A stretch of DNA of 64,000 nucleotides from a virus, in the IMG/VR virus record IMGVR_UViG_3300043419_000665, positions 1-64,000 of that record; one strand, given 5' to 3'. Position 1 is the first letter of the stretch. Each line of letters opens with the position of its first letter. Both the position numbers and the translations under genes were made by a program. The notes beneath the pieces were generated by a model. The model searched no databases and was not told the DNA's origin. It was given only the letters and a program-made list of their open reading frames with translations. Positions 1-64,000 of this stretch are shown here, in pieces.

Positions 1-1907
1 GTTTCTCCTGCATCCCCTGCTCTTTCTGCGAACTCAACAAACGCTGAAGCAAGTGCTGGATTGCCCTTCATCTGCTCAGCAATCTGTGCGACTTCTGATG
101 CCTTGATACCAAGGTCTCCAGCAATTTCTGCCTTTGCTTCTTGTGTTAAAGACTTTAGAGTTTGGCTAACTGCTGCTACCTGCTCTGCAGAAAGTTTAAC
201 TAATTTGTTATCCTTGCTTGTAAGGTTAGCAATAACTCCAGATAAATCTTCTGATGTACCAGTTCCCTTTTCAGGAATAAGTGCAGCAAGTTCTTCATCC
301 TTTATTTCAGGATTCTTTTCTGGCTCTGGTGTTGGTTCTGGCAATGGCTCTGGAGAAGGCTCTATAGAAGGCTCTATGGTAGGCTCTGGCTTTGGCTTAG
401 GCTCTTCTGTAGGTGTTGGCTTTGGCTCCTCTGGCTTTGTAGGTTCAGGCTTTGGATTCTCTGTTGGATCTGGCTTAGGGCCTGGCTGTGTTGGCTTTGG
501 ACCTGGCTCTTCTGTTCCAGTAACATTAGTTGGCTTTGGCTCTGGTTTATCTGTTGGTGGTGTAGAAGGCTTTGGCTTTTCTGGTTCAACAGTAGGCTTT
601 GGTGAAGGCTCTGGCTTAGGTTGATTTGCTGCAGCGTTTGCTGCTGCTTGCGCTATAGCCATTTGAATTTCTCTTTGCAACTGCTTGTCATAATAATTCC
701 AGGCATCTTGAATTGCATTATTAACATCATTAACTGCTTCATTAAAATCATTTATCGCATTATCTTTTTCAGACAAAGCATCTGCTGTATTATTTACTGC
801 GTTGTCGTACTCAGATTCTTTGTTTATTAGTGTTTGATTCAAGGAGTTTAGTATTGCGACTTCTTGGTTGTATACATTTAACTTATCATTATATTCTGAC
901 AAGGCATTATTATAATCTTGTTGTGCTGCATTTCGTGTTGCAAGTGCTTGATTATAGGCATCTATTTCTGACTGTGTTGGTCCTGATCCAGATGAGAATG
1001 TATTAAGATTACAAGAGAATCCTACTCCCCATCCACCAGTATAATCACAACCTGCTCCAGTCCACCCTCCAGGTATTGCCCATCCAAGATGATAAGATCC
1101 TGGTCCGCCTCCGTTATACCACCATACCTCTACATTTAAAGTTTTGTTTTGACTTACATCATATACTGGAGAGTATGCACTCCATGTTGCCCCTTGCTCA
1201 CGCCAGTTATTAACTGCAAGATTTCCATTAACAAACATTCTAAAACCATCGTCTGTGTATCCTGCAAAATATGTTGATGTCCAGTGATTCGGCACTGTTA
1301 TTTGTCCAGTAAACTTAACTATAAAATTTTGATATCTATTTCCACAAACTGGAAGTTGCATTGAGTTAGAGTTCCAAGTTCCTTCGCATAGCACAGATCC
1401 TGGGGTAGCGACATTACCCTGTCTAACAAGAGTATAAACAGTGTATGCCAAACCTGGACCTCCAGAAGACTGCATATTAGACTGTGTGGTTTGGAGATTG
1501 ATGTTGGCTATATTCAGAGAATCCTGGGCATCGTTCTTATCCTTAAAGGCATTGTTTCTATTCTCAAGAGCAATTGCTACTGTGGCTGTCTGCCCATCTA
1601 CATTTGACTGGGCAAGTTCTACTTCTTCTAATGCTAATTCTTCTGCTTCTACTGCATCTTCATAGTCTTTAATTGAGGCATCTCTTACATCCAGCAGATT
1701 TTTGGCGTACATAAACTTGTTCTCTGCTATGTCAATCATGTCTATTAGACCATCTTTATAGTCTAATTTATCTACTGCGCTATTGAGGTTTTCAATCTGC
1801 TTGGCTGCAACAGTTAGAGGGTCGTCAGAATGAGCCTCTGTAGGGGCTATTATGAGCCATCCAAAGGCTAATATTGTAGCGATTGCTATGCGTGATAATC
1901 GTTTTAT
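1..1907 (-). CDS. Secreted PA14-domain protein with coiled coils and a proline-rich linker (3' end outside window)
   Basis: At least 635 codons are present; the C-terminus lies beyond the window. The N-terminus has Lys and Arg, then a hydrophobic stretch ending near APTEAHS, which I read as a signal peptide. Residues about 30-150 are a charged helical region. Residues about 155-303 look like a PA14 carbohydrate-binding beta barrel, with the typical GYTDDGFRMFVNG segment and aromatic-rich strands. A second Asn/Gln/Ala-rich helical region follows (about 308-420), then a Pro/Lys/Glu linker of repeated PKPEP-type units (about 425-535) and a helical tail. A secreted, surface-binding protein is inferred. 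No ATG, GTG or TTG is in frame near the start. An ATA codon at 1907 lies 7 nt after AAGGGGG and is my best start; an upstream CTG is the alternative. The gene is last in the transcription order after terminase. Confidence 0.72.
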   Translation of the reverse strand, partial: MKRLSRIAIATILAFGWLIIAPTEAHSDDPLTVAAKQIENLNSAVDKLDYKDGLIDMIDIAENKFMYAKNLLDVRDASIKDYEDAVEAEELALEEVELAQSNVDGQTATVAIALENRNNAFKDKNDAQDSLNIANINLQTTQSNMQSSGGPGLAYTVYTLVRQGNVATPGSVLCEGTWNSNSMQLPVCGNRYQNFIVKFTGQITVPNHWTSTYFAGYTDDGFRMFVNGNLAVNNWREQGATWSAYSPVYDVSQNKTLNVEVWWYNGGGPGSYHLGWAIPGGWTGAGCDYTGGWGVGFSCNLNTFSSGSGPTQSEIDAYNQALATRNAAQQDYNNALSEYNDKLNVYNQEVAILNSLNQTLINKESEYDNAVNNTADALSEKDNAINDFNEAVNDVNNAIQDAWNYYDKQLQREIQMAIAQAAANAAANQPKPEPSPKPTVEPEKPKPSTPPTDKPEPKPTNVTGTEEPGPKPTQPGPKPDPTENPKPEPTKPEEPKPTPTEEPKPKPEPTIEPSIEPSPEPLPEPTPEPEKNPEIKDEELAALIPEKGTGTSEDLSGVIANLTSKDNKLVKLSAEQVAAVSQTLKSLTQEAKAEIAGDLGIKASEVAQIAEQMKGNPALASAFVEFAERAGDAGE

Positions 1908-1945
1908 TTGCCTTCCCCCTTGCAGACGACATGTCTGATAGGATG

Positions 1946-1954
1946 ATTATACCA
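1946..1954 (-). promoter_or_regulatory. Extended -10 promoter (TGGTATAAT) for the PA14 protein gene
   Basis: The minus strand reads TGGTATAAT just after the terminator of the preceding gene. No good -35 is visible because the -35 position falls in the T-tract of that terminator. The predicted leader is roughly 30 nt and carries the AAGGGGG ribosome binding site. Confidence 0.5.
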
Positions 1955-1965
1955 TTTTATTGCAC

Positions 1966-1994
1966 AAAAAAAGGGCTACCGTAATTGGTAACCC
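1966..1994 (-). terminator. Rho-independent terminator after the Ig-like secreted protein gene
   Basis: On the minus strand GGGTTACC pairs with GGTAGCCC (eight pairs including one G-U) around a 6-nt loop. It is followed directly by seven T residues and lies 18 nt after the stop codon at 2012. Confidence 0.85.
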
Positions 1995-2011
1995 CTTTAA
2001 TGTTGGACTAA

Positions 2012-3151
2012 TTACTTAACAAGAGTAACCTTAGCCTTTGGATTCTTTGCATTCCATTGGCGAGCCAACTTGTTGAAAGCATCCTTAAGTGACTTGATTG
2101 CTGCAGCATTATCTGCTGTCAACTTAGCAACGACTGCATCATGTGCAACCTTTACATCAGCAAGTGCCTTATCTGAAGCAACCTTTGCATCTGCTAGTGC
2201 CTTTGCTGAAGCAGCCTTCTCTGCTGCTAGAGCAGCATCTGAAGCAACCTTTGCAGCAGCAGCATCCACAGCAGCCTTTAGAACTGCAGCATCTGCTACA
2301 GCCTTAGCAGCAAGTGCTGCATCCTTAGCAGCCTTTTCTGCAGCAAGTTCTGTGATTAGATCACGAACAGCAATTTCTGCAAATGGTGCAAGTGTACGAG
2401 CAGTTAGACCTACTACGTCTGCAGAAGCAGCATCAGAAGATGTTGTTGGTGCAAATGTGATAAGTGCTCGTGAGCCAGTTGTTGGAAGAGTTGCCTTGAA
2501 GGTTGCTGTTCCAAAATCTGCAAGTGTAGCACCAGTTGTTACTGTTGCTGTGTCTAGTGTTGCTGTTGCAGCAAAGACTGTTGCAGTAATTGACTTACCA
2601 GATACCTTATTACCAAATGCATCTGTTGCAGTTACTGTAATGTCCTGCTTTGTTCCTGCTGCACCTGATGTAGGTGCTGCAACTGTTAGGTTATTAATCT
2701 TTCCAGCAGTTCCCTGTACATAGTATGTAAGGGTTGTTCCACCGTTGTTGATTACAACTGTACCAATTGCTGTTGTCTTTGTGTAGACAAAAAATGTTGC
2801 AGTTGTTCCAGTACCTGTTGCAATTGTCAAAGATGATGATCCTGACGATGCTCCTACTGGTGCTGCTGATGTGTTTAGTGCTGATACGATTGTTGCGTTA
2901 GTTGCTACTGCAGAAACTGATGTTCCTGCTGCTACTGTTGCTACAAAACGCAATGCATCTGTTGCATCAATTACGTTATCTTCTGGGACTGGCAATGCAG
3001 CAGGTGTAGCAATTACACCGTTAGTGGTGTTTGCTGTACCATTTAGCGTTACTGCGACTGTCATTACTGTAGCATTTGCAGGTGCTACTGCGACCATGCC
3101 CAAAGTCATGGCTGCAACCACGGCTAGTGCGATCTTCTTGAATGAATTCAT
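2012..3151 (-). CDS. Secreted Ala/Thr-rich protein with an Ig-like domain and Ala-rich coiled coil
   Basis: This 379-residue protein starts with a classical signal peptide (MNSFKKIALAVVAAMTLG, cleavage likely after APANA). Residues about 28-155 are Ala/Thr/Val-rich beta-type sequence. Residues about 158-245 resemble a bacterial Ig-like (invasin/Big-type) domain, with the motif ITVTATDAFGNKVSGK. Residues about 260-360 form an Ala/Lys/Asp heptad-like helix, and the basic tail ends AKVTLVK. The ATG follows AAGGAGA at normal spacing. The gene begins 16 bases after terL and ends in its own terminator. The architecture resembles envelope or S-layer-associated proteins of planktonic actinobacteria, but I cannot name a family. 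A role on the infected cell surface or as virion decoration is inference. Host origin is possible, yet base composition does not differ obviously from its neighbours. Confidence 0.75.
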   Translation of the reverse strand: MNSFKKIALAVVAAMTLGMVAVAPANATVMTVAVTLNGTANTTNGVIATPAALPVPEDNVIDATDALRFVATVAAGTSVSAVATNATIVSALNTSAAPVGASSGSSSLTIATGTGTTATFFVYTKTTAIGTVVINNGGTTLTYYVQGTAGKINNLTVAAPTSGAAGTKQDITVTATDAFGNKVSGKSITATVFAATATLDTATVTTGATLADFGTATFKATLPTTGSRALITFAPTTSSDAASADVVGLTARTLAPFAEIAVRDLITELAAEKAAKDAALAAKAVADAAVLKAAVDAAAAKVASDAALAAEKAASAKALADAKVASDKALADVKVAHDAVVAKLTADNAAAIKSLKDAFNKLARQWNAKNPKAKVTLVK

Positions 3152-3167
3152 TCGTATTTCTCCTTAT

Positions 3168-4949
3168 TTATAGTAGATTAAATCTATCCAGATAATCTTT
3201 TACATCATCTGGCATAGGTTTATATTGTATCACGTTGTCAGGTAGTTCGTCAACTCGCTTAGATCTATCTCTAAAAGTGTGAACCTCTACCTCAGTGTCT
3301 ATATTTTTAGGGGTATGAGATATAGCCCCAAAAATAGCACCACACACAGCATCAGCCAAGTCCTTTGACTTTTTGCGTGGGTGGTCAACTCTATCATTTT
3401 TCATAATTTTTAACTGTGTTAGTTCATCAAATAATAAATCAATTGCTGGCATGGCAAGTCTTTCCTCGTAAACAAGCATAGCCATATCTTCGTAGTGCTT
3501 CTTAGCAACAGAAACAGTATCTGTTCTCATTCCAACCTGCTTCAACTCATTCTGAATATCAAAGGATTGCCAGCGGTCAAAAGAAACCATGCCAATATCA
3601 AACCCAAGTCTTCTAAGGTTCTGAATCCACTGTTTAACCTCAGATAGGTTAACTGGGCCCTCAACCTTTGGCTCCCACCATGCTACTGCATCTACTACTA
3701 CTATAGGGGCCACCTGTTCATAATTGTTAATTACTTGAATGTTTACCCATTTTTCTACATGTGCAATTGCTACGGCACACTTGTCATGCTTTTGTGCAAG
3801 GTCAGCGTGTACATAATATTTCTTAGTTGGGTCTGGTTTAAATGCTTCATCAAACCTTTTAAATGTATCTACTGGGTTTCTTAATGTCATGCAGGCTCTT
3901 ACTTTATCTGCCTGCTTAAAGAATGCATCCGATGCAAATGTTGGTACACATGCAAAACGCATCATTGCATCACCAAGGTCTGTCATGAATGCAATCATGA
4001 AATCATCTATCTTACGAGTAGGGTTTACTTCCCATGTAGGTCTCTTTAGTGCAAATACTCCAGGATATTTGTATGATGTAATCTGATCTTCATCCCACGA
4101 AATTTCAAATGTGTTGTCTGGGCTATCTTCTGGAAGCAATGGATTAATAGTAAACTTGTGTGTTCTTTCTATTACTTCCTTTTCAGCAACAACATCATCA
4201 TATCTTTCTGAAATAAAGTCACCTGGATAGCGTGGGAATGAAAGCAAAACAACCTTGCCAAGGTCTGGGAATCGAGAGTCTACTGATCCACGGAAAGCCT
4301 TGTAGATATTATCAGCAGTCTTTCCTTGTTCATTGCCTGTTCCGACCTCAGATGCAAAACCAGAAATCTCATCAAGCACTGCAAGAAGAAGGTTCAAGCC
4401 CTCATGTGATTCACGCTCTGAGTGACCAGAGTAAACAGTAATTGATTTATCAAATTCAATTGAGTCAGCCTTTGCATAATACTTTCCAGCAAACCAAGGA
4501 GATCTTTCAATCTTTGATTTAAAACCTTTAAAGAAAACATTCTTAGCCTGTTGAGCGTTAATCGCTACGTTAATCAAGTCAATAGCATCTCCAGAGGGCT
4601 TACCAAAATACTTTGCTGGGTCTTTAAGGCATAGAAGTTTATATACGATATATGAACAGGCTACAGTTGATGTGAAGTCTTTTCCAGATCCCTTGCCAAG
4701 TTGCAGGATAATCTCGTTCTTTGTGTACTTATTATAGTACTGGGTTCCTTTTTCTTCCCCCATAATATTTATCAAATCCTCTTTGCGGTAGATCTGACTC
4801 ATTGCTTCTACGATATCGTATTGAATATCAGAAAGTGGGGGCTGTCCAAGGTATGCTTCACCTTCTACAAACGTTCTTGCATCTACTGGGGTCTCATTAA
4901 AATGATCATCCTGTAGTGCCTCTAAGAACTCATTGAACATCGTGGACAA
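3168..4949 (-). CDS. terL: Terminase large subunit
   Basis: The 593-residue packaging motor would cut concatemeric DNA and pump it through the portal using ATP. The Walker A-like segment LGKGSGKDF is near residue 85, and a hydrophobic strand ending LDEISG near residue 192 supplies the Walker B Asp-Glu. The C-terminal RNase H-like nuclease begins near residue 378 with YVHADLAQKHDKCAVAI, whose Asp is the first metal ligand. The length is normal for the family. The TTG at 4949 has GAGGTGA six bases upstream; an ATG three codons later is the alternative. The gene overlaps the small-subunit candidate by 20 bases, as terminase pairs often do. It lies far from portal and capsid genes, which is unusual for this class of phage. 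Confidence 0.93.
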   Translation of the reverse strand: MSTMFNEFLEALQDDHFNETPVDARTFVEGEAYLGQPPLSDIQYDIVEAMSQIYRKEDLINIMGEEKGTQYYNKYTKNEIILQLGKGSGKDFTSTVACSYIVYKLLCLKDPAKYFGKPSGDAIDLINVAINAQQAKNVFFKGFKSKIERSPWFAGKYYAKADSIEFDKSITVYSGHSERESHEGLNLLLAVLDEISGFASEVGTGNEQGKTADNIYKAFRGSVDSRFPDLGKVVLLSFPRYPGDFISERYDDVVAEKEVIERTHKFTINPLLPEDSPDNTFEISWDEDQITSYKYPGVFALKRPTWEVNPTRKIDDFMIAFMTDLGDAMMRFACVPTFASDAFFKQADKVRACMTLRNPVDTFKRFDEAFKPDPTKKYYVHADLAQKHDKCAVAIAHVEKWVNIQVINNYEQVAPIVVVDAVAWWEPKVEGPVNLSEVKQWIQNLRRLGFDIGMVSFDRWQSFDIQNELKQVGMRTDTVSVAKKHYEDMAMLVYEERLAMPAIDLLFDELTQLKIMKNDRVDHPRKKSKDLADAVCGAIFGAISHTPKNIDTEVEVHTFRDRSKRVDELPDNVIQYKPMPDDVKDYLDRFNLL

Positions 4950-5466
4950 CGGTAATCACCTCATTGTTTTTTGCAAATGAAGATAGCCTACGCATAATCT
5001 CATCACGAACCTGTGGGTACTCTGAGGCAATATCTTTTAGAATAAGAACAAGGATCTCTTGACGCTTTTCAATTTCCATCATCTCTTCTGCAAGTTCTTT
5101 ATTCTCAAGAAGTCCAGCCTTTTGTAGCATGTCAATACGCTTAGACTCAATGTCCATTACAAGTTTGATGGCAGCAGTCTTTGCGCTAAGGTTATTTGTC
5201 ATAGACGCTTCATCAATAACTTCGTATGTACGAGACACTAACTTGCTATAGTGTGTGTCTGCTGCTGCTAGTGCCTCTTTAGCACGAGCACGGATAGCAT
5301 CGTTAGCAGATGCCATAACCTTCCACTCATTGATAAGTGTAACGACTCTTTGTCTTGGAATATCAAGTTGTTTTGAAATTACAGTTGGGTCGTTGCCCTT
5401 TAGGTATTCTTCTACTACTTGATTAACTTGGTCAAGGTGCTTAACTAAATCATCTTCAGTTGACAT
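4930..5466 (-). CDS. Probable terminase small subunit
   Basis: The protein has 178 residues. Residues about 20-50 form a helix-turn-helix-like segment (ISKQLDIPRQRVVTLINEW), followed by a long helical region rich in Ala, Glu and Lys. That is the usual plan of a small terminase: DNA binding, then oligomerisation. Its place directly before terL, with overlapping ends, is the main support. The start ATG at 5466 follows AGAGGG. It would recognise the packaging site and recruit the large subunit. Sequence alone would also allow another HTH protein. Confidence 0.68.
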   Translation of the reverse strand: MSTEDDLVKHLDQVNQVVEEYLKGNDPTVISKQLDIPRQRVVTLINEWKVMASANDAIRARAKEALAAADTHYSKLVSRTYEVIDEASMTNNLSAKTAAIKLVMDIESKRIDMLQKAGLLENKELAEEMMEIEKRQEILVLILKDIASEYPQVRDEIMRRLSSFAKNNEVITVVHDVQ

Positions 5467-5698
5467 ACTTGCCCTCTAGCCTATTTATTTCATCTTTTAT
5501 GTAGAAGATTGCTTTCTCAAGATCCTGAATGGTTTTTGATTCATCCTTGATTCCTGCTCTCCATAAATACTTAAATGCATTTCCAATGTTGAAGTTGCGA
5601 TGTCTTGTTATCTGAATACACTCTACACCAGAAGGATCTGTTGTGTAGTGAGTTGGATGATTGACTTGATCAACAGTTATATTTAGGCTCTCACTCAT
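5456..5698 (-). CDS. DUF3310-family small phage protein
   Basis: The protein has 80 residues when started at the ATG at 5698, which follows GGGAGG; the open frame extends further upstream without a better start. The motifs VNHPTHYTTDPSGVECIQI and GNAFKYLWRAGIKD, followed by a helix of the type DLEKAIFYIKDEI, are those of DUF3310. This family is common in phages and is sometimes annotated as nucleotide kinase-like, although no kinase motif is visible in this domain. It overlaps the small membrane protein gene by 8 bases and the terminase small subunit gene by 11 bases, so the four genes from HTH protein to terminase are likely translated from one message. The biochemical role is unknown. Confidence 0.8.
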   Translation of the reverse strand: MSESLNITVDQVNHPTHYTTDPSGVECIQITRHRNFNIGNAFKYLWRAGIKDESKTIQDLEKAIFYIKDEINRLEGKYVN

Positions 5699-5813
5699 CG
5701 TCTTCCTCCCAATCAAACTCCTGTGGCATATTCCGCAGTGTTGCAGTTGCATACGAAATACCAACTGCTGCTACCAATGATAATACAAAAAGAATGTACT
5801 TAATCTTTTTCAT
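5691..5813 (-). CDS. Small single-span membrane protein (40 aa)
   Basis: This small gene encodes MKKIKYILFVLSLVAAVGIS followed by an acidic tail ending EEDDE. It has a basic N-terminus, one hydrophobic segment (residues about 6-25) and an acidic cytoplasmic or periplasmic end. Its ATG overlaps the stop of the HTH gene (ATGA) and its stop overlaps the start of the DUF3310 gene, which supports real translation. It could be a membrane-active early protein or a lysis accessory protein, but nothing in the sequence decides this. Confidence 0.6.
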   Translation of the reverse strand: MKKIKYILFVLSLVAAVGISYATATLRNMPQEFDWEEDDE

Positions 5814-5965
5814 CGCTTTGATTTCCTTAATCCAAATTTAGCAAGGTAAACATAGACAGTTTCTAATGAGCATCCACATTCCTTTGCAATATCTTCTGGT
5901 GTTTTTTTATCCATAAGATATCTCTTACGCATAAATGTTTCACTTGTATATAGTTTAGCACCCAT
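5810..5965 (-). CDS. Small helix-turn-helix DNA-binding protein (51 aa)
   Basis: The reading frame encodes 51 residues with a clear helix-turn-helix: KTPEDIAKECGCSLETVYVYL, then KFGLRKSKR. This resembles the minimal HTH domains found in phage regulators and in terminase small subunits. A TTGACA-17-TAAACT promoter overlaps the first codons. The transcript from it would begin inside the annotated frame, and translation might then start at the ATG 11 codons later (5932). The stop overlaps the start of the membrane protein gene. A regulator of the packaging operon or a second terminase helper are both possible. Confidence 0.65.
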   Translation of the reverse strand: MGAKLYTSETFMRKRYLMDKKTPEDIAKECGCSLETVYVYLAKFGLRKSKR

Positions 5966-5980
5966 GAGATTAATTGTCAA
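5952..5980 (-). promoter_or_regulatory. Sigma70-type promoter TTGACA-17-TAAACT
   Basis: The minus strand carries TTGACA (5975-5980), a 17-base spacer and TAAACT (5952-5957), with TGC just before the -10 (extended -10). The -35 overlaps the stop codon of the upstream gene. It probably drives the HTH, membrane protein, DUF3310 and terminase genes. A near-copy occurs at 14732-14761. Confidence 0.65.
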
Positions 5981-6615
5981 GCCTCCATCTCATTAATTTC
6001 ATAATTGAATCTGTCAGAGTTTTCTAAGATCCATTTATCCTGATTTTCAACGTCATATTTTCTTTCATTAATTATTCTATCAATCAAGTATTCTTTTTCA
6101 AGGGTAAATGAAGGCTCATAAATACGCACTCTATTGTTAGGTTGAATCGCAAAGTTTCCGTCATCTCTTTGTATTACGTGTCCACACTTATGATCTGCAG
6201 GGCTTTCAGAGTATCCGTCATCTAAAACATTTGTATCTGGATTGTGCCAGTCTAATGTAAATAGATATGTACCCTTGTGCATTGTCTTTGTTCTGTCAAT
6301 GTAAGACATTCTAAGATTTGTTAGATTTTCAAATCTTGTTACAGCAATGTGATGACTGAAAGAATTCCATAATACCAGGTTGTGTAGGTCTGGCTCAGGT
6401 ATACCTGGCTCTGTGCAAAAGGCAGAGATAGGAAGTCTCCACCAAAGACCACCATCTGGCATCATAATATGAAATAGTGGGCTTCTAGACTTTAAACTTG
6501 ATACGCCAAAGACGACACACTCAAAGTATTTGTCATGACTATCTTGGTGATTTCTTAAATAATTTCCTCTTACATAGCAATGTATTGGTGGTATGTTTGC
6601 ATTTAACTCTGGCAT
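5977..6615 (-). CDS. Conserved-looking phage protein of unknown function
   Basis: I do not recognise the function of this 212-residue protein. It is rich in aromatic residues and His, with no signal peptide, membrane segment or known catalytic motif. The N-terminal half (GNYLRNHQDSHDKYFECVVF, then DGGLWWRLPISAFC) looks like a compact beta fold, and the C-terminal 60 residues are helical and charged. It starts with TAATG overlap on the RuvC-like gene and follows a GGAGGGA ribosome binding site, so it is co-translated with recombination genes. That position suggests a DNA metabolism or host-takeover role, which is only inference. Confidence 0.6.
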   Translation of the reverse strand: MPELNANIPPIHCYVRGNYLRNHQDSHDKYFECVVFGVSSLKSRSPLFHIMMPDGGLWWRLPISAFCTEPGIPEPDLHNLVLWNSFSHHIAVTRFENLTNLRMSYIDRTKTMHKGTYLFTLDWHNPDTNVLDDGYSESPADHKCGHVIQRDDGNFAIQPNNRVRIYEPSFTLEKEYLIDRIINERKYDVENQDKWILENSDRFNYEINEMEA

Positions 6616-7211
6616 TATTCAGTCCCTCCTACTGCTTTATTCCAATTCTTCATTGCCCAGTGGCCAATACCACAGGCATCTGCTACATCATTATCTGTAA
6701 TTGTTCTATCGTATTGCATGTTAATAAAACTAATCGTTCTTTGCTTTCGTATTTCTCTTTCGTAAGACTTGAGCCATGACTCTGACTTCCCTGGATTTTG
6801 TGACTTAATAAATAGTTTTTCATCTTTAGAAATCTTCTTGTTTCCAATAAAGTTCTGCCAAGTAATTGGTGCTACCTTGCCTATAATCTTAGTACCAGAC
6901 TGTCCTGCTGCTCCAAGTATTGCACCCTGAACAAGAGCAAGATCTGCAGCAGTCTTAGGGCTATTCATAAATACTGTGTGCTCAATAACGATAGCCTCAA
7001 AGCCTTCATATATATCAAGGAAAGCCTTTACTTTTTGTCCAGCATCCATAACCTTTTCGTAGGTATTCTTGCCTTTAAAATTAATCTTGCCTACCGACTT
7101 TAATGTTTTTTCTTGAGTATTGAAAATAGCAAAGGCAAGACTATTAGTGCTTGCATCTATAGCACAAATAGTTTTTGGAGGTTTATTTCCTATTGCCTCT
7201 GCTAGTTTCAT
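6615..7211 (-). CDS. RuvC-like Holliday junction resolvase
   Basis: The 198-residue protein has an RNase H-like nuclease fold. The first acidic strand is CAIDASTNSLAFAIF (residues about 16-30, metal-binding Asp), the second is FEAIVIEHTVF (about 72-82, Glu), and the last motif is NDVADACGIGHWA (about 174-187, Asp-x-x-Asp). This is the order and spacing of RuvC-type resolvases found in phages, which cut branched DNA before packaging. The gene overlaps the preceding zinc-finger gene by 4 bases and the following gene by 1 base. The sequence does not tell whether it cuts Holliday junctions or other flaps. Confidence 0.82.
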   Translation of the reverse strand: MKLAEAIGNKPPKTICAIDASTNSLAFAIFNTQEKTLKSVGKINFKGKNTYEKVMDAGQKVKAFLDIYEGFEAIVIEHTVFMNSPKTAADLALVQGAILGAAGQSGTKIIGKVAPITWQNFIGNKKISKDEKLFIKSQNPGKSESWLKSYEREIRKQRTISFINMQYDRTITDNDVADACGIGHWAMKNWNKAVGGTE

Positions 7212-7483
7212 TTTAAATTATCCTTTATTTCTTTTAGTGCTTTTGCTACGTCAGAAGGATTTACATTACACTTTACACAAAGACTTTCATCATTATATAT
7301 TGACAAAGGTTCTTTGCATGACTTGCAAGTTCTTTCCTTCCCCTTTCTTTTTTGTCGTCTATAAATTATATACCTTGCAGCAATTTTTTCTTTAGTAGAC
7401 ATATCTCTACATTCAGGTGAACAATATATCTGATAAGTTATATCTGTTTTAAATTGTTTGTCACACCATTGACAATGTTTCAT
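7208..7483 (-). CDS. Double zinc-finger protein (91 aa)
   Basis: Two Cys clusters are clear. The N-terminal one is CQWC with a partner YCSPEC (residues 4-25). The C-terminal one is CKSC with CVKC (about 53-74). A basic segment (YRRQKRKGKER) lies between them. Both clusters look able to bind zinc, and the protein is probably nucleic acid-binding. It overlaps the Cas4-like nuclease gene at its start and the RuvC-like gene at its end. No specific family is assigned. Confidence 0.7.
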   Translation of the reverse strand: MKHCQWCDKQFKTDITYQIYCSPECRDMSTKEKIAARYIIYRRQKRKGKERTCKSCKEPLSIYNDESLCVKCNVNPSDVAKALKEIKDNLK

Positions 7484-8261
7484 CTAGTGGCTCCAAGGAC
7501 TTTAGTTTAAAGTCTCCCTTACCAGCATCTGCACAAGCCTTTTTAATAGGACATGATTTGCAAATTTTTGAATTTGAGCGATAGTTCTTTTCAGGAAGGG
7601 TTCTGTCGACCCAAGCCTTACGAACTGATCTCATCCATTCAAACGTCTGGTCTACCCACCGACGATAATAATCATTTACTTCTACTGGAAGGATTAGCAA
7701 CTCATGGTTATTTTTATTCTCATAAATAAGAACTGCCTTAGCCTTCTTCAGAATTTTCATATAAATTAACAACTGAATAAGGTGACCGCTCTTAGGCTTA
7801 TTGTGTGCCTTGCGGTATTCAAACCCTTCGTTCATCATTGTTTTAATTTCACCAAGGAGTTCTTCTCCCTGCCAATTAACAATAACATCTCCATAGCCAA
7901 AGATTGGTGGATCATTATGTGTGATCTTAAATTCAGAATCTACAAGGAAGTCTGGAACATTACCCATTGCTTCTTGAATTCTTTCGTGTGACTTTGTTCC
8001 TGCAGTCATGTTTGCTGCGCTGTATGGTGTTGCATCATCTTCAAACATTTGTCCATCAAAAGCAAGGTACCAGTATCTTGGGCACTCTCCATGCCCATAG
8101 GCAATGGTTGATGGAGCAAAGGTTTTCTTTTGTGTTTGCTTGTCTATGCGGGTTACAGTATAGCCAGACTGAATTTTTTCAGTAAGACCAGCAACATCTA
8201 TTGCGTGTACTGGTGGCTTTTCCTGCTTAACCATAATCTGCTGTAATAAACTTTTTGTCAT
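7461..8261 (-). CDS. Cas4/RecB-like PD-(D/E)XK exonuclease with iron-sulfur cysteines
   Basis: The protein has 266 residues. The family motifs appear in order: a first Cys in GECPRYWYL (about 59), GTKSHERIQ (about 88-96), the catalytic GYGDVIV (about 122-128) and GEIKTM (about 137-142), the QxxxY-type motif HLIQLLIYM (about 160-168), and a C-terminal Cys cluster CKSCPIKKAC (about 234-243). Four Cys can hold a 4Fe-4S cluster as in Cas4 and AddB. Such phage proteins resect DNA ends in recombination-dependent replication, which fits the RecA, RuvC-like and resolvase genes nearby. No CRISPR array or other cas gene is in the window, so a CRISPR role is not supported. Confidence 0.88.
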   Translation of the reverse strand: MTKSLLQQIMVKQEKPPVHAIDVAGLTEKIQSGYTVTRIDKQTQKKTFAPSTIAYGHGECPRYWYLAFDGQMFEDDATPYSAANMTAGTKSHERIQEAMGNVPDFLVDSEFKITHNDPPIFGYGDVIVNWQGEELLGEIKTMMNEGFEYRKAHNKPKSGHLIQLLIYMKILKKAKAVLIYENKNNHELLILPVEVNDYYRRWVDQTFEWMRSVRKAWVDRTLPEKNYRSNSKICKSCPIKKACADAGKGDFKLKSLEPLDETLSMV

Positions 8262-8285
8262 GTTTTACTCGTTTCTATTAGTATA

Positions 8286-8293
8286 AGTATAGC
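8286..8293 (-). promoter_or_regulatory. Extended -10 promoter before the Cas4-like gene
   Basis: The minus strand reads TGCTATACT in the 35-base gap between the stop at 8297 and the ATG at 8261, followed by a second TATACT. No convincing -35 is visible. Confidence 0.45.
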
Positions 8294-8296
8294 AGA

Positions 8297-8602
8297 TTAA
8301 CGTGTGATGTACTTGAGTGCAGACACCAAATTATTAAGCGACTCTGCTGCCGTATAATAAAGATTCTTCTTTCCACGATCCGATTTGTCTACATTAGCCA
8401 TCCATGTTGCCTTAAATGCCATCTTTGCTGCGATGGCCTGCAATCTTACAATCTCCACGTGGGCAACATTGATTGGAATATCTGGCTTTATAATTAGTTT
8501 AGCAATCATTGTTAGTGCTATTGTTAATTCTTCGTCTTGCATATAGTCTGCAATCTCTGACAAACCATTTACCATATCAATTGTAGTATTTTCGTTTTGC
8601 AA
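8297..8602 (-). CDS. Small helical phage protein of unknown function
   Basis: The 101-residue protein is almost entirely alpha-helical in character, with segments IADYMQDEELTIALTMIAKL and NVAHVEIVRLQAIAAKMAF and the tail KKNLYYTAAESLNNLVSALK. I recognise the general look of a small helical protein encoded in phage replication modules but no named family. The start is a TTG at 8602 with a weak GGA upstream; an ATG nine codons later has no ribosome binding site. A TATAAT at 8634-8639 may provide a promoter. Confidence 0.6.
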   Translation of the reverse strand: MQNENTTIDMVNGLSEIADYMQDEELTIALTMIAKLIIKPDIPINVAHVEIVRLQAIAAKMAFKATWMANVDKSDRGKKNLYYTAAESLNNLVSALKYITR

Positions 8603-8657
8603 TTTTTTTCCGATCTAGTAGTTATTTTAAATTATTATAAATTATTTACCGATATTG

Positions 8658-9326
8658 TTATTGTAAAGACTGTTCTTTTTTACTAAAGTCTTCTTTATAT
8701 TTTGCAAATACTGGATCTGCATTCCATTTATCAAGTCTTTCTTTTCTTGCTTCTGGAGATCTAGCAGGAAGGTTTAATTCTTCAAAGTCTTTCTTTGTTG
8801 AAAAATGCATAGTCAAAACCTCAGTGTTGTTTCCTTCTTTAAAAAGCACTGGCTCTCTCCAATGTGCCTGACCTGCACCCCAAAAAACAAGAAGGTCTCC
8901 ATACTGAAGATTAAAACTTTCATCTTCAATTACTATTGGCCAATCAATATTTGCGTCTAACTGATAGTCCATTGTTAGTTTAGAAAAATAATTATCTGAA
9001 TCATAGTGCACTGGAAGTTTTGGATTTACTCCTGGACTATGCTCTTGATTATAACTAAGGTAACTATTGTGGTACATAAAAACATCTTCTCCAACTAATG
9101 TTGAAGCAAACTTTTCAAGTTTTCTACGTATGTGCTCTGGGTACATAACTTCTATTTGCATTCTTGCCATAGTTGGCAAAACAAGTGGAGAATAAAACTC
9201 ACTTAAATCTTTAGCATTTTTTTGATACTTAATAATTGCAAGAAGAACTTCTATTTCTTCATCAGTAAAAAAGTTTTTAACAATGTGTGGAACTATCTTA
9301 TTTTTTGGTTCATGTCCTGTATTCAT
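8658..9326 (-). CDS. 2-oxoglutarate/Fe(II)-type oxygenase-like protein
   Basis: Started at the ATG at 9326 the protein has 222 residues; a frame six codons longer exists, but a TATAAT lies inside those codons. The cupin-like core shows PVHYDSDNYFSKLTMDYQL (His-x-Asp near residue 105), then LQYGDLLVFWGAGQAHWREP with the distal His (near 155), then EVLTMHFS. This order of iron ligands is that of the 2OG-Fe(II) hydroxylase superfamily. The Arg that normally binds 2-oxoglutarate about ten residues after the distal His is not obvious, so the co-substrate is uncertain. A protein or nucleotide hydroxylase is possible. It lies between resolvase-like and small helical genes. Confidence 0.68.
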   Translation of the reverse strand: MNTGHEPKNKIVPHIVKNFFTDEEIEVLLAIIKYQKNAKDLSEFYSPLVLPTMARMQIEVMYPEHIRRKLEKFASTLVGEDVFMYHNSYLSYNQEHSPGVNPKLPVHYDSDNYFSKLTMDYQLDANIDWPIVIEDESFNLQYGDLLVFWGAGQAHWREPVLFKEGNNTEVLTMHFSTKKDFEELNLPARSPEARKERLDKWNADPVFAKYKEDFSKKEQSLQ

Positions 9327-9332
9327 AATACT

Positions 9333-9338
9333 ATTATA
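9333..9338 (-). promoter_or_regulatory. -10 element for a leaderless oxygenase mRNA
   Basis: TATAAT on the minus strand ends 6 bases before the ATG at 9326 and is preceded by TG. The expected transcription start would be at or next to the start codon. Confidence 0.5.
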
Positions 9339-9621
9339 CACCATCCTCTGAAAGTTGTTCTAAAATGCTCATCTCAATTATAGCAAGTCTTACCTTTGCA
9401 TTCCCCTCGCCTATTACTACAACAATGGCTGGATCTTTTCCGTTCTTCATAGCATCTGTTGTGGCCTTAGCCCAAACCTCTTTATTCAAAGTAAAAGATT
9501 TTCCAACCTCTTTAAAGTCTACAACAAAGTTTTTCCAGGATGCATCACCCTTTTGAGTATTACGACCAGAATTCTTATGCTGCTTAGCACCTATTCTCTT
9601 GGACTCACTCTTCTCTGTCAT
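9334..9621 (-). CDS. Small PD-(D/E)XK resolvase-like nuclease (tentative)
   Basis: The protein has 95 residues from the ATG at 9621, which follows GGAAGGG. The pattern KRIGAKQHKNSGRNTQKGDA, then FVVDFKEVGKSFTLNKEVWA, then DPAIVVVIGEG resembles small phage Holliday-junction-resolvase-like nucleases. In these, Asp of the GDA segment and the Asp-x-Lys-Glu strand would bind metal. Length and location among recombination genes agree. The start overlaps the zinc-ribbon gene by 17 bases. The family call rests on motif spacing only. Confidence 0.5.
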   Translation of the reverse strand: MTEKSESKRIGAKQHKNSGRNTQKGDASWKNFVVDFKEVGKSFTLNKEVWAKATTDAMKNGKDPAIVVVIGEGNAKVRLAIIEMSILEQLSEDGV

Positions 9622-9781
9622 TACCCTTCCATTTCTGCTTTCCAAACTTAACACTGCTTAGGTGTTTGCTGGGGCACATCCATGTTGCAGTCTTTGTGTC
9701 TGCATAAAGTCTTAAAGATCTTACCTCTGCCTTGCACTCGTGGCATGTAAACTTGCCAGTATATACTGTGTAACTAGCCAT
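9605..9781 (-). CDS. Small zinc-ribbon protein (58 aa)
   Basis: This short frame encodes MASYTVYTGKFTCHECKAEV and continues to TATWMCPSKH and a basic tail. Cys-x2-Cys and Cys-x3-His form a plausible zinc ribbon. The ATG at 9781 overlaps the recA stop by 8 bases and its end overlaps the next gene by 17, the compact arrangement of co-translated genes here. The function is unknown; nucleic acid binding is likely. Confidence 0.65.
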   Translation of the reverse strand: MASYTVYTGKFTCHECKAEVRSLRLYADTKTATWMCPSKHLSSVKFGKQKWKGNDREE

Positions 9782-10784
9782 TTAGTTTTGCCTTGATTGA
9801 TTCTTGCAAGTCAAGATCCTCTCTTACACGATTAACGAATGCTTCTTTACCCTGGACCTTTGACCCATCAGGAAGTATGTACCAAGCACCTGTGCGCTCC
9901 ACGATGCCGTTTAGTTCTGCTGTAGTAACCAGATCACCAATGGTATCAAGACCAATATTGTCACCTCTAAAGTAAAAATCATACTCACCAGACTGGAACC
10001 CTGGAGAGGTTTTGGAGAACTGGAGTTCCCACTTAATAGTTCTACCAATTTTTTCTTCAATTAATTTATCTCCTACCTTGATCTTGCCCTTAATCGCTTG
10101 ATTGTCTGACTCTGAAGAAAAGAGTTTAACAATACATGAGGAATAAAACTTAGTAGCCTGACCACCAGAAGGCTGCTGGCTAGTATACATAGCATTAATA
10201 TTATTACGAGACTGAGAAATGAGAACAAGCAAAGTTGGCTTAACTTTATTGTTTGCATAGTTAAGCATTTTCCATGCGTTACTAAAGTCACGGGATTCTG
10301 CTCCAATCTGTTTTGTATTTTCTAATGCTTTCATTTCATCTGTATCTTTTTCAAAATAAATTGCTGGAAGCATTGATGTAATAGAGTCTACCACAATTAG
10401 GTCAACGCCAGCGTTCATTAATCCAACACCTACATCCACCATGTCGCTAATAGTTCTTGCTTGCGAATAGATTAGTTTTTCTGGATCTACCCCAAGAGTT
10501 CTGGCCCAGTCTTCTGAGTATGACATCTCTGAGTCAATCCACGCACACAGTTTGCCATCTGCCTGTGCAAGAGCAATCATCTGAAGGCACATAGAAGACT
10601 TTGCAGAAGACTTAGAGCCCCAGATCAGTACCTGCCTTCCATAAGGAAGACCACCACCAAGAGCACGGTTTAATCCAAAACTAGGAGTAGGTTGGTATTC
10701 ATAGTTAACACCAACCCCACTACCCAATCTCTTTCTTAACTTAGGGTCTAACTGTGCTAATGCTTCTTCGATACTAACTGACAT
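9774..10784 (-). CDS. RecA-like recombinase
   Basis: The protein has 336 residues, similar to bacterial RecA. The N-terminal part has FGLNRALGGGLPYGRQVLIW followed by a Walker A segment GSKSSAKSS (about 51-60). Bacterial RecA has GPESSGKT at this place, so the invariant Gly before Lys is Ala here. Walker B is VDLIVVDSITSMLP (about 129-142), and the L2-type region ISQSRNNINAMYTSQQPSGG (about 190-210) would contact DNA. It would drive strand exchange in replication and repair. The ATG at 10784 lies six bases after GGAGG; the earlier ATG is too close to it. The start overlaps the polymerase gene by 11 bases. Confidence 0.88.
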   Translation of the reverse strand: MSVSIEEALAQLDPKLRKRLGSGVGVNYEYQPTPSFGLNRALGGGLPYGRQVLIWGSKSSAKSSMCLQMIALAQADGKLCAWIDSEMSYSEDWARTLGVDPEKLIYSQARTISDMVDVGVGLMNAGVDLIVVDSITSMLPAIYFEKDTDEMKALENTKQIGAESRDFSNAWKMLNYANNKVKPTLLVLISQSRNNINAMYTSQQPSGGQATKFYSSCIVKLFSSESDNQAIKGKIKVGDKLIEEKIGRTIKWELQFSKTSPGFQSGEYDFYFRGDNIGLDTIGDLVTTAELNGIVERTGAWYILPDGSKVQGKEAFVNRVREDLDLQESIKAKLNG

Positions 10785-13700
10785 GTACATCCTCCAATGT
10801 TACTGTTCCGTCTTTAGTCTTGCCAAAATCAAACTTATAAGATTTGCCTTCTTCAATATGCATATACGCTTTTGCAAAAGATGTAGGAAATACTGTAATA
10901 GAATGTAGGTCTCTACTTGTATCTGCAAGTGTAAGTGATGCCATTTTCTTTCCAGTCTTTGTAATTCTTGGTTTAAAAGAAACTACAAACATTTCATCAT
11001 CTTTATATGGAAGTTGCTTATAACTTAAGAACTTCACAAGAGCATGGGATGATTCTTTTATCTCATCTGAAGGTATGAAAGAAACAATCCTGTTATCATT
11101 ACACAGAACCAGATAAGAGCGACCTGTCTCAATAGTTGTATTTTCATCATCAAATATACCGACACTGCCAGTTTTGTCCAAAATTTCAACTCGTGACCAT
11201 CCTGTTCCTCGTTTAATAGATTTTACCATACCCATAAAAATGTATGATCCTTTTTCTTCAAAGTCTACAATATCTTGAATAAATGCATAGTAGTGAGAGG
11301 GAATAGTAATATTAAACTCTGGAAGGTTTAAGTATTCATACAGGTTCTCTTTAATCTCCTGGTCATTTCTAGGATTGTCATTAAATGTTGCTGCACCAAT
11401 GACCCTTAGTGCTTGTAGTGCACGACTGTTTACTCCGTTTCCTTTTGTAAAGGTAAACTCTTCAAGTTCTTTATATGAACTAAATGGTCGTGCTGATATA
11501 TATCTTTCACCAATTTTGTCAGATATAAACTTGATAGCGCTGAGTCCAAACCGAATACCTTTACCCTCAATCTTAAAATCAATATCCGAATCATTAATGT
11601 GAGGCAACTTAATGCTAATGCCCATTCTCTTTGCTTCAATAAGATATTCAGTTCTTGCATCTTTATCCTTTTCGTTCTTTAGCACTGAGTACATAAACTC
11701 AAGTGGGTAATAATACTTTAGCCATGCTGTCCAATAGGATAGCGTTGAGTATGCTACTGCGTGAGATTTGTTAAATGAATACCCTGCGTGAGCCTCAAAG
11801 TCATGCCATAGATCACGAGCAGCATTAGGAGCAATAAACTTAGATGCTCCCTCTACGAACTTCTCTTTAAACTGATCAAATTCTTTAGCATCCTTTTTCT
11901 TTCCAATGATCTTTCTAACTTTATCTGCTTCCGACATGGACATACCGCCAAGGTGTACGCATGCTTGCATAACCTGTTCCTGGTAAAGAATACAGCCATA
12001 AGTGTCCTCCGTAAATTGTTTTAGTACTTGGTGTGTATAAGATATGTTTTGACGACCATGTTTACGATCAACATAGTCCTTTCCGATAGTGTTCATTGCA
12101 CCTGGACGGACAAGAGCATTAGATGCTGCAAGTTCATTTAAATTCTTTACACCCATCTTAACAAGAAGGTTTGTATATGGTGCTGCTTCACACTGGAATA
12201 CGCCCTTAGTGTATCCATCTGAAAGCATCTGATAAACATTTGCATCATCCATCTTGATTTTAAGAAGGTCAATCTTCTTGCCGTCTCTTTCTTTAATAAT
12301 ATCAATTGTGTTCTTGAGAACAGACAATGTTTTCAGTCCCAAAGCATCAATCTTGATTAGACCAATTCTTTCAGCCTCTTCCATGTCAACACCAACTACT
12401 GGAATTCTTTCGTCAGATCCAGTAGACGATCTTGTTTCAAGTGGTGCATATCTAAAGATTGGTTCCTTTGCAGTCACAACACCTGCTGCGTGGATACCTG
12501 TACCACGGATACGACCACGAAGTTGTTCTCCGTAAATCTCTACCTCTGGATACTTCTCACGAAACTCTCTTGTTGATTTAGATGTGCAGAAATCATCCCA
12601 TGTATCTACGGTTTTTAACACCTTATTTACATCTGATAGAGGAATATTTAATACTCGTGCAACATCTCTAACAATTCCCTTGCCTGTAAACTCAAGAAAG
12701 GTAGCGATAGATGCAACATGTCTATACTGTCTAACAAGATAGTCTTTTACTTCTTCACGACGAGTATCCTGAATGTCTGTGTCAATATCTGGAAAGTCAT
12801 TACGCTCTGGATTAATAAAGCGAAAGAACAAAAGGTTGTGCTCAATAGGATCAATGTCTGTAATCTTTAGTGCATAACAAACAAGAGAGCCAGCAGATGA
12901 TCCACGACCAGGACCAACCATGATCTCTTCTTTCTTAGCCCAGTTGATCATGTTACTCACAACAAGGAAGTATGGAGCAAACTTCTTATCTTTAATGATC
13001 TTTAACTCTTCTTCAAGTCTATCAAGATACTCTTGATTTTCTGACAAACCTCGCTCTGCCAAACCTTCCAATGCAGCCTTTGCAAGTTCCTTGTCAGGAC
13101 TCTTATACTGTACTGGTAAAAGGTTTAATCCTTCTTGAATGCCATAGTCTCCTACTGTCTCTGCTAATAGGAGTGTGTTTGAATATATGTCAGGTCGATC
13201 AATACCCTGCGCTTCCATGGCTGCTTTAATCTCTTCATATGAGAGCAGGTGTATGTCAAACTTGTTAAATGTAATCTGACGGTCTTCGCCATAAAGGTAG
13301 TCAAGGCGTTCCATCATGCTGCCCTTTTTCTTTGACTTTTCATATGTTGCATCTTTTACGAACTTGCCGTGTGTGTTCATGAGCAACTTAAACTCTTGAA
13401 CTTCTTTTTGTGATGGATCAACATGGTGGCAGTCTGGTGTAACAATAACTTTAATACCAAACTCGTCTGCTAGTTCTATCAGATACTTATTAATGTGTGC
13501 TTCATTATGAGGCATAACTTCAACGTAGTAGTCATCTCCAAAGCGTTCCTTGAACCAAGTTAAATACTTCTTGGCAAGAGCAAACTCTTCTTCTTCTAAT
13601 GCTTTTACAAGTACGCTACTTGGGCAAGCAGAGGATACGATAATCCCCTCTTTATACTTTTCTAGTATAGTAAAATCAAATCGTGGCTTCTTAAAGAAAC

Positions 13701-14049
13701 CATCTGTCCAGGATAGTTCACTAATCTTGTTAAGGTTTTCTAAACCAATTTGATTCTTGGCTAGAAGGATAATGTGATTATAGACAAGATCTTGCTGACC
13801 TTCTCTTTCAGACTTATCTCGTGTGTCAGATATGTCTGCACACATGTATCCTTCTAGACCTAGAATTGGCTTAATGCCCTTTGCTTTTGCAATACGGTGC
13901 AGTTCCCTATGCCCAGATAAAGTACCGTGGTCAGTGATGGCAATTGCTGGCATCCCTAACTCAACTGCACGGTCAACGTATTCTTCTGGAGTAGCAATCC
14001 CATCAAATAAACTAAAATGGGTATGGACATGTAAGCCGACGTAGTTCAT
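10774..14049 (-). CDS. dnaE: DNA polymerase III alpha subunit (DnaE-type)
   Basis: This 1091-residue C-family replicative polymerase starts with a PHP domain (LHVHTHFSLFDG at residues 5-16, ITDHGTLSGHREL about 40-52, CHHVDPSQ further on). Its metal-binding His residues look intact, so it may still have phosphoesterase or proofreading activity. The palm has GPGRGSSAGSLVCYAL (about 380) and FPDIDTDI (about 420) with catalytic Asp, and IKIDALGLKTL later. Tandem helix-hairpin-helix and OB-fold regions fill the C-terminus. The ATG at 14049 begins the PHP domain; an upstream extension would overlap the binding-protein gene and lacks homology-like sequence. It lies one base after the single-strand binding gene and overlaps recA. 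Confidence 0.94.
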   Translation of the reverse strand: MNYVGLHVHTHFSLFDGIATPEEYVDRAVELGMPAIAITDHGTLSGHRELHRIAKAKGIKPILGLEGYMCADISDTRDKSEREGQQDLVYNHIILLAKNQIGLENLNKISELSWTDGFFKKPRFDFTILEKYKEGIIVSSACPSSVLVKALEEEEFALAKKYLTWFKERFGDDYYVEVMPHNEAHINKYLIELADEFGIKVIVTPDCHHVDPSQKEVQEFKLLMNTHGKFVKDATYEKSKKKGSMMERLDYLYGEDRQITFNKFDIHLLSYEEIKAAMEAQGIDRPDIYSNTLLLAETVGDYGIQEGLNLLPVQYKSPDKELAKAALEGLAERGLSENQEYLDRLEEELKIIKDKKFAPYFLVVSNMINWAKKEEIMVGPGRGSSAGSLVCYALKITDIDPIEHNLLFFRFINPERNDFPDIDTDIQDTRREEVKDYLVRQYRHVASIATFLEFTGKGIVRDVARVLNIPLSDVNKVLKTVDTWDDFCTSKSTREFREKYPEVEIYGEQLRGRIRGTGIHAAGVVTAKEPIFRYAPLETRSSTGSDERIPVVGVDMEEAERIGLIKIDALGLKTLSVLKNTIDIIKERDGKKIDLLKIKMDDANVYQMLSDGYTKGVFQCEAAPYTNLLVKMGVKNLNELAASNALVRPGAMNTIGKDYVDRKHGRQNISYTHQVLKQFTEDTYGCILYQEQVMQACVHLGGMSMSEADKVRKIIGKKKDAKEFDQFKEKFVEGASKFIAPNAARDLWHDFEAHAGYSFNKSHAVAYSTLSYWTAWLKYYYPLEFMYSVLKNEKDKDARTEYLIEAKRMGISIKLPHINDSDIDFKIEGKGIRFGLSAIKFISDKIGERYISARPFSSYKELEEFTFTKGNGVNSRALQALRVIGAATFNDNPRNDQEIKENLYEYLNLPEFNITIPSHYYAFIQDIVDFEEKGSYIFMGMVKSIKRGTGWSRVEILDKTGSVGIFDDENTTIETGRSYLVLCNDNRIVSFIPSDEIKESSHALVKFLSYKQLPYKDDEMFVVSFKPRITKTGKKMASLTLADTSRDLHSITVFPTSFAKAYMHIEEGKSYKFDFGKTKDGTVTLEDVHVS

Positions 14050-14050
14050 A

Positions 14051-14704
14051 TTACCAATCAGCGTTAGTTGCTGAAGTGGCAGATGGGCCATCAAAGCCCA
14101 AGTAGAACGCTTCTTGTTCTGCGTAAGGAACCTTGCGTAGTGCAGACTCTAGTGGGTAAGGCTTAATCTCTCCCCAGTTGAATGGCTCCTTGTCTGGTGC
14201 AGATGGAATCAATGTGTAATTGGTTTCAGTTCCCTGTCCGTTACGCTTTAACTTCCACTGTACATTTGAGATGCTTCCTGTTTCAAGAGCATACTCACGA
14301 ATTGTGTTGAATGATGATTGCTTACTGATACCCATTGACCAGATTGCAACATATGGTGCTTCGATGCCGTCGTCTACAAGAACGTTGCAGTAGAAACGAA
14401 GACGTGCTCTCCAGCCAGCCTTTGGATCCTTGCGGTGCATCTCTTCAGCCCAGTCACGACCTTCTGTATCCATTGTATCTACAGCCTTACGCTTGTAGTC
14501 CTTTGGGTTTGTATGTTCTGATACAACAATTGCTAGTCCACGCTCTGCGTTATAGTTTGCTGAATCTTCATCGAGTTCTTCTAAGAACCTAATCTTTACT
14601 GATTGTCCATCGGCAAGTTTTAACCACTTAACCTTTGGGCCATCTCCACCCTTTGGGCCATCTAGTACTGGACCCATTTCCTTTATTCCTCTTAGTATTG
14701 CCAT
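14051..14704 (-). CDS. Phage single-stranded DNA-binding protein
   Basis: The protein has 217 residues. The KVKWLKLADGQSVKIRFLEEL segment (about 24-44), ARLRFYCNVLVDDG and the strand VQWKLKRNGQGTETNYTLIP form the beta-rich OB-like core seen in T4 gp32-type phage proteins. The tail ends in a mixed polar segment. It would coat single-stranded DNA at the fork beside the polymerase, primase and helicase genes. The ATG at 14704 follows AAGGAGA at good spacing, and a strong promoter lies just upstream, as expected for an abundant protein. Confidence 0.7.
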   Translation of the reverse strand: MAILRGIKEMGPVLDGPKGGDGPKVKWLKLADGQSVKIRFLEELDEDSANYNAERGLAIVVSEHTNPKDYKRKAVDTMDTEGRDWAEEMHRKDPKAGWRARLRFYCNVLVDDGIEAPYVAIWSMGISKQSSFNTIREYALETGSISNVQWKLKRNGQGTETNYTLIPSAPDKEPFNWGEIKPYPLESALRKVPYAEQEAFYLGFDGPSATSATNADW

Positions 14705-14729
14705 GTGTTTTCTCCTTTGTGTTGTTATG

Positions 14730-15674
14730 TTAGTTTAGCATAGACTGTATTGATTTGTCAAACTGGAAGTCCAGTTCTTGAATTGACTTATCGTCCATGT
14801 CGCCTATATCTTTGTATTGTTTATTTAGTTGTATTACAGATACACGAGAACCAAGTTTTTCAACTATCTTAGTTTTCATATTTCCACCTGCTTCATCGTT
14901 GTCTGCAATAACAATTATATCATTAAAGTACTTCTGAAGCAATTCTATTTGTATATTTGATACATTGGACCCAAGTGTTGCTACTGCAGCGAAACCACAC
15001 TGGTCAAGCCTGATAGCATCAAATGATGACTCTACAACGTATACCTTGCCATAACTTTTTACTCTATGCAAATTAAACAGTGTTTTTGATTTTGGTAAGC
15101 CTGGAGTATTCTTAAATTCTTTTCCTTCAATTGATCTTCCAACAAATCCAATTGGCAAACCTTCTGGGCTATGAACTGGAACTGTAACCATGTCTTGCTT
15201 GTCTGAGTATCCCAAAGAAAACTTTGATGCAGAAGTCTTTGTTATTTTTCTATAATTAAAATAATCTTTTGCTCTATCAGATGAAAGAAGATTATTGTGC
15301 AAGCGCTTAAGAACTAATTCATCAAACATTGCAAACTCAGGCTTCTGATAAAGAGCCTTATCGATATCTGTTTCAATGCTTGTTTCTGTTTCTTTACTTT
15401 TGATAAATCTTGCAGCCTCAAAGTAGGTCCTGTTAGACATATGCATAACAAATTCAATAAATCCAGTTACGTGATGACATGCAAAACAAAAAAATGTTCC
15501 GTTATTCTTATCTATTTCTCCTGCTGGGGTTCTGTTGTTATTGTGATATGGACAAAAAATAATATAGTCTGAGTCGACCTCAGACTCAATAGTTACACCT
15601 GTTCCTGTGAGAACTCTTTTGATTTGCTCTTTTGTGTATACACTACTTTGCTTCCGTCTATTCCTGCTATCCAT
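14730..15674 (-). CDS. DnaG-type DNA primase
   Basis: The 314-residue primase has a CHC2-type zinc finger (FCPYHNNNRTPAGEI with partner FFCFACHHVTG, residues about 45-72), a catalytic RNA polymerase core and a TOPRIM segment (VYVVESSFDAIRL about 209-221, DIIVIADNDEAGG about 253-265). It is short compared with bacterial DnaG and lacks a visible helicase-binding domain, as is usual in phages. The ATG at 15674 follows GGGGAGA, but a GTG at 15641 after GGAAG would remove most of the overlap with the upstream gene, so the start is uncertain. It makes RNA primers for the DnaE polymerase. Confidence 0.88.
   Translation of the reverse strand: MDSRNRRKQSSVYTKEQIKRVLTGTGVTIESEVDSDYIIFCPYHNNNRTPAGEIDKNNGTFFCFACHHVTGFIEFVMHMSNRTYFEAARFIKSKETETSIETDIDKALYQKPEFAMFDELVLKRLHNNLLSSDRAKDYFNYRKITKTSASKFSLGYSDKQDMVTVPVHSPEGLPIGFVGRSIEGKEFKNTPGLPKSKTLFNLHRVKSYGKVYVVESSFDAIRLDQCGFAAVATLGSNVSNIQIELLQKYFNDIIVIADNDEAGGNMKTKIVEKLGSRVSVIQLNKQYKDIGDMDDKSIQELDFQFDKSIQSMLN
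14732..14761 (-). promoter_or_regulatory. Sigma70-type promoter TTGACA-18-TAAACT before the single-strand binding gene
   Basis: The minus strand has TTGACA (14756-14761), an 18-base spacer and TAAACT (14732-14737) preceded by TGC. It overlaps the 3' end of the primase gene. The shared TTGACAA and TGCTAAACTA cores link it to the promoter at 5952-5980. Confidence 0.68.
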
Positions 15675-15919
15675 TCGCTTTGTTTTCTCCCCGTATATGT
15701 TCCGTGTACTGTTAATTCAAATTCAAAATATTTTTTCTTATGGTTATAGTCTAATGTAAAATCTGGGTCTATATCAAGTCTTGGCACATATCCAGACAGG
15801 CGCATCTCAGACTCAAGTAGTCTGATATATTCCTGCTTAAGCCTGCCAAGTGCTGATTCATCATGAATGACTCCACTCAAGTTGAACTTCTTGATAGGCT
15901 TGTGGTGATAGTTTGCCAT
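15593..15919 (-). CDS. Small phage protein of unknown function
   Basis: The protein has 108 residues. The N-terminal half is helical and charged (ESALGRLKQEYIRLLESEMR), followed by an alternating beta segment (YFEFELTVHGTYTGRKQ) and a basic C-terminus. I recognise no motif. It is placed between helicase and primase genes and overlaps the primase frame, so a replication accessory role is likely by context only. A TATAAT ends 7 bases before its ATG, so its message may be leaderless. Confidence 0.6.
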   Translation of the reverse strand: MANYHHKPIKKFNLSGVIHDESALGRLKQEYIRLLESEMRLSGYVPRLDIDPDFTLDYNHKKKYFEFELTVHGTYTGRKQSEWIAGIDGSKVVYTQKSKSKEFSQEQV

Positions 15920-15926
15920 GTAACAT

Positions 15927-15932
15927 ATTATA
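15927..15932 (-). promoter_or_regulatory. -10 element 7 nt before an ATG (leaderless candidate)
   Basis: TATAAT on the minus strand ends 7 bases before the ATG at 15919. No TG extension and no clear -35 are seen, so it is weaker than others of this set. Confidence 0.4.
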
Positions 15933-15933
15933 C

Positions 15934-17154
15934 CTACTTATCTTCATAGTCTTTATATCTGTAGTATCCCTTGTCAAAATCGACCTGCACAAGGAAATCT
16001 CCCATAAATCCATTACGGTTCTTTCTAAATGCACACTCAATGATGTCGCTATTAGAGGCTCTTCCCAAAGCAATAACCCAGTCAGCATCATAGGCAATTT
16101 GTCTTGACCAAGCAGTCTGTCCAAGTGTTGGTACTCCGCTTAGGTCATTAACATCATCTGGTGTAGCAGATGAGATAGCAATAATAGGAACTTCTTCACC
16201 AATAGCCATAAGTTTAAGTTCTCGTGAAAGGTTCTTCATTCTTACCGTTTCATTATCTGACTTCTGATTAGGAGCCATCAACTGTAGGTAGTCTACAATT
16301 ACAAAGTCTGGCTTATACTGATCAATCTTTCCACGAAGGACAGATGGGTTGATTTCTCCACCTTGATCATTTGAGATGATGTGAAACTCTGGCTTGCCCT
16401 TTAGATGTCTTTCATGCCATGCCTTAAGTGTGTCTAACTCAACATCTCCGTTAGATAGTTTTCTATGTGACCAAAGACCTTCTCCCATAATTGTGAATAC
16501 ACGATTACGAACTTCTGTTTCAGACATCTCAAGCGAGATTACGAGTGGTGTCTTTCCCTGCTTCCAAGCCTGTACAGCGAAGTATAGAGCCATCCATGAC
16601 TTTCCTATACCTGGATATGCTAAGAAAACTCCTAACTGCCCTGGCATAATTCCAGATGGAAGATAGTTATCAAACCCTGGAAGATTAGTTTTAATGCCAA
16701 CATGTCCTGCTGCTTGCTGAATCTTTAAGTTTTCAAAGTATGCAATTGCAGATTCAAGGTCTGTAACATCGATGTCTCGGATTGCAGAAGTGTTTTTCTT
16801 TAACTCTGATGTTTGTGTAATTAAATCATTTAATGCAACATTGCCCTGATTATTCTGAACATTGGTTGCTGCTGATCTTAGAATATCTTTAAGGCTATCA
16901 TTTAGATATTCTCCCTGTAACTCTTCAAGGTGATGCTTTGTTGCACCGACATTATCTATTGGAGAAAAATCTCTAAACTTTTCTGTTACAAGTTCTGCAG
17001 GAGGAAGAGACTTATTATTTTCAAAGTAAAGCCTAATGAAGTTCCAGATATCTCCGTGTGTTCTAAGAAGGTTATCTACATTTGCCTGTAAAAGAACATG
17101 GATCTGCTTATCCTGAAGAACTGCAGTAATTAGTTTGGACTCTGTATTATTCAC
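15934..17154 (-). CDS. Replicative DnaB-type helicase
   Basis: The protein has 406 residues. The N-terminal 140 residues are helical (primase-interaction region), and then a RecA-type motor domain follows. GQLGVFLAYPGIGKSWMALY carries Walker A (about 170-188), PLVISLEMSETEVRNRV is the typical DnaB H1a region, FVIVDYLQLMAP is Walker B (about 286-297), and the arginine-bearing end is FRKNRNGFMGDF. It would unwind the fork ahead of the DnaE polymerase. The start is a GTG at 17154, 8 bases inside the preceding gene. Confidence 0.9.
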   Translation of the reverse strand: MNNTESKLITAVLQDKQIHVLLQANVDNLLRTHGDIWNFIRLYFENNKSLPPAELVTEKFRDFSPIDNVGATKHHLEELQGEYLNDSLKDILRSAATNVQNNQGNVALNDLITQTSELKKNTSAIRDIDVTDLESAIAYFENLKIQQAAGHVGIKTNLPGFDNYLPSGIMPGQLGVFLAYPGIGKSWMALYFAVQAWKQGKTPLVISLEMSETEVRNRVFTIMGEGLWSHRKLSNGDVELDTLKAWHERHLKGKPEFHIISNDQGGEINPSVLRGKIDQYKPDFVIVDYLQLMAPNQKSDNETVRMKNLSRELKLMAIGEEVPIIAISSATPDDVNDLSGVPTLGQTAWSRQIAYDADWVIALGRASNSDIIECAFRKNRNGFMGDFLVQVDFDKGYYRYKDYEDK

Positions 17155-17455
17155 TTAGCCACTCCTTAGCCATTCTTCTACGCTCTGCTCTCTCTTCGTC
17201 GTCTCTTTTTTTATCTTTTTGTGCCTGCAATATTTTTTCTGCGTTGTATGCAAAGTAGTTCCATGATGGATTCTCTGAAACCTTAAAGTAATACTCAAGT
17301 ATATCGTAACAGCCAGATAGTCCGTATGACTCTACAAGGCCATCAGAGGCCCACTGCTCTACGTTTAGATTCAGAGATGGCTTTGATTCGTACCTTGCGG
17401 TATGATACTTACTGTATCTTGAAAGCAAAGCCATACGGTCTTTGCGTTCAGCCAT
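17147..17455 (-). CDS. Small helical protein of unknown function next to helicase
   Basis: The protein has 102 residues. A central region (GLSGCYDILEYYFKVSENPSWNYFAYNAEKIL) is helical with many Tyr, and the end is a highly charged helix (KKRDDEERAERRRMAKEWL). No family was recognised. It overlaps the upstream gene by one codon position (TAATG) and the helicase gene by 8 bases. Helicase loaders often sit here, but no sequence motif supports that role. Confidence 0.6.
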   Translation of the reverse strand: MAERKDRMALLSRYSKYHTARYESKPSLNLNVEQWASDGLVESYGLSGCYDILEYYFKVSENPSWNYFAYNAEKILQAQKDKKRDDEERAERRRMAKEWLSE

Positions 17456-17712
17456 TACTCGTTGATTTCAGACTTTGCTTCGTTAATCTTTTCAGTTAAC
17501 TTGTCTTCAACAAACTTATAGACTCGCTCAAATGCTTGGTCTGGGCTTTCACCATTCCGTCTTGAGTCAACAACTCCAAGGTCAAGTCTTAGTGATTGAA
17601 AATTGCCAAGGTTAAGTGTATATCCTAATGTAACAGATATCTTTGTGTCTTCGTTTTCCATTTCATACCTTTCGTTAAATAGATTCAGACCAGATTGGAA
17701 TGAATCGACCAT
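17455..17712 (-). CDS. Small phage protein of unknown function
   Basis: From the ATG at 17712 the protein has 85 residues: an acidic beta-type core (KISVTLGYTLNLGNFQSLRLDLGVVD) and an amphipathic C-terminal helix. An in-frame ATG ten codons earlier contains TGGTATACT, the extended -10 motif of this genome, so those bases are more likely promoter than coding. The product is probably a small soluble protein of the replication operon. No known motif is visible. Confidence 0.58.
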   Translation of the reverse strand: MVDSFQSGLNLFNERYEMENEDTKISVTLGYTLNLGNFQSLRLDLGVVDSRRNGESPDQAFERVYKFVEDKLTEKINEAKSEINE

Positions 17713-18217
17713 CTTCAGTTCTCGTATATGTAAGTATACCATCGCCCATTCTTCGTGTCAACTCTTGTTTGCTGGGCGTAATATCATTTGTAATTAAATT
17801 ATCTTTTCTTGGTCTACCAATATGGTACGTAGCAAGTATATCACGAATCTCTCTTACTTGCGATTCTGAGTAATATGATCTTACTTGGAAGCCTCTTGCT
17901 CCACCTTTTTGAGATCCCATTGGGAAAGGAATAACTCCTCGTCTCATTAGTGATGGCATATATTTTTTATGACGATTAACTAAATCAGCAGTCTCTCTAA
18001 CCGTGTATGCTCTTTCACGTTTCTTTTTAAAATCAGAAATTAAACAACTTTCAATTTGATCTTTAGTGATATTATAAACAGACATAATTCCATTAGACTT
18101 ATTGAGATGATGTATTCTTACTAAGTCTCCATTTAAGAACCAAACCTTTTTATTCCCTGGAATTACAGGGAGGACATTGTAGCCTTCGCTCTCAATACTT
18201 CCCTTTTTAACAGCCAT
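17675..18217 (-). CDS. MerR/excisionase-type helix-turn-helix protein
   Basis: The protein has 180 residues. After a basic N-terminal domain (KVWFLNGDLVRIHHLNK, then DFKKKRERA), the segment AYTVRETADLVNRHKKYMPSLMRRGVIPFP is the helix-turn-helix of MerR-like and excisionase-like proteins, with the wing GFQVRSYYSESQVREIRDIL after it. The ATG follows GGAGGGG. It is the first regulatory-looking gene of the replication module and could control it. Nothing suggests it is an excisionase, since no integrase is present. Confidence 0.7.
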   Translation of the reverse strand: MAVKKGSIESEGYNVLPVIPGNKKVWFLNGDLVRIHHLNKSNGIMSVYNITKDQIESCLISDFKKKRERAYTVRETADLVNRHKKYMPSLMRRGVIPFPMGSQKGGARGFQVRSYYSESQVREIRDILATYHIGRPRKDNLITNDITPSKQELTRRMGDGILTYTRTEDGRFIPIWSESI

Positions 18218-18354
18218 GACCCCTCCGTAGAACTTTCTGGTGGGTTATAAAAGTTTCGTGATCCACAAGACATGCAGTATGTTTCAAGGTGGCCGACTGT
18301 GCTGTATTGTCTATCAAGAAACATTCTCCCTTTGCATTTTATACACGTTAGCAT
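18163..18354 (-). CDS. Zinc-ribbon protein (63 aa)
   Basis: CIKCKGRMFLDRQYS and ETYCMSCGSRNFY give two Cys-x2-Cys pairs about 23 residues apart, a typical zinc ribbon. Its ATG overlaps the stop of the tail gene before it (TAATG) and its end overlaps the MerR-type gene by 55 bases. The function is unknown; nucleic acid binding is probable. Confidence 0.65.
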   Translation of the reverse strand: MLTCIKCKGRMFLDRQYSTVGHLETYCMSCGSRNFYNPPESSTEGSWLLKREVLRAKATMSSL

Positions 18355-18797
18355 TAGTTTGGTACGCCAATGATAATAAGATTAACATCAACAGACACAT
18401 CTCCAGAGGTGTTAAATCTAACGACCCCTTCAAGACCTGAAGTTGTTACGCTCTTAAGAACAACCGTTACATTTTTACCAGCAACTGTGTTTCCAGTATT
18501 AATTGGTGTGGCTGTTGCAATTGGGGAGTACTTAAACTCTCCTGGGAAAGAATATGTAAAGGATTTTTCCTCACCTGCTGTTATAGTCCCGCTATTAACA
18601 ACACGAACATATCCACCAATTACTCTTGCCTCTGTTGCTTTAATGTTTTGCTTACCAGCGTTAGGAGTGTCTATAGAAGTATACTTATAGGTTGATGGAG
18701 ATATTGCTGTTGACAATTCATTGACTGCCTGGGCCAACTGAGAAATATAAGTAACATCTAAAGGTTGTCCTCTTTCGGGTAAAGGTATTTTTGCCAT
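18354..18797 (-). CDS. Probable minor tail or virion protein
   Basis: The protein has 147 residues. It has a short helical start (LPERGQPLDVTYISQLAQAV), then a beta-rich body with strands such as YVRVVNSGTITAGEEKSFTY and NVTVVLKSVTTSGLEGVVRF. No signal peptide is present. This matches small receptor-binding or fibre-tip proteins in tail modules. It is the last gene of the tail block in the direction of transcription and has its own extended -10 promoter. Confidence 0.6.
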   Translation of the reverse strand: MAKIPLPERGQPLDVTYISQLAQAVNELSTAISPSTYKYTSIDTPNAGKQNIKATEARVIGGYVRVVNSGTITAGEEKSFTYSFPGEFKYSPIATATPINTGNTVAGKNVTVVLKSVTTSGLEGVVRFNTSGDVSVDVNLIIIGVPN

Positions 18798-18806
18798 GGT
18801 TATATA

Positions 18807-18815
18807 ATTATACCA
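18807..18815 (-). promoter_or_regulatory. Extended -10 promoter TGGTATAAT, leaderless candidate
   Basis: The minus strand reads TGGTATAAT and the -10 ends 9 bases before the ATG at 18797. No ribosome binding site fits between them. Confidence 0.55.
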
Positions 18816-19247
18816 CTAAACCGCTATTGGCGATGAGGTAAATAATGCAGCCCCAGAGAAATATTGCTTAGGATATGTTGGAAGTTGCACAGCAACACGC
18901 AGAGTTGAGACTGAATCTGCAATCAAGGTTGAAAACTGGGTTGATGATGAACTTGATATGTATGCCCAATCAGCACTATCTAATTTAAAATAAATATCAT
19001 ATTGCTTAATTGCTGAGCCTGTAGGCTGCTTCCAAACCATATTTACTACATTTGCAGTTACCGTTACAGAACATTCTAATTGCTCTGGAGATGGATTTGA
19101 TACATAATAATATGGCGACCAATGAGAGGATCTGTTCTTGTCTTCTGAGATTATTCTATATCTTACAGAGTGCTTCTGTGTGGTTCCATTAAATGCTGGA
19201 AGATCTTCCTTTTTGATAACTACCTTTTTTATTTGTGAGTCTGCCAC
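18816..19247 (-). CDS. Fibronectin type III-like small tail protein
   Basis: The protein has 143 residues. A block of about 80 residues has the Fn3 look: ECSVTVTANVVNMVWKQPTG, then IKQYDIYFKLDSADWAYISS, then TLRVAVQLPTYP. It opens with a basic segment (KKVVIKKEDLPAF). Phage Fn3 domains mostly occur on tail proteins and bind cell-surface sugars weakly. The GTG start overlaps the stop of the preceding gene. A surface-exposed minor tail protein is the likely role. Confidence 0.6.
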   Translation of the reverse strand: MADSQIKKVVIKKEDLPAFNGTTQKHSVRYRIISEDKNRSSHWSPYYYVSNPSPEQLECSVTVTANVVNMVWKQPTGSAIKQYDIYFKLDSADWAYISSSSSTQFSTLIADSVSTLRVAVQLPTYPKQYFSGAALFTSSPIAV

Positions 19248-20365
19248 TATAGAACATCCATCCCAAACCTAAACTCAATATGATTAGTTGTATTAGCAGT
19301 CTTAGTAATCGTCTCTGCATTTTTATTTTTAATGACTGAGTATCCTGTTAAACCATAGACTGGGTTTGAAGATGTAGTATTTTCTAATCGCAACGCATCT
19401 AAGCATACGTAGTAATCATTTGATACTGCGCCATTCTTAATTACTGCAACATAAAACTTTACAACATCAACTACGCTCCAAGTAAAACCATTGCTCTTGT
19501 ATAAATCTTGGAATGACTTCTGTGAAACAAAATATCTGTTAGTTGCAAAATCTATACCAGCATCAGACTCTTTAACTACTGTCTCAAACCTTGCCCATTC
19601 TCCAGTTCCATGAACATCAGACTCTGCAAACTCTATCATTATTCTAACCTCATCTGGCTGAACATTTGATTCTCCGTCTTTGTTGACTACAGAAAATGCA
19701 AGTCTGAGATCATCTGTTGGTGCATTCTTATTAAAGTCAAGTGCTGCGCCAGTAAGGTGTATATGCTTTGAGGCAGGTGGAACAACTAAATGGCCACCAG
19801 ATACAGAAAGATTTGTCATATCTCCTCTTATAACCATAATGTTATTTAAGAATCTGCATCTTTCATACCTGTTCACACGTTCTTGGTTTGTAAAAATCTT
19901 GTTGTTTGCATTTGTTTGAAACACTTGATCCGTAATATTGATAATGTTGTCGTCTGAATCTAACGGTGTATAGTATACGGGAATCGCTGTTGCTGTTGTT
20001 GTTCCATGGTATTCCCAGTTTTCATTTGAAGTAAATGAATAAATGTTCTTGCTATCATATGCTCCTGCTGTTGGATTTGATCCCGCAGACCAAACACCAA
20101 CCTCTGTAATCTCATATCTTTCTGCCGTAGGAAGTTCTGCAGTAAAGACTATCTTTGACTGTCCGCCCTCTGTAACATAGCCACGAGATGTAATTGGCAC
20201 ACGAAACATTTCAAAATCTAATGCTTGTTTGCCTGAGTAGTCTCCAAGAGTTGCGTCTGTGTTTAGTGGCTTTGCTCCACAGCCTATGGCAATATATGAA
20301 GCATATGCAGGTGCTTGACCTACAAGATACTTTGCCAGAATGTTCTTACCTGTATTAGTTATCAT
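19247..20365 (-). CDS. Minor tail protein, probable receptor-binding component
   Basis: The protein has 372 residues. The N-terminus (MITNTGKNILAKYLVGQAPA, followed by YIAIGCGAKPL) is the hallmark of phage tail-fibre adaptor proteins that begin with a short attachment domain. The remainder is beta-rich and ends with EFRFGMDVL. Position between tail-tip hub and Fn3 gene supports a tail-tip role. The ATG at 20365 is preceded by a GGGGCGG segment. Confidence 0.65.
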   Translation of the reverse strand: MITNTGKNILAKYLVGQAPAYASYIAIGCGAKPLNTDATLGDYSGKQALDFEMFRVPITSRGYVTEGGQSKIVFTAELPTAERYEITEVGVWSAGSNPTAGAYDSKNIYSFTSNENWEYHGTTTATAIPVYYTPLDSDDNIINITDQVFQTNANNKIFTNQERVNRYERCRFLNNIMVIRGDMTNLSVSGGHLVVPPASKHIHLTGAALDFNKNAPTDDLRLAFSVVNKDGESNVQPDEVRIMIEFAESDVHGTGEWARFETVVKESDAGIDFATNRYFVSQKSFQDLYKSNGFTWSVVDVVKFYVAVIKNGAVSNDYYVCLDALRLENTTSSNPVYGLTGYSVIKNKNAETITKTANTTNHIEFRFGMDVL

Positions 20366-20368
20366 TTT

Positions 20369-20863
20369 TTATACCGCCCCATATATTGTACCATTAAGTA
20401 TCTCACCGTTGTTTACTATTTGAACCTCTATTTGCTCATCTGAATCAAGGTTAGTTACATTGATTACCAAGTCACCTGTTGCTTGATCTATATAGACTAT
20501 CTGTCCAGCAGGTCCTGAGCCTACTGATGGTATCTTGTTCTCAAGTCTAATTGGAAAGTTCTTAAAATAAGTATCTGCTGTGTTCTCAAGTTTAATTATA
20601 TTGTTAGGGTTGTATTCTAAGTAAAGGCTTTGCAGGTTTTTAATTGGGCTATACAAAACATCCTGTCCATTAATGATGTCATTTCTTGATATGTTAATTA
20701 ATTCTTGGCCTCCTATATTTTCAAATATAAGATCTGACATAATATCAATTTCAAGTGGTGGGTTGCTAAGAGCAATCAAGGAAGGAGTTGCAACCTTAAC
20801 CGCTGGATTAACTACTGGCTTTGCCTGGGACGCTGGTTGATTTGCTACTGAATCAGTTGCCAT
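20369..20863 (-). CDS. Small tail protein of unknown function
   Basis: The protein has 164 residues. A disordered Ala/Gln/Pro/Val-rich start (residues 1-35) is followed by a compact acidic region (LIFENIGGQELINISRNDII, then VLYSPIKNLQSLYLEYNP) and a C-terminal beta region. No motif was recognised. The TAATG overlap with the tail-tip hub gene indicates co-translation, so it is probably a tail-tip protein. Confidence 0.6.
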   Translation of the reverse strand: MATDSVANQPASQAKPVVNPAVKVATPSLIALSNPPLEIDIMSDLIFENIGGQELINISRNDIINGQDVLYSPIKNLQSLYLEYNPNNIIKLENTADTYFKNFPIRLENKIPSVGSGPAGQIVYIDQATGDLVINVTNLDSDEQIEVQIVNNGEILNGTIYGAV

Positions 20864-23800
20864 TAAACTACCTCACTTAAAAATAATGTCATTTCTGGAC
20901 CATCTTTTTCTTTAGAATATTCTATATTATATACCACAAACCTTGCGTCTTTAGATCCGATCTTATCTATTTGATTTTCAACGTAGTCAACAGATACAAT
21001 GTCTCCAAGTTGAATCATTGGGTTTGCAAAAACCTTAACGCCTATAGACTTTCTTGGCTTCATTATTTTTTTAATTACCCAAGCCAAAAGGTTTTCTGCG
21101 TCATCGTGTGACTGAATATATGGAGCCTCTAATGAAAAATCCTTTTTGCCATAAGTCATGCGACTTAATTTTATGTCCTCATAATCTTTTGCAATTTTAT
21201 TAGGATATGATACTAGCGAATTACCAACAAACTGTGGGTCTGCTAAATTGCTATTCTTTGAAAAGTATTCGTCAACAGTAAGATCGTTGTTTGATTGCTG
21301 AGTAAATGTAATGCCTTGAATTCTTAGATAGTTTCCGCTTGTCTCATCAAGGCTGAGTGCTGTGTCTGTAGAATTAAATATTAAAAATTCTGCTCCATAT
21401 GCCCCTGCTCTAAATCCTGAAATAGCATAACCCTTTAATCTATTAAATGTTGGAGATAACTTTGCATACAAAGCAGGATATGCCTTGTCATATTTAAAAT
21501 TAAATGATGCTGCTTCTCTCATTATTGTTCCAAACTCTTCAAAGTACATGCTAAACTTTGGAGGCTCAGCAGAACTAATACCAGTAAGATAGGTTGATTG
21601 AACTGCACCTGACATGGCGTATTTCATAAATGAATCGTTTGCATTTATTTCAGAATCTCCAAATGCTGAACTAATCGGTGCATCAATTTGAAACGCTGTA
21701 TTTTGTGAATAGTTGTTTGCCAATGCATAGATATTTTCAAACATAACTCTTGAAGATCCACGAACAAACAATGACATATTGTTATATATTGGAAGCGGGT
21801 CAGTGTCATCTATTGTAGCGATTAGGTTATTGTTTAGATACAGAAAGAACCTTCTGCGTGAGCCTATCTCTTGATACTCAACTGCTAAGTCATATACTGT
21901 TGGGTTTTCTTCTGCAGCCATTCTGTACTGTCCCGTGAATTTTCCATCGTCTACAATTATGTTTGTAAGTCCTTCATACAGTTTTACTGGCACTGCAGAT
22001 GTAGTTGCTGTTCCAGTAGTAGCAGCCTTTAGTTTATAGAATATAACATTATGAACATTGTCTTGCTCAGAATTATTAAGGTTGTTTGCTCCCAGCGCAA
22101 TGATTTCAAAATAGTATCCGTTGTTTGTTTCTGGGTTTATCATAACACCAAGACCACCTGAGCCACCAACAATGCTTATGTTCTTGTCTGGAGTAGTTCC
22201 TGGAACAGTGTAGTAAGTAGATCCACCTACTGGTGTCTGACCACGATTAATATCATTTTCAATTTTACCAACAATTCTCATTCTAGTTCCAAAGTGCTTA
22301 TACTTATTTGCTAATGGCTTATACACATATGATATAAAATCAATTGGTGACTCTGTTGTTGTAAACCCTGGACCATTCATAATCAAAGCAGAAGACTGGA
22401 CTGTTCCAGTTTGTGTTGAAAGCATTGCATTAATACTTGTCTCTGCAATATACTTTGATGAAAGAAAGTTTTTAATAATACCGTTTCTTGTTGTTTTCTG
22501 TGCAAGAGTGTTGCTTAGGCCTGCTGCAAAAACCCTTGTGTCTGGCAATGTTTGATCTGATTTAAATAAATACTTTGACTCCATTGTGCATCCACGAACA
22601 TTTGCGTTATCTGACCAGTATGGATTTAGACCAGCAGTATGCAATGTTACTGGAGTTCCAAACTGTCCTCTTCCATGCTTTGCAACAGGACCATTTTTTA
22701 ATTTTATAATTCCAGAAACTTCTTCATAGTTTGGCTCAGCGTATATTCTTACTAAGCCCGTTGGATAAATCTTTCCGTTAAAAGGAAGAGATGAAAAGTA
22801 CTTATCATATTCCTGAACATTGTTAATCCAAACATCTCCATTACCAGAAATATTATATTGAACAGCATCATACTTTATAATCTCTCCATTAGAATAAAAG
22901 TATCCATTGTATCTTGTTATCCAGTAAACGCCCTCTCCTAAATCCATAACATTATTAACAACTACGTTATTAGAAACATTTGGAACTGTGGCAGAAAGAT
23001 TAGAATTTAATGGTATTGCGCTTAGCATGTATGTAGACTGGTTTCCAATCTCTCCATTAGTAGACTTGGTATTTTCTGTACCTGCAACTTCCCATAAAAG
23101 AACTGGTTTATAAATCCAAGTCTTTTCATTATCAATTAGGTTTGCCTGCTTTATGCTTCCAATAGATCTTTGAATATGTCTTGTTGTATAAACAATCTTT
23201 CCATCATTGTAAACATCGTTGTCCTCAGATGTTACCTCTAAAATATTTGCAAGTTTTGTTTTTGTTCTTTCGTTTTTAACTACTCCAGAATCTTGTGAAT
23301 CAGAAGATCCGTAAAGAACTATGTCTGTTGGTCTTTGCGCTAATGATGGCATTATATAGTTTTTACTCATCATTACAAAATTATTGTACTCGTCAAAAAA
23401 CATGGCTGTTTGTGTTGAGATTGCTATATCTTCTAATATCTCAGCAACAGTCTTTTCTGGTGGTATAAAGAAATATGGAATAATTGTTTCTGATTCTCCG
23501 TCTACCCTTTTAAATACATAGTTTGAAAATCCTATAGAGTCTAAAAGAAGTGAAACGGCTGCGCTAACAGATGTGTTTGTTGAAAGAATTTCTGGGGCAG
23601 TTTGAGATTCAAAGTAGAAATATAAATCTCTTAGTTCAATAGATACCTGCTTTGAATCATTTGATGTTTTTGGAAATCCATCTGAGTACATGGTTTTGAT
23701 TGGAACGTAGTAGTCAACGCCTGCAACATCCACAATTATCTCGTAAAGTTTTACCTGTATATTTTTTGATACATACTTTCCAATAATACTGTTTGTGTTG

Positions 23801-25143
23801 TTTGCATTAAAGGCATCGTCAAAATCAAAGAGTTCAAGTTTACCAGTAGATGCAAGTAGTTGTCCAACAGGAAGTCCACTTGCACCAAGGTCTGATGCGC
23901 TTTTGTTAACTGAAAAACTCAATACCCTATCTGAAATATCTGCTGATAGTCTAGAAGACATTTCAATTAAATCAAATGTTGAGTCAAACTTATTCATGCT
24001 TTCAACCACGATTCTAATTCCAGAAATATATTCAAACTCTTTATATTTTTTAGCAGTACCAGAGTTGTAGTATTTTGGAGATGTTAAATCAGTTACAAAG
24101 TTTGTTAGACTGTCTACAGAACTTTCTTCAAGTTTCCAACCATATGTTGGAGTAAAAGTTTTCCATTCAGAATCGTACCAGATATAATACGTACCAAGTT
24201 CCCCATCATTTTGTATTACTAAAAATGAATGTCCTTCTTCTGCAGTATCTGGTCTAAGAGTTACAGAAGGTAGTTCTCCTTTAAAAATAAATATATCTGA
24301 ATATAACTTAGGAACTATGAGGCCATAGGAAAGTTCAACATATCCGTCAGACTTGATGATGTCTGTTCCATCTTTTCTTTTATCTTTGTCTGTAAACGAT
24401 ACAGCATCTACCCAGTTGTTATTCTTTAAAACCTGAATCTTCCATCTATCTGGAGTTGTTTTATTTGTATCACCAAAGTATGGATCTAAAAATGTATCTG
24501 CTGAGTTTGAAAATGTTCCATAATCAAGTTCTCCAACATTAGTTTGCATCTTTACAATAACTCTATTTGCTGGCACTTGCTGCTTGTACACAACAAATGG
24601 GGCAGTGTCTTCTATTCTGTGTCTTCCATTTATAGTCTTATTTGCAACACCATACTCAATTTTATTTTCAGTTCTAAAAGATGTCCAGTATTTAAATGGG
24701 TCATTCTTGTCTGGCATATAGTATCTTGGTCTTTTTGCCATATTAATATTTGGGTTGTGCAAGTATCTACCGTTTAAATATGTTGCTTTATTAATTCCAG
24801 ATCTTGGTCTTTGAGGTTTTAAACAATCTTCCAAAGAGTAAAGCATCTTTAACTTTTCTTTATAAGCAGTAAGAGTCGTTGGCTCTCCATTATCATCAAA
24901 GCCACCATCAATTTTTACATCTGCATCTGTTGCTCCAGTGTAATAGTTTCCAGCATCTGCTTGATCAAAGGTGTTTGGAATTCCTCTATATGGAGAATCT
25001 TGGCTGGTTGGTCTATATCTATAGTTTCCAACAGTAGAGATGTTTGATGGTATGTTCATGTTCCATTCAACTACAACTGCAGATTGTGTTTTTACAGAAG
25101 AACTTGTCTCTAAATGATTTTGTAATTCTTTACCCTGAAACAT
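20863..25143 (-). CDS. Large tail-tip hub / minor tail protein (1426 aa)
   Basis: The protein starts at the ATG at 25143 that overlaps the stop of the distal tail gene (TAATG) after GGAAGAGG; a longer frame lacks a better start. The middle part (about 470-620) reads like the hub region of siphovirus tail-associated proteins: SVSAAVSLLLDSIGF, then PPEKTVAEILEDIAISTQTA. A beta-rich region (about 950-1150) with a jelly-roll look includes VGGSGGLGVMINPETNNGYY and FFLYLNNNLIATI. The last part (about 1340-1426) returns to hub-like sequence (VKVFANPMIQLGDIVSVDYV), a layout common in actinophage minor tail proteins. It would close the tail tube and carry receptor-binding parts. Confidence 0.75.
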   Translation of the reverse strand: MFQGKELQNHLETSSSVKTQSAVVVEWNMNIPSNISTVGNYRYRPTSQDSPYRGIPNTFDQADAGNYYTGATDADVKIDGGFDDNGEPTTLTAYKEKLKMLYSLEDCLKPQRPRSGINKATYLNGRYLHNPNINMAKRPRYYMPDKNDPFKYWTSFRTENKIEYGVANKTINGRHRIEDTAPFVVYKQQVPANRVIVKMQTNVGELDYGTFSNSADTFLDPYFGDTNKTTPDRWKIQVLKNNNWVDAVSFTDKDKRKDGTDIIKSDGYVELSYGLIVPKLYSDIFIFKGELPSVTLRPDTAEEGHSFLVIQNDGELGTYYIWYDSEWKTFTPTYGWKLEESSVDSLTNFVTDLTSPKYYNSGTAKKYKEFEYISGIRIVVESMNKFDSTFDLIEMSSRLSADISDRVLSFSVNKSASDLGASGLPVGQLLASTGKLELFDFDDAFNANNTNSIIGKYVSKNIQVKLYEIIVDVAGVDYYVPIKTMYSDGFPKTSNDSKQVSIELRDLYFYFESQTAPEILSTNTSVSAAVSLLLDSIGFSNYVFKRVDGESETIIPYFFIPPEKTVAEILEDIAISTQTAMFFDEYNNFVMMSKNYIMPSLAQRPTDIVLYGSSDSQDSGVVKNERTKTKLANILEVTSEDNDVYNDGKIVYTTRHIQRSIGSIKQANLIDNEKTWIYKPVLLWEVAGTENTKSTNGEIGNQSTYMLSAIPLNSNLSATVPNVSNNVVVNNVMDLGEGVYWITRYNGYFYSNGEIIKYDAVQYNISGNGDVWINNVQEYDKYFSSLPFNGKIYPTGLVRIYAEPNYEEVSGIIKLKNGPVAKHGRGQFGTPVTLHTAGLNPYWSDNANVRGCTMESKYLFKSDQTLPDTRVFAAGLSNTLAQKTTRNGIIKNFLSSKYIAETSINAMLSTQTGTVQSSALIMNGPGFTTTESPIDFISYVYKPLANKYKHFGTRMRIVGKIENDINRGQTPVGGSTYYTVPGTTPDKNISIVGGSGGLGVMINPETNNGYYFEIIALGANNLNNSEQDNVHNVIFYKLKAATTGTATTSAVPVKLYEGLTNIIVDDGKFTGQYRMAAEENPTVYDLAVEYQEIGSRRRFFLYLNNNLIATIDDTDPLPIYNNMSLFVRGSSRVMFENIYALANNYSQNTAFQIDAPISSAFGDSEINANDSFMKYAMSGAVQSTYLTGISSAEPPKFSMYFEEFGTIMREAASFNFKYDKAYPALYAKLSPTFNRLKGYAISGFRAGAYGAEFLIFNSTDTALSLDETSGNYLRIQGITFTQQSNNDLTVDEYFSKNSNLADPQFVGNSLVSYPNKIAKDYEDIKLSRMTYGKKDFSLEAPYIQSHDDAENLLAWVIKKIMKPRKSIGVKVFANPMIQLGDIVSVDYVENQIDKIGSKDARFVVYNIEYSKEKDGPEMTLFLSEVV

Positions 25144-25799
25144 TACGCCTCTTCCAGTGTTAGGGCGACATTCCAAAAGTCAAAGTTAAGACCGCTTCTT
25201 TTTACAACAGAATACTTAAAGTCTGAGAAAAATACTTCTACAATCTCATTATACTTATTTATATTATTAAACCTGTTGTCTGCTTCAGTTAAATCTGTAT
25301 CTTCAAAGTTTGTGTACTTATCATAAGCCAAGTAAACCCAAAAAGATCCTTTATGGTTTTCATACCAGTCAAGCAGTTCTACTCCGCCTGCTCCACCATC
25401 TGTAGTAAATTCTAATGGCTTTGGTCTTGATGGTGATGATTCCATGTCTGCATTTCCACTGGTATTAAAGTCTGCCTTGGTGTCATATGCTCTTGATGGC
25501 AGCATATCCCAAGAAACAGATATGTTTAATTTATCTGCAATGTGGTATGACCTCATACGTCCATTGATCATTCTTTCACGTTTTTCAATTCTAACGGGAG
25601 TAAAGTCTATCTCTGATCTATTATCATCAGAGAGTATTAGAAAGTCTCTAGTATTGGCTGCAGAGCCTGCATATGCCCCTACCTCGTACCCGTCTGGGAC
25701 GTAAAAACCATTAACCTTTGTTCCAGGGTTGTCTGCAAATAGCATTGCTTGTGGTCTTGAATATTTTTTTCTTCCAGACATATATGTATTAGTTGCCAT
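25143..25799 (-). CDS. Distal tail protein (Dit-like)
   Basis: The protein has 218 residues and lies directly after the tape measure gene in the transcription order, the standard place of the distal tail protein. Features include SAANTRDFLILSDDNRSEID, the KLNISVSWDMLPSR strand and the terminal FDFWNVALTLEEA. It would form the ring joining tube and tail-tip. The ATG at 25799 is preceded by GGGGGA and overlaps the tape measure stop. Confidence 0.7.
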   Translation of the reverse strand: MATNTYMSGRKKYSRPQAMLFADNPGTKVNGFYVPDGYEVGAYAGSAANTRDFLILSDDNRSEIDFTPVRIEKRERMINGRMRSYHIADKLNISVSWDMLPSRAYDTKADFNTSGNADMESSPSRPKPLEFTTDGGAGGVELLDWYENHKGSFWVYLAYDKYTNFEDTDLTEADNRFNNINKYNEIVEVFFSDFKYSVVKRSGLNFDFWNVALTLEEA

Positions 25800-28700
25800 T
25801 ATAATCTATTCCCCCTGAGTTTTTGTGAATCAATACCCTTTATTTGTGTCATTACAACTCTTGCAATTTCATCTGGGTTTGCATCTGATTTTACATTAAC
25901 ACTAATACTATAATTATACACTGAGTCTCCTGCTGATTGGCCACTATTTATTGCTCTCATTGTGTCTGCACCATGAGACTGAACAGCATATCTACTCATT
26001 ACAAATTCTCCTGGTGTTAGCATTGCAGGGACTGTGTCTGTTCCAGAAGCATATCCACCTTCTGCAAAGTATTTTGGAACTAGTCCGCCCTTAGAAAACA
26101 TTTGAAGTCCATAAAAACCATTTCCGCTTCCACCCATTGATGCTCCAGAACCAACTAATGGCCTTAAACTCTTGTCTACATCCATTGGATTGCTAATGCT
26201 CTTTTTAGGCTGTTCTGCTAGTTGATGGAAATAGTCTGAGAAGTTTGCTACCTTGCCGTTAAATGGAAGACCTGGGATCTCTGTTCCTCCCCATGGATCT
26301 TTTCCAGCATCATTAAATATTGGCTTACCTTTAGTATCAAATCCTAATGGTGACTGCTGATGAAGTCTTTCTAGTTCTCCCCAATACCTTGATGTTGGAC
26401 TTCCAGTTGGCTTATTGTCTGAATCATATGCAGATTTTGGCTTAGGTGGAAAATATTCGTCTGCTCTAGCCTCTGATGTCTTGAACAAAGAAAGACCAGT
26501 AATTGCAGCAGCAAGTGCTGATGCTTTAGCGATCAGAGACTTGTTGGTTCCAATTTTTTGAGTGTTATTTAGATTTGGCTCAACGATTTTAGGGATATCT
26601 GTTCGTGGAACAAAAACTGTTTTTCCATCTTTTACAACTGCTTTAAGGTCTGGACCATCTTTAAACTTTAATCGCATTCCAGGAATATTTCCAACACCCC
26701 AATTGGTGTATGCATCTCCATGTCTATATCCAATATATCCATCTCTCATAAGTGATTGCATAAATGGGTCAGTTGTATCAGCATTTATATTTCCCATATC
26801 TCTTGGCTGAGTCCCTGTTGTTTTAATATAATTCTCTTTATATTTTGCCATTTTTGGTGGATCTATAAATCCTTTACTTGTTAAAACTTTAAACATTGCT
26901 TTTGGTGTCAAATCTATACCGTACTGATTATCTCCAAAAGTATTAAAGAATTGTTTAGAAGTTGCTGGACTAGTTGCACTATACAGGCCTGGCCCATATG
27001 CGTTCATTGGTGTTTTTGCTCCATCAAATTTTGATGCTAAGAATCTTTCTAAAGGAGATGGAAGATCCTCTATAAGTTTTCCATGTCGATGAATGCCTCT
27101 TTTCATTTGAATTAATGCACCAAGTCCGCCAGGAATTGAATCTAATATTGCTTGAGTCTTGTAGTGCTTTACTAATTCATCTGCATTGTCTCCACCAACA
27201 TCAGCAATCTGACGAGAAAGAGACATATTTCTTCCAAAGTTTGTTTTTTCGTATTTGCCTATTAAGAAGTTTGTTGCAGAATCTTTAACTTTATTAAATC
27301 TTGAAGTAATTGGGCTTGTAATATCAGAAGCAATATTTTTAAATGCGTTACCATATGAAGCAGTTTTCTTTCCATTTTCTCCTGAAACCATAGACCTTTG
27401 AAGATATGAACGCTCATCTAAAGGAGTGTCTATAAGTCTTTTAGGGTTAAGTGCTTTTCCTAAATCAGCAACAGTTGGTGCTACCTTTGCTGCCACAAGG
27501 CTTCCAAGTTTTGTGCTTAAAAATGAATTATTTATTGTTGGTTCTTTTTCTCCTAGCCTCCAAGCCTGACTTATTTTAGGGCTAAGATTTTCAAAAAATC
27601 TTCTAGGAGAATATACAGCATTTGCTATTTTGTTACGGATTGGGTTCATCCCTTGTATTTTCATTCCAAGTCTTGTGTCCCAAGGTTGTTTTGGCATTAC
27701 CCAATTATCTGAATCCCAACTTCCCCAATCATCCATATTTGATTCTTTTGAAGATACTGTATTAGTATTAGTGGTTAGTTTTTCTTCTACCAAACTTGTA
27801 TTTGGTTTTGTTGTTGTTACAGCATTTGCCTTATTTAGTATTTTATTAAATATATCGATACCATTTTTTCCAAGGGATTCTTTTATGGTTTTAGGAATAA
27901 TGCTACCTAACTTGTTAATTGCTGGCTTTACTGCTTTTAAACCTGGAACTGGTGCAACTGCTAAAGCAGCATTTAAATTATCTTTTAGGCTAGACTTTGT
28001 TTCTGCACCCATTGCTTTAGCAGCAAACATTTGAGGAATACCGCCATACTTTGCAATGTCCAAAGCAGTTTTTGCTATTGATGGAAGTGAAAAGAAGTTA
28101 GCAGTTTTTTCCCATATCTTCTTATCAAATAATGATGTTGCTCTTTCATCTTGGGTATTGGTGCTTCTAGAGCCCATTGATGACATCCCTAGACCATGTG
28201 GTGCACCTACGGTTCCACCAGTTGAGAATCTTTGAACATTTATATCATTTAAGAAGTCTTGGCCATATTGATCAACTGCAGACTTTCTAACTACAAACTC
28301 TCCTGGAGTTAACATTGCAGGTACAGTATCTGTACCCTTTGGTATGAAGCCACCATCTGCTTGATATAGCATTCCGTACTTTCCTGTTAGACCTCCTCCA
28401 GGTTTTGCATTTGGATCAACTTCTGGAAGTGTTGCATCGTATGCCGACTGGATTGCAGCAAGAGCAATTCCTGCATTTCTAACTCTATACATGTTTCCAC
28501 TTGCAACGGCTGATTCGTATGCTGCAATTGCTGCATCAAGTGCTTGTACTGTGTTATCAAACTTTTCTGCTTCACTTATTGTTGCTTGTGTCTCTTGAGG
28601 TGCTACATAGGCTTCTGCGCCTACTCCTCCAATTTGATTCATTGCATTTTGAACTGCGCCAGGAATTCCATTTGCATATTGAGCCATCTTTGCAAGAATA

Positions 28701-31700
28701 TCTGCCCATGTCATGTTTAATGTCTCTGCTGCTGAAAGTAGTGCTGCTAAGTCTGCTGATTGAGCAAGGGCTCGCTTTGTTGCTGCATCCATATCAAGCA
28801 TTGCATTGATTCTATCCCACTCGTCCCTGGTTTTTCCAAGAACTCTTAGTCCTTCAATTTGCTTGTCGATACTATCCTGCAATAATTTATTTGTATAGTT
28901 AAGAGCATCAATTCTTTCTTGAAGTGGTTCAATAGAATTTTCTTCAATATTCCAAATTTTATCTTCAAGATCTCTAATCTTACGTAATGCGGCTTCACGC
29001 AGTTCTTCTTTTTTGTATATTTCATCTTGCTTATCCTGAATCTGCTTTAATATTTCAAGTCTACGTGGATCAGTTTCCATACGATAAATTGCTTGTGCAT
29101 TTTGGAATTGTTTTTCACTTATCTGATCCTGAGTCAATCCGCTTTGTGGCCCTACAAGACTACCAAGTGCATTTTTTCTTGCCTGCTCCAATGCATCTGA
29201 TTGACCTGATGCAAACTGTGAGGCGCTTGTTGCTCTCATATCTTGTGCTGCTTGGGCTGCTGCTGAAATATCACCTTGAGTCAAGGCATCAGCAAGACCA
29301 AGTTGTTGCTTCTGCTGATCAAGAATATTTTGATTTATTTCTTGAACCTTTGAAAGCGCTTCTGCTTGCTCGTCGTATCTCTTGTTAACTTCATCTGCTG
29401 CATGATTTATAATTTCAAGATCATTTGAAAGCATTGTATTTTCATCTTGAATCTTCTTTATTGCACGGTCACCAAAGAAAGGATTCATTTCTAGATCACG
29501 GTTTAGGTCATTAATCTCTTCGTTTAAATCTTCTATTGGTCTTGTGTATGATTCTTCAATTACTCTTTGACCATCTTCAATTTCATCATTTAGTTCTGCA
29601 ATTCTTCTTTGGAATGGAGCAATCTGTCCTTCAAGATCTCTGATTTGTCTTTGATTGCCCTTTAGTTGCATTGCCTCTGGGCCTGTACGAATAAGTGCTT
29701 CCTGTGCTGCAAAGAGTTCGTCTACAACTTCTCTTCCCTTATCGCTGGCTTCTTTAAGTGCTCCCTTGTTAAGCAAAATCTGAATATCAATAATTTTTCT
29801 TGCTTCAATGTTATTTAGAGTCTCTGCAATTTCTTTAGCCTCTAACTTTCCATCCTTCAAATCTTCTACTAAGAATTTTGCTAACTCTGGGTCTCCAAGA
29901 ACTGCATCAATCTGATCTGTGCTATACCCAAGTTCCTTCATCTTAGAAACTAGTTCTGGCATTTTTGCATAAAGACCAAACTCCTCGTTTGCCTTTATTG
30001 CTTTATTTAAAACTGCTTGGCGCTCAAGTTCTGTATTTGCTGTCTTTATATTATTAATATATGTTTGCCATGCTGGTGATGATGTATCTATTGCTCCCGC
30101 TGCAATTGCTGCTGCTTGACCTGTGTCTGCAACAACCTCTAATGCTTTTGCTGCAGATAGTCCGCTACCAACAAGAATAGCATATGCCTTAGTTTGATTC
30201 TCTATATCCTTTATTATTGTTGCATTAGCAATGTCAAAGTTACCAAGGTCTTTTGCTTTGATTGCTTTGTCTGTTGCTTCGCCAAGTGGACCAAGACCAG
30301 ATATTGAATCCTTTGATCTTGGCTTTCCTTTTTCAAAGGTAAACATAGCCTTATCTTTTGGTAGTGCTGCAACCTTTGCAAAATCTTCTGCAGACATAGA
30401 TGCAACAGCATCTCTTAGTTCTTGACCAACACCAAGTTTTAGAAGCCTATGTTGTATACCATCAAATAAAGTAAAAGCATTCTTCTTTGTTTTATTATCT
30501 TTTAATAATTCTAGTAATGATTTTACTGGTGTGAGGGCATTAAATGCATTGTCTCTTACATTCTTTAAAGCCATTGCCAATGGTGCTAAGAATGCTAGTG
30601 GATCATTTCCTGCTCCGCTGCCACCACCTGAATCTGCATTGCCTGAAGAGTTAACAACAACCTCTCCATTTTCACCAATATAAGTTTTTGTGCTTGCAGC
30701 AACTCGGTCAACAAGTGTTTCATCTGCATTTTTTGCATTATACATAAGCGATGTTAAGTGGCCTGTAGCAGTTGTATCTCCGCCTGTAGCCTTTTGTGCA
30801 TACTTGCTATAAAATGCCAACCTGGATGCTTCATCAGCAAACACTGTTTCCATTATAGTTTTAAATTTAGAGACTGCTTCTTTTTGTGCAAAGTCTGGAA
30901 GTTTATCAAAGTCTTTCCATTTGCTAAATAATACTTCAAGGTTGCTTTCTGTCATACCCTTCATACCCTTGCCCTTGCCATTAACAAAGTAATCAAGGAT
31001 AATAGCCTTATCTATTTTCTTTGGCATTCCATCAATTGTTTTTAAATCTTGAGAAAGTTTGACAAGCATATCATAACCAATTGGTTTGCCATCAGAATCT
31101 TTCATGCTAAGGAATGCTTCCATATTAATTTCATGACCGTCTAATACTCTTAGAACTGCCAGGGTTTCACCTATTTCATTAAATGTTTTTTTATCACTAT
31201 TAATAATTTTTGTAGAAATCGTGGCTGCAGCATCGCCATCTTTAAACGCTGAAAAGTATTCTAAAATTTCTATAGTTGGTCCAGCACCCTGTCTTTGCAT
31301 TCCAACCTTTAGTGTTTGACTAAGTTCTGGTAATTTTCCTTCAAACATAAGTAAGAAGGTGTCCATTTGGTCTGGATTTAAAACCTTGTTTGCTAGAAGA
31401 AGCGACATGTCAACTTCAAAATCTTGAGCAGCCATTTGGGTCTTAAATCCTCCCTTTGTTGCATTTCCGTCACCTAATTTCAAGGTCTTGTCGCTTAACT
31501 TAGCCAATTTTTCAAGGGTTGTTCCTACTGATGTTTCAAATCCTGTACCTTTATAGGTATCTTTAACTTTAGATTTTAGGGAAGAAAAGTAGGCGGTTTC
31601 TTTTTTGTTTGATTTAAAACTATCTACATTCTGAATATTGTCTTTAAATCTTTTCTTTTCTCTGTCCATTTGAACAACGACTGCATTATTTGCAACCACC

Positions 31701-34700
31701 ATATCGTCTGCCATTTTTTCTTCTAATCCAGCAATCTTTTCTTTTATTTTTAAAAGTTTTTCTGCATTTGAAGTGGACTCTAACTCTTTTTCTAATAACT
31801 GAATTTGTTTTCTATATTGAAACTCTGTTGCATCAGCCTGTGCTTTTGCAACAGAAATATTGTTTACAGAAAGTGCTGCAAGTTGTGCAGCCTCTGTTCT
31901 ACCACCATCCATACTCATTGGTGAGTAGTTTTTATTCATTGCATCGATAACTCTATCAGATCTCTTGTTTGTCTCCTGAACAATTTGCATTCTAACCTTT
32001 AGAGGATTATTTGCTAGATCTTCTCCGTTTACACCAATAACTTCTCTTAAGTTTCCAACAATATCAGCAGTGTACTTTCTGCTGCCTAGTTGTACTCCTA
32101 TTTGATCAGCAATGTCTGCTGCTTGTGCTGCATCTAAAACTCCATCTGAAACATATGTTGATAATTGTAAAGCAAAATCTTTTGCTGCTGCCTGTGAACC
32201 AGATTTGGACATTTCTTTTACAAAGCCATCCACCATTTTCTTTCCAATTTCTGACCTTAAGAATGTATCTCCAAAGCCAGTTCCTGCTCGTTCAACATCG
32301 TTGTATGAACCAAATGATCCCTTCTTTCTTACTTCGTCCATTGCACGAGAAGCGCCAACCTTGTCTGTTATCTTTCCTATCTCGTCCATCTTATTAGTTG
32401 TTGCTGATATTGAATCTACATACTGGGCTTGCTTTTTAGCAGAATTTTCAAAATGCTTATTTAATAAAAACAGTCCTGCACCTGCTGCTACTATTGCAGT
32501 TGTAACCCAGCCAGTTGGCCCCATACCCGCAAGCATTGGAGCCATACCTGCAACTGTTGAAGCGCCCAGCATTGCCATACCGCCCGATGTATTGCCAGAC
32601 ATCATCATTGCAGATCCAGCCATGCCAAGCCCCATAGCCAATCCGCCTGATGCTACTCCAACTTTTTGTGCACGATAGTCTCTTTTTTCTTTAATCTTAT
32701 TTTTTCGTGCTTGTGCATCTTGTTTTTGTGACTGCTTAAGATTGTTTAGTTTTCTTCTTTCATCTTCGTCTAATGCTTCTTGATAATACCTTGCCTGATT
32801 ATAGTTAAGATTTGAAAGATGTTGCTGCTTTCTAAATCTGGCTCTTGCTTCATTAGTCTGTCTTCTGCGGTCTGCATCATCTAACTTTTGATTTCTTACT
32901 TGTTGGGTTACGGATTCTGATTTACCCTTAGCAAGTTTTGCTTCATCCTTTGCAACCTTTCTTAATACTTTATCAATTTCATCTTGGCTATATCCCTTTG
33001 CACGAAGATCTGCTGCTACTCTACCCTGGCGAACTGTAGGGTTTGGCATTGGTCTGTCTGCTTGAGAATCAAATCTTGGATCACCCGTAGCCATTCCAGG
33101 CATAGAGAATCCAGGTACAGATGCAAAACCTCTACGGAAATTTGCAAACTGTCTTCTAGTTACAACTGTTTGGTTTGGTGTTAATGATGTTCCTCTGCTA
33201 TCTTTACGACTTCCGCTGCTTGGAACTGCTCCAGCCTTTGCTGCAGTAGTATTAGAATCTGTTAATTTTTCTGTTCTTATTACTCTTTTGGTTTTTGGAT
33301 CAATTGTCATCTTGGTCTCACTACCGTCAGGGTTTACTAAGACTGGCAATGTTTTATCTGATCCACTCTTAAGGTTGAACTCTGGTTGAGGAGAACTATA
33401 GTACTTTGTGCCAAATCTATCATCGAGAACAGCCAAGACTCCCTTAGCAGTTTTTGCTGGTCCTAGTTTTGGGAACCTCTTTGGCTTTCTTCCTGCTTTT
33501 GCTTCACTGTCTTTGTATTGCTGCGCTAGAACATCAAGTTCTGCTGCTTTTTGGACTAACCTTGCTTCTCTTTCATTTGTTGGATGACCACCCTTTGACA
33601 TGAACTCAGCAGCCTCAGTATAAATTCCAATCTGATTTTTTGGAATAAACGGGTGTCCATTTTTTGCACTCCAGTCTAAAATCTTGCCGTGTCTAACTGA
33701 AGCGTTCATAAACTTATTTAATATACCTAAATCAAACATAGCAGAGCCTGTTAACCATTTAGCAGGGCCCTTACCAGGTTTTCCAGTTTTACTTATATGG
33801 GATAGTTCAGTTCTTAGTGCAGTATCAATTTCTTTTGGTTTGTATCCCAAAGCAACAAGTTTTTCTCTTACTGGCTTTAATGGATCATTTTTTCCTGCAA
33901 TTTTATTTTGTTCTGTAAAGGCCTTTTCTTCAGCATCTAAAACTTGATACAACTCAGAATCTCTAGGAACGTTTCCTCTCCAAGATCCACTTTCTTTTCC
34001 TACAGGGCTAACTGCATTTCTTAATCTAGAGGCAGCATTAATTTTTTTATCGCTTACAAATTCTCCATCTTTTTGTCTTACACCCATCTGATAAAAAACT
34101 TTTTGCATTACTTCTTCATATGTTCTTCCATAAACTCTTCCAGCATCTAAAGTTTTTTTGTCGTGATAAAGTCCATCTTTGTAAATAAGTTCCTCGTCAA
34201 CAAACTTAAGCATATTGCTTTGGCTCAGATAATCTTCTAAGGTCTGTGGACCAATTACTGCTGGTGTCCTTGCATTCATTTTTTGTTTTGCAATTGCATC
34301 TAGTACTCTTCTTTGTTGCTCTTCAGGTAGTTGCTTAAAATCTCTAGCAGCCTGAGCAGCAAGACCTTTTCTTAGTGTTGATATCTGTCTTTGTGATTCT
34401 GGAATATTTTTAAACTTTTCAAAATCTCCAAGTGCAAGTTTTTTAACACCTTCTGATGCACGAGCATGAACTGGATGAAGTTCATCCCAGTGTACTTTTG
34501 CTCCAGCCTTAAGTCTTTCAAGCATGTTGTTGTAAACAACTTGCTCTTCTGGATTTAAATCCCCACTCCAAGACTTAATAAGTCTTTCTAGTTTTGGAAT
34601 AGAACTATTAATCTCTCCTTTAATTGCATCATCATATTGTTTTGGTGTCATGCTTGCTGCAACACCTGATGTTTCTTGTGCAAAGAACTTCTTTGCGCCT

Positions 34701-37672
34701 CCCTTTACACCAAGCAAGTTAACAACTGCTTGCTCCTCCATGCTTGGCATTGCTTTTGAGAAATCTCTAAAACCAGATGCTCTATCAAACACTCCAGCCG
34801 TTCCAACATCTGCTAACACATTTCCAGACAAATTTGGTTGCTGTAAATCTTTGTCTCCTCTTAATGTTGAAGCAACTAACTGCTTAACCATATCAGACTT
34901 GCTAAACTTGCCATCCATTGCTGCTATTCTTGGATCATACGGTGATTCAATTACTATAAACTTTCTTTGACCTGATGGATCTGTTGGGTCAATCATTGTT
35001 CTAATACTTTGTTTTGGTGCAACTAGACCATGAACCTGTCTTGCAATTTCAGTAGCACGAACTTCTGCTAACGCAGTCTTTTCATCTATTGTTGGTTTTA
35101 CTACAACAATCTTTCCATTAGGCTTTCTGTATATACCGCCAACTCCTTGAACAGGGAAACTTCTTCCAGAAAATGGCTGAAGCAGTGTCCCAAAGTTTGA
35201 TGGAGGCAAAGTTCCAAATCTTCCGACACTTACTTGATCACTAATTTTTTCTACTATCTGCCTTGACTGAGATGTTTTATCGCTTGACTTTGGCATTCCA
35301 ACAAATACTGGACCAGTTGGAACTTCTGGATGAGGCTCGTTATATCCTTGTCTTGCATCATCTCTTCTTCTATACTTTGCTTGCTGTGCTTTTCTAACTG
35401 CTGCTGGTCCATCAGATAGTGGTATTCCTCTACCTGGTCCACCAGGAAGTCTTCCAGCCATAAAACCTGGAACCTTATCCTGGAACATGGCACTAATAAG
35501 TCCTCTATATTTGTTTGTTGTATCTGTAGGAATAACTGCTTCTCCTGGAGAAAGCATTGCTGGAACAACATCTCCTGCACCCTTTGGACCTGGAACACTC
35601 AGGATTCCCTCTGCATACTTTTTAACTGGTGGCAACTTGCTTACTGCACGTCGTGCACCTGGTACTCCACCTGCAAACAATGAAGGATTCTGTGCAGCCA
35701 TAGTTCTCATTTGTGTGCTAAGAGCATGATAGGATGCAGCAAGATTATTTACGGAAACCTTTTCAACATTAAATACTTCGATCAATCTTGTATGTGTTTG
35801 GTGTAACTGTTGAGAGGCAGCAGCAGATTCTATCTGCTCTTGAGTCATGTAGTTAAATCCTGCACCCATTACAGATGTCTGTCCATTTAACTTTGCTATT
35901 CCTCCACGCAGCATTGCAAAGAATTTAATAACATTTGCTACGCCGTTTGCAAGTAAACCAAATGTCATAAGAAGTACTGGTCCAAGACCTGCAACAACTC
36001 CAACTATGACAGCAACTACCTTTTTAGTTTGATCGCTTAATCCATTAAACTTTTCAAATATGTTACCAAAAAACTTAACAACTGGAGTTAGTGCTTCAAG
36101 AAACGCTTTACCTAATGGCATGATCTCTTGCTTGAACTGTTCTATTGCTGCCTGAAACTTAACCCCTACTGAGTCTTCAATCTTCTTCATTTCTCGCTCA
36201 GACAAGACTGCTAATTCTTCTATAGTAGATCCTGCTAAGTCAAGTGCTCTTGATGCCTGAGTTCCATCTTTTGCAACATTTTGGAACAAGGTAGAAAGAC
36301 GAGCAAACTGGAACTTTCCAAACATTTGCTCAATTGCTCTTGCACGATTAAGTGGATCGAGTGTATCAAGTGCTTGAGCAAATCCAATAACTGTTGCCTT
36401 GATATCTCCCTGGTTTGCTTCTACAATTCCTTTAACATTGATACCAAGATCTGCAAGGAATCCTGCTGCCTTCTTGGATGGGTTAATTAGGGATGCTAGA
36501 CCAGACTTTAATGCGTTAGCACCTTCAGATGCGTTGATTCCACCTTCTTTCATTGCAGTCATAAAGAATGCAAGGTCTTCAACGTTTCCGCCAAGTTGTT
36601 TAATTACTGGTGCTGCTTTTGGAATAGCGATTGTTAAATCTTCAATTGAAAGAACGGTCTGGTTTTCTACTGCGTTAAGGAAGTCAATCTTTTTTGCAAG
36701 TTCTTCGCTAGACAAACCAAAAGCATTTTGTAAAGACATAGTTGTTTCAAGTGCTTGCTGTTGTTCTACTTGTCCAAGCACTGCTAGTTTAGTTGCAGTT
36801 TCAACCTGAGTATTTAATGCTGCTCCTGCAAAACCTGCTGCTGCTGCTGTTCCAGCCATCTCCATTGTTTTTGTAACAGAGACTCCGTACTTTGTATATT
36901 CAGTTGCTAACTTTCTAATGTTTTCAACTGCAGCATTTACTTCTGCATCATTTGTAACTGCTGTTCCATACACACGCTTAAACTTAACAATCTCTGTTTC
37001 AAGTTCTCTAAATGCTTTTGCAGCAGATGCACCAAATAAAGCAAGTGGCATTGTAAGACCAACCATCAACTGGCGACCTGCCCACTGAGTATTCTTACCG
37101 AAGTTCAGGAGTTGTGTTGATCCCTGCTTTAGTAATTGATTTAAGAACTGCTGTCTTTGTGCAGCATACTGAATTCTTGCTCCAAGTTCAGTAAATCTTC
37201 CACTAGCCATCTGAAGATTTTTTGGCATAATGCGAATAGCATCCATAAAGCCAGCATTGGCTTTGTTCATCTGGATGTATTGTGCTTGTAAAGCCTTTAC
37301 TCTGTCTCGTCTTGCACGGTTGATAATTTCTCGCTCTTGTGCAAAAGCCCTGCCCATAACACGAGTGTTGGCAGTTGCTGCTGCCATTGTGTATCTGTAG
37401 TATTCACGAAGCGAAAGTTTATTTTTTTCTAAAGCAGATGTAAATGCTAGTGTACTTCCTGCAACCTTAACTTGGCTTGCAGAGAACTTTCCTGTTGCTC
37501 CAAGAGACTGAAGCAGTTGTGCGTTTAAACCTTTTTGTGCATTTGCAGCAGCCAGGTTGCCCTCAGCAAGTGATTGATGAAACTTACTGAGGCCTGCCTG
37601 AAGTTGTCGAAGTTGTGCAAGGGCGGCAGCCGTATTAAAATTAATATTTATATTAGAGTTTACATCTGCCAA
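25799..37672 (-). CDS. Tape measure protein, 3957 aa, with embedded enzyme-like domains
   Basis: This is one of the longest phage proteins in its class. The start is a TTG at 37672 after AAGGGGG; the nearby ATG is out of frame. The order is: N-terminal helical region; TP901-type tape-measure core (about 230-480); a hydrophobic stretch (about 550-580); PAMLSPGEAVIP motif (about 695); kinase-like insert (about 835-1010); Lys/Arg-rich helical linkers (about 1200-1650); Gly/Ala/Met-rich hydrophobic region (about 1670-1740); long helices with a strong coiled coil (about 2650-2800); TDTVPAMLTPGEFV (about 3120); ADP-ribosyltransferase-like insert (about 3520-3680); and a second TDTVPAMLTPGEFV (about 3880). 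It sets tail length and probably crosses the membrane with DNA. Two chaperone genes lie just upstream. Confidence 0.95.
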   Translation of the reverse strand: MADVNSNININFNTAAALAQLRQLQAGLSKFHQSLAEGNLAAANAQKGLNAQLLQSLGATGKFSASQVKVAGSTLAFTSALEKNKLSLREYYRYTMAAATANTRVMGRAFAQEREIINRARRDRVKALQAQYIQMNKANAGFMDAIRIMPKNLQMASGRFTELGARIQYAAQRQQFLNQLLKQGSTQLLNFGKNTQWAGRQLMVGLTMPLALFGASAAKAFRELETEIVKFKRVYGTAVTNDAEVNAAVENIRKLATEYTKYGVSVTKTMEMAGTAAAAGFAGAALNTQVETATKLAVLGQVEQQQALETTMSLQNAFGLSSEELAKKIDFLNAVENQTVLSIEDLTIAIPKAAPVIKQLGGNVEDLAFFMTAMKEGGINASEGANALKSGLASLINPSKKAAGFLADLGINVKGIVEANQGDIKATVIGFAQALDTLDPLNRARAIEQMFGKFQFARLSTLFQNVAKDGTQASRALDLAGSTIEELAVLSEREMKKIEDSVGVKFQAAIEQFKQEIMPLGKAFLEALTPVVKFFGNIFEKFNGLSDQTKKVVAVIVGVVAGLGPVLLMTFGLLANGVANVIKFFAMLRGGIAKLNGQTSVMGAGFNYMTQEQIESAAASQQLHQTHTRLIEVFNVEKVSVNNLAASYHALSTQMRTMAAQNPSLFAGGVPGARRAVSKLPPVKKYAEGILSVPGPKGAGDVVPAMLSPGEAVIPTDTTNKYRGLISAMFQDKVPGFMAGRLPGGPGRGIPLSDGPAAVRKAQQAKYRRRDDARQGYNEPHPEVPTGPVFVGMPKSSDKTSQSRQIVEKISDQVSVGRFGTLPPSNFGTLLQPFSGRSFPVQGVGGIYRKPNGKIVVVKPTIDEKTALAEVRATEIARQVHGLVAPKQSIRTMIDPTDPSGQRKFIVIESPYDPRIAAMDGKFSKSDMVKQLVASTLRGDKDLQQPNLSGNVLADVGTAGVFDRASGFRDFSKAMPSMEEQAVVNLLGVKGGAKKFFAQETSGVAASMTPKQYDDAIKGEINSSIPKLERLIKSWSGDLNPEEQVVYNNMLERLKAGAKVHWDELHPVHARASEGVKKLALGDFEKFKNIPESQRQISTLRKGLAAQAARDFKQLPEEQQRRVLDAIAKQKMNARTPAVIGPQTLEDYLSQSNMLKFVDEELIYKDGLYHDKKTLDAGRVYGRTYEEVMQKVFYQMGVRQKDGEFVSDKKINAASRLRNAVSPVGKESGSWRGNVPRDSELYQVLDAEEKAFTEQNKIAGKNDPLKPVREKLVALGYKPKEIDTALRTELSHISKTGKPGKGPAKWLTGSAMFDLGILNKFMNASVRHGKILDWSAKNGHPFIPKNQIGIYTEAAEFMSKGGHPTNEREARLVQKAAELDVLAQQYKDSEAKAGRKPKRFPKLGPAKTAKGVLAVLDDRFGTKYYSSPQPEFNLKSGSDKTLPVLVNPDGSETKMTIDPKTKRVIRTEKLTDSNTTAAKAGAVPSSGSRKDSRGTSLTPNQTVVTRRQFANFRRGFASVPGFSMPGMATGDPRFDSQADRPMPNPTVRQGRVAADLRAKGYSQDEIDKVLRKVAKDEAKLAKGKSESVTQQVRNQKLDDADRRRQTNEARARFRKQQHLSNLNYNQARYYQEALDEDERRKLNNLKQSQKQDAQARKNKIKEKRDYRAQKVGVASGGLAMGLGMAGSAMMMSGNTSGGMAMLGASTVAGMAPMLAGMGPTGWVTTAIVAAGAGLFLLNKHFENSAKKQAQYVDSISATTNKMDEIGKITDKVGASRAMDEVRKKGSFGSYNDVERAGTGFGDTFLRSEIGKKMVDGFVKEMSKSGSQAAAKDFALQLSTYVSDGVLDAAQAADIADQIGVQLGSRKYTADIVGNLREVIGVNGEDLANNPLKVRMQIVQETNKRSDRVIDAMNKNYSPMSMDGGRTEAAQLAALSVNNISVAKAQADATEFQYRKQIQLLEKELESTSNAEKLLKIKEKIAGLEEKMADDMVVANNAVVVQMDREKKRFKDNIQNVDSFKSNKKETAYFSSLKSKVKDTYKGTGFETSVGTTLEKLAKLSDKTLKLGDGNATKGGFKTQMAAQDFEVDMSLLLANKVLNPDQMDTFLLMFEGKLPELSQTLKVGMQRQGAGPTIEILEYFSAFKDGDAAATISTKIINSDKKTFNEIGETLAVLRVLDGHEINMEAFLSMKDSDGKPIGYDMLVKLSQDLKTIDGMPKKIDKAIILDYFVNGKGKGMKGMTESNLEVLFSKWKDFDKLPDFAQKEAVSKFKTIMETVFADEASRLAFYSKYAQKATGGDTTATGHLTSLMYNAKNADETLVDRVAASTKTYIGENGEVVVNSSGNADSGGGSGAGNDPLAFLAPLAMALKNVRDNAFNALTPVKSLLELLKDNKTKKNAFTLFDGIQHRLLKLGVGQELRDAVASMSAEDFAKVAALPKDKAMFTFEKGKPRSKDSISGLGPLGEATDKAIKAKDLGNFDIANATIIKDIENQTKAYAILVGSGLSAAKALEVVADTGQAAAIAAGAIDTSSPAWQTYINNIKTANTELERQAVLNKAIKANEEFGLYAKMPELVSKMKELGYSTDQIDAVLGDPELAKFLVEDLKDGKLEAKEIAETLNNIEARKIIDIQILLNKGALKEASDKGREVVDELFAAQEALIRTGPEAMQLKGNQRQIRDLEGQIAPFQRRIAELNDEIEDGQRVIEESYTRPIEDLNEEINDLNRDLEMNPFFGDRAIKKIQDENTMLSNDLEIINHAADEVNKRYDEQAEALSKVQEINQNILDQQKQQLGLADALTQGDISAAAQAAQDMRATSASQFASGQSDALEQARKNALGSLVGPQSGLTQDQISEKQFQNAQAIYRMETDPRRLEILKQIQDKQDEIYKKEELREAALRKIRDLEDKIWNIEENSIEPLQERIDALNYTNKLLQDSIDKQIEGLRVLGKTRDEWDRINAMLDMDAATKRALAQSADLAALLSAAETLNMTWADILAKMAQYANGIPGAVQNAMNQIGGVGAEAYVAPQETQATISEAEKFDNTVQALDAAIAAYESAVASGNMYRVRNAGIALAAIQSAYDATLPEVDPNAKPGGGLTGKYGMLYQADGGFIPKGTDTVPAMLTPGEFVVRKSAVDQYGQDFLNDINVQRFSTGGTVGAPHGLGMSSMGSRSTNTQDERATSLFDKKIWEKTANFFSLPSIAKTALDIAKYGGIPQMFAAKAMGAETKSSLKDNLNAALAVAPVPGLKAVKPAINKLGSIIPKTIKESLGKNGIDIFNKILNKANAVTTTKPNTSLVEEKLTTNTNTVSSKESNMDDWGSWDSDNWVMPKQPWDTRLGMKIQGMNPIRNKIANAVYSPRRFFENLSPKISQAWRLGEKEPTINNSFLSTKLGSLVAAKVAPTVADLGKALNPKRLIDTPLDERSYLQRSMVSGENGKKTASYGNAFKNIASDITSPITSRFNKVKDSATNFLIGKYEKTNFGRNMSLSRQIADVGGDNADELVKHYKTQAILDSIPGGLGALIQMKRGIHRHGKLIEDLPSPLERFLASKFDGAKTPMNAYGPGLYSATSPATSKQFFNTFGDNQYGIDLTPKAMFKVLTSKGFIDPPKMAKYKENYIKTTGTQPRDMGNINADTTDPFMQSLMRDGYIGYRHGDAYTNWGVGNIPGMRLKFKDGPDLKAVVKDGKTVFVPRTDIPKIVEPNLNNTQKIGTNKSLIAKASALAAAITGLSLFKTSEARADEYFPPKPKSAYDSDNKPTGSPTSRYWGELERLHQQSPLGFDTKGKPIFNDAGKDPWGGTEIPGLPFNGKVANFSDYFHQLAEQPKKSISNPMDVDKSLRPLVGSGASMGGSGNGFYGLQMFSKGGLVPKYFAEGGYASGTDTVPAMLTPGEFVMSRYAVQSHGADTMRAINSGQSAGDSVYNYSISVNVKSDANPDEIARVVMTQIKGIDSQKLRGNRL
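26640..27115 (-). other. ADP-ribosyltransferase-like segment inside the tape measure protein
   Basis: Residues about 3520-3680 of the tape measure protein contain GIHRHGKLI, then NAYGPGLYSATSPATSKQFF, then QYGIDLTPKAMFKVL and, later, GYIGYRHGD and NWGVGNIPGMRLKF. The order His-Gly, Tyr-Gly-x-Gly-x-Tyr, a strand ending in Leu, then a Gly-Tyr-x-Gly strand and a final hydrophobic strand is that of the ART-like domains of phage polyvalent proteins. No clear catalytic Glu is seen, so activity is uncertain. Confidence 0.45.
34640..35175 (-). other. HipA/PI3K-like kinase segment inside the tape measure protein
   Basis: Residues about 835-1010 read GVGGIYRKPNGKIVVVKP (Gly loop plus ATP-binding Lys), ALAEVRATEIARQVHGL (helix C-type Glu), KFIVIESPY (hinge), RGDKDLQQPNLSGNVL (catalytic Asp and metal Asn) and VFDRASGFRDF (second metal Asp). 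The order and spacing match the HipA and PI3/4-kinase-like fold found in bacteria and phages. Activity is not proven. Confidence 0.5.
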
Positions 37673-37691
37673 TTCTCATGCACCCCCTTAT

Positions 37692-38018
37692 TTATTTGTT
37701 TAGCGAATTAAGCAATGCTCCTGCATCGGAGTTTTGAAGTCCTGATGCTACATCGATAATTTGATAAACAGTTGGAAGGTCTAGAAGATCCTCTAGCGCT
37801 TCTCTGTCTTCTGCCAATTCTGGCTTGAATTGCTTTAGTGCGATTTGTGCACAATCAATAAGGATATCCATTGACTTATCATTATCATCTGATGACTCTG
37901 CTAATAGAGAAAACTTAGCCATGAATGGTCTAAGCAATGATAACTTAAGTGGTCTTGCTACAATCTCTGTACCGTCGATTAGTGTGATACTTTTGCTGTT
38001 TAAAGGCTTGTCAGCCAT
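37692..38018 (-). CDS. Tail assembly chaperone, short paralogue
   Basis: The protein has 108 residues: SITLIDGTEIVARPLKLSLL, an acidic helical core, and LDLPTVYQIIDVASGL. It is clearly related to the N-terminal 90 residues of the next gene (IELFDGTELYITPLKIKYLK, DMPTIYKLLDYSAGI). Position just before the tape measure gene and small acidic character fit a gpG-type chaperone that coats the tape measure during assembly. The ATG follows AAGGAGG. No frameshift extension is possible, since the tape measure starts 20 bases on. Confidence 0.75.
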   Translation of the reverse strand: MADKPLNSKSITLIDGTEIVARPLKLSLLRPFMAKFSLLAESSDDNDKSMDILIDCAQIALKQFKPELAEDREALEDLLDLPTVYQIIDVASGLQNSDAGALLNSLNK

Positions 38019-38047
38019 AGTGTTCCTCCTTGTAGGTTAACAATTAA

Positions 38048-38752
38048 TTATACCATGCTGGAGGGTGTAGATTCGTCTAATTTTTCGTAGGTTAATCCCA
38101 TGCCAATTCCAAAACCAGCCTTTTGTGCATTATATCCCTGAAGTGCAACAATATCTTTAGAATCAGATGCTTGTCCACCACTGAATACTCTGGCTTTCAT
38201 TTCTTCCCAGGCATTTTGTTTTCCACTGGCTTCGTCTAAGTTAACACCTTGCATAGCAGCAAGAAACTTCTTTTGAGAATAATCAAGATCTCTCTTAGTC
38301 TTAAGTGTTGCCATTATCTCTGGCATTGACATAGATGATTCTAACTCATCGTAGTCTTTCCAAATCCCCAGCAAAAATACCTCTGCTTCTATCTCTGCTA
38401 AATCTAAGTCATCCCAAGTAGAGCCACTTTCAGTTGCTTGCTCTTTTACTGGCTCTTCTGATTTTTCGTTTATTTTTATTCCTGCTGAATAATCTAATAG
38501 TTTATATATTGTTGGCATGTCAATATTATCCTCAAGTTGCTCTTGAGTCTTTATGCTTGGATAATATTGTCTCATTGTGATTGTTGCACATCTACATAAA
38601 GAGTCAATTGCCTCTGTATCATTTCTTGCTTCTTTAACACTTTCAAACTCACGTAAAAATAACTTTAAGTATTTTATCTTTAATGGCGTTATATACAACT
38701 CTGTTCCATCAAAGAGTTCGATGGTGGAGGTTTTGTATATTTCTGTAGGCAT
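38048..38752 (-). CDS. Tail assembly chaperone, long paralogue
   Basis: From the ATG at 38752 the protein has 234 residues; a frame ten codons longer carries a promoter -10 and is unlikely to be coding. Residues 1-90 are paralogous to the short chaperone. Residues about 110-234 add a second helical domain (LDLAEIEAEVFLLGIWKDYD, then DLDYSQKKFLAAMQGVNL), like the T part of lambda gpGT. In most phages that long form comes from a programmed frameshift; here it is one continuous frame. It would help load the tape measure into the tail tube. Confidence 0.75.
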   Translation of the reverse strand: MPTEIYKTSTIELFDGTELYITPLKIKYLKLFLREFESVKEARNDTEAIDSLCRCATITMRQYYPSIKTQEQLEDNIDMPTIYKLLDYSAGIKINEKSEEPVKEQATESGSTWDDLDLAEIEAEVFLLGIWKDYDELESSMSMPEIMATLKTKRDLDYSQKKFLAAMQGVNLDEASGKQNAWEEMKARVFSGGQASDSKDIVALQGYNAQKAGFGIGMGLTYEKLDESTPSSMV

Positions 38753-38758
38753 TGTATA

Positions 38759-38767
38759 AGTATACCA
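38759..38767 (-). promoter_or_regulatory. Extended -10 promoter TGGTATACT, leaderless candidate
   Basis: The minus strand reads TGGTATACT just after a terminator hairpin and the -10 ends 6 bases before the ATG at 38752. It probably starts a message for both chaperones and the tape measure gene. Confidence 0.6.
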
Positions 38768-38774
38768 AACAGAA

Positions 38775-38800
38775 AGGCCCAACCCCGAAGGATTGAGCCT
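38775..38800 (-). terminator. Terminator with UUCG loop after the major tail protein gene
   Basis: On the minus strand AGGCTCAATCC pairs over eleven bases (two G-U) with GGGTTGGGCCT around a TTCG tetraloop, followed by TTTCTGTTT. It lies 18 bases after the major tail protein stop and would isolate that abundant message. Confidence 0.85.
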
Positions 38801-38818
38801 CTCGTATATTAAGTTATA

Positions 38819-39442
38819 TTATGCTGCTGGGATAGTGCGGTCTACGATCTTACCGTATGATGCATTATCATTTGGAAGAAGACGGAATGATACTTCGAAC
38901 ATTGTCGCTTCGTCTCTCTTTGCAGATACTGTTACGCTCTCGATTGAGAGTGCACGGTATGCTACGTAAACTCTTTCGAGTTCGTCTCCAATTGCACAAT
39001 CTCCAGTTCCTGGACCAACTGCAACCAAACCACGTTCGACTGGGCATTCGCCGATGTCTCCTGCTGAAAGATTAAGTGTTGGGTTTCCTGATACTGTTGC
39101 TAGATCTGCATCCTTGCCTGCTAGTGCAAACAATAGGTTCTCTAGTGTTGATTCTGCGAATGTAGTATTTAGGTTTACCTGCATGCCTTGCTTGAACAAC
39201 TTAGCAACGTCAAGTACCTGGTCTACTGCTACTTCACCGAAATCTGGCTGGAATTGAATTTCCAAACCATTCATTGTGTAACCAACATTGCGGAAGTCTG
39301 CATCATTAGAAAGTGTCTCTCTGTATGATGTTCCTGCCACATATGCTGGAAGTGCGTTATCTGTTAGTACGCCATCTTCATGTGTGAAGAGGGCTGCTGC
39401 TCCAACAATAATATTGTTGCTGCTACCACGTGTATATGCCAT
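38819..39442 (-). CDS. Major tail tube protein
   Basis: The protein has 207 residues, a normal tube-protein length, and lies between tail terminator and tail chaperones. It starts AYTRGSSNNIIVGAAALFTH and includes PDFGEVAVDQVLDVAKLFKQG, a typical tube-fold helix, and beta strands near the end (TMFEVSFRLLPND). The start follows AGAGGTGA. It has its own promoter with a long leader and its own terminator, as expected for a highly expressed structural gene. Confidence 0.78.
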   Translation of the reverse strand: MAYTRGSSNNIIVGAAALFTHEDGVLTDNALPAYVAGTSYRETLSNDADFRNVGYTMNGLEIQFQPDFGEVAVDQVLDVAKLFKQGMQVNLNTTFAESTLENLLFALAGKDADLATVSGNPTLNLSAGDIGECPVERGLVAVGPGTGDCAIGDELERVYVAYRALSIESVTVSAKRDEATMFEVSFRLLPNDNASYGKIVDRTIPAA

Positions 39443-39496
39443 TTATTTCACCTCTTTATTTTCTTATGGATTAAAGGGGCTTGTTTCCTCATATTA

Positions 39497-39525
39497 AGTA
39501 TAACATGCCTTTTTATGGGTTTACA
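39497..39525 (-). promoter_or_regulatory. Promoter of the major tail protein gene
   Basis: The minus strand has TTGTAA, an 18-base spacer and TATACT with TGT before it (extended -10). The leader is roughly 48 nt and carries AGAGGTGA before the start codon. Confidence 0.6.
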
Positions 39526-40073
39526 ATTGAGTTTTCTTGGTGGTACTCGAAGTCTATAATTATCTTGTTTCCGCCATATGTTCTGGCTGTTCCGAAATCT
39601 ATTATATCTCTGACTTCTTCTAATTGATATACCCTAAACTTATGGAAAAAGAATTTACAATCCATTCCATCTATTGGTCCTTTGGCCTTGGCCCATTTGT
39701 TAATCTCTTCTGCGGTCTCATCTTCACGATCCATTAGTCTTAGTACTGCCTCCTGTACCCTAACCATTTGCTCAGTAACTTCTGACTCTGTTGCATAAAA
39801 ATAGTATAACAACTGCTCTTGCTTTATGTGTGGGAAAGGTGATCGACGCATTCGCACTAATCTATCCCAGGTGGCCATAATTCCTTTATATGGATATATG
39901 TTGTTTTCTACTGTTATCCAAGATTCTGTTAATTCGTCAATAGATGCTGGTCTTGATGGGAAAAAAGGAACACCTATACCAACATCAAGTGTTTCATCTG
40001 CTGCCATCTTTTCTTGTAAATATTTGTTGATCCAGAGTGTTGGTGTATTAAAAGTTGAACTTGATTCTGCCAT
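39513..40073 (-). CDS. Probable tail terminator protein
   Basis: The protein has 186 residues. It starts with a segment naming a small helical domain (TLWINKYLQEKMAADETL), followed by a beta-alpha core (YYFYATESEVTEQMVRVQEAVLRLMD) and the end KIIIDFEYHQE. The fold type and place, between neck proteins and major tail protein, match tail completion proteins of the gpU type. It would stop tube growth and join tail to head. Confidence 0.6.
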   Translation of the reverse strand: MAESSSTFNTPTLWINKYLQEKMAADETLDVGIGVPFFPSRPASIDELTESWITVENNIYPYKGIMATWDRLVRMRRSPFPHIKQEQLLYYFYATESEVTEQMVRVQEAVLRLMDREDETAEEINKWAKAKGPIDGMDCKFFFHKFRVYQLEEVRDIIDFGTARTYGGNKIIIDFEYHQENSIVNP

Positions 40074-40750
40074 TATGCAATCCTCCCTGCATTAGCCACC
40101 CATTGGTATCCAGTCTTTAATCCTAAAGACCTACCGCCTCTTTTTGCTGCTGATAAATTTTTCTTATAAAACTCTGGATACTTAAAGTACTGAAGAAGCC
40201 CACTTGCGTTTAAGAATGATTGTCTAAAGTATACACCAAAAAAGTTATTAAGAACATTTTCAAACTGTCCCTGTGTTTGTCCACCAGGATTGTCAACAAC
40301 AACATCTCTTGAAGTATAAACCTCTTCGCCATTAATTTCAAAACGTAGAGCGTTTGCTCTTACAGGCTTAATAGTGACCGCAACACCTTCTTCCATAATC
40401 TTTGCTTTATTATAGAAAGGAACATTTGAGCCATTTTTAATTGAAGTTGACTGCTTTAAAGACGATGTAAATGTTATGCCAATCTTGCTAATTTTGTAAT
40501 CTAAATCAAATAGTCTTGCTTCTGGACTTCCAACTTTTTCCCACTCATAGATGTGGTGAAGTAATTCTGGAGACATTCTTGCATTTACGTCAATGAACTG
40601 TGACGCTAGTTCTGTTATCTTTGGTGCTAATGCCATATAGAATTCAGACTTACCATTCTGTATACCCTCGACAAATCCAGTCGAGTATTTCATTATGTTA
40701 TTAATTTCTTTTTCAAATTGCCTATTATCAAATACCACTTTTAACATCAT
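40073..40750 (-). CDS. Neck/tail-connecting protein (tentative)
   Basis: The protein has 225 residues. It begins LKVVFDNRQFEKEINNIMKY, a start typical of HK97 gp10-like neck proteins, and has a helical N-terminal third and beta-rich centre (VAVTIKPVRANALRFEINGE). Basic residues cluster at the end. It overlaps both neighbours by 4 or 1 bases, so the head-tail joining genes form one translational unit. The exact role is inferred from gene order. Confidence 0.55.
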   Translation of the reverse strand: MMLKVVFDNRQFEKEINNIMKYSTGFVEGIQNGKSEFYMALAPKITELASQFIDVNARMSPELLHHIYEWEKVGSPEARLFDLDYKISKIGITFTSSLKQSTSIKNGSNVPFYNKAKIMEEGVAVTIKPVRANALRFEINGEEVYTSRDVVVDNPGGQTQGQFENVLNNFFGVYFRQSFLNASGLLQYFKYPEFYKKNLSAAKRGGRSLGLKTGYQWVANAGRIA

Positions 40751-41193
40751 ACATCTACCGCCTGATTTTCGGACCTGCGAATTACCAGGTTGTAGTATTC
40801 GATTCCACCAAAAGGTCCTACAAAAGGCTCCTGTGTAGCAATCTCAAATATAGTTGACTTGCCTGATCTTGGACCAGATGTTTCCATATAAATTTCGTTG
40901 CAGTTCTTGTCACGAATGTTAGTTAAAATAATGTTTGTTATAGAATGAGGGGCATCTAAACTTGATATTCTTAGGTCTGTCTTTGCTCTTCCAATTAAAC
41001 TTGATCTTTGGGTAATATTTACATTGGGTCTTACTTCTTCGTTTCCTGCAGAACCTACTGCATTAAAATTAGCAGCAATAGTCTTATCTAAAACCCAAGT
41101 CTTTTTAACATTGCCATAGGTTCCTTGCTCAACAATTGGATAGTAAATATCCGCTTGCAATGGAAATATAAAATCTGGCTCTTCGCATATCAT
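40747..41193 (-). CDS. Head closure/neck protein (tentative)
   Basis: The protein has 148 residues with beta-rich sequence: FPLQADIYYPIVEQGTYGNV, TKTDLRISS-type strands and FGGIEYYNLVIRRSE at the end. Siphovirus head-closure proteins are small beta barrels at exactly this genomic position, after the adaptor. The start overlaps the adaptor stop. Sequence motifs alone do not prove the assignment. Confidence 0.55.
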   Translation of the reverse strand: MICEEPDFIFPLQADIYYPIVEQGTYGNVKKTWVLDKTIAANFNAVGSAGNEEVRPNVNITQRSSLIGRAKTDLRISSLDAPHSITNIILTNIRDKNCNEIYMETSGPRSGKSTIFEIATQEPFVGPFGGIEYYNLVIRRSENQAVDV

Positions 41194-42101
41194 TAAATCA
41201 TCCCTGGTTTAAGAATAGTATTTGCATACTTATCTAATATCTTATCTACTAGCATATTTCCAGTTCCATTAAGAACTGACTTATCAAATTGAATCCTAAA
41301 CTGATCTGTATTGTATGCAGTCACATATCTCTTATAATAATCCAACTTTCCACATTTTATATCTTCCATTAATGTTTTTGTTGCATACTCTACGTCAGAT
41401 GGAATTGTTTTATACCCGCAGTCAAGAACAAATGTATAGTCATATCCCGCTGGAAAAGAGGCAAACTGAAACCCAAAGTATCCAAGGTCTCCTCTTCCTA
41501 TTGGAAGGTTTGGAACAGCCTGCTCAGATCTGTTATATACACCAGAAATAACTCTTTGAATTGCAGAATTATCTAATGTAATCAAATATTCATACTCATT
41601 TAGTTCTGGAGTATCGACATCATAAACTAAAACATTGTTTTCATAAACTTTTAAAACCTTGCTTGTGTCGTACCATAATGGGAAATAATCAGATCCCTGA
41701 CCAACTGCCTGAACAATCTTTTTGTAATTGTAAAATCCATTTGGAATAATTGTGTCAATAATTGATCTTGATACAAGTTCAAGCATTCTGTATTCTGCAA
41801 TTTCTGATGCTGTAGTGCCAAGTTTATTTGCATTTACATATGGACGAATAACATCTAAATTGCTTTCATAAAGAATATGCTCACGCTCTGCATCATAAAA
41901 ACGAATAAGAAACTTTCTATCAAACTGTATTTTTTCTAATTGTAATACGTATTCAACTATGCCATCGGCATCTGACTGTACTTCTGTTTCTATTACTGAG
42001 TGATCCACCAAATCCTCAACATATTGAATATATGTGTAGTTTGGTATGGGTAATTCCCATACTGTCACAATAGGATAAGGTGGAACTCTCATAACCTCCA
42101 T
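41193..42101 (-). CDS. Head-tail adaptor protein (tentative)
   Basis: The protein has 302 residues. The first 85 residues are beta-rich (VTVWELPIPNYTYIQYVEDL). A helical part follows (EIAEYRMLELVSRSIIDTII), and the C-terminus again is helical (VEYATKTLMEDIKCG, LVDKILDKYA). Helical adaptors sit under the portal in HK97-type phages; the extra N-terminal beta domain is less usual. Placement after the capsid gene and before the head-closure protein is the main evidence. Confidence 0.55.
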   Translation of the reverse strand: MEVMRVPPYPIVTVWELPIPNYTYIQYVEDLVDHSVIETEVQSDADGIVEYVLQLEKIQFDRKFLIRFYDAEREHILYESNLDVIRPYVNANKLGTTASEIAEYRMLELVSRSIIDTIIPNGFYNYKKIVQAVGQGSDYFPLWYDTSKVLKVYENNVLVYDVDTPELNEYEYLITLDNSAIQRVISGVYNRSEQAVPNLPIGRGDLGYFGFQFASFPAGYDYTFVLDCGYKTIPSDVEYATKTLMEDIKCGKLDYYKRYVTAYNTDQFRIQFDKSVLNGTGNMLVDKILDKYANTILKPGMI

Positions 42102-42104
42102 TGC

Positions 42105-42614
42105 TTACTTACCGAATTCCTTAGCAACTTCTTCTGGTGTTGCTACACGAACATGTGAACGAGTAAGCCACTTTTCAGCAGCATCCTTTTCAACAATGTT
42201 GTAGCCACGATAAACCTTGCCTACCTCTGACCATGTAACATTTTTTGTTGAGTAAATTGCTACCTTTTCTACAACTGAGGCTTCTGCCTTCTTCTTTGCT
42301 GGTCTTGGTTGACGAACTGCTGTCGTTGCTCCAATTGCACCATCTCCTACTGTGCCAAGTGCTGGAACTTCCTCTATATGTGATTCATATGAAGGCGTTG
42401 TGATTGCAGTTACTGGCTCTTCAACAACTGGTGCTGGAGCCTCTACTTCAGGTTCTGCTGGAGTTTCTGTCACAGGTGCTTCTTCAACAACTGGTGCCTC
42501 GTGGACCACAGGTGCTTCTTCAACAACTGGTGCCTCGTGGACCACAGGTGCTTCTTCAACAACTGGTGATTCAACTACTGCTTCTTCTGGTGCAGGATTA
42601 TTTAAATTTTCCAT
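42105..42614 (-). CDS. Head protein with Glu-Ala-Pro-Val repeat linker
   Basis: The protein has 169 residues. Residues about 12-60 are a Pro/Val/Glu linker of 12-residue repeats (EEAPVVHEAPVV). The C-terminal 60 residues form a small folded domain (YSTKNVTWSEVGKVYRGYNI, then HVRVATPEEVAKEFG), which looks like a head-bound module found after capsid genes in actinophages. The ATG follows AGGAGG. The linker DNA repeats almost perfectly, so length may vary between relatives. Capsid decoration or connector are both possible. Confidence 0.6.
   Translation of the reverse strand: MENLNNPAPEEAVVESPVVEEAPVVHEAPVVEEAPVVHEAPVVEEAPVTETPAEPEVEAPAPVVEEPVTAITTPSYESHIEEVPALGTVGDGAIGATTAVRQPRPAKKKAEASVVEKVAIYSTKNVTWSEVGKVYRGYNIVEKDAAEKWLTRSHVRVATPEEVAKEFGK
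42481..42568. repeat. 36-bp direct repeat in the head protein gene
   Basis: Two identical 36-base units (42481-42516 and 42517-42552) plus a partial third (42553-42568). They encode the EEAPVVHEAPVV linker. Confidence 0.9.
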
Positions 42615-42632
42615 GTTTTCCTCCTAAATAGT

Positions 42633-42641
42633 ATTATATCA
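42633..42641 (-). promoter_or_regulatory. Extended -10 promoter TGATATAAT
   Basis: The minus strand reads TGATATAAT, followed by a short leader with AGGAGG before the ATG at 42614. It restarts transcription just after the capsid terminator. Confidence 0.5.
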
Positions 42642-42654
42642 TTATAAGTAATAA

Positions 42655-42684
42655 GGGGAGCAGGAGAACTAACTCCTACTCCCC
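42655..42684 (-). terminator. Hairpin terminator after the major capsid gene
   Basis: GGGGAGTAGGAG on the minus strand pairs with CTCCTGCTCCCC over twelve bases (one G-U) around a 6-nt loop, followed by TTATTACTT. The T-tract is imperfect, so it may leak or protect the 3' end of the capsid message. Confidence 0.65.
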
Positions 42685-42705
42685 CTAAAATGTACTGTTT
42701 ACAGA

Positions 42706-43851
42706 TTATGCATCTGATGCAGCGTCAGCGAATGCGATTGCATCCTGCTCTTCCCACTGAATACCGAAGCGAACAAAGACTGTGTATTCTACAGTATCCT
42801 TCTTTGGCTTGTATTCGCGGTTTACAGTGATGTCACGCTGGAATCCCCATACACGGTTCTGTGGGAATGTCAAGTCAACATATCCTGCAGGGTAGTATGG
42901 AACTTCCTGTACGTCAATTCCGAGAACACGTGTTGTACGTGCTCCACCGAATGTCTGTGCTCCACCATCAAGGTATGCCTGACGGTTTGTTGGAGTACCA
43001 CCAGCACGTGATGCAAATGCTTCAGCAACTGCGTCTGCTAGTGTACCGTTATTCTTGACGATACCCTGGAATGCGTCTGTACCAGCATAGAACTTCAAGT
43101 TAGACTTGATAGCACGATACTTACGTGGCATTGCTAGGATAATGTTCTGCATTACATCTGTTGTCCAGGCGTTATTAGCGACTGTTACAACTGACTCATG
43201 AGCATCTCCGTCTGTCTTAACACGGTTTACGAAACCTTCCATAATTGAAAGGAAGTTTCCTGTTGCGCCATCGCCATTGATTGCAAGGTCTTCGATATCG
43301 TTACCGAAAGCATTTGTCATCAAACGGACAATGTGATCTTCTAGTGCTGCACCTTCGATATTATCTTCTAGTGCTTCTGCAGATACTTCCCAGTCAAGAC
43401 GAATCTTCTTTGTAGTCAATTCAACCTTTGAGAATGTTGCACCTGCGTTTGTGTAATCGCCAACTGCTTGCGCTGCTGCACGAATGACACGCTCTCCGAC
43501 GTTTACCTTTTCGAGTTCCATTGTGTTGGCTCTCATTGTAACGCGACGGCCATCTTGGGCGAGAATGGTTGCATCCCACACGTAGTCAATAAAACGACGT
43601 GCCTGCTCTGGGCGTAGGATACCTGATCCAGCCTCACCTGAAGGGTTAACTGCATTTGGTCCAGATGTAACGCCTGATAGTGCTGTTGGGATATTTCCTA
43701 ACACGCCACCATCGGTGTAATTACCTGGTACGTTTGAACCTGCTTCAGATCCAGATGCGAATGCACCTTGTCCCTGATACAGTCCTGGTGCTGTTCCACC
43801 AAGATTACCTGATGTTCCAGGCTGGTTCTTTTCTATATTTTGTTCCGACAT
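42706..43851 (-). CDS. Major capsid protein (HK97 fold)
   Basis: The protein has 381 residues. An N-terminal flexible arm rich in Gly, Asn and Ser (about 1-75) is followed by LRPEQARRFIDYVWDATILA, VGERVIRAAAQAVGDYTNAG, the long helix-bearing region AALEDHIVRLMTNAFGNDIE, and strands RVWGFQRDITVNREYKPKKD and FVRFGIQWEEQDAIAF. This is the usual plan of HK97-fold capsid proteins, and the gene follows the protease/scaffold gene. The ribosome binding site AGGAGGTGA is the strongest in the window. A hairpin follows the gene. Confidence 0.88.
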   Translation of the reverse strand: MSEQNIEKNQPGTSGNLGGTAPGLYQGQGAFASGSEAGSNVPGNYTDGGVLGNIPTALSGVTSGPNAVNPSGEAGSGILRPEQARRFIDYVWDATILAQDGRRVTMRANTMELEKVNVGERVIRAAAQAVGDYTNAGATFSKVELTTKKIRLDWEVSAEALEDNIEGAALEDHIVRLMTNAFGNDIEDLAINGDGATGNFLSIMEGFVNRVKTDGDAHESVVTVANNAWTTDVMQNIILAMPRKYRAIKSNLKFYAGTDAFQGIVKNNGTLADAVAEAFASRAGGTPTNRQAYLDGGAQTFGGARTTRVLGIDVQEVPYYPAGYVDLTFPQNRVWGFQRDITVNREYKPKKDTVEYTVFVRFGIQWEEQDAIAFADAASDA

Positions 43852-43886
43852 ATTGTCACCTCCTGTGATTTTTACTTATTTGTTTT

Positions 43887-44450
43887 TTAATTGAATAAGT
43901 CGGCTGTTTTGAGGAAACTACCGCCCCATAGGGATTTTTCAACCGTTTCAGGTTGATTCTGTACTATCTCGCCGAGATCGCCAGACTTTCGGAAAGCAGT
44001 GTCTTGCTCTACAAGTTCCACACGCTTACCAAATTCATTGAATGTATTTGTTGCTGCTGCAATATCTTTTGCAACTGCTTCAAATGATTGTTTTGCTGTT
44101 TCAACATCTACCTTTGAAGACTTAAGCATTTCTACTTCTGCCTGCAAAGACTTTACTGTTGAAACTAGATCGCTAAAGGCTGATTCTAGAGTATTTTTGA
44201 TTTCTTCAACTGATTCAACAATTGTTTCATCTGATTTAGATACCTCTGTAACTTCTTCAACTACATCAACTGCAGGAGCCTCTTCAGGCTTTGCAACTTC
44301 TTCTACTGCTACGACTTCATCAGCCTTAACAACATCTTCTGTAGGTGCATCTACTACGGCATCAACCTCTGGAGCGACCTCTGACTTTTCTACTTCTACT
44401 GCTGCTTCTGTTTCAATAACTTCTGCAACTGCTTCTGTGTTTTCTGTCAT
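43887..44450 (-). CDS. Nested scaffold protein, in-frame internal start
   Basis: An ATG at 44450, in frame with the protease, lies 8 bases after a perfect AAGGAGG (44459-44465). The nested product would be 187 residues: an acidic region beginning MTENTEAVAEVIETEA, a coiled coil and the C-terminal capsid-binding tail ending FLKTADLFN. This matches the arrangement in lambda, where the scaffold Nu3 is made from an internal start in the protease gene. No protein evidence is available; the strength and spacing of the Shine-Dalgarno sequence, and the domain boundary at the start, support it. Confidence 0.68.
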   Translation of the reverse strand: MTENTEAVAEVIETEAAVEVEKSEVAPEVDAVVDAPTEDVVKADEVVAVEEVAKPEEAPAVDVVEEVTEVSKSDETIVESVEEIKNTLESAFSDLVSTVKSLQAEVEMLKSSKVDVETAKQSFEAVAKDIAAATNTFNEFGKRVELVEQDTAFRKSGDLGEIVQNQPETVEKSLWGGSFLKTADLFN

Positions 44451-45203
44451 AGGTTGTACCTCCTTGTTAATCTTAGAAGTATTAATGCCTTTAGCACTAT
44501 CAACTAAGAATTTTATCATTGTTGTTTTTTCACTATCCGTTTTTTCAACGAACCCTATGTTTTCCATTTGCTCACCAGTAATTGGGCTAAGTTCTGATTC
44601 ATTTTCAGATGCTATAACTATTCCATTTTCCTTGTCGTAAAAAACATTTTCTAGCACTGTTTCGTCTGCCTTGATAACATCTACGCCATCAACCTTTTCA
44701 ACAGATACTATATTTGCAAATTGATTTGCTGGGGAATCTACAAGACTCAACTCAACCAAATCATATTCCTTAATAACTCTAATTGTTTTGTCTGCCTTCT
44801 CATCATAGGCATCGTCCCACTTGTTCATTCGTCCACCAATAGAAAAACCAGTCAAAGTTCCATCAAGAACTTTCTCCCATGTATCCTGTGCACCCTTTGA
44901 AACATATGCAGATACAAATACGCCCTTATAAAACTTCTTTGTTTCTGGATCAAAATACTTATCTTCTTTAAAGTCTACCATCTTGCCTACTGCTACTGGC
45001 TGATGCATTTCTCTAATGTTCCCACGGAATTTTGCAAAGGCTGCCATTGATGCTTCTGCGGTTACGATGTCATCCTGCTTATCAATATTGTCAAGGGATG
45101 CAAAACCAGATACAATTCTGCGTTCTTTATCTACCTTGGTTAAAGGCATAGATAGGCGAATATTATCACCATCTGAATTCCAATGCGCTTTTGATATAAT
45201 CAT
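43887..45203 (-). CDS. Prohead protease fused to scaffold domain
   Basis: The protein has 438 residues. Residues about 1-190 are an HK97-type prohead serine protease: RRIVSGFASLDNIDKQDDIV, a His in REMHQP (about 66), the Ser in DGTLTGFSIGGRM (about 118) and DLVELSLVDSPANQFA. Residues about 250-410 are a highly acidic, Glu/Val/Ala-rich low-complexity segment and a coiled coil (SAFSDLVSTVKSLQAEVEML), a scaffold-like region. The fusion resembles lambda C/Nu3. It would trim the scaffold and capsid arm during maturation. A -10 element ends 9 bases before the ATG. Confidence 0.83.
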   Translation of the reverse strand: MIISKAHWNSDGDNIRLSMPLTKVDKERRIVSGFASLDNIDKQDDIVTAEASMAAFAKFRGNIREMHQPVAVGKMVDFKEDKYFDPETKKFYKGVFVSAYVSKGAQDTWEKVLDGTLTGFSIGGRMNKWDDAYDEKADKTIRVIKEYDLVELSLVDSPANQFANIVSVEKVDGVDVIKADETVLENVFYDKENGIVIASENESELSPITGEQMENIGFVEKTDSEKTTMIKFLVDSAKGINTSKINKEVQPMTENTEAVAEVIETEAAVEVEKSEVAPEVDAVVDAPTEDVVKADEVVAVEEVAKPEEAPAVDVVEEVTEVSKSDETIVESVEEIKNTLESAFSDLVSTVKSLQAEVEMLKSSKVDVETAKQSFEAVAKDIAAATNTFNEFGKRVELVEQDTAFRKSGDLGEIVQNQPETVEKSLWGGSFLKTADLFN

Positions 45204-45212
45204 GGTTATTAT

Positions 45213-45218
45213 ATTATA
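45213..45218 (-). promoter_or_regulatory. -10 element before the prohead protease gene, leaderless candidate
   Basis: TATAAT on the minus strand ends 9 bases before the ATG at 45203. A second overlapping TATAAT sits 4 bases before it. Confidence 0.45.
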
Positions 45219-45241
45219 TACCCTTTTTTGCTAAAGTATCA

Positions 45242-46849
45242 CTATTCGGACATTTCGGTCAGATCATCAACCTTACGGCCTTCGCCTTTGGGATTTCTTC
45301 CACTTACTGTGGCTTGTCCATCAGACTGGTTGTTTGTTCTTTCAGTGTCCCTTGCTCTGTTAGCATTATCGTTTGCTGTCTGTTCTGGCTTTGGATCAAA
45401 CGGCTCGTTGCCACCCTCGATTTGAGGAAGTCCAAGAAGTTCTCGACCTTCGTTTGGTAGCATAACCTGTGTCTTAACAAGTCTTTCGATAATCTGTGAT
45501 TGAGCAATTTCATCTGTAAGTGTAAGTTCATTGAACTTAAACTCAAGAATATCTGTCTTTTCTTTTACGATCTTGTTGATCATTTTTTCAAGATTTCTTT
45601 GTGCTGGTCTTGCAACCTGCTCTTTAAATGTTCTATCCTGTGCAAGTGCTGCAGCAATAGCAGAAGAGTCTCCTCCGCCAATTTTTGACAAAGGCACCTG
45701 GTGAGCAACAAGAATATCATCTCTATTTTGCTTACGATATTCCTTAAAGGATGCTTCCTGAACACCATTTTCAACTGGGTCCATTTTAAACTCTACCTTG
45801 TTTGTGTCAGAGTCTCCTGGAAGAGGAATGTAAAGTGTTCTATGGTTTTGTCCCTTAAGTCCAGTCTGTAAAAATCTAAACATCTTGTCTTCTGCTTCTG
45901 GAGATAACTTTGCACCTTTAAGAGTTACAACATATCTTGGCGTTGCCTTATTCTGGAAATAATCAATGTTATATTGTGACGCAAGTTGATCACCATGAAG
46001 AGATCCAATTGCTGACATTATATCTGGGACACCATAAAAAGTATTTAGTGGTGAGTATTCTTTAAAATGAATAATCTCATTTGGTCTTGTGTCTGCTCCT
46101 ACTGGGTTTGGATTTGTTGCTCCGAAATTACGGAAGTATACAACCTTGTTTCCAATAACCTGAACAAACCCATCACGAAGACGACGCACACGCATTGTAG
46201 TTGATGGGATGTGCCCTACATAACCAATATCTCCACGAACTGTTCTACCTATTTCAAGATATGCATTTCCTGTTGACTGTAGGTCAGTAAATACCTTTTC
46301 CATAGTTGTAGTAAATGAGTCTTCATCGTTTAAAGATTCTAGCCAATCAGTTAACTCAATCTTTGCTCTTTCAATTCTTTTCCTTGCATTTTCTGCTGTC
46401 TTTGGTTCTGATGCCTCTAACTTAAGCATTGTTCTCTTAGAGACCTTAAACTCATATCCAAGTCCAACAATGTTTTCTACCTTTGCATCAATTGCAGCAT
46501 GGTTTGCAAATGAAGTGTCGTAAAAACTTGCTAGTTCGTACAAGTTCCATGGTGGCGTAATTACATCAAATAAGCCGTATGCATTTCTGTATACAGTTCC
46601 TGAATTAATTTCTTTTGATCTTGCACCATCAATACCGACGCTCTCTGCTCTCGAACTATCGATGTATCCCTGTGTTGCTTCAGTTTTTACAATACGAGAT
46701 GTTCTTCTTTTAAAGTTGTTGTCTAAGCCTTGCAAATCTTTAATTACATCCCATGTTTGATTAAAAGGGTCTTGCTTTGTAAAAGTATCATCTGCTGGTA
46801 GTGGAGAATCTGTTTTTGCTCTAATAAAGAATTCTTTTTCTTCACTCAT
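45242..46849 (-). CDS. Portal protein
   Basis: The protein has 535 residues, normal for an HK97/SPP1-type portal. Characteristic segments are NAYGLFDVITPPWNLYELAS, AIDAKVENIVGLGYEFKV, GNAYLEIGRTVRGDIGYV and HIPSTTMRVRR, VYFRNFGATN, and EIIHFKEYSPLNTFYGVPDI. A helical crown region follows with QDRTFKEQVARPAQRNLEKM. The C-terminus is polar and disordered. It forms the ring through which DNA enters and leaves and binds the adaptor. It overlaps the upstream small gene by one base. Confidence 0.9.
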   Translation of the reverse strand: MSEEKEFFIRAKTDSPLPADDTFTKQDPFNQTWDVIKDLQGLDNNFKRRTSRIVKTEATQGYIDSSRAESVGIDGARSKEINSGTVYRNAYGLFDVITPPWNLYELASFYDTSFANHAAIDAKVENIVGLGYEFKVSKRTMLKLEASEPKTAENARKRIERAKIELTDWLESLNDEDSFTTTMEKVFTDLQSTGNAYLEIGRTVRGDIGYVGHIPSTTMRVRRLRDGFVQVIGNKVVYFRNFGATNPNPVGADTRPNEIIHFKEYSPLNTFYGVPDIMSAIGSLHGDQLASQYNIDYFQNKATPRYVVTLKGAKLSPEAEDKMFRFLQTGLKGQNHRTLYIPLPGDSDTNKVEFKMDPVENGVQEASFKEYRKQNRDDILVAHQVPLSKIGGGDSSAIAAALAQDRTFKEQVARPAQRNLEKMINKIVKEKTDILEFKFNELTLTDEIAQSQIIERLVKTQVMLPNEGRELLGLPQIEGGNEPFDPKPEQTANDNANRARDTERTNNQSDGQATVSGRNPKGEGRKVDDLTEMSE

Positions 46850-47253
46850 TAGTCATCACTTCCATACTTAGCAATAGTATCCTTTGCTGCTTGAACAGCA
46901 CCAAGGTCGTTCATAGAAGGAATCAATCCTTCTGCTAGTCTTTGCTTTTGCTCAGAGTATTCTTCTTCTGAGATTCTTGTTAATCCTGGTACGAAGATGC
47001 ATTCACCATCTCCTTCATCCCCGTAATATTTTGCAGCATCCTTTAGTTTAGAAATCTGAAGGATATCACCTTTCATTGACTCAATATTTAAAACAGAACC
47101 ATTTCCATCTGTAAACCACTTGCCATTGGCCTTTTTGTATACATATAGACCCCAATCATAATGCTTTTCAATAATTTTTGCACGGGACTCTCCCACTTGC
47201 CCCTTCATTTTGGGCAGTTGCTTCTTCTTTTTGCGTGGATCTTCCATATTCAT
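46849..47253 (-). CDS. Small basic protein of unknown function before portal
   Basis: The protein has 134 residues. It starts with a Lys-rich segment (EDPRKKKKQLPKMKGQVGES), continues with a beta-like middle (YDWGLYVYKKANGKWFTDGN) and ends in a short helical tail. No family recognised. ATG at 47253 has no ribosome binding site but a -10 seven bases upstream; a second in-frame ATG follows two codons later. Location before the portal suggests a virion or head-assembly role. Confidence 0.55.
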   Translation of the reverse strand: MNMEDPRKKKKQLPKMKGQVGESRAKIIEKHYDWGLYVYKKANGKWFTDGNGSVLNIESMKGDILQISKLKDAAKYYGDEGDGECIFVPGLTRISEEEYSEQKQRLAEGLIPSMNDLGAVQAAKDTIAKYGSDD

Positions 47254-47260
47254 ATACTCA

Positions 47261-47269
47261 AGTATACCA
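47261..47269 (-). promoter_or_regulatory. Extended -10 promoter TGGTATACT, leaderless candidate
   Basis: The minus strand reads TGGTATACT and the -10 ends 7 bases before the ATG at 47253. It overlaps the end of the LamG gene. Confidence 0.58.
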
Positions 47270-47271
47270 TA

Positions 47272-50200
47272 TTAGACAGCATCAACAGTAGTTTGTTGCA
47301 AAGTTATACCTTTATAGACATTATATTCATATCCGTTTACCGTAAACACCTTTTCGGTATCAATAATAATCTTGTTAGTTCCAGTATAACTCTTGTAAAC
47401 TGTCTCTGGATTTACGCCATAATAACTACTTGAGGCCAAAACTAATACCCCGTCCCAAATAAAGGCTGAAGACTTCCAATAATCCCATTCAAGAGTAAGT
47501 GGGCTTGCATACTTCACAGCAAACCATGGGCGAATCTCTACCTGCTGGACCTCCTGAAGGTTTGTAGACTGGTAGTATGAAATAGTATTAAACGTAATAG
47601 GTCCATTAAGATTTATTGATCCAACTCTATTTTTAAAGTCTAAAATATTTGGAAAAGATATTCCCAAGAATCCCCACTCTTTTACTGTAATAACTGGCTC
47701 TTTTACAAGTTTGCCATTCCAATAAAAAGATATTCCATCTTCTAATCTTCCAGTTTTTGCATTAATTGCATAGATCTTTGCTCTTTCTCCACTTGGGTGA
47801 ATTGCAACCATATAAAACTTTATGTGAGTATTCCTTGATTGTATCTCAAATATTTCTGTTGATCCATATGGAAATGCATCTTGGTCATATCTTATGGCTG
47901 TTTGTAAGGCTATAACTTTGTAGTTTTCTGCCATTGTTTTATTTATTGGAATAGAAAGACCACGGTTAATTAGTGGGTCATAAACACCCTTTAACTCTAT
48001 CCCAGTATATCTTGTTAGATATAGGTATGGAGAACTACCCTTATAAATCGTAAAAGGATTTCTTTCTTTATAATCATAATAGAAACCAGATTTTTTATAT
48101 GGATATATCTCATTGCCAAACCTTGTTCCAATAGGGTTTGGAGATGTTGCGTTAAATGCTTGAGATGCGTACTCAAGGTTTCTAACCTTAATTCTATTTT
48201 TCAATATTCCCTTGACATTAAAATCTAAGTGTGTGACTATTGCAAGGTCCAGAGTTCTTGCATTTGATGGTGGGTAAATAATCATGTTATTAACTACTTC
48301 ATATTTTGTGTTAATCCAGTTTTCTCCTGGGACAACAAAAGAATCGTTTGATGGTTTTTCACTATTAACAAAATTTGACTCTGGCAGATTTGTTCCATTT
48401 TCAATATATTGAAAAGTAATATATGATTTTACCAAAGCATTTGACGTATCATACTTATAATTTTTGTAGGCTCTATTTTTTAAATCATCATAATTTAAAT
48501 ATCCAGTAAATAACTGATTATCTAATGATGAGTATGTTCTCTGAGTTGGCACATTGTATTGGTCATACAATTGTTCATATGTCCAAGAACCAGTTTGCTC
48601 TTCTTCAACAAAGACTGATGGGGCTGGGTAATTTATATTAAACTGAATTAGGTCTAAATCATATACATCTTTGCCTTTTTCATCTTTAATGTATTGGGCA
48701 AAATATGTAAGAGGAATGTAGTCTTCCCAATAACCTTGAATGTCAATGTCTAAAGTGTAGTTGTCAAAATATGAAGATGGTGATAAAGTATAACTTGCTG
48801 TATGTCCTTGGAAACTTTCTACTGGATAAGAATTTACACTGCCTGAGTCAACAATTTCGTCCCACTCTGCAGGATTTGTTCCAAAATAATTATCTGTTGA
48901 GTTGTATTCTACATCAATTGTGTCTGCATATAAATCAAAAACATTTTCATCGCCTACAGGGATTCCTTTTTCATTAAACAGGTACTCAATTTTTTTGTGA
49001 TTTCTTGCCGTACAAAAACCAACCTTATAAATTTTTCCAGAGAATGTTTCTGTAAGATTTGATTTTCCACCTATATAGAACTTAAGGGTGTTTACATTTC
49101 CAAAGAATGATGCAACATTTCCTCCAAAGTATTTAGAAACTTTATCTATATCTATTCCTACAGAAAACATCTCATTTACAGTAATTCCAGCAAGCGTATT
49201 TTCGTTAGACCATGAAAATTTTGCAAGTGTTATTGGCTCAGTTGATCCAGACTTTAAGATATAAACTACATCGTTACTAAGCGTAGATATTTCAAAGTAA
49301 TCTGAAGAGTTCTGAGACTCTATTCTGAAAAGTATTTGCTTGGTTGTAGGCTCTTGTAAAAACTTAAACGATCCATAAAAGGATCTAATCTTTTGATTTA
49401 AAAAATTTAAATTATCAAAATACATGTAACCGTTTTGTGCTGGGTTAAAAGAAAAAAACTTTTCAGTTTCATTTTGCATTGTTCCTAATTGAGAATATAA
49501 ACTATGAATATCAGAAGATGCTAGTACTATTTCTGGCAAAGAGTATTCTGGTGTACAAAGCATGTTATTTTCTACGGCAAGGTTATCAATTACTGCCTGA
49601 CTCCACTTTCCAATATTTGGATAAGAGTAATTGTTTGTATAATCTGCAAATGGATAATCTATATAAACTGATGATCCACTATATGCTTGATTAATTCCCT
49701 CTGGAAATTCAACTCCTTGTCCATATATAAATCTTTTCTTTGCTAATACTAGTGGTACTTGATAAGTATAAATTGCAACGCAGTCAAGTTCTACTGGAGA
49801 CACATCTTCGTATGCATAAAACCCAATCCAGTCTTGATCTTTTCCAAGTGAATTAAGTTTTGATGGTAGTTGTAATTCTGAAGTTATATAGTTAAGAGAT
49901 ATAACTTCTTCGCCATTTATAAGCATAGATGCATAGTTTTCTGAAATACGAACATGCATTAACATTGGCCTTGTCCATTCACCAACATAATAAGAACCAG
50001 AAATATTTCCAATCTTTAAAGTAAGGAATGGCCCATCAACATAAATACCATCATCAGAACCTATTGGACCAATAATTCTTTTAATAGTAGACGAGTCAGA
50101 GTTGATTCTAAGCCAAGCCTCTAACGTGTACTCTTTGTATTGACCACCTTCAGATAAAAACCCTAGCCCTGGAATGATTAAAGAGGGGTCTCCGTTGTTT

Positions 50201-50982
50201 GGCAAAAGTTTTGTAAGATTTGATGCCCCGTATACAATTGGAATTCCAGTGTTCTTTGCCATAAGGCTGTTGTCTTTGACTAAGTAATATCCTTTGTTGT
50301 CTTGTAGACCATAAGCGTTTGCCTCAATTCCAAAATATGGACTTAATGCTATGTCTGATGGTATTGATATTTTTTGAACACCTAAAGATGATGAATTAAA
50401 TTCTTCACACCACTGACCAGCGGTGATTCCATTAACAAGAAATTGATAATCATCTACAGTTGATGCTCCGCCAATATAGTTGATCTTTAATACAATTCTA
50501 AATTCTGTATTATCTTCTGGGATGTCAAATGTCTCAGAGATAAAAAACCATTTATCTTTAACAGATGTTGTGTATGACTTAAGTCTTTGAATTGTACTTC
50601 CAGATGTTGTGTCATAGTACTCATAGCCAATTTCAAAACTAGAAGCATAGGCGCTTATTGAATTAAAAAATGCACCAATTGAGAATGTGGACAGGTTGTC
50701 ATTTAGAGATGAAAAGTTAACTATATTGTTGCTTATGCAAACAATTTGTCCAAAGTCATTTTCTGTAAGAGTTCCTGTAATTTTTACTGTTTGACTACCA
50801 ATAAAAGGCTCGTCAGTCGTAATGTGGTTCACTGCCGTTCCATTGCTTATTGTCCAAGAAGTTACATTTCTGTCAGCCTCATCAACTAAACTAATGTAAT
50901 CTGCAACGTCATCTAATGCCCAAAGAGCGATGGGATGTTCTGCATATATTTTTTCTGCATAGAGGTTGGATGAACTAGACAT
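47272..50982 (-). CDS. Large LamG-domain minor tail or virion protein (1236 aa)
   Basis: A short N-terminal segment (YAEKIYAEHPIALWALDDVA) typical of phage LamG proteins is followed by a jelly-roll region. A LamG/concanavalin-like domain spans about 280-365 (YTLEAWLRINSDSSTIKRII, then MLMHVRISENYASMLINGEE), and a second lies at about 510-660 (FLQEPTTKQILFRIES, then KFYIGGKSNLTETFSGKIYK). The remainder is beta-rich. It likely binds sugars on the host surface. The gene stands upstream of the portal, apart from the tail-tip block, so a head- or neck-attached fibre is also possible. Confidence 0.72.
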   Translation of the reverse strand: MSSSSNLYAEKIYAEHPIALWALDDVADYISLVDEADRNVTSWTISNGTAVNHITTDEPFIGSQTVKITGTLTENDFGQIVCISNNIVNFSSLNDNLSTFSIGAFFNSISAYASSFEIGYEYYDTTSGSTIQRLKSYTTSVKDKWFFISETFDIPEDNTEFRIVLKINYIGGASTVDDYQFLVNGITAGQWCEEFNSSSLGVQKISIPSDIALSPYFGIEANAYGLQDNKGYYLVKDNSLMAKNTGIPIVYGASNLTKLLPNNGDPSLIIPGLGFLSEGGQYKEYTLEAWLRINSDSSTIKRIIGPIGSDDGIYVDGPFLTLKIGNISGSYYVGEWTRPMLMHVRISENYASMLINGEEVISLNYITSELQLPSKLNSLGKDQDWIGFYAYEDVSPVELDCVAIYTYQVPLVLAKKRFIYGQGVEFPEGINQAYSGSSVYIDYPFADYTNNYSYPNIGKWSQAVIDNLAVENNMLCTPEYSLPEIVLASSDIHSLYSQLGTMQNETEKFFSFNPAQNGYMYFDNLNFLNQKIRSFYGSFKFLQEPTTKQILFRIESQNSSDYFEISTLSNDVVYILKSGSTEPITLAKFSWSNENTLAGITVNEMFSVGIDIDKVSKYFGGNVASFFGNVNTLKFYIGGKSNLTETFSGKIYKVGFCTARNHKKIEYLFNEKGIPVGDENVFDLYADTIDVEYNSTDNYFGTNPAEWDEIVDSGSVNSYPVESFQGHTASYTLSPSSYFDNYTLDIDIQGYWEDYIPLTYFAQYIKDEKGKDVYDLDLIQFNINYPAPSVFVEEEQTGSWTYEQLYDQYNVPTQRTYSSLDNQLFTGYLNYDDLKNRAYKNYKYDTSNALVKSYITFQYIENGTNLPESNFVNSEKPSNDSFVVPGENWINTKYEVVNNMIIYPPSNARTLDLAIVTHLDFNVKGILKNRIKVRNLEYASQAFNATSPNPIGTRFGNEIYPYKKSGFYYDYKERNPFTIYKGSSPYLYLTRYTGIELKGVYDPLINRGLSIPINKTMAENYKVIALQTAIRYDQDAFPYGSTEIFEIQSRNTHIKFYMVAIHPSGERAKIYAINAKTGRLEDGISFYWNGKLVKEPVITVKEWGFLGISFPNILDFKNRVGSINLNGPITFNTISYYQSTNLQEVQQVEIRPWFAVKYASPLTLEWDYWKSSAFIWDGVLVLASSSYYGVNPETVYKSYTGTNKIIIDTEKVFTVNGYEYNVYKGITLQQTTVDAV

Positions 50983-50991
50983 TATAAGTCT

Positions 50992-51000
50992 ATTTTACCA
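50992..51000 (-). promoter_or_regulatory. Extended -10 promoter TGGTAAAAT, leaderless candidate
   Basis: The minus strand reads TGGTAAAAT and the -10 ends 9 bases before the ATG at 50982. Confidence 0.5.
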
Positions 51001-51007
51001 CAGAAGG

Positions 51008-53041
51008 CTACTTGTTTATTTTAATTTCACAATAGTCTGTAGTGCAGTACATCTCTCCCTGAGCCTCAAGGTTTTCTGCTCCATCATAGATAGCAGAAAA
51101 ATCAATGTGCTTCAATTTGCCGATATATGACTCGTATTGCTCTTCAGTAATCTGGGTGTATGGCTGTTGTGGATATGTGTGATTTCCCATTGGCAGGAAT
51201 GAAACTGCCTTTAATTGTCCCTCGTACATATGCAGTGCTGGAACAACATGCTTTGACTCTGTTTCCTTATCAAATGAAAGCGTTACAGAAACTCCATTAT
51301 CAGACCAGTACTTCTGAGCAGTTGCAGCAAGTGCAATCTTTTCAAATAACGTAACATCCTTTTCAGATCGTGGATGACCTGACTTGATTGGGAAGTATAC
51401 AACTGATGTGTTTGCTGATACAACGTCGTCTTCTATTGTGTACCCCGCTGCTTTGAACAAGTGCATCATTGGATCTGTGTTTCCAAATCGAACTGCACGA
51501 AGGAAGAAGTTTCCTCCAGGTCCCCAGTGAACTCCAGGAGTTGCACCAGAAAGAATTGAAACTGATCCTGATGGCTTAACTGTTGTTACACGAATTGACT
51601 CACGAACACATAGCCACTCTGAATACTGGTGGTCATAGTGACGAATCTTATTGTATCCTTCATCCATCCATTCACGAACAACTGGCAAACCCTTCTGATC
51701 TGCAAATGATGCAATACCAGTGAGTGATGTACCAATACGACGATTGCGTTGCATGATACCGTTTGTTTGTGGCCAGTGTGTTGGAACAAGCGTTACAGTC
51801 TTTCCATAAAGGTATGCAAACTTCAGGGTACGCAGGAAGTCTTCCTTAGATTCATGACGATTTAAGTGCACTTCTACAAGTGTACACAGTTCGTATGATT
51901 CTAATGGCTGCTCCGCACATGGGTTGAATCCCATCACACGATAATCCTTACCGTCTGGCGCATCCTTTAGTCGTCCATAATTACGAGCAACATCAAGCCA
52001 GATAAAACCTGGTTCTCCGTTTTCCGTAATTAAATCTACATAGTCTTCATAATTTGTTCCTACTTCTGCTGAAATAGAATTGTTAGACATCCAAGCCCAA
52101 CCTGGAGTCTCTGGATCAAATGAGTTACGCTCTGGGAACATCTCTGAGTTCTTTAGATTCATAAATGTTTCATCCCCTGCATTACCCAAAGCAAGAGTTG
52201 CTGATCGTCTTACGTTTCCTGATACCACACAGGTACCAATAAGATTTACAAGGTCTACGATAGCACGAGAGTCTAGGGTTTCTCCGCCTCTGGAGCCGAT
52301 TACACGGTCTATCTGGTCGTGCAACTTGATAAGAGGTGCAGGTCCTGATGCAACGCCTCCAAAGCCCTTGATAGGGGCTCCTAGGGGTCTGATCAAATCG
52401 TAGTTAAACTTCTGAATACTCTGGTTTGCTCTTAAGTAAGAGTTGATGAGAAGGCGTACTGATTCTACCCAGCCTTCACGAGTGTCTGGAATTTCGAACA
52501 CCTGTTCTGGCTCTGTTGGGGTATAGATTGAGAAATTCTTATCCTGTCCCACTGTGTCAAACCCTACACCAATGCCAAGCATCAATGCATCCATAACCCA
52601 AGCAAATAATGCTCCTGGATCATTCTTATCAAGGTCCTTGGTTGAAACCATGGCACAGTTTTGTAGTGCTGCTGAGTTCTTTTTCTCCATAGTCATAGGA
52701 GTTCCAAATGCCCACATGCCACGACCTGGTGGTGTCCACTTTAATTCAAACATTCTTTGGAATGCTTCTTGTGCTGACTTCTGAGCCTTATAGTCATTCC
52801 ATGGCAAACGGTTTTCTTTAGCATGATTCTTCTGAACTGAATACATACCCTCGATTACACGGCGACAAACTTCATTCCATCTTTCTTTAGTTCCATCTTC
52901 CTTCATACGAGAATATGTACGAATAAAAGTAATTTCTCCAAGTGAATTTTCTGCTGCATCCTTGAATCCAAATGGGCTTTCTACATTTTTGTACTTTTCT
53001 ACAAAATCTTCTGGAAGTTTAAAACTAAAAAAATCTGACAT
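51008..53041 (-). CDS. nrdJ: Class II ribonucleotide reductase (adenosylcobalamin-dependent)
   Basis: The protein has 677 residues. It reduces ribonucleotides to deoxyribonucleotides for phage DNA synthesis and needs vitamin B12 coenzyme but no second subunit. Motifs: NCAMVSTKDL (about 126, first redox Cys), ALMLGIGVGFDTVG, the second redox and radical site region GFNPCAEQPLESYELC (about 370-385, Cys and Glu), TVKPSGSVSILSGATPGVHW (about 485-504), and the C-terminal CTTDYCEIKINK thiol pair that re-reduces the site. The size and motifs fit the monomeric RTPR type. The leader carries AAAGGACG, with an extended -10 upstream. Such genes help phages in nutrient-poor hosts. Confidence 0.93.
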   Translation of the reverse strand: MSDFFSFKLPEDFVEKYKNVESPFGFKDAAENSLGEITFIRTYSRMKEDGTKERWNEVCRRVIEGMYSVQKNHAKENRLPWNDYKAQKSAQEAFQRMFELKWTPPGRGMWAFGTPMTMEKKNSAALQNCAMVSTKDLDKNDPGALFAWVMDALMLGIGVGFDTVGQDKNFSIYTPTEPEQVFEIPDTREGWVESVRLLINSYLRANQSIQKFNYDLIRPLGAPIKGFGGVASGPAPLIKLHDQIDRVIGSRGGETLDSRAIVDLVNLIGTCVVSGNVRRSATLALGNAGDETFMNLKNSEMFPERNSFDPETPGWAWMSNNSISAEVGTNYEDYVDLITENGEPGFIWLDVARNYGRLKDAPDGKDYRVMGFNPCAEQPLESYELCTLVEVHLNRHESKEDFLRTLKFAYLYGKTVTLVPTHWPQTNGIMQRNRRIGTSLTGIASFADQKGLPVVREWMDEGYNKIRHYDHQYSEWLCVRESIRVTTVKPSGSVSILSGATPGVHWGPGGNFFLRAVRFGNTDPMMHLFKAAGYTIEDDVVSANTSVVYFPIKSGHPRSEKDVTLFEKIALAATAQKYWSDNGVSVTLSFDKETESKHVVPALHMYEGQLKAVSFLPMGNHTYPQQPYTQITEEQYESYIGKLKHIDFSAIYDGAENLEAQGEMYCTTDYCEIKINK

Positions 53042-53074
53042 GTGTTTCGTCCTTTCTAAAACGGAATAGTGTTA

Positions 53075-53083
53075 AGTATAGCA
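53075..53083 (-). promoter_or_regulatory. Extended -10 promoter TGCTATACT of the reductase gene
   Basis: The minus strand reads TGCTATACT, about 33 nt before the ATG at 53041, with AAAGGACG in between. A 7-bp inverted repeat (GAGTTTT/AAAACTC) lies just upstream. Confidence 0.55.
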
Positions 53084-53130
53084 GAGTTTTTAAAAAAGCA
53101 AAACTCTCTATCTTTTGTAAAAGGTTAGTT

Positions 53131-53844
53131 TTACTTGTATGTTTTCTTTTGCCAAAACTTAAGCCTATATCCATGCTGAAAACTAGACCTAACTTTTATT
53201 CTTTGCTCTTCTATTTTCTTTAAATCAAAACTTTTGTCTACTTCCATTTCCCATTCTTCTCTCTTAAAAGGAAAAATTTGAGACATTGGAGTTCCTTGCT
53301 TTATGGTTCCCTTAAAATTTTTCTTTACCAAGAAAGAAAGATGACCATCAGTAAAATAAGTATCTGTATCGACTACTGCGTCAATTGCTTTTAGTGGTGA
53401 TACATTTTGGTGCATAGGACTTGTAAATAAAGTGCTATATCCTTCTTCAGTTTGAACCATCCATGTTGGATGTATTCTTAATATTTTATCACAATAAATT
53501 TCTCTATCAATTGGAAGATGTGAAACTTGCTCTATTCCGTGTTCGCTTATTAGTGCTGCCTGATATTTATTCATATGTGCAGGTAATTGAAGTTTAAAAT
53601 CTCCGTCAGTTGTATCTATATATATATCTACTGGAACTTTTAAAATATAACCCATTGACATGGCATCAAAGAATGCTTGACATTTTTTTACAGTGAGTTT
53701 TAGTTGTCCTTTTTCAGGTGTGTCTTCTCCTACAACTCCTGGCTGTTCTTTGTACCATGCAGGAATATTTTTTGTTCCTGGCTCTGGCAGTGGTGCTACA
53801 TTTGCTAAAGGAGGATACATCTGTAAAAATTTAATGATATTCAT
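53131..53844 (-). CDS. Conserved phage protein, possibly DUF6065-like
   Basis: The protein has 237 residues. It starts with IIKFLQMYPPLANVAPLPEP and has KNIPAWYKEQPG, KKCQAFFDAMSMGYILKVPV and IHPTWMVQTEEGYSTLFTSP, with FKGTIKQGTPMSQIFPFKRE further on. The pattern of an early Pro-rich start, Ile-Pro-x-Trp-Tyr/Phe, and a later strand carrying Pro-Met/Gln and Phe-Pro recalls phage proteins grouped as DUF6065, but I am not certain. The beta-rich make-up suggests a cupin-like fold. The role is unknown; neighbours are the reductase and a tail fibre. Confidence 0.5.
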   Translation of the reverse strand: MNIIKFLQMYPPLANVAPLPEPGTKNIPAWYKEQPGVVGEDTPEKGQLKLTVKKCQAFFDAMSMGYILKVPVDIYIDTTDGDFKLQLPAHMNKYQAALISEHGIEQVSHLPIDREIYCDKILRIHPTWMVQTEEGYSTLFTSPMHQNVSPLKAIDAVVDTDTYFTDGHLSFLVKKNFKGTIKQGTPMSQIFPFKREEWEMEVDKSFDLKKIEEQRIKVRSSFQHGYRLKFWQKKTYK

Positions 53845-53865
53845 ATAAGCCTTTCTTTAGTTATA

Positions 53866-53874
53866 ATTGTATCA
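53866..53874 (-). promoter_or_regulatory. Possible extended -10 promoter TGATACAAT
   Basis: The minus strand reads TGATACAAT about 22 bases before the ATG at 53844, with AAAGG in the leader. Confidence 0.4.
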
Positions 53875-53875
53875 C

Positions 53876-53908
53876 ACTAAAATATTTATTATTTTTTAAT
53901 ATTTTAGT
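53876..53908. repeat. Perfect AT-rich inverted repeat between tail fibre and next gene
   Basis: ACTAAAATATT and AATATTTTAGT form an 11-bp perfect hairpin with an 11-base loop. Its AT-rich stem is weak for a terminator; it could be an operator or a message-end structure. Confidence 0.6.
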
Positions 53909-53926
53909 ATATCTAGAATTTAATTA

Positions 53927-55480
53927 TTAGAAATTAGTTTCTATTTGATAACCATCATAAACTAGGAAGCGGTCTGTATAAAACATATCATAAGGCTCAC
54001 AGTTAATTGAAATAACTTCGTGAGGAGTGTATGATATTATCAACTCAGTGATAGGAACCCAAGAATTCGTGTCTGCAGACCATAGTTCGTCTGTCTCCAA
54101 AAGATCTTCAGAGGCAATCATGCTAGAAACATTATCTCTTTTTGCAAGCATATAGTGAGTTCCTGAGTAATATTCGCCATTTATTCCAACAGAAACCTGT
54201 GCTGTTGATGTTCCTATTGCAACGATTGTTGTCTCTTTGTCAGGAATAGCAACAACATTTGTTGGAGTTTCTGTCCATGACTGAACATCTTGAACTGTAA
54301 AGTTTGATCCTAGTCCAGGGATTTCTGTAGAAACAAGAACATCTCCGACCTTAAGATTTTTTGCTTGAGTAAGCCCATCTACAGTCAAAACTAATGTGTC
54401 TATGTTTACAGAGAAGTCAAAACTTCCTCCTGGAGAAAATCCGAATGCAGGAACAAATCCAAATGCTCCGAATGCACCGAATGCTCCGAATGCACCGAAT
54501 GGTGCAAAACCAAATGCTCCGAATGCACCGAATGCTCCGAATGCACCGAATGGTGCAAAACCAAATGCTCCGAATGCTCCGAATGCTCCGAATGGTGCGA
54601 ATGAGAACACTGTTGTAACATTTCCTGATGCACCTGATGTTCCAGAACTTCCGTTTGCATTGTCTGCACGAACTGTGTATGTCTGTGAACTTCCCTGTTC
54701 TTGAGATACGTTTACAGATGTTGACCCTGTATTTCCAGACTTACCGTCAGATGCTGCCCAGAAATAATTGGTGATAGCCTTACCGCCATTATTTGGTGCT
54801 GACCATGAGACAGAGTCAGTTCCTGCTGATGGTGATGATGCGGAAGGTGCACCTGGAGTTGCAGGTACTGTAGTTGCAGTAATAGCATTTGAAGCAGCAG
54901 ATGTTGCTGAGTTTCCATTAGCATTAGTTGCTACTACTGTAAAAGTATAAGATGTTCCTGATTGAAGTCCTTGTACTGTAATTGGAAAACCATCAGTTCC
55001 AGTATAGCCACCAGAAGATGCTGTAGCAGTATAAACACTTACTGCTTTACCACCTGTAGCCCCTGCAGTATAACTAACTGTTGCTGCGCCGTTATTAAAT
55101 GACCTACCTGTTCCAACATCTGTAGCAGTTACGCCAACTGGTGTTTGAGGAACAGTAGTAACTGTTACAGAATTAGATCCAGCAGATGTTGGGCCAACTC
55201 CTGAAGCGTTTGTTCCTGTTACTGTAAATGTTGGAGTTGCTCCTGAAGAAATTCCAGTTACAACAATTGGAGATGATGATCCTGTTGCTGATTGTCCAGT
55301 GCTTGCTGTTACAGTAAATGATGTTGCAGCGTTTGGACCTGTAGGAGTAAATGTCACTGATACAGCACCATTGTTAAATGGTCTTGCTGTTCCAACATCT
55401 GTTGCTGTACCTATTGTTGGTGCGTATGGAGTTAGGAAGTCATTTGCTCCCTGACTCATTCTACCTGCTTGCTTTGACAT
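53927..55480 (-). CDS. Tail fibre with Fn3 domains, Gly-Ala-Phe repeat and degenerate Hint domain
   Basis: The protein has 517 residues. Three fibronectin type III-like repeats cover about 20-290 (for example PATPGAPSASSPSAG, then VSWSAPNNGGKAITNYFWAA). A repeat of GAFGAFGAFGF units fills about 293-346. The last 160 residues look like a Hint (hedgehog/intein) fold: DTLVLTVDGLTQAKNLKVGD (block A), YSGTHYMLAKRDN (block B) and MFYTDRFLVYDGY (terminal block). The nucleophilic Cys expected before block A is absent (SVNIDTLV), and the terminal His-Asn is missing, so splicing is not expected. It is placed among tail fibres. Confidence 0.72.
   Translation of the reverse strand: MSKQAGRMSQGANDFLTPYAPTIGTATDVGTARPFNNGAVSVTFTPTGPNAATSFTVTASTGQSATGSSSPIVVTGISSGATPTFTVTGTNASGVGPTSAGSNSVTVTTVPQTPVGVTATDVGTGRSFNNGAATVSYTAGATGGKAVSVYTATASSGGYTGTDGFPITVQGLQSGTSYTFTVVATNANGNSATSAASNAITATTVPATPGAPSASSPSAGTDSVSWSAPNNGGKAITNYFWAASDGKSGNTGSTSVNVSQEQGSSQTYTVRADNANGSSGTSGASGNVTTVFSFAPFGAFGAFGAFGFAPFGAFGAFGAFGAFGFAPFGAFGAFGAFGAFGFVPAFGFSPGGSFDFSVNIDTLVLTVDGLTQAKNLKVGDVLVSTEIPGLGSNFTVQDVQSWTETPTNVVAIPDKETTIVAIGTSTAQVSVGINGEYYSGTHYMLAKRDNVSSMIASEDLLETDELWSADTNSWVPITELIISYTPHEVISINCEPYDMFYTDRFLVYDGYQIETNF
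54461..54603. repeat. 51-bp tandem repeat encoding Gly-Ala-Phe units
   Basis: Two identical 51-base units (54461-54511 and 54512-54562) and a diverged third follow one another. Each carries the smaller 9-base repeat of the type CCGAATGCT. Confidence 0.92.
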
Positions 55481-55510
55481 ATTTAATCTCCCTTGTTTCT
55501 TTAATTTTTA

Positions 55511-57664
55511 TTATGCTGACAAGTCTCCGAAGACTAACCATCCTGCTGAAGTCTTCATTGCTGTTACTACTGAGTTAGTTGTTCTAAAGTTACGTCCTGG
55601 TGTTCCAACAACTCCGTTTGTTGCTTCAAAACGTGCTCCAGTTCCTGACTCTTGATAGAAATCAATTGACTGTCCAGTTGAGTATCCTGATGCTGGAAGA
55701 GTAATTACTACTGCTCCAGTTAGTGGGATCAACTGATCTGCCCGACCTGTTGCAAGTGAGTGTGCACCTGCTGCGATTGCAGTTGGAATTGTTGTAATTG
55801 AAGGAACTCCAGCCTTTGTCTGTGTACCGTCTGAGAAGACGATTCCAGATGATGCTGTTACAGCACCTGAGAATGTTGGTGCATCTGCAACTGCAATTGT
55901 TGAACCAGACTTTGTAATGTTTGTACCAGCAGTTACTGCTTCAGAAGCGTTGAACTGTGCGTAGTTAACATTTGTAGTTCCGATTGTAATTGTTCCAGTT
56001 GTGCTCAAGATGTATCCCTTAGAGCCATTTGTTGATCCAGATGTTACGAATACGAAGTCACCTGTCGCCAATTCTCCTGAAGGATTGTTATCTGCATCTA
56101 CTGCACGAGTTACAACCCACTTTGCTGATGCTCCACCTACGTTAGTAATTGTGTAAATACCGTTTTGTGTTGCGTCTGTTTGTGCACGAAGAAGGATTCT
56201 GTTACCAACAGAAACTGATGCTCCGTCAATTGTTCCGATTGCGCCATTGGCAGATGCTGTAAGTGTTGCACCTACACCGTTTGTACCATTGTCGTAAACT
56301 CCAGCAAGATTTCCTGTTGATGCTGCAACTACTGGCTGATGGAAGTTAATTCCTGCTGCAAGTCCATCAACGTACTGCTTTGTTGCTGCATGAAGATCTG
56401 ATGTTGGGGCACCTGATAGTGTAAGTGCTCCTGTAAGTGTTCCGCCAGCAAGATTTAACTTAGCATTAAGTGCTGTTTGTGTAGCAGTTGAAACTGGCTT
56501 GTCTGCATCTGCTGTGTTGCTAACATTTGCAAGGCCAACCATTGACTTTGTGATACCTGAAACTGTTCCAGTAAATGTTGGATTTGCGAGAGGTGCCTTA
56601 AGGTCAAGTGCTGTTTGTGTTGCTGTAGAGACTGGCTTGTTGGCGTCAGATGTATTGTCTACATTTGCAAGACCAACTGAAGACTTTGTTAGTGCTGATA
56701 CTGCAGTTGTTACTGCTCCGTCAGCATATGTCTTTGTAGCAAGTGCTGCTGTGTCTGAAATTCCATGTACATTTGTTGTTACACTGTTATGGTTTGAAAC
56801 TGCTGTACCAATTGCTGATGTAGTTGCTGCTGTAGTAGCAAGAAGTGATGTGTCTGCAATGCCATGAACATTTGTTGTGTCATCGCTGTGTAGTGATATT
56901 GCTGATGCAAGTCCGCTCTGGACTACAAGTACTGAGGTATCTGCAATTCCGTGTACATTTGTTGTGTCCACATTATGATCGTTAAGTGCACTGGATGCTG
57001 CAGTTCCTGCTGCGGTAATTGCATCTGCTTCTGCAGTGTCTGCATAAGACTTTGTTGCGAGAAGTGCAGTATCAGCAATTCCGTGAATACCTGTTGTGTC
57101 AGAAGCGTGGTTTGCTAGATTGTCTGCTATTTCTGCTTTTGCTACTACAAGTGCTCCTGCAGCATTTGTTCCTACAAGGTTTACCTGAGATGTTACTGAT
57201 GACACAGTTGCAATTGTTGAATCAATATCAAATCTTTCTGCTTGAGCGTTCCAGTCAATACCAGTTCCTGCAAGGTCTACATATGCAGCCGTTGTATTGC
57301 CAAGAGCATCTTCAAGGTCTGAAACTGTAACAAGAACAGATGTGTCTGGGATACCGTGGACATCTGTTGTGTCTGCTGCGTGTGTTGATAAATTTGTTGC
57401 AATTGTTGTTAAAAATGCTGGATTGTCTCCCATTGCTTCAGCAAGTTCATTAAGAGTATTAAGTGCTGCTGGTGCTCCATCAATGATTGCTGCTAGTTCT
57501 GCTGCATTAGCAAAGTATGTTAGGGCAGACCATGTTGATGATCCGTTACCCATTTTAAACTTACTTGTGTCTGTTTCAAAACCGATTTCACCTGCTGCTA
57601 AAACTGGGTTTGCAGCCGTCCATTGCGCTGCTGTTCCTCTGCGCTGTTGCATTCTTGTTGCCAT
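55511..57664 (-). CDS. Tail fibre with repeated VHGI units (717 aa)
   Basis: The N-terminus (TRMQQRRGTAAQWTAANPVL, then GEIGFETDTSKFKMGNGSST) is the attachment domain common to phage fibres (Mtd/hyaluronidase-like). Five repeats of the form DTTNVHGIADTSVL, each about 30-40 residues apart, fill residues about 90-300. Two copies of VGLANV-NT-DA-KPVSTATQTAL and one ALTLSGAPTSDLHAATKQYVD unit follow, as in repeat shafts of other fibres. The C-terminal part (about 440-717) is beta-rich. It probably forms a long trimeric fibre. The start follows AAGGAG. Confidence 0.78.
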   Translation of the reverse strand: MATRMQQRRGTAAQWTAANPVLAAGEIGFETDTSKFKMGNGSSTWSALTYFANAAELAAIIDGAPAALNTLNELAEAMGDNPAFLTTIATNLSTHAADTTDVHGIPDTSVLVTVSDLEDALGNTTAAYVDLAGTGIDWNAQAERFDIDSTIATVSSVTSQVNLVGTNAAGALVVAKAEIADNLANHASDTTGIHGIADTALLATKSYADTAEADAITAAGTAASSALNDHNVDTTNVHGIADTSVLVVQSGLASAISLHSDDTTNVHGIADTSLLATTAATTSAIGTAVSNHNSVTTNVHGISDTAALATKTYADGAVTTAVSALTKSSVGLANVDNTSDANKPVSTATQTALDLKAPLANPTFTGTVSGITKSMVGLANVSNTADADKPVSTATQTALNAKLNLAGGTLTGALTLSGAPTSDLHAATKQYVDGLAAGINFHQPVVAASTGNLAGVYDNGTNGVGATLTASANGAIGTIDGASVSVGNRILLRAQTDATQNGIYTITNVGGASAKWVVTRAVDADNNPSGELATGDFVFVTSGSTNGSKGYILSTTGTITIGTTNVNYAQFNASEAVTAGTNITKSGSTIAVADAPTFSGAVTASSGIVFSDGTQTKAGVPSITTIPTAIAAGAHSLATGRADQLIPLTGAVVITLPASGYSTGQSIDFYQESGTGARFEATNGVVGTPGRNFRTTNSVVTAMKTSAGWLVFGDLSA

Positions 57665-57707
57665 ATTTTTATTTCTCCTTTATGGGGGCTGCCCATTAAC
57701 TTATCTT

Positions 57708-57716
57708 ATTATAACA
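57708..57716 (-). promoter_or_regulatory. Extended -10 promoter TGTTATAAT before the VHGI fibre gene
   Basis: The minus strand reads TGTTATAAT in the 59-base gap, about 43 nt before the ATG. AAGGAG precedes the start codon. Confidence 0.5.
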
Positions 57717-57723
57717 TCAATTT

Positions 57724-58173
57724 TTAATTGAAATTATCTACTACACTACCGCCATCGAATACAACTGTCCAAACTGTTGAGTCTGGTCCACCCGCATCCA
57801 AACCTACACCCAATGGGCTGTTGAATGATCCACCTTCATAGAACTGAGATACTATGAAACCAGTTCCATCAATTGCGGTATCGTGAATGTGCTGTGGAAG
57901 ATTGTTTGTATCATCAATAGTTGCTTGGGTATACCAAGAACCTTCGTAATAGAAATTAACTCTGTTTGTTAGAGTGTCTAACCACATTGTTCCATTAGTT
58001 GGTGAAGAAGGAGCAGTTGAGCCAACAGCCATTGATCGGTTATCGACATACTCCTTAGTTGCTGCATGGGCATTAAGAGTTGGTGCTCCTACTGTTACTG
58101 CATCTCCGAATGTACCGCCGTTTGCTACGACTAGCCCATTCTTGACCTTGAAGTCTTTATCGACTGTTGCCAT
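57724..58173 (-). CDS. Small fibre-associated protein
   Basis: The protein has 149 residues. Its start (MATVDKDFKVKNGLVVANGG) matches that of the next upstream gene (MATVNKDFKIKSGLIVEG), and it has the fibre unit APTLNAHAATKEYVD. The middle PSSPTNGTMWLDTLTNRVNF and YYEGSWYTQ is typical of short fibre proteins. A receptor-binding or fibre-tip function is likely. The ATG follows GGGAG. Confidence 0.68.
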   Translation of the reverse strand: MATVDKDFKVKNGLVVANGGTFGDAVTVGAPTLNAHAATKEYVDNRSMAVGSTAPSSPTNGTMWLDTLTNRVNFYYEGSWYTQATIDDTNNLPQHIHDTAIDGTGFIVSQFYEGGSFNSPLGVGLDAGGPDSTVWTVVFDGGSVVDNFN

Positions 58174-58208
58174 TTACTGCTCCCTCTTCCAACTATTTTT
58201 ATTTTTTA

Positions 58209-60011
58209 TTACGCAAGTAGTGTTCCGACAACAGTAACTGTTGAGTTATTGTTTGTGGTTGTTACTAGAAGTTGTACATTTGCACCGTCAACATTTGCTG
58301 AAACTGACATCGCTGTGCCATTTGTTCCAACAATTCCGTATTCGGTCATTGCAATGTTGTCTGAAGCGTCAAGTGTCAAAAGAACCTTTGAGATTTCAGT
58401 ATGTGATCCGTAAGCAACCTTTACAAGGAACTCTGCTGAACGGTAATCTGCCTTAGCAAATGCGTGTCCTACATGAGCACCTGCAGATGCTGCTGACATT
58501 GTTGAAGCAACCTGCTTAGCAACTGAGTTTACCTCAACTGCTGTGAAGTTTGGAACTACTGCTTCAAGAGCGTCTACTGCACGAGAATCTGTGAAGTAAA
58601 GGTTTGTTGTACCCTCAACAAGATCATCAGTATCAGAATCTGCCACACCGTTTTCTGCGGTAATAATAAGACCTGTAGTGCTGGTACCTGTGATTGCGAT
58701 ATTTGTTAGTGATGCATTGAGAAGAAGATTTGCTGCTGAAGCCTTTGCACGAGCATCTGTGTGGTAAAGGTTTGTTGCTCCCTCTTCAATATCATCTGTG
58801 TCAAGAAGATTAATCTGATCACCAATTGTTCCACCAACAGCGTCAATTGCTCGCTGATTTGTGAAGTAAAGGTTTGTGCCTTCTGCAATATCAGATGTTG
58901 TAAGTGCATCTGCGTATGCCTTAGCGTCTACCTCAGCCTGATCAGCATATGATTGGTATGCAGTTGTGATTGCTGTCTCACGGCCATCTGTGTAAGAGTT
59001 AGCCGATGTAACTGCGTCTGTTTCTGCTGTATCAACATATGCCTTTGTTGCTGCATGTAGGTTGCTTGTTGGTGCACCTGAAAGTGTCAAAGCACCTGTC
59101 ATTGTGTCGCCAGCCTTTGCTACCTTTTCTCCAACTGATGTTGAAAGAGTTGTTGCAAAGTTAGCATCGTCTCCGATTGCTGCTGCTAATTCATTAAGTG
59201 TGTTAAGAAGTGCTGGTGCTGAATCTACAAGGTTTGCAACCTGTGTATCAGCATATGCCTTAGCATCTGTCTCTGCTTGGTCAGCATATGCTTGGTAAGC
59301 AGTTGTAATTGCTCCTTCACGAGTGTCTGTGTAAGCCTTAGCATCTACCTCTGCTTGGTCAGCGTATGCCTCGTAAGCAGTCGTGATTGCTGTCTCTCTA
59401 CCATCTGTGTATAGGTTAGCATCTGTCTCTGCCTGATCTGCGTATGCACGAGTTGCAACTACATCTGATCCCCACTTGACATCTTTGCCAGTACCTGGTG
59501 TAAGAACAACGTCATCATTAAGTGACTTAAGAGCAAGGTCTCCGTAGTTAGCCTTAATTTCAAATTCGTGGCTTACTGGAATTACTGCAATCTGTCCTTC
59601 ATTTGCTATTGTTACACCATCTGTAAAGTATGTGGTGTCAATAAAACGCTTGTTTGAAAGATCCTGTGTGTCAGTTGTTCCTACTACTGAACCAGTTACT
59701 CCGTGTACTCCAGAAGTAAGTGCTTCGTGATCTGAAAGATCTCCTGCAACTGCTCCTGCTTCTGATGCTGCTGTTCCTGCTGCATCGTAGTAAGCATCTA
59801 CTACTGTACGATCAAGTGAAAGTTCTCCACCTGCTGAAACATCAAACTGGTTTGAAACTGACTTTACTAGTGTTTCTCCACCAATAAGGTCTAAAATAAA
59901 ATCTTGTGATGCTTGTGATTCTGTAAGAATTCTCTTATTGTTGATTGTACCTTGTAGGCCCTCAACGATAAGTCCACTCTTAATCTTAAAATCTTTATTT
60001 ACTGTTGCCAT
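58209..60011 (-). CDS. Tail fibre with coiled repeats (600 aa)
   Basis: After the MATVNKDFKIKSGLIVEG start and a GVHGVTGSVVGTTDT segment, residues about 185-250 hold 26-residue repeats of AYADQAEVDAKAYTDTREGA type, which should form a trimeric coiled coil. LLNTLNELAAAIGDDANFAT and ALTLSGAPTSNLHAATKAYV units follow. Residues about 370-490 contain DDLVEGTTNLYFTDSRAVDA repeats, a common shaft motif, and the C-terminal domain is beta-rich. It is paralogous in parts to the two fibre genes next to it. Confidence 0.78.
   Translation of the reverse strand: MATVNKDFKIKSGLIVEGLQGTINNKRILTESQASQDFILDLIGGETLVKSVSNQFDVSAGGELSLDRTVVDAYYDAAGTAASEAGAVAGDLSDHEALTSGVHGVTGSVVGTTDTQDLSNKRFIDTTYFTDGVTIANEGQIAVIPVSHEFEIKANYGDLALKSLNDDVVLTPGTGKDVKWGSDVVATRAYADQAETDANLYTDGRETAITTAYEAYADQAEVDAKAYTDTREGAITTAYQAYADQAETDAKAYADTQVANLVDSAPALLNTLNELAAAIGDDANFATTLSTSVGEKVAKAGDTMTGALTLSGAPTSNLHAATKAYVDTAETDAVTSANSYTDGRETAITTAYQSYADQAEVDAKAYADALTTSDIAEGTNLYFTNQRAIDAVGGTIGDQINLLDTDDIEEGATNLYHTDARAKASAANLLLNASLTNIAITGTSTTGLIITAENGVADSDTDDLVEGTTNLYFTDSRAVDALEAVVPNFTAVEVNSVAKQVASTMSAASAGAHVGHAFAKADYRSAEFLVKVAYGSHTEISKVLLTLDASDNIAMTEYGIVGTNGTAMSVSANVDGANVQLLVTTTNNNSTVTVVGTLLA
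59263..59440. repeat. 78-bp tandem repeat in a tail fibre gene
   Basis: Units begin at 59263, 59341 and 59419 and encode the AYADQAE coiled-coil repeat; a further related copy lies near 58910-58990. The copies differ by several bases. Confidence 0.85.
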
Positions 60012-60028
60012 TTTTTATATCTCCTTAG

Positions 60029-60475
60029 TTATGCCTTAAGTCCAATTCGTGCGAAACGAACTGTGACTGGCTTGATCGCAGGGTCTGGAGTGACTGTTAA
60101 AGCCACGGTATTTCCAGTGCGAGAGACATTAATGGTGCCAATATTCCCATCATTGTCAATTGTTCCGTATTCGCTGACATTTACATTTGTACCGTCAACG
60201 AGAATTGTTAGTTCGGTTGCATAGAACTTATTGTCCCCTGCAGAGGTCTTTGATATTGAAACAATATACTTAACCATACGCCAAACTGTAGCGTCAAAGT
60301 TATCAATAACAGTTACGTTCTCAATACCATTGATTGTGTTTTCATTATTACCTGCAGAGCCCAAGTCTGTTGCCTGTGCTGCTACGGTATCGATTAAATC
60401 TACATAATTTTCTTGAGTAGGTCTATCTCCAGTTTGGAATAGACTTTTAACTGATGGAATTGATACTTTAGCCAT
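60029..60475 (-). CDS. Small virion or fibre-associated protein
   Basis: The protein has 148 residues. An N-terminal linker (KVSIPSVKSLFQTGDRPTQE, then YVDLIDTVAAQATDLGSAG) precedes a beta-rich domain (WRMVKYIVSISKTSAGDNKF, TVALTVTPDPAIKPVTVRFA). That C-terminal domain is similar in pattern to the end of the 600-residue fibre (EFLVKVAYGSH, AMTEYGIVGTNG), which suggests a shared tip module. A TATAAT 6 bases before the ATG implies a leaderless message. Confidence 0.62.
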   Translation of the reverse strand: MAKVSIPSVKSLFQTGDRPTQENYVDLIDTVAAQATDLGSAGNNENTINGIENVTVIDNFDATVWRMVKYIVSISKTSAGDNKFYATELTILVDGTNVNVSEYGTIDNDGNIGTINVSRTGNTVALTVTPDPAIKPVTVRFARIGLKA

Positions 60476-60481
60476 GCGGTA

Positions 60482-60490
60482 ATTATATCA
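60482..60490 (-). promoter_or_regulatory. Extended -10 promoter TGATATAAT, leaderless candidate
   Basis: The minus strand reads TGATATAAT and the -10 ends 6 bases before the ATG at 60475. A 14-bp perfect AT palindrome lies next to it at 60497-60510. Confidence 0.55.
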
Positions 60491-60507
60491 CCCTTTTAAT
60501 TATATAA

Positions 60508-60732
60508 TTAGAGAATATAGTTGCTGTAGCCAATAACCTGTAGTGGAATTGCTGGAGTATTGCCTAAACCAATAGCCACAATTTGAATGGCTGTAAACTT
60601 AACTCTAAAAGGCAAAACTTCAGTTATAACTGTTTTTCTTGTAAAGTCTTCTACTTGTACTATTGCATAATCTATTGGAAAGACTCGTTCTGTTTTGTTT
60701 TGTAGATCGTCAAGTATGATTGCTGTTGCCAT
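60508..60732 (-). CDS. Small tail-module protein of unknown function (74 aa)
   Basis: The protein is beta-rich (AIILDDLQNKTERVFPID, IVQVEDFTRKTVITEVLPFR) with a hydrophobic end. No known motif. The ATG overlaps the stop of the preceding gene. It is probably a small structural or assembly protein of the fibre module. Confidence 0.58.
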   Translation of the reverse strand: MATAIILDDLQNKTERVFPIDYAIVQVEDFTRKTVITEVLPFRVKFTAIQIVAIGLGNTPAIPLQVIGYSNYIL

Positions 60733-61142
60733 TAATCTGTTACATCTTCAAGAATTCTCATGCTGCCCTGGGCAACTGTCCAAACTCTTGTTGGGTCTGA
60801 TACCTGAATATCAAAGATGTCTCCTGTTTGTAAGACATTAGATTCTTCTGCTGTAAGCCAAACTGTAAATTCTCCAACAAGGTCGTCTTCATCTGCAACT
60901 GGATGCAAAGCCATGATTGTTGTGGCATTGTCTGTAATAACTCCAGGAGTTGAGGTTGGTCTTTTAATCTTCATTGCAATATCCCATTCAGACCCCTCGC
61001 CTTTTAAAATCAAAGGCTGCTTAGCATCGTCTGTAACATAAACTTTAAATCCAGAAGTATCTCCACGAACAACAGTCCAAATAACTGTAGGAGGTTTATT
61101 TCCTATGTTATATAATGATTGAGATCCTCTTACATTTGCCAT
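60732..61142 (-). CDS. BppU-like baseplate/fibre adaptor domain protein
   Basis: The protein has 136 residues. It shows the small beta-sandwich pattern of baseplate upper protein N-terminal domains: VIWTVVRGDTSGFKVYVTDD, then GEFTVWLTAEESNVLQTGDI and FDIQVSDPTRVWTVAQGSMR. Such domains attach fibres to the tail. A TATAAT with TGA before it lies 6 bases before the ATG and suggests a leaderless message starting the fibre operon. Confidence 0.65.
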   Translation of the reverse strand: MANVRGSQSLYNIGNKPPTVIWTVVRGDTSGFKVYVTDDAKQPLILKGEGSEWDIAMKIKRPTSTPGVITDNATTIMALHPVADEDDLVGEFTVWLTAEESNVLQTGDIFDIQVSDPTRVWTVAQGSMRILEDVTD

Positions 61143-61148
61143 ATTGTT

Positions 61149-61157
61149 ATTATATCA
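61149..61157 (-). promoter_or_regulatory. Extended -10 promoter TGATATAAT, leaderless candidate
   Basis: The minus strand reads TGATATAAT and the -10 ends 6 bases before the ATG at 61142. It overlaps the stop codon of the preceding gene. Confidence 0.55.
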
Positions 61158-61673
61158 CGACAAACCGTCTCTGAGTGCTCCCCAGGTACCGTTTCCTTTT
61201 GCCTCTACAATCACTATGCCATTAAGATTGTTTGCATATGCACAAATTCCAACTGCTGCTGATCCTCCTGCTGGCCTAACATTTGTTAAGCCTCCAGACT
61301 GTCCAACATATAAAGTTTGACCTGCAACAAATCCTGAAGTATTTAAACCTTCCATAACTCCAGCAACAACAACTACACCATCAGACCCGTTTGTTGTAGT
61401 GTTTTTTATCAAACCCAGGATTGGAGAAGAAGTAGATGGAAGTGCTTTTGCTATTGTTGTTTTTGTTTCATATCCTGTTGCGTATACTGGTACACCAGCA
61501 TTTATAGTAGCACCGCTATTGTTTTTTACATTAATTTGAAAATATGATACTCCGTATGCTGGAAGTATTGCATCAAGGGATTCTGCTAGTTTTTTAAAGT
61601 CTCCGTGTACATTTACAGGGGAGTTTTCAAGGGGATATTTAACTCCCGTGGCAGAAAAATCATATGTAGTCAT
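61155..61673 (-). CDS. Small beta-rich structural protein with fibre or decoration character
   Basis: From the ATG at 61673 the protein has 172 residues; a GTG six codons earlier overlaps a TATAAT and is less likely. Segments such as FQINVKNNSGATINAGVPVY, LGLIKNTTTNGSDGVVVVAG and AGQTLYVGQSGGLTNVRPAG form a repeated beta structure. These are typical of short phage fibre or capsid-decoration proteins (DUF2190-like). It opens the long minus-strand structural operon and has its own promoter facing the lysis gene promoter. Confidence 0.62.
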   Translation of the reverse strand: MTTYDFSATGVKYPLENSPVNVHGDFKKLAESLDAILPAYGVSYFQINVKNNSGATINAGVPVYATGYETKTTIAKALPSTSSPILGLIKNTTTNGSDGVVVVAGVMEGLNTSGFVAGQTLYVGQSGGLTNVRPAGGSAAVGICAYANNLNGIVIVEAKGNGTWGALRDGLS

Positions 61674-61682
61674 AATAAAATA

Positions 61683-61690
61683 ATTATACA
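61683..61690 (-). promoter_or_regulatory. -10 element TGTATAAT, leaderless candidate of the fibre operon
   Basis: TATAAT on the minus strand ends 9 bases before the ATG at 61673 and is preceded by TG. TTGAGT lies 19 bases upstream. The region overlaps the -35 of the divergent lysis promoter. Confidence 0.5.
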
Positions 61691-61697
61691 CCCAGAT

Positions 61698-61727
61698 TTG
61701 ACTTTTGACTCAAAATTATGTTATACT
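61698..61727 (+). promoter_or_regulatory. Promoter of the muralytic enzyme gene
   Basis: TTGACT (61698-61703), 18 bases, then TATACT (61722-61727) with TGT before it (extended -10). The leader is about 42 nt and carries AAGGAGG 4 bases before the ATG at 61776. Confidence 0.75.
61703..61715. promoter_or_regulatory. 13-bp palindrome between divergent promoters (operator candidate)
   Basis: TTTTGACTCAAAA is symmetric apart from its central base. It lies in the spacer of the plus-strand lysis promoter and near the -35 of the minus-strand promoter, a good place for a regulator to switch both. Confidence 0.4.
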
Positions 61728-61775
61728 TGTCAGTAGACACCTACCAGGGTGTTATTGTTTTCTAAGGAGGAAACT

Positions 61776-62339
61776 ATGATTAAATTTATCGAAAGAAACA
61801 AAGAGATCATTAGCACACTCAGTATCGTGGCACTTGTCAGTGTATTTTCTAATGCTGCTAATGCTACACCAGAACTAAGCACTAAAAATAACCTTAGCCT
61901 TGAACAGGCTCAGACATCGGACACAACCTCGAAAGAGGTTTTTTTGGTTTCTAAGGAAAAAATGTTGGAGAGTTTTGCAAACAAGACATCTCTTACTGAT
62001 TTAGAACTAAAGAAGATGCTATCCCTAGTTGGCTTTAAGGGTCAAAACCTTGTTGAGGCTTGGGCTGTAGCAAAGAAAGAGTCTAATGGTCGACCATTGG
62101 CTTTTAACGGAAATGAAAGCACTGGAGACTCCTCATACGGAATTTTCCAGATCAATATGATTGACTCGCTTGGTCCTGATCGTAGAAACAAGTTTGAGTT
62201 ATCTTCAAATGCCGAACTTTTTAATCCAGTTCTTAATGCACAGATTGCACATCATATGACTGACGGTGGAGAAAACTGGACTGCCTGGAAAGGCATGACT
62301 CCAAGAACTAAGTCTTGGATGTCTAAGTTTCCTAAGTAA
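61776..62339 (+). CDS. Secreted lysozyme-like muralytic enzyme (SLT domain)
   Basis: This is the only gene on the plus strand. Started at the ATG with AAGGAGG it has 187 residues; an upstream GTG at 61749 would include the ribosome binding site in the coding part and is rejected. The signal peptide is residues 1-30 (ending VFSNAANA). After a linker, the lysozyme-like core has LVEAWAVAKKESNGRPLAFN with the catalytic Glu (about 104) and SSYGIFQINM, the classic SLT/transglycosylase glutamate-to-GxxQ arrangement, then NAQIAHHMTDGGENWTAWKG. It would cut peptidoglycan during host lysis or in DNA entry. Because it is exported by Sec, no separate holin is needed in principle; none was found. Confidence 0.8.
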   Translation: MIKFIERNKEIISTLSIVALVSVFSNAANATPELSTKNNLSLEQAQTSDTTSKEVFLVSKEKMLESFANKTSLTDLELKKMLSLVGFKGQNLVEAWAVAKKESNGRPLAFNGNESTGDSSYGIFQINMIDSLGPDRRNKFELSSNAELFNPVLNAQIAHHMTDGGENWTAWKGMTPRTKSWMSKFPK

Positions 62340-62351
62340 ATTAAAGACTAT

Positions 62352-62382
62352 AAAAAGCCACCTGTTATAGGGTGGCTTTTTT
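62352..62382 (+). terminator. Bidirectional Rho-independent terminator
   Basis: AAAAAGCCACC pairs perfectly with GGTGGCTTTTT around an 8-base loop. T-runs on both strands make it work both ways, ending the lysis gene and the convergent glycosyltransferase gene. It overlaps the stop codon of the latter. Confidence 0.9.
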
Positions 62383-63325
62383 AGTTTTTATATATTGGCT
62401 TTAAATAATCTTTTGATTCAAAATCAAGGTTCATTTCTTTTTGTAAAGCCCTATATTCCTCAACATGATTTTGTAATCCGTAAACCCCAAGATCTTTTAA
62501 ATGAAACAAACTGTTCAGTCTAAGCCTTGCAGATTTGTCCCTTAAATGCCAAGTTGTGTTGTCTTGCCAATGGAATCCGCCTCTTTTGCCATTATCTCTA
62601 TCATAGTTTGTGTATATTGCATTTATTGCTGGTGCAACTAAATTAACACCTTGGACAGATAAACGAATCCCAAGACTTATCTCTTCTCCAAGAAAATATA
62701 AATATGGATCATAGGGTGCTTTCATAAACGACTTTACTGATCCAAAAGCAAAGTTTGCAGCAAAACCATAAACTTTATCTCCATACTCAAGATCCTCTAT
62801 GTCATTCCATCTTAAAAGATAAACGAATTCTTCTTCATCCCACACAGCATCTACCTTATGCATAGATTCATTTTCTGTATTAATAATATCTTTTGAGTTT
62901 CCGTTTTCATCCCACTCTTTTGTAAATCCATGTGGATATTTTGTAAATATGTAGTCTGTACCCCACTTTACAGAGCATTTAACATATTCTAAAATTAACA
63001 TTTCATCCCAATCCTGTTTTGCTCTTGAGTGAGAGTCTGTGTGAAGAAAGTATTTATATTTTTCTGATAAAAGAGAGTTTGCTAGGTGTCTTCCAGAGCA
63101 TGCTCCGTCTGCTAATCTATAATCAATTTGCTGATAAGAAATTTGTTCAGATGGAATAAAAGAAAAATCAAAGTCTATTTCTTCTCCCTCGTGTGAAACT
63201 AAAGAAAAAAATAGCCTATCTTTATGTTTTGCTTTTTCATAAAAACTTTTAACTGTATTTATTAAATCTGGATCTCTATATCCAGCAAGGCTTACAAAAA
63301 TTTTATCCATATCATTATCATCCAT
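62381..63325 (-). CDS. Skp1-GlcNAc-transferase-like glycosyltransferase
   Basis: The protein has 314 residues from the ATG at 63325; a TTG five codons earlier and an ATG five codons later are alternatives. The start KIFVSLAGYRDPDLINTVKS, then YRLADGACSGRHLANSLL, YFLHTDSHSRAKQDWDEMLI (DSH/DxH-type donor site, about 95-115), the region GFAANFAFGSVKSFMKAPYD, and YFLGEEISLGIRLSVQGVNL are motifs of the GlcNAc transferase family that modifies hydroxyproline of Skp1 in Dictyostelium (PF11397, GT60). Homologues occur in some bacteria and phages. It lies 2 bases after a prolyl-hydroxylase-like gene, which suggests a pair. Target and sugar are unknown. Confidence 0.78.
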   Translation of the reverse strand: MDDNDMDKIFVSLAGYRDPDLINTVKSFYEKAKHKDRLFFSLVSHEGEEIDFDFSFIPSEQISYQQIDYRLADGACSGRHLANSLLSEKYKYFLHTDSHSRAKQDWDEMLILEYVKCSVKWGTDYIFTKYPHGFTKEWDENGNSKDIINTENESMHKVDAVWDEEEFVYLLRWNDIEDLEYGDKVYGFAANFAFGSVKSFMKAPYDPYLYFLGEEISLGIRLSVQGVNLVAPAINAIYTNYDRDNGKRGGFHWQDNTTWHLRDKSARLRLNSLFHLKDLGVYGLQNHVEEYRALQKEMNLDFESKDYLKPIYKN

Positions 63326-63327
63326 TT

Positions 63328-63933
63328 CTATTTCATCCAACTAACTACTGCATACCTTGTTCCATCCACAACCTCAGATACTGAATGATTATAAACATAA
63401 GTTGATGGAAATATAATCATTTGATTGGCTTTTGGTTTAAAAGTTATATCAAAGCGAGGAAAATTAATTTCTCCTCCTGTATAGTTATCATTTAAATAGT
63501 AAACTGTAGACATCCTCCTGTGATAAGATGGATGATCGTCAATATGGTTTAAAAAGTGCTGACCTTTTCCATATTTTAGAATACCGTACATGTCGTGCCA
63601 CTCATGGACTACACCAAAAGAACTTTCATAATCTTTTTCAAGTGGGTCAAAATGTTGAAAAAATATATTGTTTAAATTTGTAAAAAATGCATCAGAAAAA
63701 TTTGTTGCTTCTAATTCTACAACTCCACCAAGATACTGAACTCCAACAGTCTGTGTATCTCTTATTTTAGGATTTTTCATTGAATCTTCACCTACCCCTG
63801 ATTTTACCCTAGCCTCGTTCCAACTCAGTCCCGCTGAAGCCAAACCTTCTTCTATATCGTTATACAAGTTTTTACTGTCAGGAATAACATCGCTATATAC
63901 AATTATTCCTGGGGCAATCTCTTCTTTTATCAT
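63328..63933 (-). CDS. Prolyl 4-hydroxylase-like 2OG-Fe(II) oxygenase
   Basis: The protein has 201 residues. The double-stranded beta helix shows GKGQHFLNHIDDHPSYHRRM (His-x-Asp, about 134-136), VYYLNDNYTGGEINFPRFD, and FPSTYVYNHSVSEVVDGTRY with the distal His (about 183) and the Arg (about 193) that binds 2-oxoglutarate. All ligands are present, so activity is expected. It belongs with P4H-like phage oxygenases that may hydroxylate proline or other residues. It overlaps nothing upstream beyond sharing the boundary with a Cys-containing gene, and the glycosyltransferase follows at once. Confidence 0.84.
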   Translation of the reverse strand: MIKEEIAPGIIVYSDVIPDSKNLYNDIEEGLASAGLSWNEARVKSGVGEDSMKNPKIRDTQTVGVQYLGGVVELEATNFSDAFFTNLNNIFFQHFDPLEKDYESSFGVVHEWHDMYGILKYGKGQHFLNHIDDHPSYHRRMSTVYYLNDNYTGGEINFPRFDITFKPKANQMIIFPSTYVYNHSVSEVVDGTRYAVVSWMK

Positions 63934-63934
63934 T

Positions 63935-64000
63935 TTACCATTTTCCTAAAGGACATGTTGCCTTTTGTAGTTTAGTTTTTGCAGACATAAAGCAACCACA
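63935..64000 (-). CDS. C-terminal end of a small Cys-containing protein (5' end outside window)
   Basis: Only the last 21 residues are visible: CGCF followed by MSAKTKLQKATCPLGKW. The Cys spacing with the final Cys-Pro-Leu-Gly-Lys-Trp looks like the end of a small zinc- or metal-binding phage protein. It ends just before the oxygenase start. Confidence 0.5.
   Translation of the reverse strand, partial: CGCFMSAKTKLQKATCPLGKW

Follow-up and report, generated by a model that had tools for sequence, protein, structure and literature searches.

The stretch of DNA analysed here (the window) comprises 64,000 nucleotides of an uncultured virus contig from IMG/VR (73,784 bases in full) and belongs to a siphovirus-like freshwater phage. 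Its tape measure protein (TMP) is encoded by a single open reading frame that matches both the phage minor-tail family PF10145 (E = 4.9e-26) and phrog_10030, from the PHROG tape measure families (E = 4.9e-97). The N-terminal part of the TMP has matches in 294 phage records, chiefly those of Streptomyces and Gordonia phages. Because the closest relatives of the phage's capsid and TMP N-terminus are found in large Streptomyces phages (with identities of at most 45 and 30 per cent, respectively), the host is probably an actinobacterium. Positions 51008–53041 of the window encode a B12-dependent ribonucleotide reductase and positions 10774–14094 a DNA polymerase III alpha-type polymerase; no tRNA genes were found in the window. 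The TMP and its relevant parts are as follows:

25799..37672, minus strand: tape measure protein, 3957 amino acids, TTG start
36317..36913, minus strand: PhageMin_Tail core of the TMP, residues ~254–452
35450..35620, minus strand: PGE linker repeat 1, residues ~685–741 (KKYAEGILSVPGPKGAGDVVPAMLSPGEAVIP...KVPGF), adjoining the kinase cassette on its N-terminal side
34433..35266, minus strand: kinase-fold domain, residues 803–1080 (AlphaFold2 model, Foldseek PDB matches, and conservation)
28193..28360, minus strand: PGE linker repeat 2, residues ~3105–3160
26648..27175, minus strand: ART-like module, residues 3500–3675, a possible second enzyme cassette
25943..26074, minus strand: PGE linker repeat 3, residues ~3867–3910

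An initial annotation of this DNA had recognized five kinase-like motifs within the TMP and assigned them to a domain of residues ~835–1010. The motifs are indeed embedded in the TMP in the proposed order and place (GKIVVVKP at residues 853–860, LAEVRATEIA at 868–877, FIVIESPY at 905–912, GDKDLQQPNLSGNVL at 939–953, and VFDRASGFRDF at 961–971; window 35116 down to 34760), and the domain lies where it was proposed, but its true extent is larger (~803–1080). Its predicted functional elements, with their conservation in 84 nonredundant homologs (described below), are as follows:

35096..35098, minus strand: K859, predicted beta3 ATP lysine in VVVKP (84 of 84 homologs and 22 of 22 in a separate set; model strand 55–61)
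35063..35065, minus strand: E870, predicted alpha-C glutamate (83 of 84; model helix 64–79)
34946..34948, minus strand: E909, end of beta5 and predicted hinge (83 of 84; model strand 104–111)
34832..34849, minus strand: predicted catalytic loop D942-L-Q-Q-P-N947 (D942 and N947 in 84 of 84; after model helix 125–138)
34802..34810, minus strand: D955-V956-G957, predicted DFG-like motif (D955 in 84 of 84, G957 in 82 of 84; after model hairpin 148–149/152–153)
34760..34792, minus strand: VFDRASGFRDF, predicted activation segment (A965, S966, and G967 invariant; D963 variable)

AlphaFold2, run on the domain with 84 homologs, returned a high-confidence model (pLDDT 91.3, pTM 0.89). In this model, an N-lobe of beta1, beta2, beta3 (carrying K859), alpha-C (E870), beta4, and beta5 (with E909 near its end) is followed by a short helix, a long helix, the D940–N947 loop, a tight hairpin (residues 948–953), D955-V-G957, and five helices (model positions 178–187, 196–206, 210–234, 241–257, and 262–270). 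Model and conservation together thus yield, in order, the beta3 Lys, alpha-C Glu, D-x4-N, D-x-G, and helical C-lobe of a protein-kinase-like fold, and neither of the outcomes that the initial annotation had named as fatal to its proposal, an all-helical or unrelated fold and the loss of the Lys, Asp, or Asn in homologs, was seen. The spacing of D942 and N947 is that of HRDxxxxN kinase loops. The position of the HRD His is occupied by an Asp (D940), so that DKD replaces HRD and DVG replaces DFG; the beta7–beta8 hairpin is very short, with a two-residue turn; and D955 sits eight residues past N947, compared to a usual spacing of ~13. The Asp of VFDRASGFRDF, which had been taken as the metal-binding residue, can be ruled out as the DFG Asp by its variability: only 30 of the 84 homologs have Asp at the D963 position, the others having mostly Lys, Gln, Gly, Ala, or Ser. 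Since D955-x-G957 is, in contrast, retained almost throughout directly behind the hairpin, topology and conservation make D955-V-G957 the likely better equivalent of DFG.

When the model was compared to the PDB with Foldseek, the best fifty matches listed were all kinases, including AAK1 (the top match, with a probability of 0.90), JNK, GAK, HipA (up to 0.85), CylM (0.82), and p38. TM-scores to solved kinases are low (query-normalized values of about 0.2–0.33), and only one PDB match reaches E ≤ 0.001; the fold assignment therefore draws on the confidence of the model, its matching topology, and the agreement among the matches. On the basis of the model, the kind of fold, that of a kinase, is well supported, whereas the closest family is not. 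Among the predicted structures of the BFVD, a portal-annotated phage protein, HHTV-1 gp13, and two ART-annotated phage proteins are matched with a probability of 1.00.

By sequence, the domain stands apart from described families: it matched no Pfam family and no PDB chain. The earlier description of its layout as 'HipA/PI3K-like' holds as far as the general fold goes: HipA structures do appear in the list of PDB matches (probabilities of 0.60–0.85), but they are accompanied by AAK1, GAK, JNK, and CylM, and no sequence or profile link leads to HipA or to PI3/4-kinases. Specifically, HipA, the toxin kinase of Escherichia coli K-12, belongs to a separate sequence family; there was no match to the Pfam HipA family, and in an hhalign comparison with the single E. 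coli sequence as template (probability 0.35, E = 0.17) the catalytic residues did not align. PI3/PI4 kinases were found neither by Pfam or PDB sequence searches nor among the fold matches listed. Eukaryotic-type kinases such as AAK1, GAK, and JNK give the best Foldseek E-values and share the order of Lys, Glu, D-x4-N, and D-x-G, but the domain differs from them in the missing HRD His and the short beta7–beta8 hairpin; it has neither HRD nor DFG and produced no Pfam Pkinase match. Sequence likeness was found in HHTV-1 gp13 (YP_008058703), a protein of 1100 amino acids from a Haloarcula virus, whose Lys, Glu, and NRDIHGGN align to K859, E870, and D942–N947 in a structure-free profile alignment (E = 0.0037; one short alignment against a single sequence). 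However, HHTV-1 is a haloarchaeal virus, its gene lies in the head region, between a portal-size gene and a MuF gene, and gp13 has a DFG-like motif of its own (VDNG) at the usual spacing.

A bare motif pattern carries little weight, since shuffled TMP sequence totalling 4.6 million residues contained a loose version of it 48 times; it is conservation in hundreds of relatives that lifts the motif order above the level of chance. Four overlapping searches of viral contigs recovered 121, 376, 404, and 280 stretches encoding the domain, from which a nonredundant set of 84 domains was compiled (46–87 per cent identity to the domain in the window). Every member of this set has K859, D940, D942, N947, and D955; E870 and E909 are each absent from one. 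Because these scans used peptide patterns taken from the motifs themselves and hence select for motif conservation, we re-tested it on 36 domains fetched via the TMP N-terminus, 22 of them new, with identities down to 41 per cent. K859, D942, N947, D955, and G957 are present in all 36, and E870 in 35; all 22 new domains retain K859, E870, D942, N947, and D955. The DFG-like site reads D-[VAG]-G among the sequences listed. The dN/dS ratio of the domain is 0.09–0.17 against five close relatives and 0.06 against one near-identical relative, which is similar to that of the TMP N-terminal core and lower than that of the downstream segment; these sequence comparisons support purifying selection on the domain. 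All carriers found are uncultured phages. A search of cultured phages found no relative, and neither did two scans that looked for peptide patterns in 84,980 genomes of bacteria and archaea, patterns that distant relatives could escape. In L034 and L151, the kinase domain is divided over two short frames, reflecting either a phage frameshift or an assembly error.

Among 128 usable related TMPs fetched by their N-termini, the domain is present in 36 and absent from 92, in a sample seeded from kinase carriers that gives no estimate for the population. The L177 TMP (residues 1–975 and 1280–2708) aligns to the L405 TMP (residues 1–990 and 996–2425) with 74 and 51 per cent identity, respectively, and the gap corresponds to the kinase (L177 residues 989–1265); L189 and L419 show the same with/without pattern. 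The TMP reading frame survives loss of the domain as a block. In a tree built from 173 TMP N-termini, presence and absence require at least 19 state changes, a number that lumps recombination between N-terminus and cassette with loss, compared to at least 48 for shuffled labels. As judged from these phylogenetic patterns, the domain is inherited, yet frequently gained, lost, or exchanged. Additionally, its position differs among TMPs (residue ~750, ~990, or ~1330). Computation thus supports a mobile, exchangeable cargo cassette in the TMP.

The PGE repeat, with a rough consensus of VPGPKGAGDVVPAMLSPGEAVIP...KYxxLIxGMIxxxIPGF, lies ahead of the kinase in the window and flanks it on both sides in the L257 and L412 TMPs, and in L423 the same repeat pair flanks a different, unrelated segment. 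The PGE repeats could be both linkers and recombination sites. The region of the window behind the kinase (33173–34432; TMP residues ~1081–1500) contains an 'ELSHI' and 'HPTNEREARLVQKAAEL' pattern and by eye resembles that unrelated L423 cassette (residues 727–1049).

Other enzyme domains keep the kinase company. The L165 TMP combines it with an acid phosphatase of the HAD type at residue ~1371, which scores 62 bits against PF03767 (cut-off 27); the same enzyme was recognized by its motif (SVFDxDDTLLDL) in L178 (~1504) and L175 (~1328). In the L385 TMP, a GNAT domain (PF00583; residues 1225–1350) follows the kinase, scoring 20.9 bits where the cut-off is 20.7. A HIGH nucleotidyltransferase was considered for residues 1035–1205 of the same protein (GAHQPFTTAHEMI) and set aside as a resemblance unconfirmed by Pfam and PDB. 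In the window, the ART-like module displays the pattern HRHG ... GPGLYSAT ... GYIGYRHGDAYTNWGVG, and its position shifts among related TMPs, some of which, for example shorter ones, lack it. Its AlphaFold2 model is of moderate confidence (pLDDT 76.4, pTM 0.73), and its Foldseek matches are weak (best probability 0.15), although several of the best are to ADP-ribosyltransferases (ARTs), and the Albireti toxin, ParT, PARP14, PARP12, Jlx, and Tpt1 are among them; an ART cassette at this place is a weakly supported lead. CHAP and LysM domains occur in other related TMPs, as in known TMPs with embedded cell-wall enzymes. Those enzymes, however, target the envelope, whereas a kinase requires ATP and so would probably act in the cytoplasm.

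Enzyme cargo in virion proteins is a known principle. The polyvalent proteins encoded by phages and by conjugative elements are described as large, multidomain, virion-borne proteins that are predicted to accompany the DNA into the host, with exchangeable enzyme domains that include short kinase domains, ART, and GNAT, and Alt of phage T4 is cited there as a known injected ART (PMC5512222). The TMPs analysed here resemble them in that kinase and HAD phosphatase or GNAT occur in one TMP with clean presence and absence, the presence of these domains in the virion resting on the TMP being a structural protein. The carrier differs, as the term 'tape measure' is absent from the text of that paper, and so does the kinase: polyvalent-protein kinases are said to lack a C-terminal subdomain and to have a conserved His with an insert ahead of the catalytic Asp (Iyer et al. 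2017, PMC5512222), whereas the TMP domain has helices past its DFG-like motif and an Asp at the His position. The initial annotation knew of no established case of a kinase in a TMP, and none was found in searches of the open-access literature. Both the TMP as a carrier and this kinase family appear to be new.

The embedding of the domain in the TMP, its kinase fold, its conserved catalytic residues, its clean gain and loss, and its enzyme company are all supported by computation. The reading that we favour, and hold to be reasonably probable, is that a domain of kinase fold, its catalytic set complete, is carried as exchangeable TMP cargo into a probably actinobacterial host and phosphorylates a target there. 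Catalytic activity, entry into the cell, a target, and a benefit to the phage are what we infer beyond the computed features. Siphophage TMPs are believed to provide the conduit through which the DNA passes (PMC7824862). The TMP would thread the tail, exit with the genome, and line or cross the host membrane; the kinase would refold on the cytoplasmic side and would phosphorylate a host protein or small molecule, favouring the start of infection. A folded domain of ~30 kDa would hardly fit inside the tail tube, and it must therefore travel unfolded, be cleaved free, or sit outside the lumen. It is plausible that the kinase could act on its host as soon as infection begins, as had been suggested; its cassette behaviour and the companion enzyme cassettes both fit this.

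It is less likely, although deserving of some weight, that the kinase acts late in infection in the producing cell, in virion assembly or in the control of lysis, with tail proteins or host factors as its targets or after being clipped off before assembly. The TMP gene is a late structural gene amid tail genes, and the intact frame after block loss makes release by cleavage possible. However, a protein used only in the producing cell would have no need of fusion to the TMP, and a tail-assembly kinase should not be absent from 92 of the 128 related TMPs. The HAD phosphatase, GNAT, and ART-like companions resemble virion-borne cargo, and the same is true of the structural matches, which lie in other phages' portal and ART proteins.

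A pseudokinase, its fold kept for binding or structure, for example as a nucleotide- or protein-binding plug of the tail that does not transfer phosphate, is improbable. The Asp at the position of the HRD His, the very short hairpin, and the variation of D963, which lies nearer to the canonical spacing of a DFG Asp, would all suit such a protein; pure binding, however, would not demand that five catalytic positions, including D955-x-G957, be kept down to 41 per cent identity. It is very unlikely that the block merely lengthens the TMP, with incidental kinase-like residues: the TMP does set tail length, and related TMPs range from about 1850 to 4400 residues, but the confidently modelled globular kinase, the invariant polar catalytic residues, and the differing positions of the same domain all argue against a spacer.

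A broader proposal, to which we give about even chances, is that a widespread group of freshwater phages uses its TMPs as modular delivery vehicles. Cassettes of the kinase, GNAT, HAD phosphatase, and ART-like kinds would be swapped between the repeated PGE linkers and injected via the tail, so that the host would be reprogrammed at once, as a tail-borne counterpart of the capsid-borne polyvalent proteins. The clean pairs of TMPs with and without the domain make the idea testable. If the TMP does deliver folded enzymes into the cytoplasm, it would be an effector carrier besides a ruler and a membrane channel. This would bear on how TMP segments pass through the tail tube and the membrane, would offer a natural template for protein delivery, and would add a kinase family to the proteins that are active ahead of any phage gene expression.
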